A stretch of 50,739 nucleotides of DNA from the NCBI RefSeq assembly GCF_900009265.2, contig NZ_LR735022.1, positions 150,364-201,102 of the forward strand. The letters run 5' to 3'. Of the stretch, positions 1 through 50,739 are shown in pieces. Every line of letters begins with the position of its first letter. The first letter of the stretch is position 1. The notes under the pieces were generated by a model. That model ran no database searches. It was given only the letters and a program-made list of their open reading frames with translations, and was not told the origin of the DNA. Origin of the DNA: Planktothrix paucivesiculata PCC 9631 (GTDB lineage: Bacteria; Cyanobacteriota; Cyanobacteriia; Cyanobacteriales; Microcoleaceae). The translations under genes were made by a program, and so were the position numbers.

Positions 1-702
1 GACGGGAAGCGGCGCCAAGGTGGGTGGAGGGGGTAAGGGAACCAGATTTGGGGGCGGAATTTTAACGGTTTGTGAGGGTTTGGGGGCGGTTTGATTTTGG
101 GGTTGTCGATAGAGATTGATTAGTCTAATTGTCCCAGTTAAACAGCCAATAGAAATAGCAATAAATAAAATTGTTTTTAACCATTCGGGGCTGGTTTTTT
201 CTAGGGATTTTAGATTGGATAAATTTGGGGATTCGGTAATATATTCTTCTAAAGCAGCCGACAGATCAAATAGTTGTAAAATGCTTAAATGAATAAATAT
301 ATCGGTAGGATTTTTAGCTAAGTTTCCTAAGAATAAGTCATGGTATAATAAGCCATCGGGTTTAATTTTAATTTCTGAGTTGGTTTCGTCAAAAAGAACA
401 AAGGATGGGGTGTTTTCAGTGGAAGATTTTAGGGAAACTGTTGCAGGTTCACGGGTTGAATTGGGGGCGAAATTCAGAAAATTTTGAATATAATTTTTAA
501 TGACTTGAGAGAGGGTTTCTAGTTGATTGCGATCGCCCTCAATGGTAACATGATCCGCATCGGGTAAACGGGGATCATCAAAGCAGAGTTTAAATTTAAA
601 CTGTTCTAAAATGGGTTGTTGTTTCAGGCGAGAGATGAAAGGACGTTTCGCCTGGACTTCTAGGGTACAAGTGGGGGGAGTATAGCGTCGAATAATCATC
701 AT
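1..702 (-). CDS. DUF4335 family protein, C-terminal part cut off by window edge
   Basis: The frame opens at ATG (two ATG codons in a row end at 702) and stays open to the left edge, giving 234 visible residues, so the 3' end lies outside the window. It starts MMIIRRYTPPTCTLEVQAK, which matches my recollection of the cyanobacterial DUF4335 family. A hydrophobic segment at about residues 176-195 is probably a membrane helix, and after it the chain becomes rich in proline. It lies 23 bp downstream of a DUF3038 gene on the same strand; these two families commonly sit together in cyanobacteria, which supports both calls. The function is unknown. The family name is recognised from the N-terminus and the neighbour, not from a search. 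Confidence 0.75.
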   Translation of the reverse strand, partial: MMIIRRYTPPTCTLEVQAKRPFISRLKQQPILEQFKFKLCFDDPRLPDADHVTIEGDRNQLETLSQVIKNYIQNFLNFAPNSTREPATVSLKSSTENTPSFVLFDETNSEIKIKPDGLLYHDLFLGNLAKNPTDIFIHLSILQLFDLSAALEEYITESPNLSNLKSLEKTSPEWLKTILFIAISIGCLTGTIRLINLYRQPQNQTAPKPSQTVKIPPPNLVPLPPPPTLAPLPV

Positions 703-725
703 AATGGTGAACCGTTAACAATGGA

Positions 726-1283
726 TTAAACTGGGGACTCTATTAAAGTTAACCATAATTGTTGATGGCTATCAGGTTTACTATAAAATAATAAGTCAAT
801 TAGTAATTTAATGGCTAGGGTGTCACGGTCTAGGGGGGATTGAGGATGTTGGGTCATCCACTGTTGATAACTTTGATTAAATGTGTCTAAATAGTCCCGC
901 AGCAAAGTCACTTGACGAAAATCTGTTTTTTGTTGTGCCATTTGTTCGACTAAACCCAAGGCTCGGCGAATTAAAATTTGATCCTGTTGAGCAATATAAC
1001 AAATAATCAGAACCAGCGATCGCATTTCTTCAACGGATAAGGGATTAGTTTCTGATTTTTTTTCTAATAATTTAATTTTATCAGGAACATTCGGCTCTAA
1101 TTTTAATAGGTTTCCAACTTGTAAAATAGTTTCTAAAGGAATACCAATCAGGGCTTCAATTGCCAATAATAATATCTGAATTTGAACCGTGATTTTTCCC
1201 CATTGTTGGGGTTGGGGTTGCGGTTCTAAATCATATCTATTTGGATTAGATTTTTGATCATTAATAAAATCTGAATTTAGCAT
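726..1283 (-). CDS. DUF3038 family protein
   Basis: A 185-residue soluble protein with no visible signal peptide. I place the start at the ATG ending at 1283 (MLNSDFINDQ), with a GGAAA stretch upstream; a TTG two codons earlier is possible. The body is mostly helical, with the stretch ITVQIQILLLAIEALIG near residues 32-48 and a run about individual turns such as QDQILIRRALGLVEQM. These features and the adjacent DUF4335 gene 23 bp downstream identify the cyanobacterial DUF3038 family. The function is unknown; the pair is probably co-transcribed and may act together. mutS2 lies upstream on the same strand, separated by a hairpin. Confidence 0.75.
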   Translation of the reverse strand: MLNSDFINDQKSNPNRYDLEPQPQPQQWGKITVQIQILLLAIEALIGIPLETILQVGNLLKLEPNVPDKIKLLEKKSETNPLSVEEMRSLVLIICYIAQQDQILIRRALGLVEQMAQQKTDFRQVTLLRDYLDTFNQSYQQWMTQHPQSPLDRDTLAIKLLIDLLFYSKPDSHQQLWLTLIESPV

Positions 1284-1314
1284 TTTCAAGATTTCCTATT
1301 ATATCCGAGAAGAT

Positions 1315-1341
1315 CCCCCTAAATCCACATTAAAAAGGGGG
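1315..1341 (-). repeat. CCCCCT/AGGGGG hairpin between mutS2 and the DUF3038 gene
   Basis: CCCCCT (1315-1320) pairs with AGGGGG (1336-1341) around a 15-nt loop. The element lies between the mutS2 stop and the next gene. It resembles the GGGGGATTTAGGGGGATC-like intergenic hairpins frequent in cyanobacteria. A related CCCCCTAAA hairpin occurs at 10584-10615. It could act as a processing or termination site, but no clean T-run follows. Confidence 0.5.
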
Positions 1342-1359
1342 ACTTTGAGCTAATTCCTA

Positions 1360-3780
1360 TTACCCTAAATAAGCAATTGTAACACCAATACCGCCATCAT
1401 TAGGGGATGCTAATTCAAATCGCTCTACTAAAGGATGGGTTTCTAAAAATTCGTGAACTCCTTTTCTCAGTTGTCCCGTTCCCTTCCCATGAATAATCCA
1501 AATTGCCCCAAAATCATGAATTTGACCTAACATTCGATCAAGTTCACTTTCTGCTTCTGAAATGCGTTTTCCCCGCAGATCAATGGTATTATTAGAGGTT
1601 CTAACAATAGGTCTTTCGGGTTTGGTTTCTTTTTCGGGAATGGGTTCTCTTTTCCGTTCTGCGGGTTTAGGAATCGTGGGTTTTAATCCGTCTAAAGATT
1701 CAATTTCTCCCAAACCCACGGTCATTTTCATCATCCCAAATCTGACGGTAATTTGACCTTCTGGTGTGGGTTCATTTAGCACTTCTGCGGTTTGACCAAA
1801 ACGGGGTATTCTAATCCGATCGCCCACCTTGGGTTTAAACTCTGGGGGAAGTTTTGGGGTAGCTTTTTTAGAGGGTAAATACTGCCCGGCAATTTGGTTT
1901 AAAGCTTCCGTTGCTTGGGTGGTATCTTGACCTGTTGGTGTCCCTTGTTGTAAGCGATGAATCACTTTTGCAATTTCAGCTTTGGCTTGAATTAATGTTT
2001 CTTGAATTGCCTTTTCTTGAATTTGTTTTAACTCCCGTTCTCGTTCTTTTAAATTTGCTGATTTTTGAGCTAATTCCTGATGCAAACGTTCCGTATCTTT
2101 TAACAGTTGACCCGCCGCTTGAGCTTTGGTTTCCTGTTGACGGCGTTGAGCTTCTAAACCGGCAATAACTTGATTGACTTCCTCGGAACTTTCCCCCACA
2201 TAACCCGCCGCTTGTTCGACAATTTCTGGGTTTAATCCTAACCGTTTGGCAATGGTTAAGGCATTAGAACGCCCGGGAATTCCCCATAATAATCGATAGG
2301 TAGGTTGTAGGGATTGTTCATCGAATTCAACGGAGGCATTTTCAAATCTTTCATCTTCATATTTTAAGGATTTCAGTTCTCCAAAGTGAGTAGTTGCTAT
2401 GGTTAATAAGGCATGATTAGCTAAGTATTGTAAAAGGGCGATCGCTAAGGCACTCCCTTCGGTGGGATCAGTTCCTGCGCCTACTTCATCTAATAAAATT
2501 AAACTCGATGAACGGATTTCAGGTTGAGGATTAATCGCTGCTAAAATTCGGCTAATTCGGCGAATATGACCGGAGAATGTGGATAGATTTTGTTCAATGG
2601 ATTGTTCATCTCCAATATCGGCTAAAACCTGATCAAACCAAGGAATTTCAACGGGTTCTCTGGCGGGAATAAATAACCCGACTTTTGCCATTAATGCCGC
2701 TAATCCAATGGTTTTTAAAGTAACAGTTTTACCTCCAGTATTCGGCCCGGTAATCGCTACAACTTTAATTTTTGGATGGACGACAACATCAATGGGAACA
2801 ACGGGAAATCCCTGTTCATGTTGTTGTTGCCAAACTAATAAAGGATGACGAAGTTGTCTTAAATTAATAGAGTTTGAAGTTGAATCTTCGGATGATTCTA
2901 AATTAATAAAATGGGGAGGATTGGCTTCTAACCACAGACTATAACGGGCTTTAGCCACGGCTAAATCTAGGGCTGTGACAATCGCCAATAATCGTTCTAA
3001 ATCGGGTTTAACTGCCCCAACTTGTTCACTCAATCCCTGTAAAATAATATCTTCTTCAGCCTTTTCTAGTCGTTGAATTTGTCGGAGTTGGTTATTAAGC
3101 TCAATGGTGGCTTTTGGCTCAATATATAAGGTCGCCCCTGTTGTTGAGCTATCATGAACAATCCCGGGAATCACATCTTTTTGAGAAGCTTTAACCGGAA
3201 TGACAAAGCGATCGCTTCTTTGGGTAATTAATTGTTCTTGAACGGCGTTAGATTTGCGTTGAATAATATGTTGCAAAATCCCATAAACCCGATCTTTAAT
3301 ACTTCGTAATTGTCCCCGAATTTGTCCTAATTTTATACTAGCTCGGTCTGCCACATCTCCCCGCTCATCAATGCAGCGATGAATTTCCTGTTCTAGTTCG
3401 GGATAGGTTCTTAATTCTGAGACTAATTCTGTGATTATCGGAATGTCGGAATGATTATTAATCAGCCGCCGTAACTGTCTGGCTCCGGCTAAAGTTGTGG
3501 CAATGGCCAATAGTTCATTTCCTGATAAGATTCCATGGCGTTCTACCCGTTCTAAATAAACACTAATATCTTCAATTCCTTCAAATTTTAAACCATTTTG
3601 TCGCAGTTCTAATTGATAGGTTTCTTGAGTTTGGGCGAGGAGTTGCCGGGTTTGGTCAAGGGTCGTGGGAATGTGTAAATGCTGCGCCGCCACCGCAGCC
3701 AGTTTAGTCGCTGTAAAGGTGGATAAATGACGACATAACCGTTGCCATTCCAGTAGTTCTAAGGTTTCTGTTTGAATCAA
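1360..3780 (-). CDS. mutS2: Endonuclease MutS2 (MutS-like ATPase with Smr domain)
   Basis: An 806-residue protein, a usual length for MutS2. The N-terminal third is the MutS-type lever/clamp region. The ATPase has Walker A GPNTGGKT at about residues 345-352 and Walker B LILLDEVGAGTDP near 427-439. A long charged helical region follows (about 510-620), then a small basic KOW-like stretch (PKVGDRIRIPRFG). The C-terminus (about 728-806) is an Smr domain with IDLRGKR and IHGKGTGQLRKGV. Family members suppress homologous recombination in some bacteria and split collided ribosomes in Bacillus; which role applies here is not visible. The start codon appears to be TTG (MIQTETLELLEW), as no in-frame ATG lies nearby. 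Confidence 0.95.
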   Translation of the reverse strand: MIQTETLELLEWQRLCRHLSTFTATKLAAVAAQHLHIPTTLDQTRQLLAQTQETYQLELRQNGLKFEGIEDISVYLERVERHGILSGNELLAIATTLAGARQLRRLINNHSDIPIITELVSELRTYPELEQEIHRCIDERGDVADRASIKLGQIRGQLRSIKDRVYGILQHIIQRKSNAVQEQLITQRSDRFVIPVKASQKDVIPGIVHDSSTTGATLYIEPKATIELNNQLRQIQRLEKAEEDIILQGLSEQVGAVKPDLERLLAIVTALDLAVAKARYSLWLEANPPHFINLESSEDSTSNSINLRQLRHPLLVWQQQHEQGFPVVPIDVVVHPKIKVVAITGPNTGGKTVTLKTIGLAALMAKVGLFIPAREPVEIPWFDQVLADIGDEQSIEQNLSTFSGHIRRISRILAAINPQPEIRSSSLILLDEVGAGTDPTEGSALAIALLQYLANHALLTIATTHFGELKSLKYEDERFENASVEFDEQSLQPTYRLLWGIPGRSNALTIAKRLGLNPEIVEQAAGYVGESSEEVNQVIAGLEAQRRQQETKAQAAGQLLKDTERLHQELAQKSANLKERERELKQIQEKAIQETLIQAKAEIAKVIHRLQQGTPTGQDTTQATEALNQIAGQYLPSKKATPKLPPEFKPKVGDRIRIPRFGQTAEVLNEPTPEGQITVRFGMMKMTVGLGEIESLDGLKPTIPKPAERKREPIPEKETKPERPIVRTSNNTIDLRGKRISEAESELDRMLGQIHDFGAIWIIHGKGTGQLRKGVHEFLETHPLVERFELASPNDGGIGVTIAYLG

Positions 3781-3873
3781 TGCCTCAAGATTTAAAAGTG
3801 TAATGTTAGTATACTACATTATTGTAACCGGTTTGGAGATTTTCTGCAATCCCCAAATAATCAATCATCAGTT

Positions 3874-3930
3874 GTAGGGGCGAGTTCATCGAGATTTAGG
3901 TGATTAACAAATATCTAACAAAACCCGCCC
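3874..3930 (+). repeat. Dispersed ~58-bp repeat, copy 1
   Basis: A 57-bp block starting GTAGGGGCGAGTTCATC and ending ACCCGCCC. It aligns along its whole length, by eye at roughly 80 percent, with the reverse strand of 37628-37685. Its ends are partly complementary (GGGGCG...CGCCC), so it can fold. It lies in the 206-bp gap upstream of mutS2. Confidence 0.7.
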
Positions 3931-3961
3931 GCGACCCGTCATCACAGTTAATTACCCATGC

Positions 3962-3988
3962 GTAATTTGTAATTCGTAATTCGTAATT
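3962..3988 (+). repeat. Heptamer tandem repeat (GTAATTC type, ~4 units)
   Basis: GTAATTT, GTAATTC, GTAATTC and GTAATT run head to tail and end inside the stop codon of the EVE-domain gene (TAA, complement of 3987-3989). This is a short tandemly repeated repetitive (STRR) sequence of the kind described in filamentous cyanobacteria. Confidence 0.8.
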
Positions 3989-4436
3989 ATTTCAACCTTA
4001 AAATTCTCTCAGCAACGGATGGTAAAACAGGCATAACAGATAAACGATTTCCCCGTTTAACAACGCCAAATTCATCAGGATTAAAGATTTGTTTGAGATT
4101 CTCTAAACTAATAATAGCAGAAAATTGTTCCACAAATTCGACTTTTACCGTATACCATCGGGGAGAATTTAGCGTTGCTTTAGGGTCAAAATAGGGGCTA
4201 TTAACATCAAATTGGGTCGGGTCAGTTAGGTTATTTTCAATGATTTTAGCTAATCCCACAATCCCCGGAGGTTTAGTATTAGAATGATAAAAAAACGCTA
4301 AATCTCCGATTTGCATTTGTTTGAGGAAATTCCGGGCTTGATAATTTCTCACCCCATCCCAAATCGAAGTTTTATCCTCTTTTAAATCTGCAATACTATA
4401 CACATCCGGTTCTGATTTAATTAACCAATAATTCAT
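3987..4436 (-). CDS. EVE domain-containing protein
   Basis: A 149-residue protein starting MNYWLIKSEPDVYSI, with WDGVRNYQARNFL, FYHSNTKPPGIVGLAKI and SPRWYTVKVEF. These are hallmarks of the EVE domain (PUA-like fold, THYN1 relatives), and the whole protein is this one domain. The fold binds modified bases in nucleic acids in characterised relatives; the ligand here is unknown. It begins 5 bp after the ppk1 stop, so the two are almost certainly one transcript. The 3' end abuts a heptamer repeat array. Confidence 0.9.
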   Translation of the reverse strand: MNYWLIKSEPDVYSIADLKEDKTSIWDGVRNYQARNFLKQMQIGDLAFFYHSNTKPPGIVGLAKIIENNLTDPTQFDVNSPYFDPKATLNSPRWYTVKVEFVEQFSAIISLENLKQIFNPDEFGVVKRGNRLSVMPVLPSVAERILRLK

Positions 4437-4441
4437 GATTT

Positions 4442-6598
4442 CTAACTTTTTAAAGCATTTTCCATAAAGATATCATGGGCGATTAACTCTGGACTATTTT
4501 CTGCGGGATGACGTTGAATATATTGACCATCGGGCTGTAAATCCCAGGCTTTGCGATTATCAGATAACATAATCCCTAAAATTTCTTCTAACTCCTTAGC
4601 AATATCAGGATCTTTAATCGGAGTCACCGCTTCAACCCGACGATTTAAGTTGCGAGACATCCAATCTGCTGAACCAATATAAACCTCCTCCTGTCCACCA
4701 TTATAAAAATAGAAAATTCGAGAATGTTCTAAAAATCGTCCGATAATACTAATCACCTTAATATTATCACTAATTCCCTCTAAACCCGGGCGCAAACTAC
4801 AGGTTCCCCGGACAATTAAATCAATCCCCACTCCCGCTTGAGATGCCTCATATAATGTAGCAATAATTTCCGGGTCAACTAAGGAATTAAGTTTAGCCAC
4901 GATTCGCCCAGTTTTCCCTTGATTTGCCTGTTCGATTTCCCGACGAATTAACCCTAAAAATTGTTTTCGCATATTCACCGGAGCAACTAACAGTTTACGA
5001 TAGGACTGTTGGCGAGAATATCCGGTTAAGAAATTGAATAAATCCGTTAAATCTGCTCCTAAATCTGGACAGGCACTTAATAATCCCAAATCCGTATATA
5101 GTTTAGCTGTTTTATGATTATAATTTCCCGTGCCAATATGAACATAACGGCGAATTTTATCCTGTTCCTGACGTACAACCATGACAATTTTAGTATGAGT
5201 TTTTAAACCCACTAAACCATAAACAACATGAACCCCCGTTTGTTCTAATTTTTTTGCCCATTGGATATTATTTTCTTCATCAAATCGGGCTTTTAATTCC
5301 ACTAAAACGGCAACCTGTTTGCCATTTTCCGCCGCGTTAATTAAAGCAGTAATAATCGGAGAATCCCCGGAAGTGCGATATAATGTCATTTTAATTGCTA
5401 AGACATTGGGATCATGGGCGGCTTGATTAATAAACTCTTGAACGGTGGCGGAAAATGAATGGTAAGGGTGATGAACTAAGACATCTTTTTGGCGTAAAAT
5501 TGCAAAAATATCCTTTTCATCAGTTTCTGAATTAGACGGAATCACATCTTCACTGTCTTTCATCCAACGGGGTAAAACGGCAGTCCAAGGTTTATCCTTT
5601 AATTCGGGTAAGGGTAAACTCAGAAAAGACATTAAATCCCGTAACCCCATCAACCCATCCACGGTATAAATATCTTCCGGTTCTAACTCTAATTCATCGA
5701 CTAATAAATCCCGTAAATAGTCGGGTATTGAACTATTTATTTCCAGACGCACCACAGACCCACCGACTCGACGTTTGCGTAATTCTTGTTCAATAGCTAA
5801 TAATAAATCATCCGCTTCATCTTCTTGCACGGCTAAATCCGCATCCCGAGTAATCCTAAAAATATAATAATCTTGTATATCCATACCCGGGAATAGGGAT
5901 TCTAAATTATGGGCAATGACTTGACCAATGGGAATACCAACCCAAGGAGAAAATTCTCCATTTTCTTGGACTCGTAATTCCTTGGGTAAGGAAATAAATC
6001 GAGGTAAAGAACTCGGAACTTTTACCCGGGCAAATAATTCTTCTTTGGTTTCAGGGTTTCTGAGAACAACAGCTAAATTTAAACTCAGATTAGATAAATA
6101 GGGAAAGGGATGGCTGCGGTCAATGGCTAAGGGGGTTAAAACCGGAAAAATTCCCTCATCAAAATAATTTTTTAAATAAGTTCTTTGTTCTTGATTTAGA
6201 TCGATATAACTTAATAAATGAATCCCATTTTGAGCTAATTCAGGTCTAATTTGTTGTTCAAAATATTGATGCTGTTCAGTTACCATGGGTAACAGGCGTT
6301 CATGGATTGCATTCAGTTGTTCTTGTGGAGTCCGACCATCGGCGGTAACTTTATTAACTTGGGCTTCAATTTGCCGTTTAATTCCAGCCACTCGCACCAT
6401 AAAAAATTCGTCTAAATTAGAACTAAAAATAGCTAAAAATTTTAACCTTTCTAATAAAGGAGTTCGGGGATCTAAGGCTTCTGCTAAGACCCGACGGTTA
6501 AATTCTAACCAACTGAGTTCCCGACTAAAGTAATATTGAGGATCTTGAAGATTAATGTCTTTGGTAATTTTTGGCTCTGTTTTTTTAGGTTTGGACAT
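4442..6598 (-). CDS. ppk1: Polyphosphate kinase 1
   Basis: A 718-residue protein with the PPK1 domain order. The N-terminal domain contains FSRELSWLEFNRRVLAEA. The middle domain has HPYHSFSATVQEFI and LYRTSGDSPI. The two phospholipase-D-like catalytic domains carry KTHTKIVMVVR, with His468 matching the autophosphorylated histidine of the family, and EHSRIFYFYNGG, with His625 matching the second conserved histidine. It makes long-chain polyphosphate reversibly from ATP. The EVE-domain gene follows 5 bp downstream. A candidate Pho box at 6693-6722 upstream suggests induction under phosphate limitation. The start is the ATG at 6598. Confidence 0.97.
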   Translation of the reverse strand: MSKPKKTEPKITKDINLQDPQYYFSRELSWLEFNRRVLAEALDPRTPLLERLKFLAIFSSNLDEFFMVRVAGIKRQIEAQVNKVTADGRTPQEQLNAIHERLLPMVTEQHQYFEQQIRPELAQNGIHLLSYIDLNQEQRTYLKNYFDEGIFPVLTPLAIDRSHPFPYLSNLSLNLAVVLRNPETKEELFARVKVPSSLPRFISLPKELRVQENGEFSPWVGIPIGQVIAHNLESLFPGMDIQDYYIFRITRDADLAVQEDEADDLLLAIEQELRKRRVGGSVVRLEINSSIPDYLRDLLVDELELEPEDIYTVDGLMGLRDLMSFLSLPLPELKDKPWTAVLPRWMKDSEDVIPSNSETDEKDIFAILRQKDVLVHHPYHSFSATVQEFINQAAHDPNVLAIKMTLYRTSGDSPIITALINAAENGKQVAVLVELKARFDEENNIQWAKKLEQTGVHVVYGLVGLKTHTKIVMVVRQEQDKIRRYVHIGTGNYNHKTAKLYTDLGLLSACPDLGADLTDLFNFLTGYSRQQSYRKLLVAPVNMRKQFLGLIRREIEQANQGKTGRIVAKLNSLVDPEIIATLYEASQAGVGIDLIVRGTCSLRPGLEGISDNIKVISIIGRFLEHSRIFYFYNGGQEEVYIGSADWMSRNLNRRVEAVTPIKDPDIAKELEEILGIMLSDNRKAWDLQPDGQYIQRHPAENSPELIAHDIFMENALKS

Positions 6599-6914
6599 GA
6601 TTTGAGGCCAGGTGGGTATAAGTTAGACTTAATCTCTATTGTAATTCTGAATGGTTAAAATTGTAAAAAATTTAGTCAATATTTAGAAATGGGGGTAAAT
6701 CTTAGGTTAACAAATGTTTAAATAACTTTTTTCAACTGATTTATTAAGGTAAATTGGTTCTTAAAAAATACTTAATATAGCTCGTTTAAATCATTAAGTT
6801 CCCGAATGCTGACAAGCCGATCCGTTGTGATGATTTTTAACGAAAATTCCACAATTTGCCCGAGTCGAAGTACCATGGAAATAAGGGTTAATTGATGCGT
6901 TGGCGGAGGATAAA
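6599..6914. other. Divergent intergenic region, ppk1 / GTPase
   Basis: 316 bases with no convincing coding frame. The left half holds the ppk1 promoter candidates described separately. The right half is AT-rich up to about 6790 and then more mixed, and must hold the promoter of the GTPase gene. I see no clear -35/-10 pair for it and no RNA gene. Confidence 0.6.
6660..6722 (-). promoter_or_regulatory. Candidate Pho box and -10 element upstream of ppk1
   Basis: On the minus strand three 8-mers follow each other with 3-bp spacers: TTTAAACA (6722-6715), GTTAACCT (6711-6704) and ATTTACCC (6700-6693). The repeat period is exactly 11 bp. The published cyanobacterial consensus is PyTTAAPyPy(T/A); the copies match 7, 7 and 5 of 8 positions. 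A TACAAT hexamer lies 27 bp downstream (6665-6660). This fits an SphR/PhoB-type activator site, inferred from pattern only. Confidence 0.5.
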
Positions 6915-8375
6915 ATGGCAGTTAAATTGGAGCGTCCAGTTTTAATCGGGGGAGTCGGACTTTCTTTGGGTCTGTGGTTGTTGGGAAGTGTTCAACAGTC
7001 CGCTTCTGAATTCGGACAAATCGTGCTATTCGGTTTAGCCTTGGGAAGTGCCGGACTATGGTGGTTTAAGCAACAAAAAACCGAGCCTTTGCCGGAGTTA
7101 GCCTCTGTAACACCTTTAAATCAGGAGCAAGTGGAAAAAGCGATCGCCCAAACCCAAAGCCTGATCGCTCGTTTGATCACCGAATCCCCCACTCAAAATA
7201 GCCGTTTAGAAGCCCTAGAACAGCAAGGGAATCAACTCAACAGCCAACTGCAACGCCCAGCCCTACGGGTCGCCATTGCGGGCAACAAAGGCACGGGAAA
7301 AACCGCCTTGTTACAACGGTTAGAGTCCGACTGGCTATCCCAAAACCCTCAGACGATTAGTTTGATGGAAATTTCCACCCCGGAACTTGATGGGGCGCTG
7401 CCCGATTTAATCTTGGCAGATCTGGTTTTATTTGTGACCGCCGGAGATTTAACCTATCCTGAGTTTAAAGTAATATCGGAATGGGTGGCAAATCACCATC
7501 GTTTAATTTTAGTTTGGAATAAACAAGATCAATATTTAGTCGGCGATCAACCGATGATTTTACAGCAGTTGAAAACCACATTAGCGGGGGTATTGTCCTC
7601 GGAAGATATTGTGGCGATCGCCGCCTCTCCCGGTGAGCTAAAAGTGCGTCAACATCAAGATGATGGCACAGTTCAAGAATGGTTAGAACCGCAATTACCT
7701 ATCCTTGATTCTGTAGTCAATCGTCTCAATTCTATTTTAAGTCAAGAACAACAAACATTAGTATTAGCAACCACCCATCGGGAAGCCTTAGAATTGCAAC
7801 GGCAAGCCAAAGAAATTTACAACCAATTCCGTCGAGAACAGGCTTTACCCTTGATTGAAAAATATCAATGGATTGCAGCGGCGGCAACGATTGCTAATCC
7901 GGTTCCGGCCTTGGATATGTTAGCAACGGCGGCCGTTAATGCCCAATTGGTGATGGATTTGGGGGCAATTTATGAGCAGAAATTCTCCCTGAAACAAGGT
8001 CAAGAGGTTGCCACAACTATTAGCGCCCAGATGTTGAAATTAGGATTTGTGGAAATCTCCACCCAAACCCTAACCTCGTTATTGAAAACGAATACCGCGA
8101 CCTTTATCGCCGGAAGTTTGGTACAGGGGGTGAGCGCGGCTTATTTAACCCGAATTGCCGGGTTGAGTTTAATTGAGTATTTCCAAGCCCAGTCCCTGCT
8201 GTTAGAAGCGACTGACAATCCCAGTTTGAATTGGGATAGTCTCAAGAAAAGCCTACAAACCGTATTCCAGCAAAATCAACAGGCCAATTTGTTACAGTCT
8301 TTTGTCAAACAGGCTCTCAATTATCTGGCGGTGCAGTTCAAACCTAAGCAAACCGTTGAATCGTCGCTGTCTTAG
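6915..8375 (+). CDS. Membrane-associated GTPase-like protein with DUF697-type C-terminus
   Basis: 486 residues from the ATG at 6915, chosen because GGAGGA sits 4 bp upstream; an in-frame TTG at 6900 is less likely. Two hydrophobic segments lie at about residues 8-27 and 33-50. A P-loop AGNKGTGKTALL begins near residue 122, and WNKQDQ near 202 matches the NKxD guanine-specificity motif. The G3 region is not a clean DxxG. The C-terminal third (about 290-470) is Ala-rich and amphipathic, with the WIAAAATIANPVPALDMLATAAVNAQ pattern (split across helices) typical of the DUF697/YcjF-like membrane GTPase group of cyanobacteria. The cellular role is unknown. A hairpin terminator follows. Confidence 0.8.
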   Translation: MAVKLERPVLIGGVGLSLGLWLLGSVQQSASEFGQIVLFGLALGSAGLWWFKQQKTEPLPELASVTPLNQEQVEKAIAQTQSLIARLITESPTQNSRLEALEQQGNQLNSQLQRPALRVAIAGNKGTGKTALLQRLESDWLSQNPQTISLMEISTPELDGALPDLILADLVLFVTAGDLTYPEFKVISEWVANHHRLILVWNKQDQYLVGDQPMILQQLKTTLAGVLSSEDIVAIAASPGELKVRQHQDDGTVQEWLEPQLPILDSVVNRLNSILSQEQQTLVLATTHREALELQRQAKEIYNQFRREQALPLIEKYQWIAAAATIANPVPALDMLATAAVNAQLVMDLGAIYEQKFSLKQGQEVATTISAQMLKLGFVEISTQTLTSLLKTNTATFIAGSLVQGVSAAYLTRIAGLSLIEYFQAQSLLLEATDNPSLNWDSLKKSLQTVFQQNQQANLLQSFVKQALNYLAVQFKPKQTVESSLS

Positions 8376-8396
8376 GTCGTTTTGGTGGTAGTATTT

Positions 8397-8430
8397 CCCA
8401 GTCCTCAAAAAAACTTTGAGAACTGGGGTT
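8397..8430 (+). terminator. Hairpin terminator after the GTPase gene
   Basis: CCCAGTCCTCAAA pairs with TTTGAGAACTGGG (one mismatch) around a short A-rich loop, 21 bp after the stop codon. Only a short T stretch follows, so it is a moderate intrinsic terminator. Confidence 0.6.
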
Positions 8431-8456
8431 TACATTTCTGAAGTTTATGCTATAGT
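8429..8456 (+). promoter_or_regulatory. Candidate promoter of tRNA-Gly
   Basis: TTTACA (8429-8434) and TATAGT (8451-8456) are separated by 16 bp. The -10 ends 20 bp before the first base of the tRNA, a plausible position for its promoter. Confidence 0.55.
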
Positions 8457-8476
8457 TAGAAATTGTGACAGACAAC

Positions 8477-8547
8477 GCGGGTGTAGTTTAGTGGTAAAAC
8501 TATAGCCTTCCAAGCTATTAATGCGGGTTCGATTCCCGCCACCCGCT
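8477..8547 (+). tRNA. trnG-UCC: tRNA-Gly (anticodon UCC)
   Basis: A 71-nt cloverleaf. The acceptor stem GCGGGTG pairs perfectly with CACCCGC, with discriminator T at 8547. The anticodon stem ATAGC/GCTAT encloses loop CTTCCAA with anticodon TCC at 8509-8511. The T-arm contains GGTTCGATTCCCGCC-type pairing. CCA is not encoded. It stands alone between the GTPase gene and a convergent hydrolase gene. Confidence 0.97.
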
Positions 8548-8564
8548 TTACCAAATACTAAATA

Positions 8565-8622
8565 TAGATAATAGTTATAGTCCCTGGACTGTATAAGGTG
8601 TAAGGGTTTTAATTATTATCTA
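8565..8622. terminator. Inverted repeat between tRNA-Gly and the convergent hydrolase gene
   Basis: TAGATAATA (8565-8573) is complementary to TATTATCTA (8614-8622), and the loop contains a small AGTCC/GGACT hairpin. It includes the hydrolase stop codon. The stem is AT-rich, so termination in either direction is only a possibility. Confidence 0.3.
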
Positions 8623-9486
8623 TTTGATGGTCGCCGGATCAACTTGGCCCTTCTCAGATGGCTTACTATCAATCAATTGGATAAACTCTTTTAATATTTG
8701 TTCATAGCGATCGCCTGCTACCTGACTCATATCATTATGATCAGCCCCTTCCACCCAAAAGGATAATTTAGGAGTCTTGATCGCTGCAAATAATCGTTGT
8801 CCGTGACTGAATGGAATCACCTGATCAACAGTTCCATGAATTACCAAAACCGGAACTTTAACGGCAGAAATTTTGCGAAGATTAGCAAATTTATCGAAAG
8901 GATATAAGGGCAAATCTATTTTCACCCGAAAGGTACTCAGAAATGTACTTTCAAGAATTAAACCCCCCAGGGGTTGACGGGATGCTAAATCCACCGATGG
9001 CCCCCCACCCACAGAACGGCCATAGGCAATAATTTGATCGGGAGGAATTTTTAACTGTTGTGTGAGATAATTATATGCAGCATCAATGGCTTGATAAGTA
9101 CCGAGTTCCGAGGGTTTCCCTTGACTCATTCCATAACCCGGATAATCATAGGAAAAAACGGCAAATCCCCTCTGACGAAATTGTTCTAATAAAAAGCGAC
9201 TATCTCCTAAATCCTCAGCATTGCCATGACTATAAAGAATCGTATATTTAGCTTTAGGATTCGGTAAATATAACGCCGTAATATTGACATCCTTAGTGGT
9301 TTTTAGGGTCAGCAATTCAGGCGTCAGTGCATAACTAGAAGGTGGGGGGATAAAAATCAAGCGCTCTGAATAGAAATACGCCCAAACTCCAACCGCGACA
9401 TATAAAATAATTGGAAAACGGATCATTCGTTTAAAGGAAAACTCACCAATAACAAAGTGTTTGATCAAAGTCTGGCGATTCATCAT
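8620..9486 (-). CDS. Alpha/beta hydrolase, membrane-anchored
   Basis: A 288-residue protein. A hydrophobic N-terminal helix at about residues 23-42 suggests a membrane anchor or uncleaved signal. The hydrolase fold shows the oxyanion motif SHGNAED, the nucleophile elbow GRSVGG with Ser158, the acid in GTVDQVIPF (Asp221) and the base in GADHND (His250), a complete triad. It resembles the ABHD13/BAAT-like hydrolases common in cyanobacteria; the substrate cannot be told from sequence. It is transcribed toward tRNA-Gly, convergent with the GTPase gene, and divergent from gcvH. Confidence 0.88.
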   Translation of the reverse strand: MMNRQTLIKHFVIGEFSFKRMIRFPIILYVAVGVWAYFYSERLIFIPPPSSYALTPELLTLKTTKDVNITALYLPNPKAKYTILYSHGNAEDLGDSRFLLEQFRQRGFAVFSYDYPGYGMSQGKPSELGTYQAIDAAYNYLTQQLKIPPDQIIAYGRSVGGGPSVDLASRQPLGGLILESTFLSTFRVKIDLPLYPFDKFANLRKISAVKVPVLVIHGTVDQVIPFSHGQRLFAAIKTPKLSFWVEGADHNDMSQVAGDRYEQILKEFIQLIDSKPSEKGQVDPATIK

Positions 9487-9580
9487 AATATTTACCAGCT
9501 AAACCACTTTTTATCCTAATTTTGTAGTTTAATAGAAGATGTGAACAATTAATAGAGTCAATCAACTGTAAGGAGTCATT

Positions 9581-9967
9581 ATGGCAGAGTATCCCGAAGA
9601 TCTGAAATATTTAGATACCCATGAATATGTCAAACTTGATGGCGAAATTGCTACCATTGGGATTACTCGCTTTGCGGTGCAGCAACTCGGAGATATTGTT
9701 TTTGTAGAATTACCCAATGTAGGGGACGAAACCCAGAAGGGCGAACGATTTGGAACCGTTGAGTCGGTAAAAGCGGTCGCAGAATTATTTTCCCCCATCG
9801 GTGGCAGCATTATTGAATGTAATACAACCCTAGAAGATGCCCCCGATATTCTATCCGATGACCCCTATGAATCGGGATGGTTAATTAAAGTTAAAATCAG
9901 GGATGCTAGTGATTTAGATGATGCTTTATCCGTAGAAGAATATCAAGATTTAGTCGAAGGACATTGA
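9581..9967 (+). CDS. gcvH: Glycine cleavage system H protein
   Basis: 128 residues, normal for GcvH. The lipoyl-accepting lysine is Lys64 in ESVKAVAE. Other family features are YVKLDGEIATIGITRFA, LGDIVFVELPNVG and SGWLIKVKI. The lipoylated arm shuttles the aminomethyl group among the P, T and L proteins. AAGGAG lies 5 bp before the ATG. The gcvP or gcvT genes are not in the window; the next gene, 49 bp on, is an unrelated unknown. Confidence 0.97.
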   Translation: MAEYPEDLKYLDTHEYVKLDGEIATIGITRFAVQQLGDIVFVELPNVGDETQKGERFGTVESVKAVAELFSPIGGSIIECNTTLEDAPDILSDDPYESGWLIKVKIRDASDLDDALSVEEYQDLVEGH

Positions 9968-10016
9968 TAAATTTTAGGGTTTTAGGTGTGATAAAAATCT
10001 TCATCAAACAATATTT

Positions 10017-10562
10017 ATGGCCAATTTATCTTCTATATTCGTTCCCGAAAATATTACCTTTGATCAAGGCATAGAAATTACTGAACTATTGTTAAATGAA
10101 CTGGCAGATAACTCCTTATCGGAAGTTGAAATTAAAAGAACGATCACGGAGTTAGTCAAAACTCATAATGGGGCTAGGGGTTTTTTTGTAACTTATTTAA
10201 CCGATGGTCGCACTTGTTTTGATCAGCCGATCGATCCTATTATTCAAGCCTTAGAAACCTCGCCCGAAATTGTGTCAGACCTACTGGTTAAAAATGTGGC
10301 GATGTCTTCGGCAATGGTCGTGTATCATCATCGAAATAATAACCTGGAAATGCAGGACAGTTCACAACGAGTAGTTCAACGGTCTACGGGTTTAATTCTA
10401 CAGTTGAATTGCCCTTTATTGCGATCGCAACTTCAAGACTTATTCAAAACTGCCAAAACCGGAGAAGGAACCTATCAAGACTTCTTAAAACGTTGGGAAT
10501 ATGATTCTGAGCAAATTGTGGCTATTGTCAAGATTTTAGAACGCTTATTATCCTCTGATTAA
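10017..10562 (+). CDS. Conserved hypothetical protein
   Basis: A 181-residue soluble protein that I do not recognise. It starts MANLSSIFVPENITFDQG and looks mixed alpha/beta. The segment GARGFFVTYLTDGRTCFDQPI is followed by HHRNNN and QRVVQRSTGLILQL, and the C-terminus is acidic and helical. No catalytic motif, signal peptide or membrane helix is visible. It follows gcvH by 49 bp on the same strand and precedes a hairpin at 10584, so co-transcription with gcvH is likely. A role linked to glycine cleavage would be speculation. Confidence 0.7.
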   Translation: MANLSSIFVPENITFDQGIEITELLLNELADNSLSEVEIKRTITELVKTHNGARGFFVTYLTDGRTCFDQPIDPIIQALETSPEIVSDLLVKNVAMSSAMVVYHHRNNNLEMQDSSQRVVQRSTGLILQLNCPLLRSQLQDLFKTAKTGEGTYQDFLKRWEYDSEQIVAIVKILERLLSSD

Positions 10563-10583
10563 TCGGGACTAAGGGACTTAATC

Positions 10584-10615
10584 AATCCCCCTAAAACATC
10601 GGATTTAGGAGGATT
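10584..10615 (+). terminator. Hairpin after the gcvH-linked gene
   Basis: AATCCCCCTAAA (10584-10595) pairs with TTTAGGAGGATT (10604-10615) with one mismatch and an 8-nt loop. It lies between converging genes and lacks a T-run. It is similar to the hairpin at 1315-1341, so it may be a dispersed repeat rather than a true terminator. Confidence 0.45.
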
Positions 10616-10674
10616 CGATCAGGCATATTTCAGACTTAATTTTTCACCCAGACTAACAGACATCTGAATTAATT

Positions 10675-12237
10675 TCAAACCGGAACTTTAGTTTTCACTT
10701 CAGCTTTTTGGGCTTGATATTCTGCTAACTGTTGTTCAATTTCGGTTCTGACAATTTCCCGATATTCTAAGAAATGTTCGTTATGGGCGCAGAGGGTTAA
10801 ATACTGATCCCAGACGGCGGGATTATGTTTGATAATATTGAATAAATACCCCCAAAATTTCCAGCGAGTTTGGCGTTTAATTCCCTGTCGCCAAATCACA
10901 GTGGCTAAGGCTTTTAAATCAATCCAACTGGGGAATTTACCCGGAGGATGACATTTGGGCGCACCCAACTTGAGGAAACAGCGATAGGTACGTGCTAAAT
11001 AGCGTTCGGGATCATATAATTGCCAGAAGGTTTCAATATATTCTTGGGCAATTTCTTCAACGGGACGGGTGGGAACAAAATTAATTAAAGTAGTTTGGTT
11101 AATATCAAATTTTTGGGGATTAATTAACCGTCCTTCTTTCTCTAAACGATGCCATAACGCCGTATTCGGTAAGGCTTGTAACATACTAAATAAAGCCGTA
11201 GGAATCGCAGATTGTTCGACAAATTCAATAATTCGAGAGCCCGCCCCGGGTTTTTCCCCATCAAATCCCAGAATAAATCCCGCCATTGGACGTAAGCCAG
11301 CCCGGATAATTTTATCTACTGCTTCTAATAAGGGACTGCGGTTATTTTGATATTTTTTAGTCATTTCTAAACTACTGGCATCGGGGGTTTCAATCCCTAA
11401 AAATACCGCATCAAAATAACATTCTACCATCAAGTCCATTAATTCACCATCATCAGCTAAATCAATAGAAGCTTCGGTATTAAACCGGAAGGGATATTGA
11501 TGGTCAGCTTGCCAAACTTTTAGGGCTTTTAACAGTAATTTAACATTACGTTTATTCCCAATAAAATTATCATCCACCATGAAAATTGATCGCCGCCATC
11601 CCAATTCATAAAGATAGTCTAATTCCTTTAATAATTGTTCTGGGGTTTTGGTGCGGGGTTTGCGACCATACAGCACAATAATGTCGCAAAATTCGCATTG
11701 AAACGGACATCCTCGCGAGAATTGTACCGACATGGAATCATAGGCATCTAATTCTAATAAATCATAACGGGGAATCGGAGTTGAGGTGACACTGGGTTTT
11801 TCTTCGGTGCGGAATACCCCGGAAGTTTGCCCTTTTTCCACAGCTTCAACAAACATAGGTAGGGTAATTTCCCCTTCATCTAAAATCAGAAAATCTGCCC
11901 CGGAATCTTCAATTTCATGGGGGACAGAAGTGGGATAGGGGCCACCCACGGCGACTAATTTTCCGCGTCTTTTGGCTTCTTGAATTTGGGCAATAAAATC
12001 TACTTTCTGGACAATCATTCCCGAAAGAATAACTAATTCTGCCCAGTCCCATTCGGCTTCGGTGACGGCCGTAATATTGCGATCAACTAATTTGAATTCC
12101 CAGGTTTGAGGTAAAATTGCCGCCACGGTTACTAATCCCAAGGGCGGTAATAAGACTTTGCGATCAACTAATTCTAGGATTTTTTCATACGACCAAAATG
12201 TGGACGGAAATTGAGGATAAATTAATAAAGTTTTCAT
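10675..12237 (-). CDS. B12-binding domain radical SAM protein (DUF4070-like)
   Basis: 520 residues. Residues about 1-145 form the B12-binding Rossmann-like domain (KTLLIYPQFPSTFW, PPLGLVTVAAILP, LVDRNI, VAVGGPYPTSVPHE). The radical SAM motif is CPFQCEFC with Cys177, Cys181 and Cys184. A TIM-barrel region follows (FMVDDNFIGNKRNVK, FNTEASIDLADD, GIETPDASSLEMTKK, GFILGFDGE), then a C-terminal helical region of about 140 residues that fits DUF4070. The hopanoid C-2 methylase HpnP has this architecture, but many cyanobacterial paralogues have unknown substrates, so I do not assign that activity. It is divergent from prxQ across 145 bp. Confidence 0.85.
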   Translation of the reverse strand: MKTLLIYPQFPSTFWSYEKILELVDRKVLLPPLGLVTVAAILPQTWEFKLVDRNITAVTEAEWDWAELVILSGMIVQKVDFIAQIQEAKRRGKLVAVGGPYPTSVPHEIEDSGADFLILDEGEITLPMFVEAVEKGQTSGVFRTEEKPSVTSTPIPRYDLLELDAYDSMSVQFSRGCPFQCEFCDIIVLYGRKPRTKTPEQLLKELDYLYELGWRRSIFMVDDNFIGNKRNVKLLLKALKVWQADHQYPFRFNTEASIDLADDGELMDLMVECYFDAVFLGIETPDASSLEMTKKYQNNRSPLLEAVDKIIRAGLRPMAGFILGFDGEKPGAGSRIIEFVEQSAIPTALFSMLQALPNTALWHRLEKEGRLINPQKFDINQTTLINFVPTRPVEEIAQEYIETFWQLYDPERYLARTYRCFLKLGAPKCHPPGKFPSWIDLKALATVIWRQGIKRQTRWKFWGYLFNIIKHNPAVWDQYLTLCAHNEHFLEYREIVRTEIEQQLAEYQAQKAEVKTKVPV

Positions 12238-12382
12238 GGGTAAAATGGTAATTTGGGGTTAATATTTTAGAGAATTTGTTCAATAGTCTGAAAAAAATCC
12301 TCCTTGGGTCGCACAGTCTGCCTGTCCGCGCTATCATAACAAACGTTCACATTTCACCAAATCATACAGGGTTATCATAAAT

Positions 12383-12844
12383 ATGGCCGTTAAAATAGGA
12401 GATCTGGCTCCTGATTTCACCTTAACTTCGCAAACGGGCGAATCAGTGAGTATTAAAGACTTTCGGGGTCAAAAATCCGTTGTCCTCTACTTCTATCCCA
12501 AGGATGATACCCCGGGCTGTACCGCCGAAGCCTGCGCCTTTAGAGACAGTTATCAAGTTTTTACAGATGCCGGGGCGGAAGTGATTGGCATTAGTTCGGA
12601 TACGGCCCAATCTCATCAACAGTTTGCCACAAAATACAATCTGCCGTTTATTTTGTTGAGCGATACCGGAAATAAAGTGCGTCAACTCTATGGTGTTCCA
12701 GCGACGATGTGGGTGCTCCCGGGTCGCGTTACCTATGTTATTGATAAGGACGGCGTAGTGCGACATCTGTTTGATTCTATGCTAGATTTTTCGCGTCACG
12801 TTGAGGAAGCGTTAACTACCCTGAAATCGATTCCAAAGCCATAG
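12383..12844 (+). CDS. prxQ: Thioredoxin-dependent peroxiredoxin, PrxQ/BCP type
   Basis: 153 residues, typical for PrxQ/BCP. It contains GDLAPDFTL, then FYPKDDTPGCTAEACAFRD with peroxidatic Cys46 and resolving Cys51 five residues apart, which is the PrxQ arrangement. It also has GISSDTAQSHQQFATKYNLPF and VTYVIDKDGVVRH. No signal or transit sequence is visible, so it is probably cytoplasmic. It reduces hydroperoxides with electrons from thioredoxin. A membrane protein gene follows after 28 bp, suggesting one operon. Confidence 0.95.
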   Translation: MAVKIGDLAPDFTLTSQTGESVSIKDFRGQKSVVLYFYPKDDTPGCTAEACAFRDSYQVFTDAGAEVIGISSDTAQSHQQFATKYNLPFILLSDTGNKVRQLYGVPATMWVLPGRVTYVIDKDGVVRHLFDSMLDFSRHVEEALTTLKSIPKP

Positions 12845-12872
12845 AATTTTAATCAAAAATCGCCTCTATTCA

Positions 12873-14000
12873 ATGAATACAGACTATAAAAATACCCTGA
12901 CTCATTTAAGGCAAGAATTATCTCAAACTTTGCCCAAGCTCACCCAACTCCTACCTCAGTTTATGCTGGCCGTGGGGGTGGGTTATTTATTTGCGTGGTT
13001 ACAAGTTCCCGTGGGATGGTTAATTGGGCCAATGATTGTGGGGATTTTTTATGCGGCATTTCAGGGGAAACCCCAACCTCTACCCCCGATCTTTTTTATT
13101 GTGGGTCAAGCTATTGTGGCGATCGCAACAGCTACGGGCTTTTCACTCCAGACGATCGGGTTAATGGCGACTTACGCCTTCCCCCTGATGCTCTGTATTC
13201 TGGTGACTGGGGGGATGAGTATTTTAAATGGTTATTTTTTAGGGCGTTGGGGTGGAATTGACCGGGCGACGGGGTTCCTCAGTTGTGTTCCTGGAGCGAG
13301 TTACAGCTTAATTGCCATGAGTGAGGAAATGGGGGCTGATGCGATCGCCGTTGCCCTGTTACAATATCTGCGAATTCTGTTAGTGGCCTTAATTATTCCT
13401 GCCCTTGTCGGCTTCTGGTTTGGGGGGGATGTGGCTATTGGGTCGGTGGTCTCTATTCCTCTCGACGCTTCACCTACTTTACCTATACTTTACAACCTGG
13501 GAATTCTGGGGGGTTGTGCAGCATTAGGAATCGTTTTAGGGGAAAAGTTAAATTTACCTTCAGCCTTGTTTCTGGGGCCATTTCTAGTTAGTTTAATGGT
13601 CTTTTGGACAGTTCCCTATTCGATTAAAATGCCTCCTTTGCTCTTTACTATTGGCTTATTATTTGTCGGATTTTCCGTGGGTTTAAAGTTTGACTGGCAG
13701 AATGCTAAAAAACTCTGGAAGGCTGTTTTAATTGAATTTTTTTTAGTTCTGCTCTTGATTCTATTTTGTTTAGGTGCGGGTTATATTTTCCATCAAATTA
13801 CCCAAGTTGATACCATGACGGCCATATTGGGTTCCACACCCGGAGGAATTACGGCGATGATTGCAACGGTAATTCAACTCGGAGGAGATGCCGGAATTGT
13901 TTTAGCAATGCAAATGACTCGAATGTTATTGATCTTATTAATTAGTCCTTGGTTTGCGAATGTATTAATTAAAAGTCAAAAACAATCTAACCTCAGCTAG
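12873..14000 (+). CDS. AbrB-family integral membrane protein
   Basis: A 375-residue, very hydrophobic protein with about nine to ten predicted membrane helices, arranged as two similar halves. Each half has the family pattern of PVGWLIGPMIVG (about residues 46-57) or LPSALFLGPFLVSL (about 227-240), followed later by CVPGASYSLIAMSEEMGADA (about 139-158) or GSTPGGITAMIATVIQLGGD (about 320-339). This internal duplication is characteristic of the AbrB family, loosely named after ammonia monooxygenase in databases. Transport function is suspected, but the substrate is unknown. It is 28 bp after prxQ. It should not be confused with the AbrB DNA-binding family. Confidence 0.85.
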   Translation: MNTDYKNTLTHLRQELSQTLPKLTQLLPQFMLAVGVGYLFAWLQVPVGWLIGPMIVGIFYAAFQGKPQPLPPIFFIVGQAIVAIATATGFSLQTIGLMATYAFPLMLCILVTGGMSILNGYFLGRWGGIDRATGFLSCVPGASYSLIAMSEEMGADAIAVALLQYLRILLVALIIPALVGFWFGGDVAIGSVVSIPLDASPTLPILYNLGILGGCAALGIVLGEKLNLPSALFLGPFLVSLMVFWTVPYSIKMPPLLFTIGLLFVGFSVGLKFDWQNAKKLWKAVLIEFFLVLLLILFCLGAGYIFHQITQVDTMTAILGSTPGGITAMIATVIQLGGDAGIVLAMQMTRMLLILLISPWFANVLIKSQKQSNLS

Positions 14001-14010
14001 TTGTTGGTCT

Positions 14011-14030
14011 TTAGCACCCTCTTAGCACCC
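14011..14030 (+). repeat. Short direct repeat TTAGCACCC
   Basis: TTAGCACCC occurs at 14011-14019 and 14022-14030, 11 bp apart, just after the AbrB-family gene and upstream of the Uma2 promoter candidate. Its significance is unclear. Confidence 0.4.
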
Positions 14031-14051
14031 AAGCGCAACAACAAACTATTG

Positions 14052-14060
14052 TGATATAAT
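14052..14060 (+). promoter_or_regulatory. Extended -10 promoter candidate for the Uma2 gene
   Basis: TGATATAAT contains a perfect TATAAT (14055-14060) preceded by TG one base upstream, an extended -10. No -35 is evident, as expected for such promoters. The start codon is about 39 bp downstream. Confidence 0.5.
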
Positions 14061-14098
14061 ATCTTAAAAATCATTAATCTATTGATTAATTGAGGGCA

Positions 14099-14884
14099 AT
14101 GTCACCAGAAACACTGCTAAATGGGTTAACATTACCGCCCACTCAAGACGAACTACCCTATGACGATGGAGTCCCCATGGAAACCCAACGCCATAAAATG
14201 CAAATGGATCTACTAATTGATCCATTAATTCCTTGGTTAGAACCGCGAGAAGATGGTTATGTTGGGGGCAATATGTTCCTCTATTTTAGTTTAGCCCAAG
14301 TGCGGAACCAAGACTTCAAAGGCCCTGATTTTTTTGCCGTATTAGGAGTTCCCAAAAAAGAACGAAAAAGTTGGGTCGTTTGGGAAGAAGGAAAAGCTCC
14401 TGATGTGATCATTGAACTATTATCTCCTATTACCGCCCAAGAAGATAAAACTAACAAAAAAATCATTTATCAAAATCAAGTTAGAGTTCCTGAATATTTC
14501 TGGTTTGACCCCTTTAAGCCGGATGATTTGGCAGGATTTATCTTAATTAATGGCAGTTATCAACCTATTTTTCCCGATCAATTTAATCGATTATTCAGTC
14601 AACAATTAGGCTTATCCTTAGTCCGATGGTCAGGGGTTTATAAAACCGTCGAAACCGTATGGTTAAGGTGGGCAACTCCAGAGGGTGAAATTCTGCCCAC
14701 AGTTGATGAATTATCCGCACAAAAAGCTGAAGAAGCGGGGCGTCAAGCCGAAGAAGCCAGGCGTCAAGCTGAAGAAGCGCAACGCCAAGCCGAAGAAGCC
14801 GGGCGGCGTTCCCAGGAGTTAGAAACCTTACTCAACCGCTACCGTCAACAGTTTGGCGAATTACCCGAACCCAGTTCTGATTAG
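14099..14884 (+). CDS. Uma2 family nuclease-fold protein with C-terminal coiled coil
   Basis: 261 residues from the ATG at 14099. Residues about 1-195 are the Uma2 (DUF820) domain, a PD-(D/E)XK nuclease fold: GNMFLYFSLAQVRNQDFKGPDFF, then APDVIIELLSPITAQEDKTNKK and YFWFDP. The conserved Asp/Glu residues of the putative active site (PDFF, DVIIELLS) are present. Residues about 200-250 form a charged coiled coil built from repeats of RQAEEA, a frequent tail in cyanobacterial Uma2 proteins. These genes occur in large paralogous families whose function is unsettled. A TTG three codons upstream is an alternative start. Confidence 0.9.
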   Translation: MSPETLLNGLTLPPTQDELPYDDGVPMETQRHKMQMDLLIDPLIPWLEPREDGYVGGNMFLYFSLAQVRNQDFKGPDFFAVLGVPKKERKSWVVWEEGKAPDVIIELLSPITAQEDKTNKKIIYQNQVRVPEYFWFDPFKPDDLAGFILINGSYQPIFPDQFNRLFSQQLGLSLVRWSGVYKTVETVWLRWATPEGEILPTVDELSAQKAEEAGRQAEEARRQAEEAQRQAEEAGRRSQELETLLNRYRQQFGELPEPSSD

Positions 14885-14964
14885 TTTTGAGATCAAATTG
14901 GGTATTCTGACAATAGGTACGATTAAAAAGCCAACTAATCTACAATCAGAGGAAGGTATAAGCA

Positions 14965-15390
14965 ATGAATCCCACTGAAAAGCAATCATTAGAAAAACAA
15001 TATGGAGCAGAGCGTATTCGCAGAATGGAACGCTTGAAACAGGTACAAAAAGTGATTATGTTCCTATCACTGCTGGCTTTTTTTGGTAGTAGCATATTCG
15101 GATTAGCAAAAGTGTTTAAAAGTGGATTTGAAAAACAACCTGAAGTTAATCAAACCACTGAACAACAATCTGCAACCGCTTTATTACAAAAGCAAGAAAA
15201 AGGCTATGAAACCGTATTAAAACGGGAACCCAATAACCCGACGGCGTTGGAAGGTTTATTGAATGTTAGGTTACAACAAAATAATATTCAAGGAGCAATT
15301 GAACCCTTAGAAAAGTTGGTCAAACTATATCCTGATCGACAGGATTATCAAAATTCATTAACTGAATTAAAACAGCAAAATAAAAAATAA
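14965..15390 (+). CDS. Short membrane-anchored TPR-type protein
   Basis: 141 residues. A basic N-terminus (RIRRMERLKQVQK) precedes one membrane helix (about 30-51, IMFLSLLAFFGSSIFGLAKVF), then a linker, then a TPR-like part (GYETVLKREPNNPTALEGLLNVRLQ, IEPLEKLVKLYPD). It is a shortened relative of the 302-residue protein at 39060-39968, which has the same GYELVLQREPDNETALKGLLEA and VIEPLEKLSKKHPED segments. It is probably an inner- or thylakoid-membrane scaffold; its partner is unknown. The nucleotidyltransferase gene starts 9 bp later. Confidence 0.75.
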   Translation: MNPTEKQSLEKQYGAERIRRMERLKQVQKVIMFLSLLAFFGSSIFGLAKVFKSGFEKQPEVNQTTEQQSATALLQKQEKGYETVLKREPNNPTALEGLLNVRLQQNNIQGAIEPLEKLVKLYPDRQDYQNSLTELKQQNKK

Positions 15391-15399
15391 ATTCCAGTT

Positions 15400-15759
15400 A
15401 TGAAACATTTAGACTACTGGATAAAACAGCAAAAACAGCAACAGTTAGAGGATCAAATTAGAACAGAACAAGCCAGAACAGAAGTTCAAGCTATTGTTAA
15501 AGTATTAACAGAACAATTTTCTATTAAAAAAATTATTCTGTTTGGTTCTTTAGTTCGAGGAAAATTCAATGAAAACTCTGATATTGATTTAGCGGTAGAA
15601 GGAGTACCAAAAAGGGATTATTTTACAGCCGTTGCGATCGCTAATAACTTAACATCCAGATGGGTTGATTTAAAACCCCTAGAAGACTTGGAACCTCACT
15701 TTCGAGAAAGGGTTTTAGCCACAGGAGAATGTGTTTATGAAGCCAATGTCAGCAAGTAA
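15400..15759 (+). CDS. mntA: MNT-type nucleotidyltransferase, probable antitoxin
   Basis: 119 residues. The minimal nucleotidyltransferase motif is complete: GSLVRGKFNENSDIDLAV gives GSx10DxD, preceded by KKIILFG. An N-terminal charged helix (about 1-35) comes before the catalytic domain. In type VII toxin-antitoxin systems such as MntA/HepT, this enzyme adds AMP to the HEPN toxin and silences it. The next gene is a HEPN-like protein overlapping its 3' end, the order and overlap expected for the pair. Confidence 0.88.
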   Translation: MKHLDYWIKQQKQQQLEDQIRTEQARTEVQAIVKVLTEQFSIKKIILFGSLVRGKFNENSDIDLAVEGVPKRDYFTAVAIANNLTSRWVDLKPLEDLEPHFRERVLATGECVYEANVSK

Positions 15760-16237
15760 AATTAGAGAACTAGCGACTGATATTGAAATTGAGTTAGAAC
15801 GTTTAGGAAGGTTGGAATTAGCGATCGCGCAAGTCTATCAGGAAGTTCAAAATGATCCAGACCGGGCTACAATTTTTCATGAAAGTCTAGCCTTAAAGTT
15901 ACATAACTTTTATACGGGTTGTGAGCGGATTTTTCAACTCATTGTTTCTGAACTAAATGGTTCTTTACCCTCAAGTTTTGATTGGCATAAAAGACTTTTA
16001 AATAGAATGAGTGTAGAAAGAGAAGGGTTGCCAGCCATTTTGACTTCAGACACAGTTATTATGTTAAATGAGTATCTAGGTTTTAGGCATATTGTTATAA
16101 ATTTGTATGGTTTTGAATTAGATCCAAACAGGCTAGAAAAACTTGTTGAAAATTACCCTTCAGTTTGGCATCAAGTTAACTTTGAACTCCGAGAATTTAT
16201 CAATTGGCTTAGACAACTCGCTGAACAGTTAGAATAA
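15737..16237 (+). CDS. HEPN/HepT-like protein, probable toxin partner
   Basis: 166 residues from the ATG at 15737; AGGAGAA lies 7 bp upstream, and GTG 15731 or ATG 15746 are alternatives. It overlaps the nucleotidyltransferase gene by 23 bp. It is all-helical, with HNFYTGCERIFQLIVSELNG typical of HepT-like HEPN proteins. The catalytic segment reads RHIVINLYGFELD. In the family this is usually Rx4-6H, often RxxxxHxY; here the place of His holds Asn (R-x4-N-x-Y). RNase activity is therefore uncertain: it may use a variant site or be inactive. Confidence 0.8.
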   Translation: MKPMSASKIRELATDIEIELERLGRLELAIAQVYQEVQNDPDRATIFHESLALKLHNFYTGCERIFQLIVSELNGSLPSSFDWHKRLLNRMSVEREGLPAILTSDTVIMLNEYLGFRHIVINLYGFELDPNRLEKLVENYPSVWHQVNFELREFINWLRQLAEQLE

Positions 16238-16250
16238 TCAGGAGTTATGC

Positions 16251-16318
16251 AGAAACACGGTTTCTTGAAGTATGAAAGTTATTGGGATGAGTGCCCCAAT
16301 AGGAGAGGGCTAAAGCCC
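16251..16318. terminator. Cluster of hairpins between convergent genes
   Basis: AGAAACACGGTTTCT (16251-16265) is an imperfect palindrome. TATTGGG (16280-16286) pairs with CCCAATA (16295-16301). GGGCTAAAGCCC (16307-16318) is a palindrome overlapping the stop codon of the minus-strand gene. Together they could end transcription from both sides. Confidence 0.45.
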
Positions 16319-19306
16319 AATAACGGTTTGATAAAATTCCTCTAACCCAGTGACACAAACTTGATCATCAAAAATCAGATGATGGCGATCGCTCATTTGT
16401 TCAGAAAGTGTTTTGCGCCCTACGGGATCTAATCCTAATTTAACCGCAATTTTAATATATTCGGCTTCATTTTCTGCAATGGTTTCGGTTAAACCAATCA
16501 TTTTTAAGAAACTATCAGCATGACGTCCGCGCATGAATTCCCCAGGACAAGTTACAATGGGTAAATTACAGGCGATCGCTTCTAAAGATGTATTTCCTCC
16601 CGACCAAGTAAAGGTATCTAAAAACACATCAGAAAGCAAATTTAACATCAAATAATCAAACCTTTCAGGGACGTTTCGATGTAAACAATAATCTTGATCA
16701 TTTAACCCATAATGAGCAAATGCTTGTTTCAACCGAGCATTTAATAGGGTTCCTCGGAAGAATAAAAACCTAGCATTAGGAACTTTTACCGCAATTTCTG
16801 GTAGAATATAATCATATTGAGGCAAATATTTAAACGGTGCTTGACAACATAAATAAATCACCGCATCCTCGGGTAAATCATAATCTGAACGGGTTTTAAC
16901 TAAGGCTGGAATATCTTGTGGTTTGGGATAAGCAACCCCAATATTGGGCAATAAAATTAGGGTTTCTGAGTAATGTTCCTGGGAGTTTTCCGGTTCCATT
17001 AATTGACTAGAAAGAAAATAATCAATAGTGGGTAGTCCCGAGGTTACGGGATGACCCCAAGCGGTGCATTGAATCGGCACTAAACGCAACGCGGCGAGTT
17101 CCATTGTTGGGGGGTTCATACCAATTTCTGGATAGACTAAAATATGTAGTTTATCCTTAAAAATTTGTTCGGCAACCGCTTCTAAATTGTCTGGAATATG
17201 ATAGAATTTGTAGCTATATTGTCGAAACTGTTCCGTAACTGGATCGGGAGAATTGCCAGTATAATAAGAGTAAATTTCAAACTGATTATGATTAGCATAC
17301 CGCAACCAACCGGTTAACCAAAGTGACCCACTATAACAATGCAAATAATTAGAAACATATCCTACTCTGATTTTATCCTCAACTGTTGGTAGGGTTAACG
17401 CTTGAACCCATTGGGGATATTTTGCTGACATCATTTGATGGAGGAAATTACCATAAATCTGTTGTTCTTTTATAATATTTCTCGCTTGATAACCTAGGTA
17501 GAAATTAGTAAATCTTCCCATTCCTAAAAACGCCTGTTCTAAGGTTTCAGGATCATTAAAATTCGTGGTTTCAATTAAGGTTTTTAATCCTTTTCTAAAC
17601 TGTTCTTGATAATAACTAATTTCTTCAACGGAGTGATAAAACATCGGAACTATTAAATTTTTCAGTAATGTAAAAGTATAATCTTTAGGTAAACATTCCG
17701 AGGCAATTTTCGCTTGTGTAGTGGCTTCTTCTGTTCTTCCCTCATAGAGAAGATTTGTAATGAGGGTAAAGTGGAGAGGTGCAAATTGAGAATAAAGCTC
17801 TAGGGCTGTTTTTAAGATATTAATTGCACTATCATATTCTCCTAAATTCCAGTAACATTGATGAATTTTTTCATAAGTATTAACCTCTTGCTGTTGTAAA
17901 TTAAGTATTTTTTGATATTGGGCGATCGCTCCTTGATAATTCCCTAATTCATACAAGCGATCGCCAAAACTGCTACAATAAGATGCGGGATTTTTTTGCT
18001 GTTCTTTAGCCAGTTCTAAATTGTACAGAATATCAGGATTATTAGGAACAATTTCTAAAGCAATTTGATAGTTTTCTAAGGCTGATTCTATTTGATTTTG
18101 CAATAGAAAAAGATTACCTAAGTTTAAGTAACTGCCAAAATGATTGGGGTTAACATTAATTCCCTGGCGGTAAAGGGTTTCCGCTTCTATAAATTGCCCC
18201 TGTTGCGTTAAGAGATTTCCTAAGTTATTATAGGCATCAATATGATCAGGTTTTAATACGATTGTTTTTTGGTAGGCTGCGATCGCTTGTGCAATTTGAT
18301 TCAATTTTTCCAAACATTGACCTAAGTTATAGTAGCCTTCAAATCTTTCAGAATCGACTTTAATAACCTGAAAACTTGCTTGTAAAGACTGCTGATAATC
18401 TTCACTTTGATAATATAATTGACTTAAATTAATCCAAGATTCCATATGATTTTTATTCCAGTTTAAAACTATTTTATATTTATTTTCAGCTTGAGTAAAT
18501 TTATATTCGTGGTGTAATTTTACAGCCTCTTGATAAATGGTTTCTAACAAGTTTTCTAATTGCTCAATTTGTGAAATTCTTTCAATGATTTGAGGTTGAC
18601 GGTAATTAAATACAACCGATGACTCTAGGCTGATATTTCTATTAATATCTCGACTTAAAACAACCCTTCCATTGCCAACAAAAATAGATTGATAAGACTG
18701 AGATAAAAATTCTTCCTCAATTATAAATTCAGGGTTTACACTGAGAAAATCTGCGATCGCTTGCTGCACAGATGGATGGTTAACTCCCTCAATAATTATT
18801 AAAGATTGATCAGATAAAAAGGATTTTATTAACAATAAACTATACAGAACAGAACGATAATCTTTTTTCCAATCATAGACAAATAACCCAATTTTATTTT
18901 CACAATCAACAGTTTTTAATTCTAATAAAAATTCTTCGGGATCTTGATCAAAGAGAAAGACTTGTTCAGTTAAGTTGAGATTATCTAAATTATCAACTAT
19001 ATTTTCATAATTGCTTGAATTGTTTTGCTGGTAGAATGAATCAACTGCATAAGCCATGCAGTCAGGGTGGTTGACTAACGCAGCAATTAAAGTGCTAAAA
19101 GAATTTACCCCAAGTTGACAATAAATTTCCTCATCTTCTAAATCATCAACTGCCCAATTTAATAGAACACAAAAGATAATTAATTCTTCGTTTTCTAAAA
19201 TCGCCGAAAATGGCTGTAAGTCTTTAAATAATATTGATCCATGCTCCAGTAAATTTTGATTTTGATTGATGGGTGATAATTTTTTAAATAAATTTAGATA
19301 TTTCAT
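16310..19306 (-). CDS. Methyltransferase-like / TPR / GT41 (SPINDLY-OGT type) fusion protein
   Basis: 998 residues in three parts. Residues about 1-215 look like a degenerate Rossmann methyltransferase: IYCQLGVNSFSTLIAALVNH resembles motif I and the following CMAYAVDSF an acidic strand end. Residues about 245-545 hold tandem TPRs (DHIDAYNNLGNLLTQQGQF, NHFGSYLNLGNLFLLQNQI). Residues about 640-998 are the GT41 domain: IRVGYVSNYLH, QCTAWGHPVTSGLPTIDYF, and LDTFTWSGGNTSLEAIACNLP with TCPGEFMRGRHADSF. In human OGT the first motif contains a histidine (GNHP); here the aligned position appears to be Tyr. It is divergent from the plus-strand modification genes and likely transfers a sugar to protein. 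Confidence 0.85.
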   Translation of the reverse strand: MKYLNLFKKLSPINQNQNLLEHGSILFKDLQPFSAILENEELIIFCVLLNWAVDDLEDEEIYCQLGVNSFSTLIAALVNHPDCMAYAVDSFYQQNNSSNYENIVDNLDNLNLTEQVFLFDQDPEEFLLELKTVDCENKIGLFVYDWKKDYRSVLYSLLLIKSFLSDQSLIIIEGVNHPSVQQAIADFLSVNPEFIIEEEFLSQSYQSIFVGNGRVVLSRDINRNISLESSVVFNYRQPQIIERISQIEQLENLLETIYQEAVKLHHEYKFTQAENKYKIVLNWNKNHMESWINLSQLYYQSEDYQQSLQASFQVIKVDSERFEGYYNLGQCLEKLNQIAQAIAAYQKTIVLKPDHIDAYNNLGNLLTQQGQFIEAETLYRQGINVNPNHFGSYLNLGNLFLLQNQIESALENYQIALEIVPNNPDILYNLELAKEQQKNPASYCSSFGDRLYELGNYQGAIAQYQKILNLQQQEVNTYEKIHQCYWNLGEYDSAINILKTALELYSQFAPLHFTLITNLLYEGRTEEATTQAKIASECLPKDYTFTLLKNLIVPMFYHSVEEISYYQEQFRKGLKTLIETTNFNDPETLEQAFLGMGRFTNFYLGYQARNIIKEQQIYGNFLHQMMSAKYPQWVQALTLPTVEDKIRVGYVSNYLHCYSGSLWLTGWLRYANHNQFEIYSYYTGNSPDPVTEQFRQYSYKFYHIPDNLEAVAEQIFKDKLHILVYPEIGMNPPTMELAALRLVPIQCTAWGHPVTSGLPTIDYFLSSQLMEPENSQEHYSETLILLPNIGVAYPKPQDIPALVKTRSDYDLPEDAVIYLCCQAPFKYLPQYDYILPEIAVKVPNARFLFFRGTLLNARLKQAFAHYGLNDQDYCLHRNVPERFDYLMLNLLSDVFLDTFTWSGGNTSLEAIACNLPIVTCPGEFMRGRHADSFLKMIGLTETIAENEAEYIKIAVKLGLDPVGRKTLSEQMSDRHHLIFDDQVCVTGLEEFYQTVIGL

Positions 19307-19446
19307 TTTTTTAGAGAAAATGTAAGTGGGTTATTGAATCATAAAAAATCAATTAATTTTATTCTAACATATTAATCACCTTAGCAATTATTGAGTCCCA
19401 GGTTTTACTCTACCCTCGAAAGATCAATGAGTATAGAGCAGAACAT

Positions 19447-19510
19447 CGGAAAAACTATAATCAAACGAAAATGATCATTTTCCGAAAACAACAGGGTATT
19501 ATAGTATACT
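19447..19510. promoter_or_regulatory. Palindromic divergent control region
   Basis: A perfect 16-bp palindrome GAAAATGATCATTTTC lies at 19467-19482. Around it TCGGAAAA (19446-19453) pairs with TTTTCCGA (19478-19485). TATACT (19505-19510) is a possible -10 for the plus-strand gene starting at 19543. The placement between two divergent modification genes fits a shared operator. No regulator gene is adjacent. Confidence 0.5.
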
Positions 19511-19542
19511 GTAAACAGCGATCTTTAAAATCCTCCTAGTCT

Positions 19543-20796
19543 ATGAATTTTTTAGTTTTGTTAAACTGGACACAAGCAGAATCAGATCTTTTCTTGGAAC
19601 TGGAAACAATAACAAAAATATTTCTCCAACATCATGACAGAGGTAATCTATCTGTCCTTATTGATTACAATGGTATTTCTAGTCAAGAGGTTGACCTGTA
19701 TTTATCAGGTGTAATGATGAACTTACTGTTAGAAGGAGATGAACAATTAGAAACACAGCTAGATATTAGCCTAATTAGTCCAGAAAATTTTGAAGAATGG
19801 TTTAACGCTATTATAACAGTTAATTACAAAATTTTAGGAAGTAATGTTGACGAAAAGCAACTCAATGAATGGTTGAAAATAATCCCTTCAATTACGTTAG
19901 AAACAATTAGAAATACAGAAAAATATAAATTATTATCTACTATAAATGAGGAGCAAAAAATATTTAAATTACAACTAGCACACCAATGTTTTCAGGCTAA
20001 AAGATTTACAGAAGCAGCGAATTTAGGCAGAAATTTACTCTTAGATTATCCAGAGTTAGTAGAAAGAGGTTTCTCGATTCCTCTAGCTCACAGCCTAATT
20101 TTATCGTTAAATTGGTATGAGGTTGCAGCTAATCTTTCCCCAGGAATTAATTATCTCCTGACATCGGGGTGGCTTAATTCACTGTATCAGAGTAAACCTG
20201 TAACCCAAGATAATCGACCGATTCCCTGGTATACTTATCCGACGATTGAATTTTTAGAAGATAAAGTTAGGCCGGATTTTAAAGTATTTGAATTTGGCGC
20301 CGGTCAATCTACCTTATGGTGGTCTGAGCGAGTTTTAGAAGTGATTTCCATTGAAAATGATCCCAATTGGTTTCAAGAAATTAACTCTAAAATGCCTAAT
20401 AATGTGCAACTCTTTTTAAAAGAGAATGAAACGGAGTATGCGGAAATGATCAAACAATTTCCCCTAGATTATTTTGATGTTATTATTGTGGATGGAGCCA
20501 ATCGAAACCAATGTTTAGAACTTAGTTTAAATCATATCAAAGAAACGGGTCTAATCATTTTTGATAATACAGATGATTATAATTACGATCCCTCAGTTAA
20601 ATTATTAGCATCTGAAGGTTATAAACGTTTAGATTTCTGGGGACTAATTCCCTGCTATACCTATAAAAACTGTACTTCACTATTCTTTAAAAAACTTGAT
20701 ATTTTAGATAATCAGGAACTTCCCAGCCAGAAAAAATCTCTTTTGGGTAAAGGATGTTTTCACGTCATGAATCCAAAACCGAATCAAGCTCAATAA
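19543..20796 (+). CDS. SAM-dependent methyltransferase-fold protein with N-terminal shared module
   Basis: 417 residues. Residues 1 to about 100 are the alpha/beta module shared with the next two proteins: MNFLVLLNWTQAESD, LSVLIDYNGIS, LSGVMMNLLLE. Residues about 215-360 show a Rossmann methyltransferase pattern: FKVFEFGAGQSTLWWSERV (motif I with EFGAGQST), VISIEND (acidic end of strand 2), YFDVIIVDGANRNQCLEL and GLIIFDNTDDY. The acceptor is unknown. It is first in a run of three plus-strand genes with methyl- and glycosyltransferase domains, 55 bp from the next. No strong Shine-Dalgarno sequence is seen. Confidence 0.8.
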   Translation: MNFLVLLNWTQAESDLFLELETITKIFLQHHDRGNLSVLIDYNGISSQEVDLYLSGVMMNLLLEGDEQLETQLDISLISPENFEEWFNAIITVNYKILGSNVDEKQLNEWLKIIPSITLETIRNTEKYKLLSTINEEQKIFKLQLAHQCFQAKRFTEAANLGRNLLLDYPELVERGFSIPLAHSLILSLNWYEVAANLSPGINYLLTSGWLNSLYQSKPVTQDNRPIPWYTYPTIEFLEDKVRPDFKVFEFGAGQSTLWWSERVLEVISIENDPNWFQEINSKMPNNVQLFLKENETEYAEMIKQFPLDYFDVIIVDGANRNQCLELSLNHIKETGLIIFDNTDDYNYDPSVKLLASEGYKRLDFWGLIPCYTYKNCTSLFFKKLDILDNQELPSQKKSLLGKGCFHVMNPKPNQAQ

Positions 20797-20851
20797 AATT
20801 CAGATCAAATTCTAATTATTAGATTTATAAATTGTAAAGAGGGTTTAACGA

Positions 20852-23206
20852 ATGAGTAACTTTCTATCACAGATTGCTTCAAAAAACCAGCATTTAATTA
20901 AGTTTCTTTTAGAAAGCGGAAGACCTATTAAAATTGAGTTAGGTTCTTCACAAAAAAGAATGGAGGGGTGGATCACAATGGATTTAGATCCTAAAAGTGA
21001 TTTATGTATGGACTTATCACAACCCTTACCTTTTCCTGATAACTGTGTAGAAGAAATTTATTCATCCCATCTACTTGAACACTTTTCTTTTCCTGATCCG
21101 ATGGTTAACTTTCTGTCCGAATGTTATCGGATATTGAAACCAAGAGGATTTTTTAAAATTGCTGTTCCTAACGCCAGAATCTATATAGAATCCTATGAAA
21201 ATCCCGAACAATTTGATCCTCAAAAATATTGTCTTTATACACCGGCTTATCACTATCATTCCAAAATAGATTTTATTAACTATATTGCTTATATGGACGG
21301 TCATCATCGTTATCTTTTTGATGAAGAAAATTTACCAAAAGTCATTGCTCATGGTGGATTTGAAAATGTGAAACTCAGAGATTTTGAACCAGGGTTAGAT
21401 TTAGAGTCCAGAAAGCATGAGTCAATTTATGCAGAAGCAATAAAACCAGGGGCGAGTTATCCAGTAACAGCTATCTTTAAAAGTGAACAAAAACCAAAAC
21501 TAAAAACTCCTGTTTGTTTAATGATTTTCAATAGACCAGACACAACACAGCAAGTGTTTAATGTGATTCGTCAGATTCAACCTGAAAAACTTCTAGTTAT
21601 TGCTGATGGCCCTCGATTGAATGTCGTCGGTGAAGCCGAAAAATGTGCCGCGACTCGAGCGATTATTAATCAGGTGGATTGGGATTGTGAAGTTTTAACC
21701 AACTATTCTGAGATTAATTTAGGCTGTCGTCATCGGGTTTCGAGTGGATTAACTTGGGTATTTAACACCGTTGAAGAAGCCATTATTCTCGAAGATGATT
21801 GCTTACCGGATGTTACCTTTTTCCGATTTTGTGAAGAATTATTAGAACGTTATCGTCATGAGCCCAACATCATGACAATCTCAGGAAATAACTTTCAATC
21901 TCGACAAAATAATCAACAGGTAAGCTACTACTTTTCTCGATATAATCATCTCTGGGGTTGGGCGACTTGGCGCAGAGCCTGGAAATTCTATGATTTGGAT
22001 ATGAAATTGTGGCCAGAAATAAGAGATAGCAACGGTTTAGAAAAAATACTAGAACATTCTGCTGTAAACGTCGCTGAATGTAAAGAAGTTTTTCAAGCTG
22101 CTTATGAAGGATATAATACCTGGGATCATGCTTGGACATTTGCGTGTTGGGTTCATGGAGGCTTAACGATTTTTCCCCATGTTAATTTGGTTTCTAATAT
22201 TGGTTTTAGGAAAGATGCAACCCATACAACAGATCAATCCCCATTTGCCAATTTACCCACAAAACCGATGAGTTTTCCCTTGCAACATCCTACTGTTGTG
22301 ATGCGTAACACTCAATCTAATAATTTGACTGAGGCTATTATGTTTGGTTCTATATTATATGAGAATATTAGTCACCTCAAATTAAAAGAAATCAATCTGC
22401 TTTTATTCCTTGATTGGACTCAAGAAGAAGATCAACTATATTCCCAGTTAAGTGCTGTTATTAAAACCCTGGTTAATCACCCTGATAAAGCTCAAATTAA
22501 ACTGTTGATTGATCATCAAAAAATCAGTGACGAAGAAGCAGATTTAATGTTATCCAGTATGATGATGAATCTGTTGATGGAAGATGAATTAGATGTAGAA
22601 CAGGGGCCAGATATTACCCTCGTGGGTCAATTAACTCAACCTCAGTGGAGCAATTTACTGTCTGTTGCTCAAGGTCGCATTCGTTTAGAGTCTGAAAACT
22701 TAGCTGGTCTTGACGCTGTTGATGCAGAGCAAATGCCTCAGTTTCCCTTAGAACAGTTACTCGATTGGCGGGGTCTTCAGTTAAAAAATAATCATTGGGA
22801 ATTGTGGAAGCTAAAAGACAAAAACTACATTGCATTTCCAGATTGGAAGCAACCTGAAGAAACGCTTTATTTAGAGTTAGCTAATCTATTTAAATTAGTG
22901 GCTTCTCTACCTAACAAAAATTCAATTACAGTATATCTAAATAGTCATAATATTTCTGATGAAGATGCGAATCTAATTTTATCTAGTATCTTTATGAATT
23001 TATTCATGGAAACGGAAGTAGATATAACCGAAGGATTAGAAATTCTTTTGACCGGACGATTAAGCGATGTACAAAGTCAGGCTTTATACTCTCGTTTAAC
23101 TGCCCGGATAATTTTAGAGCATGAAGATAAAATTGCAATCTCATCTATGGGAGGAAAACCCCTACCTATTTGGGTAATTCCTGAAGAAAGTGTTGCTTAT
23201 CCATAG
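20852..23206 (+). CDS. Methyltransferase / glycosyltransferase fusion with two C-terminal shared modules
   Basis: 784 residues. Part one (about 20-200) is a class I methyltransferase: IELGSSQKRMEGWITMDLDP, DLSQPLPFPDN, SSHLLEHFSFPDP, CYRILKPRGFFKIAVPN. Part two (about 215-480) is a GT2-like/GNT-I-like glycosyltransferase: PVCLMIFNRPDTTQQVF, LLVIADGPR, and EAIILEDDCLPDVTFFRFC, with the acidic EDD as probable metal site, then YNHLWGWATWRRAW. Part three has two copies of the shared module, about 507-620 (INLLLFLDWTQEED, MMMNLLMEDEL) and 655-770 (NYIAFPDWKQPEE, IFMNLFMETEV). The domain order suggests one polypeptide that both glycosylates and methylates a glycan or glycoprotein. Confidence 0.85.
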   Translation: MSNFLSQIASKNQHLIKFLLESGRPIKIELGSSQKRMEGWITMDLDPKSDLCMDLSQPLPFPDNCVEEIYSSHLLEHFSFPDPMVNFLSECYRILKPRGFFKIAVPNARIYIESYENPEQFDPQKYCLYTPAYHYHSKIDFINYIAYMDGHHRYLFDEENLPKVIAHGGFENVKLRDFEPGLDLESRKHESIYAEAIKPGASYPVTAIFKSEQKPKLKTPVCLMIFNRPDTTQQVFNVIRQIQPEKLLVIADGPRLNVVGEAEKCAATRAIINQVDWDCEVLTNYSEINLGCRHRVSSGLTWVFNTVEEAIILEDDCLPDVTFFRFCEELLERYRHEPNIMTISGNNFQSRQNNQQVSYYFSRYNHLWGWATWRRAWKFYDLDMKLWPEIRDSNGLEKILEHSAVNVAECKEVFQAAYEGYNTWDHAWTFACWVHGGLTIFPHVNLVSNIGFRKDATHTTDQSPFANLPTKPMSFPLQHPTVVMRNTQSNNLTEAIMFGSILYENISHLKLKEINLLLFLDWTQEEDQLYSQLSAVIKTLVNHPDKAQIKLLIDHQKISDEEADLMLSSMMMNLLMEDELDVEQGPDITLVGQLTQPQWSNLLSVAQGRIRLESENLAGLDAVDAEQMPQFPLEQLLDWRGLQLKNNHWELWKLKDKNYIAFPDWKQPEETLYLELANLFKLVASLPNKNSITVYLNSHNISDEDANLILSSIFMNLFMETEVDITEGLEILLTGRLSDVQSQALYSRLTARIILEHEDKIAISSMGGKPLPIWVIPEESVAYP

Positions 23207-23429
23207 CAGTGCTTGGCAATGTTAAACAGAGTTTATACAATATAATGAAAGCTTGTCCTAATCAATAAGTTCAATTAAGATAAGAGGGAACGTGATCGTT
23301 TTTACAGTCGCATCGGGTATCTTAGAAATAAAGTAGTTTTGATCAACTAGAAATAAAAATTTAGTTATAGTTTAGATCGGGAAACTCTAAGATAACTCAT
23401 AATCTTAAGCAAATTTATCAATATTATTT
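23207..23429. other. Intergenic region before the third fusion gene
   Basis: 223 AT-rich bases. TATAAT at 23241-23246 is a candidate -10, but no -35 lies at proper spacing. The distance from there to the next start is about 185 bp, so either a long leader exists or the promoter is elsewhere. No coding frame or RNA gene is apparent. Confidence 0.4.
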
Positions 23430-25724
23430 ATGAAATGTAAAGTTTGTGATTCTCAGTCGAATTATTTTGCTACGGCTCAAATTCTCAATAAGTATGATAT
23501 TAGTTATTTCCAGTGTTCAAATTGCGGATTTATTCAAACTGAAGAACCTTACTGGTTAGAAGAAGCATATTCTAATGCAATAGCGATGAGTGATGTTGGG
23601 TTGGTGTTCAGAAACTTAATGTTTTCTGATGTTACCAGTAAACTAATTTTTAATTTTTTTGACCATCAGAGCAAATTTTTAGATTATGGAGCCGGATATG
23701 GATTATTTGTTAGGTTAATGAGAGATAATGGTTTTGATTTTTATTGGTTTGATAAATTTTGTAATAATTTGTTTGCTCAAAGTTTCGAGATTAATTTAGA
23801 TGCGGCTGAAAATAATAGCTTTGAAATTGTAACAGCTTTTGAAGTCTTTGAACATCTGATTAATCCTAGTATTGAGTTAGAAAATCTCTTAAAAATATCC
23901 TCAACTATTTTATTGAGTACAGAGCTACTCCCGGTTAGCAATCCCAAACCGAATGACTGGTGGTATTATGTTTTACATGAAGGTCAACATATTTCAATTT
24001 ATACCCATCATTCTCTGAGAATTTTAGCAGAGCGATATGATTTAAACTTTTACTCTAATGGCAGTTCATTACATTTATTAACAAAAAAAGAATTACCTTG
24101 TAACCCGTTTGAACAATTATCCCGTCAGCAACTTAAAAAAGTAGAAAAATCATCTTTAATTAGCCAAGACTTTAACAATATTCTGGAAAAATATTTTCCC
24201 TCTAATTCAGTAAACAGCATTAATACAGAATCATCCTTGTCCTCCAATTTAGAGACATCAAGGTTAAATAGCCCTCTGAATATTATGATTGATGGGGTCT
24301 TTTTCCAAATGTTTAAAACCGGAATAGCCCGGGTTTGGCAATCGTTATTTTTAGAATGGGCAGTTAACGGATTTGGTCAAAATATTATTGTTTTAGATCG
24401 AGCAGAAACAGCCCCCAAAATAGCAGGAATTAGGTATCTTTCCGTTCCAGCCTATGACTATTCTAAAACAGAAGTTGACCGCCAGATGCTTCAAGAAGTT
24501 TGTGATCAAGAAGCAGCAGACTTATTTGTTTCAACTTACTATACAACGCCCCTATCAACACCATCGGTTTTTATAGCCTATGATATGATTCCTGAAATTT
24601 TAGGGGCGAACCTAGATGAACCGATGTGGCGGGAAAAACATCTAGGAATTGCCCATGCGTCAGCTTATATTTCCATTTCAGAAAGTACGGCAAATGACCT
24701 AGTTAAATTATTTCCAAATATCAATTCTAAAATTACGGTTGCTCACTGCGGAATTTCTCAGACTTTCTATCCGGCACCCCCAGGAGAAATTATTCAATTT
24801 AAAACTAAATATGGAATTAATAAACCCTATTTTCTATTAGTTGGAGCCGGTAGTGATTATAAAAATGCTGTTTTGTTCTTTCGAGGGTTTTCTCAACTTT
24901 ATAGCAAATCAGCATTTGATGTGATCTGTACAGGAGCAGGTTATTTATTAGGACACGAATATCGAGAGTTAGCAGCAGGTAGTACAGTTCATTCTTTGTA
25001 CCTCAGTGATGAAGAACTCAGGGTCGCTTATTCAGGAGCCACCGCCCTAGTTTATCCCTCTAAATATGAAGGCTTTGGAATGCCCATTGCAGAAGCTTTA
25101 GCCTGTGGTTGTCCGGTTATTACTTGTGCAAATGCCTCGATTCCAGAAGTGGCAGGAGAGGCAGCAATTTATATTAAAGATGATGATATTGATGCCATGA
25201 CTGATGCACTTTGCGAGGTACAAAAACTCAAATCCCGTAATATTTTGAGGGCGAAGGGATTGGAACAAATACGGAAGTTTTCTTGGTCAAAAATGGCTAA
25301 TATTATTAGTTCTGCTTTAATTGATGCCACACTTCTGCGTTTAAACCTGAGAGAGATTAATTTAGTTGTTTTTCCCGATTGGAGCCAGCCGGAAGAAGTG
25401 CTTTGTCCTGAATTAACAAGTATAATTAAAACGCTAACAACTCATTCCAAGTGCAGCCAGATCACCTTACTCATTGATCATCAAAACCTATCAGATGAAG
25501 ATGCAAATTTAGCATTGTCTAGTGTGATGATGAATTTGTTAATGGAAGAAGAATTAGAGCTTGATGAAGGTGTAGAAATTGTTTTAATAGGTCAGCTAAA
25601 TTCTAGCCAGTGGTCTGCTTTATGTTCTCAACTCCAGGGTCGAATTAAGTTAAATGCTGAAAATCAAAATGCGATCGCATCTGTCGGAGCAGAAATCATC
25701 CCAATTTATGATTTAGAACACTAA
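23430..25724 (+). CDS. Methyltransferase / GT4 glycosyltransferase fusion with C-terminal shared module
   Basis: 764 residues. The N-terminus has a CxxC...CxxC zinc-ribbon-like element (MKCKVCD, FQCSNCGFIQ), as found ahead of some sugar methyltransferases. A class I methyltransferase follows (KFLDYGAGYGLFVRLMRDNG, ITAFEVFEHL-like EIVTAFEVFEHLINP, about 80-215). Residues about 283-630 are a GT-B family 4 glycosyltransferase: FLLVGAGSDYKNAVLFFRGF and YPSKYEGFGMPIAEALACG with PEVAGEAAIYI, the Ex7E region. Residues about 637-755 are the shared module (INLVVFPDWSQPEE, LLIDHQNLSDEDANL, MMNLLMEEEL). It probably acts on sugars or glycoproteins at the membrane surface. Confidence 0.87.
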   Translation: MKCKVCDSQSNYFATAQILNKYDISYFQCSNCGFIQTEEPYWLEEAYSNAIAMSDVGLVFRNLMFSDVTSKLIFNFFDHQSKFLDYGAGYGLFVRLMRDNGFDFYWFDKFCNNLFAQSFEINLDAAENNSFEIVTAFEVFEHLINPSIELENLLKISSTILLSTELLPVSNPKPNDWWYYVLHEGQHISIYTHHSLRILAERYDLNFYSNGSSLHLLTKKELPCNPFEQLSRQQLKKVEKSSLISQDFNNILEKYFPSNSVNSINTESSLSSNLETSRLNSPLNIMIDGVFFQMFKTGIARVWQSLFLEWAVNGFGQNIIVLDRAETAPKIAGIRYLSVPAYDYSKTEVDRQMLQEVCDQEAADLFVSTYYTTPLSTPSVFIAYDMIPEILGANLDEPMWREKHLGIAHASAYISISESTANDLVKLFPNINSKITVAHCGISQTFYPAPPGEIIQFKTKYGINKPYFLLVGAGSDYKNAVLFFRGFSQLYSKSAFDVICTGAGYLLGHEYRELAAGSTVHSLYLSDEELRVAYSGATALVYPSKYEGFGMPIAEALACGCPVITCANASIPEVAGEAAIYIKDDDIDAMTDALCEVQKLKSRNILRAKGLEQIRKFSWSKMANIISSALIDATLLRLNLREINLVVFPDWSQPEEVLCPELTSIIKTLTTHSKCSQITLLIDHQNLSDEDANLALSSVMMNLLMEEELELDEGVEIVLIGQLNSSQWSALCSQLQGRIKLNAENQNAIASVGAEIIPIYDLEH

Positions 25725-25753
25725 AAACTTGCCTTTATTAACCCTTTAAAACT

Positions 25754-25789
25754 GGTCGTAGAAACGTTAAATGGAACATCTCTACGACC
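25754..25789. repeat. GGTCGTAGA/TCTACGACC palindromic element
   Basis: GGTCGTAGA (25754-25762) pairs perfectly with TCTACGACC (25781-25789), and inner bases continue the pairing imperfectly (ACGTT against GGAACA). This is a degenerate form of a GTAGAGACGTT...-type palindrome widely seen between cyanobacterial genes. It lies between two convergent genes and may also end transcription. Confidence 0.6.
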
Positions 25790-25834
25790 GAAATTGATTT
25801 CATGGCTGACTTTTTTAAAAAGTATTCTTTAACA

Positions 25835-26044
25835 TTAAGTCTCACTCTTGTTTTCCACCGCTTCACCCTTGCACTTAGCTAATCGGTATAAAGTGAGTGG
25901 ACTGTGACGGTTATGTTCTTCCACCATAGCAATTAATTCATCCAGTGCGAGGGTAACAGCGTCAATTTTGCAAATAGCCTCCCGCCAGTTTGCAACAGAA
26001 CGTGCTCTTGTCTCTGCATCAGGTATTGTGCGTGGTTTATTCAT
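25835..26044 (-). CDS. Small hypothetical protein
   Basis: A 69-residue soluble protein, MNKPRTIPDAETRARSVANW..., rich in charged residues and predicted helical. It overlaps the end of the preceding 114-residue gene by 4 bp (ATGA), a sign of translational coupling. I do not recognise a family. The pair resembles in size a two-gene toxin-antitoxin unit, but no supporting motif is visible. Confidence 0.55.
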   Translation of the reverse strand: MNKPRTIPDAETRARSVANWREAICKIDAVTLALDELIAMVEEHNRHSPLTLYRLAKCKGEAVENKSET

Positions 26045-26385
26045 GGTAGGTTCCAGATCCTTTTACTTTCTTGAGTGGTTGCTTCCACCGCATCAGCCGT
26101 TACTGAAGCTTGTTCAATAGTTTGACTCAATAAATTGATCATAGCAGTAGGAGCAATAGGTTGAGCCTCAGCGATCGCTAATGTCAGAGTAGCTAGACGT
26201 GAATAAGGATTTCTCAGACGCTCTGCGCCATTTTGTAATTGTTCCAATTCTGGAATTGTTTCCTCCGTCTCACCATACGCTTCAAACAAATTATACTCGG
26301 CTGTTTTTGCTTGATCTATCAATTCAACTAAACGTCGTTGCAGGTTGAAAATAATCATCAAAGTTTGAGGGGATACTTTTGCCAT
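26041..26385 (-). CDS. Small helical hypothetical protein
   Basis: 114 residues, nearly all helical, with heptad-like spacing (IIFNLQRRLVELIDQAKTA, ELEQLQNGAERL, INLLSQTIEQASVTADAV). No signal, membrane helix or catalytic motif is visible and no family is recognised. It comes first in a two-gene unit with the 69-residue protein, overlapping 4 bp. A MITE-like inverted-repeat element lies just upstream and may carry its promoter. Confidence 0.55.
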   Translation of the reverse strand: MAKVSPQTLMIIFNLQRRLVELIDQAKTAEYNLFEAYGETEETIPELEQLQNGAERLRNPYSRLATLTLAIAEAQPIAPTAMINLLSQTIEQASVTADAVEATTQESKRIWNLP

Positions 26386-26437
26386 ATTGAACTTATATAA
26401 ATCTACAATCTACTACGGTACAACGATTGGCTGTTAA

Positions 26438-26553
26438 CTATAGTAATCCTAAATAGGTTGTAACATTTTAATACTGACATGAAACAGCCAGAAGTATTCC
26501 CTGTTCCCTATTGCCCAGGAATTTTGGACACAACTCAAATAGGATTGCTATAG
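26438..26553. mobile_element. MITE-like element with ~24-bp imperfect terminal inverted repeats
   Basis: The left arm (26438-26461, starting CTATAGTAATCCTA) and the reverse complement of the right arm (26530-26553, CTATAGCAATCCTA) match at 19 of 24 positions. The element is 116 bp, non-coding, and fills most of the gap between the OGT-like gene and the small helical gene. A clear target-site duplication was not found. Confidence 0.5.
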
Positions 26554-26580
26554 GTTACAAAAAATCCTACTATCGTTGAA

Positions 26581-28800
26581 TTAATTTTTACCCTCAATAT
26601 AGTTTAACCACATTTGTTCATAAGCATTTTCCATTTCCCGGGTAAATTTTTTCCCATTCCACAACGGAGCCGTTTGTCGATTTTTCCTTAATTTCCAAGC
26701 AATTTGTTGGCGTAAATTCTCATCTTTTCCTAACTTAATTCCCCATTCCACATATTCCTCATCTGTCCAAGCAATACCCTCTGTAATTCCGGCATTAATC
26801 ATCATCGTATAACTATTTCGGGCTGAGAATTGTTGCCCGACTCTTGTTACCAATGGAATCCCCATCCACAGAGTTTCCATAGTGGTTGTCGCCCCATTAT
26901 AGGGATAGGTATCGAGTACCACATCAGCAATGGCTAAATTAGCTCTATGGATGGCTTCTGTGGCTGATAAGGGTAGGAGTTTTAAGCGATCGCCCTCTAC
27001 CCCCACCGATTCAGCAATTTCAGCATAAAATGTTTTTAAGGATTCTTGATCGGCCATGCCTTTAATCAGGAAATAACTATTAGGAACTTCCTTTAAAATT
27101 TGTAACTGTAATTTAGCCGTATCTGGATGATATTTATATCCTCGTTGAGCCGTAAAATAAATAATAGCATCATTAGGAATATCTAACTGATCTCGACGAA
27201 TATTAGAAACAGCGACTTCAAAACCATCCACCGCAATATAGGTTTGAGGTAAACGCCAAATTTTTTCACTGTAGTAATTTTGAGCATCTTCAGGTAACAC
27301 ATAAGGGTCGGCAATAAAATAGTCAATAGATGGAATTTCAGACCCATCCCACCCTAACCAAGTCACTTGAATGGGTGCTGGTTTAATGGCTAAGGTTTCA
27401 CAGGTAGAGCTTAAAGTTAAGCTATCAAGATCCACTAAAATATCAATCTCATCTTCATAAATTTTTGGGGCGACTTCCCTTCCTTCTAACCCTAATTGAT
27501 GGGCTTTATTGCTTTTATTAATAAACCAGCTTTGCAATTCATCGGGTTGATCTAAAGCCGCCAATAAATAAGTATGAATAACAAATTTTTCTCGATCATG
27601 GTGTTCAAATAAACTCCGAGTTAACCAACCAACAGAATGACCGCGTAAACAATGAGAAACATAGCCAATTTTTAGGGGTTTTTCCGTAGAGTTAGAGGTT
27701 TTAGGCCGAGATTTCCACTGACGACATTGCTCTATAACCTGCGGAATTTGACTTTCTATATTAGACTGAAGAAATTGCGAAACTTCGCGCCGAATTAATA
27801 AATTTTCCTGGATTTTATCTTGAAAATAGGGAAAGAAAAAAGTTGTGGTAAAACAACCCACCGTTAAATCATAGGAAAAAGTTGGCTTTTCTGTGACTAA
27901 CCGAGTTAGCAGGGAGTGGTAATCTTCCATCACCGAGCAGACCTGTTTCCAGCGTCCACCTGCACTCATTAAACCTCGAAGTAATAAAAATCTCGCATAA
28001 ACTTGATCGGGGAAATCTTCCGCCATCGAGTAACAATACTCCGCCGCTTCTATTCCTTTGGCATATTCCCCAATATCTTGATAAAACATAGACAGACATC
28101 GGAGTAATTCGGGATGTTTAGGATGCAATCTTAACCCTAGCTCTGTAAACTTAATCGAGAGATTTGTTTGATGTCGAGAGTAAGCTAATCTATAAATAAA
28201 TGGAATTAAAAAATTGAGATAAGATTGAATATCGGTAATATAATTAAGAGAAGTTTCAGCAAATTGGTATGATAAAGGATTTTCAGGTGCTTGCTGGCAA
28301 ATTTTATCTAAAACTTGAAGTAAAAGTTCAGGATTAATGTCTGTTGTTGGAATAGGATCGGATTTCAGTAAATCCAAAATTCCCCATTCAATTAGTTCTT
28401 CACCGGTATAGGTTTGACCTATAGCAGATAATTGAACTAAATGCAATAAATTATTAATATATGTGGGATCAATTTCCCGAATATGCTGGCGAATTACCCA
28501 GGCTTTTGTATAATCTTCTAATATTAGCTGTTGGCGTTCGGCTTCCGTTTCTAAAACTTGGATTAATTCCTGTGTCCACTGTTCAATTTCTTCCGGTTCT
28601 CCCTCCGCCATTGCTACTAACCAAGTCGTTTGAGCTTCAACTTCCTGTCCTTGTAGCAACAGTAATAAACCCAAATACCAGTAAGAGGAAGTGATTTCTG
28701 GCTGAGTATTAATCAGTTCTTCATAATGATTTATAGCGGCAACATAATCGCCTGTTTCCAGATATTTAATCCCTTGTTGATTCCCGTTTAGTAAATTCAT
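26581..28800 (-). CDS. TPR / GT41 O-glycosyltransferase-like protein (SPINDLY/OGT family), copy A
   Basis: 739 residues. TPR-like helices occupy about 8-75 (YVAAINHYEELINTQPE) and further helical repeats run to about 290. The GT41 catalytic region (about 375-735) has IGYVSHCLRGHSVGWL, with the OGT-type His preserved, then QVTWLGWDGSEIPSIDYFIAD, AQRGYKYHPDT and LDTYPYNGATTTMETLWMGIP with GQQFSARNSYT. Such enzymes transfer GlcNAc or fucose to Ser/Thr of proteins. It is a tandem paralogue of the gene at 28917-31157, with the C-terminal half much more alike than the N-terminal half. It lies in the same orientation as pilA, so pilin is a candidate target. Confidence 0.87.
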   Translation of the reverse strand: MNLLNGNQQGIKYLETGDYVAAINHYEELINTQPEITSSYWYLGLLLLLQGQEVEAQTTWLVAMAEGEPEEIEQWTQELIQVLETEAERQQLILEDYTKAWVIRQHIREIDPTYINNLLHLVQLSAIGQTYTGEELIEWGILDLLKSDPIPTTDINPELLLQVLDKICQQAPENPLSYQFAETSLNYITDIQSYLNFLIPFIYRLAYSRHQTNLSIKFTELGLRLHPKHPELLRCLSMFYQDIGEYAKGIEAAEYCYSMAEDFPDQVYARFLLLRGLMSAGGRWKQVCSVMEDYHSLLTRLVTEKPTFSYDLTVGCFTTTFFFPYFQDKIQENLLIRREVSQFLQSNIESQIPQVIEQCRQWKSRPKTSNSTEKPLKIGYVSHCLRGHSVGWLTRSLFEHHDREKFVIHTYLLAALDQPDELQSWFINKSNKAHQLGLEGREVAPKIYEDEIDILVDLDSLTLSSTCETLAIKPAPIQVTWLGWDGSEIPSIDYFIADPYVLPEDAQNYYSEKIWRLPQTYIAVDGFEVAVSNIRRDQLDIPNDAIIYFTAQRGYKYHPDTAKLQLQILKEVPNSYFLIKGMADQESLKTFYAEIAESVGVEGDRLKLLPLSATEAIHRANLAIADVVLDTYPYNGATTTMETLWMGIPLVTRVGQQFSARNSYTMMINAGITEGIAWTDEEYVEWGIKLGKDENLRQQIAWKLRKNRQTAPLWNGKKFTREMENAYEQMWLNYIEGKN

Positions 28801-28863
28801 TGGAGTAGTTTAAGTAAAAAATTAACAGATTTATTGGTCTTAAAAAAATATCTCAATTCCTTT

Positions 28864-28884
28864 GTAGGAGCGAGGCGCGCCTAC
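28864..28884. repeat. GTAGG/CCTAC hairpin between the tandem GT41 genes
   Basis: GTAGGAGCG (28864-28872) pairs with CGCGCCTAC (28876-28884) with one mismatch and a 3-nt loop. It belongs to the same GTAGG...CCTAC class as 45527-45553. Confidence 0.5.
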
Positions 28885-28916
28885 TACTATCAAAATTTTA
28901 AGCATAAATTACAAAT

Positions 28917-31157
28917 TCAAGTTTTATTATTAATATAATTTAACCACATTTGTTCATAAGCATTCTCCATTTCCCGGGTAAATTGTTTCCCATTCCATAA
29001 CGGAGCCGTTTGTCGATTTTTGATCAATTTCCAAGAAATTTGACTTCGCAAATTTTCATCCGTTCCTAACTTAATCCCCCATTGTACATATTCCTCATCT
29101 GTCCAGGCAATTCCCTCGGTAATTCCCGCATTGATCATCATGGTATAACTATTTCGGGCTGAAAATTGTTGTCCGACTCGGGTTACCATCGGAATCCCCA
29201 TCCATAGAGTTTCCATGGTGGTTGTCGCCCCATTATAAGGGTAGGTATCGAGTACCACATCAGCAATGGCTAAATTAGCGCGATGGACGGCTTCTGTGGG
29301 TGACGACGGGAGTAGTTTTAAGCGATCGCAATCTACCCCTACAGAGTCAGCAATTTCAGAATAAAAAGTTTTGAGTGATTTTTGATCGGCTACTCCTTTA
29401 ATAATAAAATAACTATTAGGAACAGCTTTGAGAATTGCTAATTGTAATTGGGCCGTGTGGGGATGATATTTATATCCCCGTTGAGCCACAAAATAAATAA
29501 TCGCATCACTGGGAATATCCAACTGATCTCGTCGAACGTTGGGAATACCCACTTCAAAGCCATCGACAGCCAAATAAGTTTGAGGGAGACGCCAAATTTT
29601 TTCATTGTAGTAACTTTGAGCGTCTTCAGTTAACACATAAGGGTCAGCAATATAATAATCAATAGTGGGAATTTCAGACGCATCCCATCCTAACCAAGTG
29701 ACTTGTACAGGTGCAGGTTTAACAGCCATAGCCTCAGCAGTTGATGTCAAAGTCAGACTATCAAGATCAATTAAAATATCAATTTCATCTTGATCAATTT
29801 TTTCAGCCGCTTCCAGACCACTGAACTCTAATTTACGAACGTTTTCAATATTATTAACATACCAATCTTGGACTTGATTGTAATTATAATGATCGTAACA
29901 AATAAAATAACCAAAAATTTCAAACTTTTCTTTGTTATGATATTGAAATAACCACCGCGCCAGCCAACCCACGGAATGGGAACGAAAACAATGGGAAATA
30001 TATCCGATTTTTAAGCGTCGTTCAACAGCAGGCTGGTGGAAACGGGTAGTTTGTCGGTGGCGATATCGTTCTATTTGTTCCTTCGCATAGTTTTCTATAT
30101 TTAATTGAGCCAGGTTAGAAACTTCACTTCTTAGCCTGGTATTTTCTTGAGGATTATCTTCAAAGTAAGGGGAAAAAAACATTGTATTAAATAATCTAAT
30201 CGTCTCCACTTGCGATAAATCGGTTGGCTGTTCTTCTAATAACAATTTTAATAAATCTTTTTGCTGTTCCGTGGTTTCAACAAATTCTTTCCAGTAGCCC
30301 CCAGCACTCATTAATCCCCGCATAATGAGGTGGATAGCAAAAAATTTTTCGGCTAAATTTTTCGTTAGGGAAAAATAGAGTTTAGCAGCTTGGATTCCCT
30401 GGTCAAAACGGTTGCTATCTTGATAGACAGAAGCACTAAAACAGAGTAATTCAGGATGTTCAGGAGCTAAACGCAAACCCAGTTCAGTAAATTTGGCGGC
30501 GGTACTGAGTTGTTTGGCTGAGTGAGCCATTTTATACACAAAAGGAATGATCAGTTGATTAATAAAGACATCGGTGTTCCGAATATGAACTAAACTGGCT
30601 TCTGTTAAATTCAGGGATGAAGTGAGTAAGGGAGCACTATCTACAACACTTTTAATGACTTCGAGTAATAATTCTGAATCTACCGTTGCGGATTCTTGTT
30701 TGAGCAACTCCAGCAAACCTAATTCAATCGGTTCTCGACCGGTGTAGGTGCGTAAACAGATTGATAATCCGGTTAAATGCAGTAGATTATTAATATCCGT
30801 CGGCTGAATTTCTCGGATATGTTGTCGAATAGCCCAAGCTACGGCATAGTCTTCTAATTCTAAGCGTTGTCGCTCGGCTTCGATTTCCAAGACCTGAATT
30901 AATTCTTGAGTCCACTCCTCTATTTGTTCCGGCTCCCCATCGGCCATCCCAAATAACCAAGTGGTTTGTGCCTCTGCTTCTTGCCCTTGCAATAGCAACA
31001 CCAATCCTAAATACCAATAATGAGATTTTATTTCCGGTTGGACTTCAATGGCTTGTTCATAAAGTTTTGCAGCCTCAGTATAATTATTTTTTAATAACAA
31101 TTGTTCAGCTTTTTCTTGCCAATCCGATGTCATAGCTAGTAAATCTTGAGCAACCAT
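28917..31157 (-). CDS. TPR / GT41 O-glycosyltransferase-like protein (SPINDLY/OGT family), copy B
   Basis: 746 residues, colinear with copy A. TPR-like part about 13-80 (NYTEAAKLYEQAIEVQPEIKS, split), then diverged helical repeats. The catalytic part has IGYISHCFRSHSVGWL with the conserved His, QVTWLGWDASEIPTIDYYIAD, AQRGYKYHPHT and LDTYPYNGATTTMETLWMGIP. The last 200 residues differ from copy A only at scattered sites. It starts with MVAQDLLAMTSDW; a second Met at residue 9 is also possible. It is 108 bp downstream of pilA on the same strand, separated by a terminator-like hairpin. Confidence 0.87.
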   Translation of the reverse strand: MVAQDLLAMTSDWQEKAEQLLLKNNYTEAAKLYEQAIEVQPEIKSHYWYLGLVLLLQGQEAEAQTTWLFGMADGEPEQIEEWTQELIQVLEIEAERQRLELEDYAVAWAIRQHIREIQPTDINNLLHLTGLSICLRTYTGREPIELGLLELLKQESATVDSELLLEVIKSVVDSAPLLTSSLNLTEASLVHIRNTDVFINQLIIPFVYKMAHSAKQLSTAAKFTELGLRLAPEHPELLCFSASVYQDSNRFDQGIQAAKLYFSLTKNLAEKFFAIHLIMRGLMSAGGYWKEFVETTEQQKDLLKLLLEEQPTDLSQVETIRLFNTMFFSPYFEDNPQENTRLRSEVSNLAQLNIENYAKEQIERYRHRQTTRFHQPAVERRLKIGYISHCFRSHSVGWLARWLFQYHNKEKFEIFGYFICYDHYNYNQVQDWYVNNIENVRKLEFSGLEAAEKIDQDEIDILIDLDSLTLTSTAEAMAVKPAPVQVTWLGWDASEIPTIDYYIADPYVLTEDAQSYYNEKIWRLPQTYLAVDGFEVGIPNVRRDQLDIPSDAIIYFVAQRGYKYHPHTAQLQLAILKAVPNSYFIIKGVADQKSLKTFYSEIADSVGVDCDRLKLLPSSPTEAVHRANLAIADVVLDTYPYNGATTTMETLWMGIPMVTRVGQQFSARNSYTMMINAGITEGIAWTDEEYVQWGIKLGTDENLRSQISWKLIKNRQTAPLWNGKQFTREMENAYEQMWLNYINNKT

Positions 31158-31194
31158 ATCATCCTATTCTATCATTTAAAAAATACATACAACA

Positions 31195-31225
31195 AAGCAG
31201 GTAGGAATAACAACTCCACCTGCTT
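31195..31225 (-). terminator. Terminator-like hairpin after pilA
   Basis: AAGCAGGT (31195-31202) pairs with ACCTGCTT (31218-31225), and inner bases GGA/TCC add to the stem. On the pilA (minus) strand it is followed by a TG-rich then T-rich tract; on the plus strand by TTTTT. It probably separates pilA from copy B of the GT41 gene. Confidence 0.65.
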
Positions 31226-31264
31226 ATTGTTTTTAACAAGGAAATTCCTTCAAACTGACAGTTA

Positions 31265-31789
31265 CTATTTCGTCACGACGGTCATGGCAGCTGCACAACC
31301 TACGACAGTTCCATCATTGGTCGTAGCAACAGGAGTTCCTGGGGCAGTGGTTTCACAAAGTACACTCTGAGCAGTCTTGGCATCACTGCCTGGAACCAGC
31401 ACCAATCCAACACCACCAGCATACCCTTTCAAAGCTGAAGTGTTAATAGGTGCAGCAAGACTACCGACGTTACTGGTTGTAGTCGCACTGATTGTATAAA
31501 CATAGTTAGAGGTTTGTGTTTTGAGGCCAATTCCTAGTTGCGTGACATCAGATCCAAAACCATTGTTTTCCACAAAGAAGGCTTGCTGACCTTTGTTAAT
31601 GGAAGAAATATATTGTTTTCCTTCGGATTGTTTGGCTTTGTTAGCTTGGCTGAGGAAGGAAGGCAGAGCAATCGCAGCCAAAATACCGATGATGATGATA
31701 ACAACTAACAGTTCAATTAAGGTGAAACCTTCTTCTTTTTTTCTATTAGAAACGTATTGCAGGAATTTAGCTTTAAATTCAGTCTTCAT
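31265..31789 (-). CDS. pilA: Type IV major pilin-like protein
   Basis: 174 residues from the ATG at 31789, chosen because GGAGAAAAG lies just upstream; an earlier in-frame start would only add an unlikely leader. The 21-residue leader ends KKEEG, followed by FTLIELLVVIIIIGILAAIA, the class IV-a prepilin signature with cleavage after Gly21 and Glu5 of the mature chain. The globular part is Ser/Thr-rich (TISATTTSNVGS), with two cysteines near the C-terminus (LCETTA, VGCAAA) that can form the D-loop disulfide. The many Ser/Thr residues offer O-glycosylation sites, fitting the GT41 neighbours. Confidence 0.93.
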   Translation of the reverse strand: MKTEFKAKFLQYVSNRKKEEGFTLIELLVVIIIIGILAAIALPSFLSQANKAKQSEGKQYISSINKGQQAFFVENNGFGSDVTQLGIGLKTQTSNYVYTISATTTSNVGSLAAPINTSALKGYAGGVGLVLVPGSDAKTAQSVLCETTAPGTPVATTNDGTVVGCAAAMTVVTK

Positions 31790-31862
31790 AGTCTTTTCTC
31801 CGTTTGGGGGGATGTTTAACTTTTTATCTGGTAGTTCTAACTTACCCACCTAATTGAAAGTT

Positions 31863-31891
31863 CATATCACCCCAACAAAAAATTTTTTCAA
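31863..31891 (-). promoter_or_regulatory. pilA promoter candidate
   Basis: On the minus strand TTGAAA (31891-31886) and GATATG (31868-31863) are exactly 17 bp apart. The predicted start of transcription leaves a leader of roughly 65 nt before the ATG at 31789. The -35 overlaps the last codon of the upstream methyltransferase gene. Confidence 0.55.
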
Positions 31892-33216
31892 TTTGATCCT
31901 GAACGCTCCAAAAGCACATAAAGAAAGGCATCCAGAAGGGTGAGGAGTTCTTTGACCTGCTGTAATGCCCTCTGGCCAGTAATAGGTTCTAGGGTAACTG
32001 AATCTACAGAATAGATGTGTTGCCAACGTTCTGCCAGGAACATTACCGTCTGTCCTCCACTCCACAAGGGCAGCAAGCAGGCTGCGCGACTACTCTCAAG
32101 AGTAATAGGTATGGGAGTGGGTAACTTCACATATTGGCTAATTTCATAGGGTCTATGGGTTTTGATAGATTCAATTAGGTCTGCTTTAGCTTGATCGGTT
32201 CTCAGTTGGGGATGTAAATGAACTTGTGCGGTTTGCCAGTTGGCTTCAGTCCATTCACCAACCGGGACAATACACTCCTGCTCAGAATGACCACACCAAA
32301 AATCCAATAATCGATGGACAGGATGAATCAACTCAAATAAATGTAACTGCTCCTCCACCGATGCTTCTGGTAAACTTAAGGCTAGAAAGCCAGGTAAGTG
32401 ATCAGGCTCATTGAATAAATCCATTAGTTCCCATTGTTGCCATTTCACCATACTCAGAAACTGTAAATCAGTTGCTTTCAAAACAGCAAAAACCTCTGGT
32501 ATTGTATAGCCTTTATCCCCTTGTAATAAGTAATTGACAAGCAACCATTCTTCGTTTTTATAACCTGGCGTATTCCAAGTTTGAGCTTTCAGTAAAACTT
32601 CATTTTTGATAGAATTTATCGTATCTCTGGCTACCTCTGCCTTAAGTTCTTGAGAAGATTCATCCATCACTCCCATCATCTTAAATAACGATTGCGCCCG
32701 AAAATAATTTGCTCTTTGATGTAAACTATGTAGATTGGCTCTAATAATGCCCTGTGGTTTTAAAACCTGTTTTATCGCTTGCATCGAATTGAATAAATTC
32801 GGGCACAGATAAAGAACTTCATCCGCATTAACATAATCAAACTGATAACCCAGTTGAGGTAAGTCTTCTATTGACAATACATAAAATTCAGCATTTTCAA
32901 ACCCATTAAACTTTAAACGCTGTCGGGCTAGTTCTACCGATTGTTCAGAAATATCAATCCCAACAATTTTAGCCCCAGGATTGGCTTCGGCTAAGACTAA
33001 GGACTTATATCCGGTTCCACACCCAGCATCTAAAATTAGTTTACCTTCTGTATTAATTAATTTTTTATATTTCAAATAATAAGGGGTGACTAAATTATGA
33101 ATAAACAGTAATTCATAGTCATTTTTAGGAGATTTATCTAAAGGAATTCTCGGATAAGGGGCTGAATCAAACTGCTGACGAATTTTTTTGAATAATTCAG
33201 TATTTTGATTTTCCAT
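31888..33216 (-). CDS. Class I SAM-dependent methyltransferase, paralogue 1 of 3
   Basis: 442 residues. The N-terminal segment QFDSAPYPRIPLDKSPKNDY precedes the methyltransferase core (about 55-190): KLILDAGCGTGYKSLVLAEA (motif I), KIVGIDISEQSVELARQRL and IEDLPQLGYQFDYV. The C-terminal 230 residues are a conserved domain with GDKGYTIPEVF, HRLLDFWCGH and SSRAACLLPLW; I do not know its function, but it probably binds the acceptor. It is the last of three tandem paralogues and the immediate upstream neighbour of pilA. It ends SGSN instead of the RSL of the other two. Confidence 0.85.
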   Translation of the reverse strand: MENQNTELFKKIRQQFDSAPYPRIPLDKSPKNDYELLFIHNLVTPYYLKYKKLINTEGKLILDAGCGTGYKSLVLAEANPGAKIVGIDISEQSVELARQRLKFNGFENAEFYVLSIEDLPQLGYQFDYVNADEVLYLCPNLFNSMQAIKQVLKPQGIIRANLHSLHQRANYFRAQSLFKMMGVMDESSQELKAEVARDTINSIKNEVLLKAQTWNTPGYKNEEWLLVNYLLQGDKGYTIPEVFAVLKATDLQFLSMVKWQQWELMDLFNEPDHLPGFLALSLPEASVEEQLHLFELIHPVHRLLDFWCGHSEQECIVPVGEWTEANWQTAQVHLHPQLRTDQAKADLIESIKTHRPYEISQYVKLPTPIPITLESSRAACLLPLWSGGQTVMFLAERWQHIYSVDSVTLEPITGQRALQQVKELLTLLDAFLYVLLERSGSN

Positions 33217-33321
33217 AATGTTTTTTCTGTAAAAATATGTTTTTTTCTTAATTAAAAGCTGACAAAGAGATTATCAATTTTATCATTAAATTCAACTAGG
33301 AACTATTTTTTTACATCCATT

Positions 33322-34647
33322 TTAAAGCGATCGCTCTAACAGGATATACAAAAACGGTTCCAGATCACTAAGCAGTTCTTTCACTTGCTCAAAAGCCATC
33401 TGATCACTAATCAATTCTAGTGTCACAGAATCTACCGGTTGGATCTGTTTCCATCCTTCCACCAAAGACAGGACAGACTGTTCACCCTCCCACAACGGCA
33501 GCAAACAAGCAGCGCGACTACTCTCGAGATGGATAGTAACCAGTGTGGGCAACTTGACATACTGGCTAATTTCATAAGGTTGATGGGTCGTAATACATTG
33601 AATCAGGTCTTCCTGGGCTTGAACAGTTCTCAGTTGAGGGTGCAAATAAACTCTTGCGGTTTCCCAGTCCCTATCCTCCCAATCTGAAACCGGAACACCG
33701 GACATATGATCATTGGGATGACCGCACCAAAAATCCAATAACCGATGAATTGGATGTAACAATTCATAGAAATGTAAGCGTTCTTCGATAGACAATTCGG
33801 GCAAGCTGAGGGCTAGAAAGGCAGGTAAATTTTCTGGATCTTCAAATAAATCTAAGGGTTCCCACTGTCGCCAACTAACCATACTAATAAACTCTAAATC
33901 AACCGTTCTCAGCGCTGAAAATAAATCAGGAATCGTATAACCTTTGTCTCCCTGAAATAAATAGTTCATTAAAACCCATTCTTTTTCATTTATTTTTTCA
34001 GGCTTATAGGTTTGGGACTTTAATAAAACTGGATTTTTAAAAGATTCCATTAGTTCACCGATGAAGTTAATTTCTAACTCCGTCGGGTTTCCATTCATTA
34101 ATCCAATCCTGTTAAATAGGGATTGCGCCCGAAAGTAATTAACTCGCTGAAATGCACTATGAAGATTTGTTCTAATCATTCCCTCTGGCTTCAATACTGA
34201 TTTCATTGCCTTCAGAGGGACTGTAATATCAGGAAATAAATAGAGAGATTCATCATGATTAATGTAATCAAACTGATAACCGAGTTGAGGTAAGTCTTCT
34301 ATTGGCAACACATGAAATTCTGTATTATCAAAGCCATGATATTCTAACCGTTGACGAGCCAGTTCTACCGATTGCTCAGAAATATCAATTCCAACAATCT
34401 TAGCCCCAGGATTGGCTTCGGCTAAGACTAAGGACTTATATCCAGTTCCACACCCAGCATCTAAAATGACTTTTCCTTCTGTGTTAATAACTGTTTTATA
34501 TTTGAGATAATAAGGCGTGACTAAATTATGAATAAACAGCAATTCATAATCAGTTTTCGGTGATTTTTCTAAGGGAATTCTCGGATAAGGTGCTGAATCA
34601 AACTGTTGACGAATTTTTTTTAATAATTCAGGATCGTGATTTTCCAT
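33322..34647 (-). CDS. Class I SAM-dependent methyltransferase, paralogue 2 of 3
   Basis: 441 residues with the same two-part build: QFDSAPYPRIPLEKSPK, then KVILDAGCGTGYKSLVLAEA and IVGIDISEQSVELARQRL, and the C-terminal domain with GDKGYTIPDLF, HRLLDFWCGHP and SSRAACLLPLWEGEQ. The first 110 residues are almost identical to the other two copies, while the middle third has diverged. Paralogues 2 and 3 share the ending FLYILLERSL. It is separated from copy 1 by 105 bp and from copy 3 by 64 bp. Confidence 0.85.
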   Translation of the reverse strand: MENHDPELLKKIRQQFDSAPYPRIPLEKSPKTDYELLFIHNLVTPYYLKYKTVINTEGKVILDAGCGTGYKSLVLAEANPGAKIVGIDISEQSVELARQRLEYHGFDNTEFHVLPIEDLPQLGYQFDYINHDESLYLFPDITVPLKAMKSVLKPEGMIRTNLHSAFQRVNYFRAQSLFNRIGLMNGNPTELEINFIGELMESFKNPVLLKSQTYKPEKINEKEWVLMNYLFQGDKGYTIPDLFSALRTVDLEFISMVSWRQWEPLDLFEDPENLPAFLALSLPELSIEERLHFYELLHPIHRLLDFWCGHPNDHMSGVPVSDWEDRDWETARVYLHPQLRTVQAQEDLIQCITTHQPYEISQYVKLPTLVTIHLESSRAACLLPLWEGEQSVLSLVEGWKQIQPVDSVTLELISDQMAFEQVKELLSDLEPFLYILLERSL

Positions 34648-34711
34648 GATAGTTTTTTCTGTTAATTATAGCAGTCGAGATCGGGAATTTTTTTCCTTTT
34701 TTTAATTCATT

Positions 34712-36034
34712 TTAAAGCGATCGCTCTAACAGAATATACAAAAACCGTTCCAGATCACTGAGTAATTCTTTTACCTGCTCAAAAGCCATCTGATCATTAA
34801 TCAATTCTAAGGTAACAGGATCTACAGGTTGGATCTGTTTCCATCGCTCTACTAAAGACATCATCGATTGTTTTCCCTCCCACAACGGCAGCAAACAGCC
34901 AGCCCGACGACTCTCAATGTGCAAGGGGACAAGAGTGGGTAACTTCACATAATGGCTAATTTCATAGGGTCGATGAGTGCGAATACATTCCATTAGGTCT
35001 TGCTTGGCTTGGTCAGTTGTTAACTGCGGATGCAAATAAATCGTTGCGGTTTCCCAGTCCGTTTGCGTCCAGTCGGAAATATCTACAACCGTTGTCTCTA
35101 GGGGATGACCACACCAAAAATCTAATAATCGATGAACTGGATGTAACAATTCATAGAAATGTAAGCGCTCTTCCATGGACAATTCAGGCAAACTAAGGGC
35201 TAAAAATGCAGGTAAATTTTCTGGATCTTGAAATAAATTTAAGGGTTCCCACTGTCGCCAATTGACCATGTTGATCATCTCTAAATCTGCCCTTTTTAAC
35301 ATCTCAAAGACTTCAGGAATTGTAAAACCTTTATCTCCTTGTAAAAAGTAATTCATTAAAACCCATTCGTCATTATCTTGTAAGCCTTTTTCCCAAGATT
35401 GTGATTTAAATAACACTTGATATTTTAAAGATTGAATTGTCTCCCTGGCTATTGTTATTTCCATTTCCCCAGGGGTTCCTTCCATTAATCCCATCAGTTT
35501 AAAAAGGGACTGCGCTTTCAATAAATTAAAACGTCTGTATAAACTGTGGAGATTAGTTCTAATCATACCTACCGGTTTTAAAACCGACTTCATCGGCTTT
35601 AATGCCCTTACAATATCAGGCAATAAATAAAGCACTTCATCCGCATTAATATAATCAAACTGATAACCGAGTTGAGGTAAGTCTTCGATCGCCAACACAT
35701 GAAATTCAGCATTTTCAAACCCATAAAAATTTAAACGCTGACGAGCCAGTTCAATCGATTGTTCAGAAATATCAATCCCAACAATTTTAGCCCCTGGATT
35801 GGCTTCGGCTAATACTAACGATTTATATCCGGTTCCACACCCGGCATCTAAAATTACTTTGCCCTCTGTATTAATAACCTTCTGATATTTTAAATAATAG
35901 GAAGTGACTAAATTATGGATAAATAGCAATTCATAGTTATTTTTCGGGTTGTCTTCTAAGGGAATTCTAGGATAGGGTGCTGAGTCAAACTGTTGACGAA
36001 TTTTTTCTAATAATTCAGGGTCTTGGTTTTGCAT
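34712..36034 (-). CDS. Class I SAM-dependent methyltransferase, paralogue 3 of 3
   Basis: 440 residues, first transcribed of the three. Motif I is LDAGCGTGYKSLVLAEA and the post-I acidic strand is KIVGIDISEQSIELARQRL. The C-terminal domain has GDKGFTIPEVF, HRLLDFWCGHP and SRRAGCLLPLWEGKQ. The promoter probably lies within the palindrome-rich 148 bp upstream. Three active-looking copies in a row suggest either dosage or different acceptors; the acceptor cannot be told from sequence. Confidence 0.85.
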   Translation of the reverse strand: MQNQDPELLEKIRQQFDSAPYPRIPLEDNPKNNYELLFIHNLVTSYYLKYQKVINTEGKVILDAGCGTGYKSLVLAEANPGAKIVGIDISEQSIELARQRLNFYGFENAEFHVLAIEDLPQLGYQFDYINADEVLYLLPDIVRALKPMKSVLKPVGMIRTNLHSLYRRFNLLKAQSLFKLMGLMEGTPGEMEITIARETIQSLKYQVLFKSQSWEKGLQDNDEWVLMNYFLQGDKGFTIPEVFEMLKRADLEMINMVNWRQWEPLNLFQDPENLPAFLALSLPELSMEERLHFYELLHPVHRLLDFWCGHPLETTVVDISDWTQTDWETATIYLHPQLTTDQAKQDLMECIRTHRPYEISHYVKLPTLVPLHIESRRAGCLLPLWEGKQSMMSLVERWKQIQPVDPVTLELINDQMAFEQVKELLSDLERFLYILLERSL

Positions 36035-36062
36035 GGGTATTTTTCAAGTAAACTATGAAAGA

Positions 36063-36170
36063 GCGATCGCACGAAACCGAAGAAACCCGGTTTATCGGCA
36101 ATATTTTAGTCATTTAATCGATATTTTTGCGTGAGAAACCCGGTTTCTGCCTAGTTGTGATCGCACTCTC
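36063..36170. repeat. Palindrome-rich intergenic block (AGAAACCCGGTTTCT type)
   Basis: GAAACCCGGTTT (36082-36093) and AGAAACCCGGTTTCT (36134-36148) are near-copies of one palindrome. They are flanked by imperfectly complementary GCGATCGCAC (left) and GTGATCGCAC (right). A weaker copy of the palindrome occurs at 16251-16265. The block separates the divergent methyltransferase and small membrane protein genes. Confidence 0.5.
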
Positions 36171-36182
36171 TATTTTTATAGA

Positions 36183-36389
36183 ATGCCATCTATGGATAAC
36201 AAAATCACATTTCTACTCAAAGTTCTACTCTTGTCCCTGGGACTATCGGTTTTGATTAAGTTCGTTGGCCCGTTGCTGGCAATTCCCACATCCTCAACCA
36301 TTGCCCTAGTCGCCGTTTGCTTACCTTCGGTGATTCTAGCCCTATTATTCAGTTGGCGAGCTAGACAACATTCTCAACAACCGGAATAG
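36183..36389 (+). CDS. Small two-helix membrane protein
   Basis: 68 residues, MPSMDNKITFLLKVLLLSLG..., with two membrane helices (about 9-32 and 38-58) and a short basic tail (SWRARQHSQQPE). The second Met at residue 4 is an alternative start. I do not recognise a family with certainty, but small proteins of this build are common in cyanobacteria. It is followed directly by the DUF39 gene, so the two may be co-transcribed. Confidence 0.6.
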   Translation: MPSMDNKITFLLKVLLLSLGLSVLIKFVGPLLAIPTSSTIALVAVCLPSVILALLFSWRARQHSQQPE

Positions 36390-36431
36390 TTGGCAAAAAA
36401 AGATGAGGGAGAGTTCAAAAACAAGCAATTG

Positions 36432-37607
36432 ATGAAAACTATTACTGAAATTAACGATAAAATTCTTCAAAACCGTGCCGTTGTTTGGACAGTGGAAGAA
36501 CTCAAGGCCCGAGTTACCCCCGATAATATCGCCCAAATTGCTGAACAGGTTGATGTGATCACTACCGGAACTTTTGAACCGATGGAGGGCTCCGGGGCTG
36601 TGATTAACTTAGGTCATACCGACCCCCCAATTAATATTAAAACCTGTTGGTTAGATGGGGTTCCAGCCTATAGTGGCTTTGGGGCGGTGGATTTGTATTT
36701 AGGGGCGGCACAAATGATAGACGACGCCGAGGAGACCCGAGAACGCGGTGGAGGTCATGTAATTGAAGATTTAATTGCGGGAAAATCGATTCATCTGAAA
36801 GCCTCTGGGGTGGTTTCTGACTGCTATCCTCGCAATTCCTTTGAAACCACGATTACCCGAGATACGATTAACCAATTTTATTTATTTAATCCTCGCAATC
36901 TGTATCAAAATTTTATTGTGGGAGTTAATGGAGGCGATCGCCCACTTTACACTTATCTTGGCCCCTTACAACCCTATTTAGGAAATGCGGTATATTCTAA
37001 TCCTGGCGCTTTAAATCCCCTGCTCAACGATCCAGATTTACAACTAATTGGGATTGGGACTAAAATTTTTATCGGAGGAGGAATTGGCTATATTACTTGG
37101 GAAGGAACCCAACATTTTCCCTTGCAAAAACGCTTAGAAAATCGGACTCCCATCGGCCCGGCGGCGACATTAGCATTAATTGGAGATGCAAAACAAATGA
37201 ATCCCTATTGGGTACGGGGTTGTTATTTCAATAATTACGGCCCTTCATTAATGTTAGGGGTGGGAATTCCGTTACCCGTTTTGAATCAAGAAGTGATTGT
37301 TCGTTGTGCCATTTCCGATCAAGATATTGTGGCGCCTGTGATTGATTTTGCGATTCCTCGGCGGGTACGCCCTACCTTTGGTTTAGTCACTTATAGCCAA
37401 CTGAAAAAAGGCAAAATTTCTATAGAAGGGAAAACTATCAAAACCGCCCCTCTAGCCAGTATTTCCCGTTCTCGTGAAGTTGCTCAAGAGTTAAAAAAAT
37501 GGATTGAGTCTGGAAGTTTTACCCTCACAGAACCCGTGGCTCCTCTGTCTGATAATCGTTCTTTTATACCCCAAAATATTTGGGGTTCTCAAATTAGTTT
37601 AGAGTGA
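36432..37607 (+). CDS. DUF39 homocysteine biosynthesis protein (HcyBio family)
   Basis: 391 residues from the ATG at 36432 (MKTITEINDKI), matching where family members begin; upstream in-frame codons from a TTG at 36390 look like read-through. Family hallmarks are VITTGTFEPMEGSGAVINLGH, NIKTCWLDGVPAYSGFGAVD, SGVVSDCYPRN and GGGIGYITWEGTQH. Archaeal homologues convert aspartate semialdehyde to homocysteine with sulfide; the Cys in VSDCYPR corresponds to the residue reported as essential there. This protein lacks the CBS domains and the ferredoxin partner of the archaeal system. Its job in a cyanobacterium is not established. Confidence 0.88.
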   Translation: MKTITEINDKILQNRAVVWTVEELKARVTPDNIAQIAEQVDVITTGTFEPMEGSGAVINLGHTDPPINIKTCWLDGVPAYSGFGAVDLYLGAAQMIDDAEETRERGGGHVIEDLIAGKSIHLKASGVVSDCYPRNSFETTITRDTINQFYLFNPRNLYQNFIVGVNGGDRPLYTYLGPLQPYLGNAVYSNPGALNPLLNDPDLQLIGIGTKIFIGGGIGYITWEGTQHFPLQKRLENRTPIGPAATLALIGDAKQMNPYWVRGCYFNNYGPSLMLGVGIPLPVLNQEVIVRCAISDQDIVAPVIDFAIPRRVRPTFGLVTYSQLKKGKISIEGKTIKTAPLASISRSREVAQELKKWIESGSFTLTEPVAPLSDNRSFIPQNIWGSQISLE

Positions 37608-37627
37608 AACTAATAACTGGTAAGTAA

Positions 37628-37685
37628 GGGCGAGTTCTTTTAGATTTTTGTTAATTACCGTGCATTTTGATGAACCCGCCCCTAC
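37628..37685 (-). repeat. Dispersed ~58-bp repeat, copy 2
   Basis: Reads on the minus strand GTAGGGGCGGGTTCATC... to ...AACTCGCCC and aligns along its length with copy 1 at 3874-3930. It lies in the 88-bp gap between the convergent DUF39 gene and the basic-protein gene. Confidence 0.7.
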
Positions 37686-37695
37686 AAATCTGATT

Positions 37696-38742
37696 TTAGC
37701 TTTCTTCCGAGGAAGATTTGCGTTTTAACGGTTTAGGAATCGGTTCTCGACGCTCAGGAGGCGGAGCATCATCCGATGGGAATTTAGGTTTATAAGGACG
37801 AGAACCCGCGTTAAACTGACCTTGACCGGAGGGTCTTCTCGGGCCGCCTTTTTGGAACGGAGGTCTGCGTTTTTTAGTCGGAATCATGCCGATATCGTGG
37901 CTTTCTTGGATGACTAAATAATCTTCTTGTAACTGAACGTGTAAATCCCAGAAATGACCGACGGCTCTCATCCCGGCAATTCCCATCAGTTTCAGTTTAA
38001 AAAACTTAGGTTTATCACTATCTTTGCGGGGAGATTGGCGAATTTTAACAATCACATACTTTTCAACGTCTTGAGATTGATAAACCACCTCGCCACGGAT
38101 AGAAAAATAGCCCTGCTGAACATTCACTAAAGGGCTCTTTTTCTCCTCCGATGCTGCTAATTCAGTTTCAGAAGTAACGGCGGTTGAATCCTCGGGTGAT
38201 GGCTCAGGTCTGAGAGTTTGGGGTTCCCAAACCCCCATAATTTGAACGTGCAGATTATCTTCTTCTTGGCGTGTACGGGGATAAACCACCCAAAGATGAT
38301 CTTGGTCTAAGTCAATATGTTTTTTCACTAAACTCATGACCCGACCCAGTAACACCGCATCCAGGAGTTTACCTTCACTGGTGAGTAAGGTTCCCTGGGT
38401 AAACTGATCCACAGAAGCCATATATCGGCCATGAACTAATCCAATCGCCCGATATTGACGGGCTTCGCTGGGGGGCGGAATCGGATGTTGCCAGAGTCGC
38501 TCGATGGAGTCGAGAGAGTCGGGTTCTAATTCTGCGGTTTGATCGATTTGATCCGGTTCAGACGTGCTAGGGCTCGTCTGGGGGATATTTTCTGGGGTTT
38601 CTGGGGTTTCTAGGATAACACTTTCACTTTCGTTTGGTGTATCAATGGAGACATCTTGAGACATATTCACGGCGGGCTCACTAGCTGGAGTTGAGCTTGA
38701 AGAACGTTTGGATCGAGAGGAACGATTGGGAGAAGGACTCAT
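37696..38742 (-). CDS. Conserved cyanobacterial protein with disordered, basic tails
   Basis: 348 residues from the ATG at 38742, preceded by AGAGG. Residues about 1-90 are Ser/Pro/Glu-rich and likely disordered. The core (about 95-280) contains RAIGLVHGRYMASVDQFTQG, LLGRVMSLVKKHIDLDQDHLWVVYPRTRQ and GYFSIRGEVVYQSQDVEKYVIVKIRQ. The C-terminus is strongly basic (KKRRPPFQKGGPRRPSGQG), typical of RNA- or nucleic-acid-binding tails. I recognise it as a widespread cyanobacterial unknown; nucleic-acid binding is inference. A good promoter lies upstream. Confidence 0.7.
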   Translation of the reverse strand: MSPSPNRSSRSKRSSSSTPASEPAVNMSQDVSIDTPNESESVILETPETPENIPQTSPSTSEPDQIDQTAELEPDSLDSIERLWQHPIPPPSEARQYRAIGLVHGRYMASVDQFTQGTLLTSEGKLLDAVLLGRVMSLVKKHIDLDQDHLWVVYPRTRQEEDNLHVQIMGVWEPQTLRPEPSPEDSTAVTSETELAASEEKKSPLVNVQQGYFSIRGEVVYQSQDVEKYVIVKIRQSPRKDSDKPKFFKLKLMGIAGMRAVGHFWDLHVQLQEDYLVIQESHDIGMIPTKKRRPPFQKGGPRRPSGQGQFNAGSRPYKPKFPSDDAPPPERREPIPKPLKRKSSSEES

Positions 38743-38827
38743 AACACCTCTTAGCGGAGACACATCCCTTATGGGAGCGAAGACATAGAAAACAAAAACC
38801 CTTTTTCTCTAAAAATTGATCCAGGGC

Positions 38828-38856
38828 TTTATACTAAACATTAAGTCACGGATCAA
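38828..38856 (-). promoter_or_regulatory. Promoter of the basic conserved protein gene
   Basis: On the minus strand TTGATC (38856-38851) and TATAAA (38833-38828) are 17 bp apart. The predicted 5' leader to the ATG at 38742 is about 80 nt. Confidence 0.65.
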
Positions 38857-39059
38857 CACTATCAGGACATTTCAATATTTGCACCCCTTCTGGAGAAGGA
38901 GGCAACCGTTACTCTGACCATTACATTAATACGGGTCAACCTACCTATTTTACTTAATCTCGGTGCGGATAGGATCAACCCCCGGCTTTCTACATCAACT
39001 GTTTCTGTTAACATATTAGCTGCAAGGAAGTTGGCCTAATAGGTACAGGATTGAGTTTC

Positions 39060-39968
39060 ATGGTAGATAAACGTCGTGGGTTCGTTAGTGTGGTCTTGGT
39101 TTTAGCGGTGATTGCCTTTGTGGGATTTTCCATGGGGCCGTTGATTGGTGGGATCGTGGAAAATAATCAGTCGAAACAACCGACTCCCACCCCAACAACA
39201 CCATCAGCCCAAACCGGGAAACAATCGGATTTACAAGCACAAGCTCGCGGTTATGAGTTGGTATTGCAGCGAGAACCCGATAATGAAACGGCTTTGAAGG
39301 GTTTATTGGAGGCGAAGTTACAACTAATTCAGTTTAAACAAGCCGAAGTTAAGGATGTGATTGAACCTTTAGAAAAACTGTCTAAAAAACACCCGGAAGA
39401 TACGCGCTACAGTGTCTTATTAGCCCAGGCGAAGGCCTATAGCGGGGATCAAGAGGGTGCCGCCCAAACCTATCGGACAATTTTAGCTAGTCAACCCGGA
39501 GATATCCAAGCCCTACAGGGTTTAGCAAATTTATTCTTACAACAAAAACGTCCCGAAGCGGCCATTGGATTGTTACAGGATACCCTGAAAGCGGCTGGCA
39601 ATGCCAATCAAACCGTACCAAATACCATTGATGAAATGTCGGTACAGTTGATTTTGGGGCAGGTTTACGCAGAGGATAAACGCTATGATGAGGCGATCGC
39701 TATTTATGATGAAGCGATCAAAAGTGATCAAAAAGATTTTCGTCCAGTTTTTGCCAAAGCTCTGGTTTTAAAAGAACAGGGAAATCTGGGAGAAGCGGAA
39801 CCTTTATTTGCTCAAGCGGTGGATTTAGCCCCGGCGGTTTATAAGGATCAAATTCAAAAACAAGCAGGAGGTAATATTGCTCCAGCTAAGTCGGTTGACC
39901 CCGTTTCTCCTAATACTTTAGAAACTCAACCGGAAACCGATTCTGCACCCAAAAAGCCGGCTGAGTAA
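39060..39968 (+). CDS. Membrane-anchored TPR protein
   Basis: 302 residues from the ATG at 39060 (MVDKRRGFVSVV); a TTG at 39051 is less likely. One membrane helix (about 7-30) is followed by a Pro/Thr-rich linker (about 35-58) and at least four TPRs (GYELVLQREPDNETALKGLLEA, YRTILASQPGDIQALQGLANLF, AIAIYDEAIKSDQKDF, EAEPLFAQAVDLAP). It is exposed on one side of the membrane and is probably a protein-interaction scaffold. It is the longer relative of the protein at 14965-15390. A hairpin overlaps its stop codon. Confidence 0.85.
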   Translation: MVDKRRGFVSVVLVLAVIAFVGFSMGPLIGGIVENNQSKQPTPTPTTPSAQTGKQSDLQAQARGYELVLQREPDNETALKGLLEAKLQLIQFKQAEVKDVIEPLEKLSKKHPEDTRYSVLLAQAKAYSGDQEGAAQTYRTILASQPGDIQALQGLANLFLQQKRPEAAIGLLQDTLKAAGNANQTVPNTIDEMSVQLILGQVYAEDKRYDEAIAIYDEAIKSDQKDFRPVFAKALVLKEQGNLGEAEPLFAQAVDLAPAVYKDQIQKQAGGNIAPAKSVDPVSPNTLETQPETDSAPKKPAE

Positions 39969-39986
39969 ACCGACGGCTTTCTCCTT
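39953..39986 (+). terminator. Hairpin at the end of the TPR gene
   Basis: AAAGCCG (39953-39959) pairs perfectly with CGGCTTT (39974-39980) around a 14-nt loop that includes the stop codon, followed by a pyrimidine-rich stretch. Confidence 0.45.
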
Positions 39987-40044
39987 CAAAATGTAGTCAT
40001 CAATTCGTGACAATAGAGTTAGAGAAACGTTAATTTTTGTAGCC

Positions 40045-40395
40045 ATGAACTTGAAACGTCTAGGCCATGTTGCCATTTGTGTGAACGATATCGACTCCTC
40101 CGCAGAGTTTTATCAAAACTTAGGGATGGATTTAGTTTGGAAGGATGGGGACTGGGCCTATTTAAAAGCGGGTGAGGATGGATTAGCTTTAATGAGTCCG
40201 GGTTACGATCAGGCTGGGCCTCACTTTGGTTTTGTATTTAGCGATCGCACTGAAATCGAAAGTGCCCACCACAGTTTAAAGGCCCAAGGAATTCCGGTGA
40301 CAACGATTCATGAACATCGGGATGGTACGGCTTCCTTTTATGGTCGAGATCCAGACGGAAATGGTTTTGAATACCTGTATGAACCCATTAAATAG
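40045..40395 (+). CDS. VOC-superfamily (glyoxalase-like) protein
   Basis: 116 residues, one VOC domain: LKRLGHVAICVNDIDSSAEFYQNLGM, GLALMSPG, HFGFVFSDRTEIE and DGTASFYGRDPDGNGFEYLYE. Possible metal ligands are His8 and the Glu in GFEYLY. Glyoxalase, dioxygenase and resistance proteins share this fold, so the substrate is open. It precedes rodA by 25 bp and may be co-transcribed. Confidence 0.88.
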   Translation: MNLKRLGHVAICVNDIDSSAEFYQNLGMDLVWKDGDWAYLKAGEDGLALMSPGYDQAGPHFGFVFSDRTEIESAHHSLKAQGIPVTTIHEHRDGTASFYGRDPDGNGFEYLYEPIK

Positions 40396-40420
40396 GTTAA
40401 GAGCGTTTTAGCAAAAAACT

Positions 40421-41674
40421 ATGTTTCAAAAAATTCGCTGGGGAAGTCGCCGGGGTTCAATATTTTATGCTTGGGCTGAGGCGGATTTGTGGCTGCTGGG
40501 GGCTTGTATTCTTCTCACCGTATTTGGCGGAGTCATGATTCGCAGTGTGGAATTACAGCAAGGTTTAACCGACTGGTGGCAACATTGGATCACCGGAGCG
40601 ATTGGTTTAACTTTAGCTTTGATTTTTTCCCGTTGCCGTTATGAACGCCTAATTCAGTGGCGATGGGTGATTTATGGAATTATCAATTTATCGTTGATTG
40701 CGGTACAAATTATCGGCACAACCGCATTGGGGGCGCAACGATGGATTAATATTGCGGGTTTTCATGTCCAACCCTCGGAGTTTGCTAAAGTCGGAATTAT
40801 TATTACCCTGGCTGCCCTACTCCAAGAGTTAAAAACTCCAAATTTGGGGGATATGATTCGGATTTTAGCGATCGCGGCGGTTCCTTGGGGATTAGTATTT
40901 ATTGAACCCAACTTAGGAACCTCTTTAGTATTTGGTGCGATTACTTTCGGGATGATGTATTGGGGTAATATTCATCCGGGCTGGTTAATTTTGTTGGTTT
41001 CTCCCGTGGTCGCCGCCATTGTTTTTAATGTCTATCTTCCGGCCGGGATCATCTGGGCTGTGTTAATGGGTTTTGTCGGTTGGTGGAGTCTGCCTTTAAA
41101 ATGGTTAACTGGCCCCCTAGCTCTATTAGTAAATTTAGGAGCCGGACAGTTAAGCCATATCCTCTGGAATGTATTGCAAGACTATCAAAAAATGCGGCTG
41201 ATTGGATTTTTGAATCCTGAGCAAGATCCTTTGGGGAGTGGTTATCATTTAATTCAGTCTCGTATTGCCATTGGTGCGGGACAATTATATGGGCGAGGAC
41301 TTAATCAAGGCACTCAAACTCAACTGAATTTTATCCCGGAACAACATACGGATTTTATCTTTTCAGCCGTTGGGGAAGAATTGGGTTTTATCGGTTGTAT
41401 TGCGGTATTAGCAGTATTTTGGTTTATTTGTTTACGCTTAGTGATTATTGCCCAAACTGCTAAGGATTCTTTTGGCTCTTTAATTGCCATTGGAGTCCTT
41501 TGTATGCTACTATTTCAGGTATTTGTTAACATTGGAATGAATATTGGTGTAGCACCCGTTACCGGAATTCCTCTGCCTTTCTTGAGTTATGGTCGATCCT
41601 CATTACTGAGTAATTGGATAGCTATTGGCATTGTACAATCGGTGGCTAACTACCGACAAAGAATTAAGTTCTAA
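40421..41674 (+). CDS. rodA: RodA-type SEDS peptidoglycan glycosyltransferase
   Basis: 417 residues with about ten membrane helices. SEDS hallmarks: GAQRWINIAGFHVQPSEFAKVG, FIEPNLGTSLVFGA, NPEQDPLGSGYHLIQS, PEQHTDFIFSAVGEELGF and ITGIPLPFLSYG-like TGIPLPFLSYGRSS. The catalytic-type Asp is in the HTDF segment. RodA polymerises glycan strands for side-wall growth with a class B PBP; no PBP or mreBCD gene is in the window. Three membrane or secreted protein genes follow closely. Confidence 0.95.
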   Translation: MFQKIRWGSRRGSIFYAWAEADLWLLGACILLTVFGGVMIRSVELQQGLTDWWQHWITGAIGLTLALIFSRCRYERLIQWRWVIYGIINLSLIAVQIIGTTALGAQRWINIAGFHVQPSEFAKVGIIITLAALLQELKTPNLGDMIRILAIAAVPWGLVFIEPNLGTSLVFGAITFGMMYWGNIHPGWLILLVSPVVAAIVFNVYLPAGIIWAVLMGFVGWWSLPLKWLTGPLALLVNLGAGQLSHILWNVLQDYQKMRLIGFLNPEQDPLGSGYHLIQSRIAIGAGQLYGRGLNQGTQTQLNFIPEQHTDFIFSAVGEELGFIGCIAVLAVFWFICLRLVIIAQTAKDSFGSLIAIGVLCMLLFQVFVNIGMNIGVAPVTGIPLPFLSYGRSSLLSNWIAIGIVQSVANYRQRIKF

Positions 41675-41754
41675 GCAATGTCAACTTGAATATTGATCAG
41701 GATTATTGCCCTAATTTAATACTTTTTTCCGAAACATCATTTGTTTTTAACACT

Positions 41755-42165
41755 ATGCGAAAAATATTAACCCTCTGTTTCTTGGTTTTTGTAATTACTA
41801 ACTTTCCGATTTTTGTATATTCGAGTTTCGCTGCACCGGAAACACAGATTTCCCAAACTGTTCGGTGTAAGCTCGATGGCAATACTTTAGAAATGCGAAA
41901 ATGTGCCTCTGATCAATATCAAATCGCCGATCAAAAGCTGAATCAAACTTACCAAAAACTCATTAGTCAATTATCCCCAGAACGAAAAAAACGCTTAATT
42001 GAAGCACAACGGGCTTGGATTTCTTTTAGAGACAAAACCTGTAGTTTTGAAGCCAGTCAAGTTTTAGGAGGAACAGCCGAACCTTTATTGTTAACCCAAT
42101 GTTTAGCAAACGTGACTCAGCAAAGGGTTCAAGACTTACAAAGTTATTTAGCTGAAATTAAATAA
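41755..42165 (+). CDS. LprI-like (DUF1311) secreted protein
   Basis: 136 residues from the ATG at 41755, which gives a classic signal peptide (MRKILTLCFLVFVITNFPIF, with AxA-like site SSFAAPE). The mature part has the DUF1311/LprI pattern: MRKCASDQYQIADQKLNQTYQKL, ERKKRLIEAQRAWISFRDKTC and four cysteines likely in two disulfides. LprI of Mycobacterium inhibits lysozyme; most relatives are uncharacterised. Its position after rodA is suggestive for an envelope role. The stop overlaps the next start by one base (TAATG). Confidence 0.85.
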   Translation: MRKILTLCFLVFVITNFPIFVYSSFAAPETQISQTVRCKLDGNTLEMRKCASDQYQIADQKLNQTYQKLISQLSPERKKRLIEAQRAWISFRDKTCSFEASQVLGGTAEPLLLTQCLANVTQQRVQDLQSYLAEIK

Positions 42166-43118
42166 TGCCCACCAGTTCCTGGTTAAATTCCGAGATGAAT
42201 CGAATGCGTAAGATTCTGCCTTCTTTTCTCGGCTTTTTGCTATTTTGTCTCTCAATTTGGGCGATCAGCCAAAAGTTAGAAAAATATTCTATAGATGATG
42301 TTTTGATCAGTCTATCTAATATTCCTAAAATCAATAGGCTGGGCGCAATTTCTTTGATGACCATTAGTTATTTAATGACAACAGCCTATGATATTTTAGC
42401 ATTTATTTATATCGGCTTTCCCCTGAACTATTTTAAAATTGCCATAGGTGCATTTATCAGTTATGCAATTAGTAATAATGTGGGGTTTTCCTTCTTAACC
42501 GGGAGTGCGGTTCGTTATCGCCTATATTCAAGATGGCGTGTCCCTCCAGGTGTTATTGCCCAGGTGATTGCCTTTACTAATTTAACATTTTGGTTGGGAT
42601 TATTGGGAGTCTGTGGATTAGTTTTTCTGTTAACTCCCTTGAAAATTCCTAGTATTTTAGATTTACCCTTTGTATCAGTTCGTCCGGTGGGAATCATCTT
42701 TCTCATAGCCGTTGCTGTTTATTTATTATGGGCTGGTTTTAATCATAAACCCGTCAAATTGGGAGAATTAGAATTAAACTTTCCTACCGTTAGTCTTTCA
42801 CTGGCTTTAATTGCTTTTGCCACCTTTGATTGGGGGGCGGCCGGAGGGGTTTTATATGTCTTATTACCCGAAGGTAGCACGTCTTCTTATCTAAGTTGTT
42901 TTAGTATTTATTTGTTGGCAATGATAGCCAGTATGATTAGTAGTATTCCCGGAGGCTTAGGGGTTTTTGAAACTGTGGTTTTAACCTTGGTTTCTTCGGA
43001 AGTAAATCCAGCTAAGGTTTTAGGATCTTTATTAGCTTATCGAGCTATTTATTATCTACTTCCTATGATTGTGGCGACTTTATTACTGGCAATTACTGAA
43101 CTAAAAAAGCAGCAATAA
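42165..43118 (+). CDS. YbhN/UPF0104 membrane protein (LPG synthase TM-domain family)
   Basis: 317 residues with about seven to eight membrane helices. The family segment NNVGFSFLTGSAVRYRLYSRW followed by IAQVIAFTNLTFWLG, and later SSIPGGLGVFETVVL, matches the flippase-like domain of MprF and its stand-alone relatives. No catalytic aminoacyl-PG domain is attached. Some homologues move lipids; the substrate here is unknown. Start is coupled to the LprI-like stop, and a large membrane gene follows 21 bp later. Confidence 0.85.
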   Translation: MPTSSWLNSEMNRMRKILPSFLGFLLFCLSIWAISQKLEKYSIDDVLISLSNIPKINRLGAISLMTISYLMTTAYDILAFIYIGFPLNYFKIAIGAFISYAISNNVGFSFLTGSAVRYRLYSRWRVPPGVIAQVIAFTNLTFWLGLLGVCGLVFLLTPLKIPSILDLPFVSVRPVGIIFLIAVAVYLLWAGFNHKPVKLGELELNFPTVSLSLALIAFATFDWGAAGGVLYVLLPEGSTSSYLSCFSIYLLAMIASMISSIPGGLGVFETVVLTLVSSEVNPAKVLGSLLAYRAIYYLLPMIVATLLLAITELKKQQ

Positions 43119-43139
43119 TACCCTTTATTATAGGTAATT

Positions 43140-45044
43140 ATGAAGATGAAGTTTGAACCCCCAATTTCCACTCAAAGCACAGGTTTATCTCTCCTCGTCG
43201 CTAGAATTTTAGCTTTAATTGTTACGGCTAATTTCTGTTTAGTTGTTTTTGATTTAAGTTATATTAGACTTCGTAGATTTTATTTACAATGGAGTCAACA
43301 TCAAGCCCAATCGGAAAATACGCCTAAAAATCAATATTTGCAGCAAGTTGATCAACTGGAAAAAACGATTAATCAATTTGGAATTGAATCTGAAGAAGTT
43401 AAGTTAGCATTAACCGATATTCGTGAGTCTAGTTTAGAATTATTTATAGAAAATCCCCAGTTTCGGATTCTCAATTCCTATGGGACTTTAGCGGAAATTC
43501 AAAAGCGCTTTCAAAATCACGTTAAAATTAATGATTTTCAGCAAGCATTAGAAAAATTCTGGAGTCCTGATTTTTTCAATCAAAAACAATGGCAAAAAGA
43601 GTTAATTTTTTTCAATCAAAACATTAGATTTTTAATTTTATTTAATGAACCCAGTTTAACCTATGATATTATTAAAGGGATTGAACCGGATCGTATGACT
43701 CAAAGTTATTTAGTTAAAGTTTCAGAATTAAAAGTTTATTTAAAATACAATGAGTTAAATACCCCTAAAGCCCAAACTTTACTCCAGGATCTCCGAAAAT
43801 CTAGTGCTAATATTATTGATCGGACTTATTTCTTACAATTAGAACATAATTTAGGGCCGTTAACAGCAGCGAAATATCGCATGATTGATCATATCTATAG
43901 TCGAGATCCCAAGGTGACAACTCGGCTAACTCCTACCTTAAAATTTTTATATAAAATTAACCTATTAAATTTTTTAGCCCCAGAGTTAATTTGGGCTGAT
44001 CGCTCCTCCAGACAGGCTTTTTATGTCTTTTGGAGTGTGGAAAATTTAGAAAAACAAGGATGGGAAAAAGAACTCGAATTTTTTGAAACAGATATTCAGG
44101 GTTTAATGGAGTCATTTTATTTTCGGCAATTGAGTTTAAATGGTCAATTTGTGAATCGATTTTGGTTGATTGATTTACCTTGGATCAGCCTGTTTTTCTT
44201 AATCTTCTTAATGGAAATTTATGTTCTTCGTTCTCGCCAACCCCAATTAACACTAAAGGAAGCAATTTTAAAATTATGGTATTATGTATTTTTGTTAATT
44301 CCTAAATTATTGTTTTTACGTTTTATTTCAGCCGTTTATCACTTAAATCGAGCCAACTTTCCGAGTTTACAACCTACGATTGATTACCTAAAACTCAAAA
44401 TTATTTATAGTTTTGCTCAAGAATTAGTTCAGGTGTTAGTCAATCAAGGAGTTGATAAAATTCAAGATTTCGTTAAACAAGGAAGCCTGAAAAAGTTAGT
44501 CAATCCGCCTTCCTCCTATCAATCTATTTCCTTAGAGGATATTAAACTCGAATTTCAGTCTCCCCCCGGAATTTCTAACCAAATTGTTGAAATTACAATT
44601 TCTAAAGTTTTACCCACAATTCGTCCTGAATTAGAAGCTTACCTACACTATCAAGTCGCTAACTCGATTCAACAGTCTCCGATTTATAAAGGATTAAATA
44701 AAATTCCTTTGATCGGACATCTTCCTCAACAAGTTGCTGATAGTCTCGTGAAAAAAATTGCCATGACTATTTCAGAAAGTCCTAAAAAATCTATGGAAGC
44801 CGGGAAAAATAAACCCCCTGATTTTATCGCCATGCAGTTACAAAAACGCTTAACACGACAGTTTGTAGATACATTAAGAATAGAATTACAAAAAGAACAA
44901 ATTGTTGATGATGCCGAATTAATTTTAGTCAAGTGGTTAGAAGGGTTAAAATCCAATCAAGTTAAAGATTTAGAAGCCAAACAAATTATTAAAACCGTTA
45001 ACATCGAAGAAAATAAACAAATTTCTCCGAGTCCAGATTCATAA
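43140..45044 (+). CDS. Large membrane protein of unknown function
   Basis: 634 residues. One membrane helix near the N-terminus (about 17-40), a large helical soluble part (about 60-340), two more helices (about 345-370 and 383-402), then a soluble tail of about 230 residues with amphipathic segments (QELVQVLVNQGVDKIQDFVKQ). I do not recognise a named family. The 21-bp gap from the YbhN-type gene suggests co-transcription and a shared envelope role. The tail ends in a short charged stretch. Confidence 0.65.
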   Translation: MKMKFEPPISTQSTGLSLLVARILALIVTANFCLVVFDLSYIRLRRFYLQWSQHQAQSENTPKNQYLQQVDQLEKTINQFGIESEEVKLALTDIRESSLELFIENPQFRILNSYGTLAEIQKRFQNHVKINDFQQALEKFWSPDFFNQKQWQKELIFFNQNIRFLILFNEPSLTYDIIKGIEPDRMTQSYLVKVSELKVYLKYNELNTPKAQTLLQDLRKSSANIIDRTYFLQLEHNLGPLTAAKYRMIDHIYSRDPKVTTRLTPTLKFLYKINLLNFLAPELIWADRSSRQAFYVFWSVENLEKQGWEKELEFFETDIQGLMESFYFRQLSLNGQFVNRFWLIDLPWISLFFLIFLMEIYVLRSRQPQLTLKEAILKLWYYVFLLIPKLLFLRFISAVYHLNRANFPSLQPTIDYLKLKIIYSFAQELVQVLVNQGVDKIQDFVKQGSLKKLVNPPSSYQSISLEDIKLEFQSPPGISNQIVEITISKVLPTIRPELEAYLHYQVANSIQQSPIYKGLNKIPLIGHLPQQVADSLVKKIAMTISESPKKSMEAGKNKPPDFIAMQLQKRLTRQFVDTLRIELQKEQIVDDAELILVKWLEGLKSNQVKDLEAKQIIKTVNIEENKQISPSPDS

Positions 45045-45074
45045 AATCAACCGATGGCTTTTCCCCTAGAGAGG

Positions 45075-45104
45075 GACAAGTTTGACGGCCTGTCTTTTGA
45101 CAAG
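45075..45104 (+). promoter_or_regulatory. Direct-repeat operator candidate upstream of petJ
   Basis: TTTGAC occurs at 45081-45086 and 45096-45101, and GACAAG at 45075-45080 and 45099-45104. The second copy contains TTGACA, which could be the petJ -35. Repeats of this kind next to a PetR-type repressor gene make a plausible regulator site; the true PetR motif was not checked. Confidence 0.4.
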
Positions 45105-45162
45105 GGTAAACCGCTTTTGCACCATAGAAGGATTAATTCAATTTCCTAACAGGAGAACACCG

Positions 45163-45498
45163 ATGAAAAAAATAATCTCAGTTTTGTTAGTCATGACCGT
45201 GGCTATTTTAACTTTTGTTCCTAGTGCCTTCGCCGCCGATTTAGCAAGTGGAGCTAAAATATTTTCGTCAAATTGTGCATCTTGTCACGCCGGAGGGAAA
45301 AACTTAGTTAATGCGAGAAAAACTTTGAAAAAAGCGGATCTGGAAAAATATGGGATGTATGATCTCCAGGCAATTATAACCCAAGTAACAAATGGGAAAG
45401 CAGCCATGCCCGGCTTCAAAGGTCGTTTAAAAGACGATCAAATTGCCGATGTTGCCGCTTATGTATTAGCTCAAGCCGATCAAGATTGGAAAAAGTAA
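45163..45498 (+). CDS. petJ: Cytochrome c6
   Basis: 111 residues from the ATG at 45163, preceded by AGGAGA. The signal peptide ([18 protein letters not shown]... to AFA) targets the thylakoid lumen. The mature protein begins [10 protein letters not shown], with haem motif CASCH and the methionine axial ligand in [10 protein letters not shown]; it ends DQDWKK. It carries electrons from cytochrome b6f to photosystem I (and to oxidase), replacing plastocyanin when copper is scarce. petR and petP follow on the same strand. Confidence 0.97.
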
Positions 45499-45526
45499 TA
45501 TAGCAAATTTTACTCAATAATTCAGG

Positions 45527-45553
45527 GTAGGAGCAATTCATGAATTGCCCTAC
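45527..45553. repeat. GTAGG...CCTAC palindrome after petJ
   Basis: GTAGG plus GCAATTCA on the left pairs with TGAATTGC plus CCTAC on the right, with one bulged A. It is a dispersed cyanobacterial palindrome and may also end the petJ transcript. Confidence 0.65.
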
Positions 45554-45572
45554 TTGATTTTGTTTAAATCAT

Positions 45573-45595
45573 CTATTACACTGACTCAATAATAG
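45573..45595. promoter_or_regulatory. Inverted repeat upstream of petR
   Basis: CTATTA (45573-45578) and TAATAG (45590-45595) form a 6-bp inverted repeat with an 11-bp spacer, about 20 bp before the petR start. It is a weak candidate for autoregulation. Confidence 0.25.
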
Positions 45596-45613
45596 TATTT
45601 TTATGGATTCCCT

Positions 45614-46036
45614 ATGGCTCCTTTGCCTGATTATCGTCCTCGGCAACTTTCCCTCGGCCCTTTAGAAACGGAAATCCTAGAAATAGTCTGGGAATTGGGT
45701 ATAACCACGGTTAAAGATGTCCATGAACGGATTTTATCTGACCCGAATCGAGAATTAGCCTATACTTCAGTCACAACGGTATTGCGTCGTTTAACAGATA
45801 AGGGTTGGTTAGCTTGTAATAAACAGGAACGGGCTTTTTATTGGCAAGCTTTACTCACCCGCGAACAAGCCCAGGCAATTTTAGCTTATGATCGGTTAAA
45901 TCGATTTTTAGCAATTGGTAATCCCGATTTAGTCGCTTCTTTTGCTGATAGTTTGGATACCGCAAGTTTAGATCAAATTGATGCCATTGCCTCACGCCTT
46001 GATGCTATTCGTCGCCAACGGGAGGGACAACAATAA
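45614..46036 (+). CDS. petR: BlaI/CopY-family repressor, probable PetR
   Basis: 140 residues. A winged-helix domain (about 12-80) has LGPLETEILEIVWELG, TVKDVHERI and YTSVTTVLRRLTDKGWL, the BlaI/MecI/CopY recognition pattern; the C-terminal helices are for dimerisation. In Synechocystis 6803 the PetR repressor and PetP protease control the petJ/petE switch. Here the homologous pair lies directly behind petJ, so the assignment is strong by context. The stop overlaps the petP start by one base. Confidence 0.9.
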   Translation: MAPLPDYRPRQLSLGPLETEILEIVWELGITTVKDVHERILSDPNRELAYTSVTTVLRRLTDKGWLACNKQERAFYWQALLTREQAQAILAYDRLNRFLAIGNPDLVASFADSLDTASLDQIDAIASRLDAIRRQREGQQ

Positions 46037-46881
46037 TGCACTTAATGATTATTTTATTCGCCCTAGGATGCGCGGTCGGTTTGCGACTCATCCCATTGTC
46101 TCAAGGAGAAAATTGGCATCAACGCTGGCAAAAATCTCTATTTTTGTTTGTCTGTCCACCTTTGGTTTTATTGATGACCGCTTTGGCGATATTATCGATG
46201 GGAACAAAGGGGGAAATGTTGGGACTTCAAGCCAGTTGGTTTAGTTATTTTCTGGCTTTGGGGTTTGTCGGTTGGGGAATATTAACGGTTATTAAGTTAA
46301 TCGGTCAATTGTGGCAATCTCAATACCGAATTCATCGCTTATCTCAACAGGTTATCCTAGGAAAAACAGCGAGAATTTTAGAGGATGATTTTCCCTATAG
46401 CGCTCAAATTGGATTTTGGCAGCCGAAATTGGTAGTTAGTAGAGGATTATTAAACCTCTTAGATGAGACCCATTTAGAAGCAGTGATTGCCCATGAACAA
46501 GCCCATTTAAACTATCGAGATACTTTTTGGTTTTTTATATTAGGTTGGCTACAAACTTTAACCAGTTGGCTTCCCAATACCAACCAACTCTGGCAAGAAT
46601 TACTATTATTAAGGGAGATGCGGGCTGATCGTTACGCAACCCAACAAGTTGACGCTTTAGTATTAGCAGAATCCCTATTATATCTTGCCAAAGCTCCGTT
46701 TAAATCCCCCGATTATGGCAATTTATCCTTTAGTTGTTCTATTCGTAGTAGTCGTTTAGAAGAAAGAATAGATGCAATTTTAACGGAAGATTCTGTTCCT
46801 TTAACCTGGGGATGGTGGGTCTGGATATTACTATTTTGGGTCTGTTTACCTTGGATTACAGTACCTTTCCATTATTCCTAA
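46036..46881 (+). CDS. petP: M56-family membrane metalloprotease, probable PetP
   Basis: 281 residues with membrane helices at about 4-16, 32-54 and 61-86, and a last one near 255-278. The zinc-protease motif is HEQAH (His153, Glu154, His157) in VIAHEQAHLNYRD, with a likely third ligand in REMRADRYA. This is the BlaR1/MecR1 protease domain without a penicillin sensor. In Synechocystis, PetP degrades PetR when copper is present. The start codon overlaps the petR stop, so translation is coupled. Confidence 0.9.
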   Translation: MHLMIILFALGCAVGLRLIPLSQGENWHQRWQKSLFLFVCPPLVLLMTALAILSMGTKGEMLGLQASWFSYFLALGFVGWGILTVIKLIGQLWQSQYRIHRLSQQVILGKTARILEDDFPYSAQIGFWQPKLVVSRGLLNLLDETHLEAVIAHEQAHLNYRDTFWFFILGWLQTLTSWLPNTNQLWQELLLLREMRADRYATQQVDALVLAESLLYLAKAPFKSPDYGNLSFSCSIRSSRLEERIDAILTEDSVPLTWGWWVWILLFWVCLPWITVPFHYS

Positions 46882-46966
46882 TCATAGCAATTCTTTGAAT
46901 AGCTTTAACCTTAAAGGAAGGGATTCTATAGCAGTCGCGCCTAGAAATTAGGACATCAACTGATGC

Positions 46967-48118
46967 TCAAAACTCTTTTCTTCCCTGTTGCCTGTTGCCT
47001 GTTGCCTGTTGCCTGTTGCCTGTTATAGTTTGTTGACGATAGCGATAATAGGCGGCACAAGCTCCTTCAGAAGAAACCATTGGTGCCCCTAACGGATGTT
47101 CGGGAGTACAACGGGTTCCAAAAACCGGACATTCCTGGGGTTTTTTAATCCCTTGGAGAATTTCACCACTAATACAATCTTGGCAAGGAGAAGAAGCGGG
47201 AATTAACTGTTGAGAATTAAACCGTTTTTGAGCATCAAAATTAATATATTTTTGTTTAATTCCTAACCCACTTTGCGGAATTTCTCCCAGTCCTCGCCAT
47301 TCCCTGGGGACAATTTCAAACACTTCTTGAATGATAGTTTTAGCGGTTTCATTTCCCTCTGGACGCACGGAACGATTATATTGATTTTGTAATTTATATT
47401 CTCCTTTTTCCAGTTGTTGAATACAGAAATAAATTCCTTGTAAAATATCAATGGGTTCAAACCCAGTTACAACAATTGGAATATTATATTTATCAACAAT
47501 CGGTTCATATTCCGTATATCCCATAACGGTACAAACATGACCCGCGGCTAAAAACCCTTGTACCTGACAATTAGGACTTGATAAGAGGGCTTCCATCGCG
47601 GGAGGAACCAAAACATGGGAGACTAAAAGGGAAAAGTTATTAATATTTTGTTGGTGGGCTTGATAAACAGCCATGGCGGTGATTGGGGCGGTAGTTTCAA
47701 AGCCAACGGCAAAGAAAATCACCTGTTTTGTGGGGTTTTGTTGGGCAATTTTTAAACAGTCTAAGGGATTATAAATAATTCGGATATCTCCCCCAGTAGC
47801 TTTAACACTTAAGAGGTCTTTTTCACTCCCCGGAACTCGTAACATATCTCCAAAGGAACAAAAAATAATATTAGGTAAAGAGGCGAGGGCAATAGCTTGA
47901 TCAATAATATTAATATCAGTTACACAAACGGGACAGCCCGGGCCATGAATTAAGGTAATTTCTGAGGGGAGAAGTTCATCAATTCCATATTTAACAATGG
48001 AATGGGTTTGGCCTCCACAAATCTCCATAATTTTCCAGGGTTTTGTGGTGATTGATGCGATCGCTTTGGCATAATCCTGAGCAAGTTTTCCATCCCGGTA
48101 TTCATCAACAAATTTCAT
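46967..48118 (-). CDS. hypD: Hydrogenase maturation factor HypD with repeat-encoded C-terminal tail
   Basis: 383 residues. HypD hallmarks: [16 protein letters not shown] near 32-47, [10 protein letters not shown] near 58-67, [14 protein letters not shown], and the C-terminal iron-sulfur region [40 protein letters not shown]. HypD helps HypC deliver Fe(CN)2CO to the NiFe active site. After YYRYR the chain continues with [18 protein letters not shown], encoded by a CCTGTTG heptamer array, so the usual end has been replaced. No other hyp or hydrogenase genes are in the window. Confidence 0.95.
46984..47024 (+). repeat. Heptamer tandem repeat CCTGTTG inside the hypD 3' end
   Basis: Five full CCTGTTG units (46984-47018) and a partial sixth. 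On the coding strand it reads CAACAGG and encodes the repeated TGNRQQ peptide. Such heptamers are an STRR type known in cyanobacteria. Confidence 0.85.
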
Positions 48119-48192
48119 AGTATTTTTTATAACTAATCAATCAATTATCGTTATATTAACACTTGTTCCCTGGCTCTGCCACGGAATGAAAG

Positions 48193-48558
48193 CTAACATC
48201 TTTGCAAATACAGAAAATCCTGATTTTCGATGCACTTGCGGAGTTCTTGTAAGATTTTTAAGCGGTATGTCGCCTGTTGATACTCCTGTTTCGAGGGAGA
48301 GTCCCCCAGTTGAGTTAGCACTTGATCACTTTCTTGGGTGATCGCATCTCGAAAAAAATTCTTGAACTTTTTGCGAGTGTCTTTCCCTAACTTAACCAAG
48401 AATAGTTTTTCTGTTTCTCCATCAATCTCCATTTTTCGCAATACCGACTTGCCAATTTTTGAGAATTCGGATTTTGCTAACCATTGATAAATTTCTTCTG
48501 AAACATCGACCGAATAAGATAACTCACCATTAGCAGGATAGAACACAATATCTAACAT
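48193..48558 (-). CDS. Hypothetical protein, third of a three-gene unit
   Basis: 121 residues, MLDIVFYPANGELSYSVDVS..., soluble and charged, with mainly helical second half (TYRLKILQELRKCIENQDF). Not recognised. Its start overlaps the stop of the 71-residue gene before it by one base (TAATG), showing translational coupling. Confidence 0.6.
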   Translation of the reverse strand: MLDIVFYPANGELSYSVDVSEEIYQWLAKSEFSKIGKSVLRKMEIDGETEKLFLVKLGKDTRKKFKNFFRDAITQESDQVLTQLGDSPSKQEYQQATYRLKILQELRKCIENQDFLYLQRC

Positions 48559-48773
48559 TATCCTTCCTCCTCTACTTCAGATTCCATAAACTCGCTTTCA
48601 GGGATTTCTGCATAGGCAATATTGGCACTATCTAGTAATTTTTTAGCCTGAGATGTAATTTTACCACCACATACAACACCAATTATAGAACCTTTTTCAA
48701 TCATTTTCTGTGCATCTCCTTTAGTTACTCTTTGTCCCTTAATTTCAATATGAGGTTTTTCTGACTCGTTCAT
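48558..48773 (-). CDS. Small acidic hypothetical protein, second of a three-gene unit
   Basis: 71 residues. KGQRVTKGDAQKMIEKGSIIG then VVCGGKITSQAKKLLDSANIAYAEIPE looks like a small alpha/beta domain, followed by an acidic tail (SEVEEEG). Not recognised. It overlaps the next gene by one base. Confidence 0.6.
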   Translation of the reverse strand: MNESEKPHIEIKGQRVTKGDAQKMIEKGSIIGVVCGGKITSQAKKLLDSANIAYAEIPESEFMESEVEEEG

Positions 48774-48815
48774 GATTTAATATTGTTTAAAGAATTAAAT
48801 TACTGTTTTTTTAGA

Positions 48816-49031
48816 TTAATTAGACTGGTTCTGCATTTGATTAATAATTTCCTTAACCCTTGGGGAATCTTCAGGATTAATAATCAAAATATCGCCTTTC
48901 GGATCATTTTTAGTTGTTTCTTGACAATTTATTCCTTCTTCTTTTAACTTTTTTATAACAAATCTCTTTAAGTTTCTATGTTTAATATATATTTCTATCA
49001 TTCTATCTTCGTCGGACATGAAATCAGACAT
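48816..49031 (-). CDS. Small hypothetical protein, first of a three-gene unit
   Basis: 71 residues, starting MSDFMSDEDRMIEIY; the Met at residue 5 is an alternative start. The pattern KRFVIKKLKEEGINC, then DILIINPEDSPRVKEIINQ resembles a small ferredoxin-like alpha/beta fold. Not recognised. It lies 42 bp before the second gene, and AT-rich DNA upstream separates it from the purA terminator. Confidence 0.55.
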   Translation of the reverse strand: MSDFMSDEDRMIEIYIKHRNLKRFVIKKLKEEGINCQETTKNDPKGDILIINPEDSPRVKEIINQMQNQSN

Positions 49032-49126
49032 TTAAGACCCCCTTTAGTGTTTTATCTAAATTTTAAAGACGGTCGAATTCTCGATTAAACATGGAGAAAA
49101 GCAGTTTTAGATGTAGTTCTAACCAT

Positions 49127-49158
49127 AAAAAAGCATTCCCCGGCCGAAACCAGGGAAT
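49127..49158 (-). terminator. Rho-independent terminator of purA
   Basis: On the minus strand ATTCCCTGG pairs with CCGGGGAAT (one G-T wobble) around TTTCGG, followed by GC and TTTTTT (49132-49127). It lies 14 bp beyond the purA stop. Confidence 0.88.
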
Positions 49159-49172
49159 CACAAAAAAAGATA

Positions 49173-50534
<1,362 letters not shown>

Positions 50535-50624
50535 TTACACAAATCCTGATTATCTGTTATTTCGGCAACTCTGTCAAATTAAGTTTTGTGAAATCTTTTG
50601 TGGAGAGGGAACACCGGAATAGGG

Positions 50625-50666
50625 AATGGGTAATGGGTAATGGGTAATGGGTAATGGGTAATGGGT
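50625..50666 (+). repeat. Heptamer tandem repeat AATGGGT (6 units)
   Basis: Six perfect AATGGGT units between purA and the right edge. It is the third heptamer array in the window, each with a different unit. Confidence 0.9.
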
Positions 50667-50690
50667 AAGCTGTTAATTATCTAAATTTTC

Positions 50691-50724
50691 GAGGCTATCC
50701 AAGCCAGTAAGGGGTTTCAGCCTC
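50691..50724. repeat. Inverted repeat near the right edge
   Basis: GAGGCT (50691-50696) and AGCCTC (50719-50724) flank 22 nt. It may be a terminator for a gene beyond the window or part of a dispersed repeat; the remaining bases show no gene. Confidence 0.3.
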
Positions 50725-50739
50725 TAAAATATGCAGTTT

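Follow-up and report, generated by a model that had tools for sequence, protein, structure and literature searches.

What does one small domain do when it recurs in three adjacent enzymes of different kinds? The window analyzed here, a stretch of 50,739 nucleotides from Planktothrix paucivesiculata PCC 9631, encodes three such neighboring proteins on its plus strand, and the earlier note had claimed that they contain the same module in four copies. This is confirmed, as a leave-Planktothrix-out profile finds all four. The module is a single domain of ~120 residues, mostly fused to enzymes.

Domain Organization of the Three Proteins

The first protein, P1 (19543-20796, 417 aa), starts with copy M1 (residues 1-119; 19543-19899; profile E 3.3e-19) and also contains a TPR-like stretch, recognized by eye, and a Methyltransf_24-like domain (residues 250-343, Pfam E 9.8e-05), of which the 23.6 bits lie under the cut-off of 26.3. 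P2 (20852-23206, 784 aa) is built from a Methyltransf_11 domain (Pfam E 1.2e-07), a GT2-like part assigned by eye and two modules, M2a (residues 510-634; 22379-22753; E 2.5e-41) and M2b (residues 653-774; 22808-23173; E 2.2e-40). P3 (23430-25724, 764 aa) combines Methyltransf_23 (E 7.6e-22) and GT4 (Glyco_trans_1_4, E 3.2e-17) domains, both from Pfam, with copy M3 (residues 639-763; 25344-25718; E 9.4e-50). The four copies are 22-54% identical to one another, with M1 showing the greatest divergence, and the FPDW/NW and MNLL motifs are kept in the divergent copies.

A Domain Family of Cyanobacteria

No Pfam or NCBIfam model reaches its cut-off over the module in P1, P2 or P3. When 60 members were compared with Pfam, no family was found in more than two of them (best E 0.0028), and the 60-copy profile retrieved zero chains from the PDB sequences at E ≤ 10. 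A 24-residue stretch of M2b resembling Macscav_rec (E 7.8e-4 for the whole 784-aa protein, under the family cut-off) was taken as chance. Judged by its sequence, the domain has no counterpart in the family libraries used. In the accessible parts of the literature on pilin glycosylation in cyanobacteria, on OGT and on the glycosyltransferases of Planktothrix, no description of it was found; the domain has no searchable name.

A scan of genome contigs identified 33 loci with the module, all titled cyanobacteria; since a hit had to contain either of two peptide patterns, the scan may have missed divergent relatives elsewhere. A search of cyanobacterial genomes, as suggested in the earlier note, located the module at E ≤ 1e-5 in 63 of 386 genomes of the phylum and in 38 of 142 genera (102 listed matches). 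More than one copy is present in 26 genomes, and in 25 of them the copies share one contig, 0.3-14.3 kb apart. Spread by phages or plasmids was considered and rejected, as the M3 query gave zero matches in either. Among viral contigs, 41 stretches fit a pattern and none was related to the 60-copy set. L003, the same stretch as L002, had been left out before this set was made. The partner clustering, the tree and the pairwise identities described below omit L069, L070, L071 and L073 (near-duplicates of L005, L006, L009 and L014), identical modules and matches covering fewer than 90 profile positions.

Predicted Fold of the Module

AF2 models were obtained for M1 (pLDDT 89.9, pTM 0.84) and M3 (pLDDT 85.2, pTM 0.78). 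Both resemble GT-B lobes, and the best VIA-align match of both in the fold lists used is Asp1/Gap1 (PDB 5vaf, 5vae, 6lnw and 6oyc), over chain residues of about 319-487, which we take to be the C-terminal Rossmann lobe of Asp1. Comparison with the viral fold library yielded only weak matches, among them several glycosyltransferases. That the copies share a fold, as had been supposed, holds for the two modeled. The predicted fold is similar to the C-terminal Rossmann lobe in a GT-B glycosyltransferase, freed from any N-terminal lobe.

In hhalign comparisons, which used shallow alignments, the module matched three GT4/GT41 C-lobe sets of the same loci with a probability of at most 0.3% and the GT4 N-lobe with 2.7%, against 80.6% for GT41 and GT4 C-lobes compared with each other. 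Remote GT-B sequence homology was rejected on this negative result for the GT41 and GT4 lobes. The alternative named in the earlier note, that the segment is the C-terminal half of a known GT-B enzyme, is partly borne out by the fold of the models and fails at the sequence level, where curated Pfam, PDB and hhalign give no match. The module differs from the C-terminal lobe of the GT41 O-GlcNAc transferases and SPINDLY: it is a single lobe, and in sequence it does not resemble the GT41 lobes encoded at the same loci.

The two-lobe layout of GT-B enzymes is absent, since M1 starts at residue 1 of P1, where Pfam sees a methyltransferase and no glycosyltransferase. Because it is a single lobe lacking the N-terminal one and is also attached to methyltransferases, the module is probably non-catalytic. 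Its GT-B-like fold would also suit a subdomain that completes or regulates a split GT-B enzyme, but this is very improbable: P1 has no Pfam-recognized glycosyltransferase lobe, methyltransferases and GT61 are among the partners, and hhalign found zero match to glycosyltransferase lobe profiles in its shallow alignments.

A carbohydrate-binding role has more in its favor, though we regard it as rather unlikely. The module would then keep the cleft edge of GT-B as a lectin-like pocket for the growing glycan (e.g., O-GlcNAc) and bind no protein. In Rossmann folds, the C-terminal ends of the strands form the ligand edge, and several of the best conserved residues would lie there, judging from the order of the elements: F11-P12-D13-W14 after strand 1 and E107 after strand 4. 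The glycosyl- and methyltransferases that Pfam names as partners fit such a pocket as well. However, by eye the donor-binding motifs of OGT or GT4 are not recognizable in the module, and the conserved hydrophobic helix LSSVxMNLLM would fit a protein interface equally.

Partner Enzymes and Module Tree

The regions adjacent to 86 distinct copies fall into 13 single-linkage clusters (sizes 43, 9, 9, 6, 4, 3, 3, 2, 2, 2, 1, 1 and 1), between which an all-versus-all BLASTP gives no link at E < 1e-4 over 80 residues. Their names rest on the 21 representative module proteins on which Pfam was run. GT4 is the largest (43), followed by GT41 before the module (9) and GT41 after the module (9); TylF (3) and GT61 (1) are smaller. 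Regions of FkbM proteins account for two clusters (4 and 1), Methyltransf_11/23 for one (2) and Methyltransf_24 for another (2, P1 and a relative), and two further clusters hold the GT2-like region from this window (2 copies) and a 145-aa ORF containing little besides the module (1). In two clusters (6 and 3), Pfam recognized none of the scanned representatives, and PDB sequences gave no convincing hit either. Some clusters agree in their broad enzyme class: two derive from different portions of GT41 proteins, two belong to FkbM methyltransferase proteins, and another three adjoin other methyltransferases. The partners had been expected to be modification enzymes, and those named by Pfam are all glycosyl- or methyltransferases, next to the two clusters without a Pfam match.

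The module is found at the N-termini and the C-termini of proteins, and its spacing from GT4 is fixed at three residues in 35 of 36 measured cases. The 145-aa ORF (L026, 9693-10127) is almost nothing but module and might be a stand-alone partner or competitor. At the other extreme, a 2634-aa open frame (L030, 3-7904) encodes a giant protein that contains two modules together with GT4, Methyltransf_24, TylF and GT41 parts.

The module tree, built on 125 columns with SH-aLRT as its only support, resolves poorly and leaves 40 of its 83 inner branches open. It needs at least 30 changes of partner label, where 12 would be the minimum and shuffled labels need 41.4 on average, and its starred branches by themselves force seven label changes for GT4. 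One starred group unites Okeania with one Microcoleaceae genome and has three partners (support 100). Four partners occur in the group of both L023 copies and the M2a pair (support 96), four partner clusters in a Microcoleus-Tychonema group of 17 rows (support 99), and mixed partners in the two L086 copies (support 97). The N-terminal GT41 type is more clustered, with three changes for nine rows.

Over all pairs, the median identity is 47% for copies of the same locus with different partners, 52% between loci for the same partner and 43% between loci for different partners. These medians speak against a general homogenization within loci, as only some adjacent C-terminal copies are 58-83% alike; concerted evolution would therefore be local at most.

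Recombination Joints at the Module

Comparison with related loci places several rearrangements at the module. By blastn, positions 19451-22351 of the window are 90% identical in DNA to positions 843-3738 of locus L037 (Planktothrix sp. PCC 11201), which comprise a relative of P1 and the first part of a 1386-aa gene. Positions 22372-23171 are 73% identical to L037 7997-8796, the tandem modules that end the next gene, encoding a 799-aa protein with a GT4 domain. The 4.26 kb of L037 between both stretches are missing from the window, and for this reason the gene of P2 reads as a fusion relative to L037. Its joint (22352-22371, plus strand) is located no more than about 30 nt upstream of M2a.

M3 itself reads as chimeric relative to L070 when its DNA identity is followed along the sequence. 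In 60-nt windows over 25490-25669, M3 is 92-97% identical to L070 module 1 and 57-73% to module 2; further upstream, the values are 72-87% and 44-68%. Starting at 25670, the pattern reverses: M3 and the flank downstream of it match module 2 at 95-97% identity and module 1 at 30-43%. The crossover is placed at 25640-25699 (plus strand), where the sliding window is mixed. L070 has an additional 524-aa gene with module 2 at its end, and the body of this gene lies between those stretches; the rearrangement may be a loss here or a gain there.

A clean switch across the module is also seen when L074 is compared with L008: the flank on the left resembles module 1 (80-98%), the one on the right module 3 (85-97%), and a complete gene plus the body of another lie in between. 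For L028 and L036 against L030, the best match switches in the flanks and less sharply inside the module, and L021 has no clean second parent in L008. Ends of alignments of at least 85% identity fall within 75 nt of a module in 47 of 72 cases, against 13.6 expected by length, a count that mixes duplicate loci and plain gene ends; for that reason, we rely on the single joints.

Such joints might be all there is to the module. It could have begun as a C-terminal extension of a pilin-locus GT4 and then reached neighboring genes as a repeated homologous stretch where fusions form, with no common binding partner. The GT4 domain preceding 43 of the 86 copies at its nearly invariable spacing agrees with this, as do the joints in Planktothrix, Microcoleus-type and Rhizonema loci. 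We nevertheless consider such passive spread unlikely. Even copies as divergent as those of the window retain FPDW/NW and MNLL, and the module occurs at either terminus and once near-alone in the 145-aa ORF, which together suggests selection for a function.

The Pilin and Ogt Neighborhood

Downstream of the module genes, on the minus strand, lie two Ogt-like genes, GT41a (26581-28800; Glyco_transf_41 E 4.2e-52) and GT41b (28917-31157; E 1.8e-52), 63% identical over most of their length and representing a tandem duplication. GT41b adjoins the gene of a PilA-like type IV pilin (31265-31849, minus strand; TIGR02532 prepilin domain, 31.3 bits against a cut-off of 16.3). Upstream lies a divergent neighbor, a TPR and GT41 (SPINDLY-like) protein of 998 aa (16310-19306, minus strand; Glyco_transf_41 E 5.6e-33). 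By profile, the module was not found in GT41a or GT41b, and a hidden copy in the 998-aa protein was sought with filters off and rejected. A 114-aa ORF (26041-26385, minus strand) between the module genes and GT41 has relatives at the same place in the Planktothrix-like loci L005, L006 and L068-L070.

The neighborhood recurs. A pilin and a relative of GT41a/b are both present in 22 of the 33 loci, whose flanks extend up to 8 kb and are in part cut by contig ends. In a second set of 20 stretches, pilin and GT41 occur together in 11, although seven of the 20 (L076-L082) had been picked for want of a near pilin. Among the 63 module genomes, 49 have their best pilin match within 30 kb of a module (median 4.75 kb), eight on a different contig and six at a distance of 219 kb to 2.9 Mb, and the best GT41b match lies within 15 kb in 51. 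All 63 have an Ogt match, 60 of them at E ≤ 1e-150 and three (G118, G177, G332) with weaker partial matches only, against 11 of 63 random non-module genomes; judging from their codes and sizes, however, these belong largely to small-genome and distant lineages, and within the same order the count is 9 of 11.

The PilA-like pilin beside Ogt-like GT41 genes resembles the cyanobacterial pilA-ogt locus (PMC12288463), for which Nostoc punctiforme ogtA is a further example (PMC6495340). Both accounts, in their accessible parts, are without mention of module-bearing tailoring enzymes alongside.

A Possible Docking Role

As a kind of thing, a GT-B-like accessory lobe inside a protein-glycosylation locus is already known. 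The streptococcal accessory Sec locus of serine-rich adhesins combines, in the accessible texts, the gene of a glycosylated surface protein with those of a priming GlcNAc transferase and of glycosyltransferases in varying number (PMC7661464, PMC6973325, PMC5578698); there, Asp3 binds Asp1 and Asp2, and Asp1 works in a complex serving the GlcNAc-modified adhesin (PMC5578698). The modeled Rossmann lobe of the module resembles a part of Asp1, while their sequences show no similarity for the 60-copy profile against the PDB at E ≤ 10, a library assumed from its coverage to include Asp1. At about 510 residues, Asp1 is an independent protein that contains both GT-B lobes, whereas the module is one lobe fused to enzymes. 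The surface protein is an adhesin there and, nearby, a type IV pilin here. A conserved domain of Gap1 reportedly mediates protein-protein interaction, and Gap1 is said to act as a chaperone.

The computed results are a mobile domain family, its partners, its usual proximity to pilin and Ogt, its predicted fold and the joints at the module. We infer that the module binds some component of the pilin glycosylation pathway. That this is a new cyanobacterial domain family, like a GT-B C-lobe, which would dock interchangeable enzymes to the pilin/Ogt pathway, with the pilin as presumed substrate, we hold to be right or wrong with about equal probability. Ogt would prime a cytosolic substrate, the pilin or a different one, and the module would be a common plug by which the individual tailoring enzymes reach either the glycosylated substrate or the Ogt complex, in a way comparable to the action of Asp1/Gap1 within its complex on streptococcal serine-rich adhesins. 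The module data fit protein docking and glycan binding alike, and docking is somewhat likelier because the Asp1/Gap1 precedent is a member of a complex. The mobile docking or binding unit proposed in the earlier note is partly supported, with the range of partners, the repeated change of partner class in the tree and the recurrent pilin/Ogt neighborhood in its favor; the binding itself is presumptive.

As a homologous stretch common to neighboring genes, the module may also be a seam for the gain, loss and fusion of enzyme cassettes. Pilin glycosylation might then be combinatorial, any module-bearing glycosyl- or methyltransferase being recruited to a PilA-Ogt complex. Since the plug is a homologous stretch at neighboring gene ends, cassettes could be shuffled through it, so that pilus glycans vary among close relatives while the docking code is kept; we put this forward tentatively and with some doubt. 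A common plug would account for the changing set of unrelated enzymes serving one glycosylation pathway and provide a sequence marker for the pilus-tailoring enzymes of filamentous cyanobacteria. It could be used as a fusion tag to direct glycosyltransferases to a chosen substrate, and variation of pilus glycans, with its bearing on motility and aggregation, would become testable from gene arrangement.

Other Genes beside the Pilin

Next to the pilin, three tandem SAM methyltransferases of ~440 aa are encoded (31888-36034, minus strand; Methyltransf_31 E 6.3e-29 to 5.5e-28), and relatives of them occur in 12 of the 22 loci with both pilin and GT41. The pilin of the window ends in VVTK, and 23 of 30 pilins from non-duplicate loci have a C-terminal lysine. 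For Synechocystis, the accessible part of PMC12288463 mentions a suggestion that trimethylation of the C-terminal lysine is essential in PilA1. Because of this precedent and the terminal lysine, the three enzymes are candidates for trimethylation of the pilin lysine. Further along this Planktothrix-like window, the plus strand encodes a protein of 405 aa (36390-37607) with similarity to 'methanogenesis marker 16' (TIGR03287, E 8.8e-36), at 123 bits, under the cut-off of 364.
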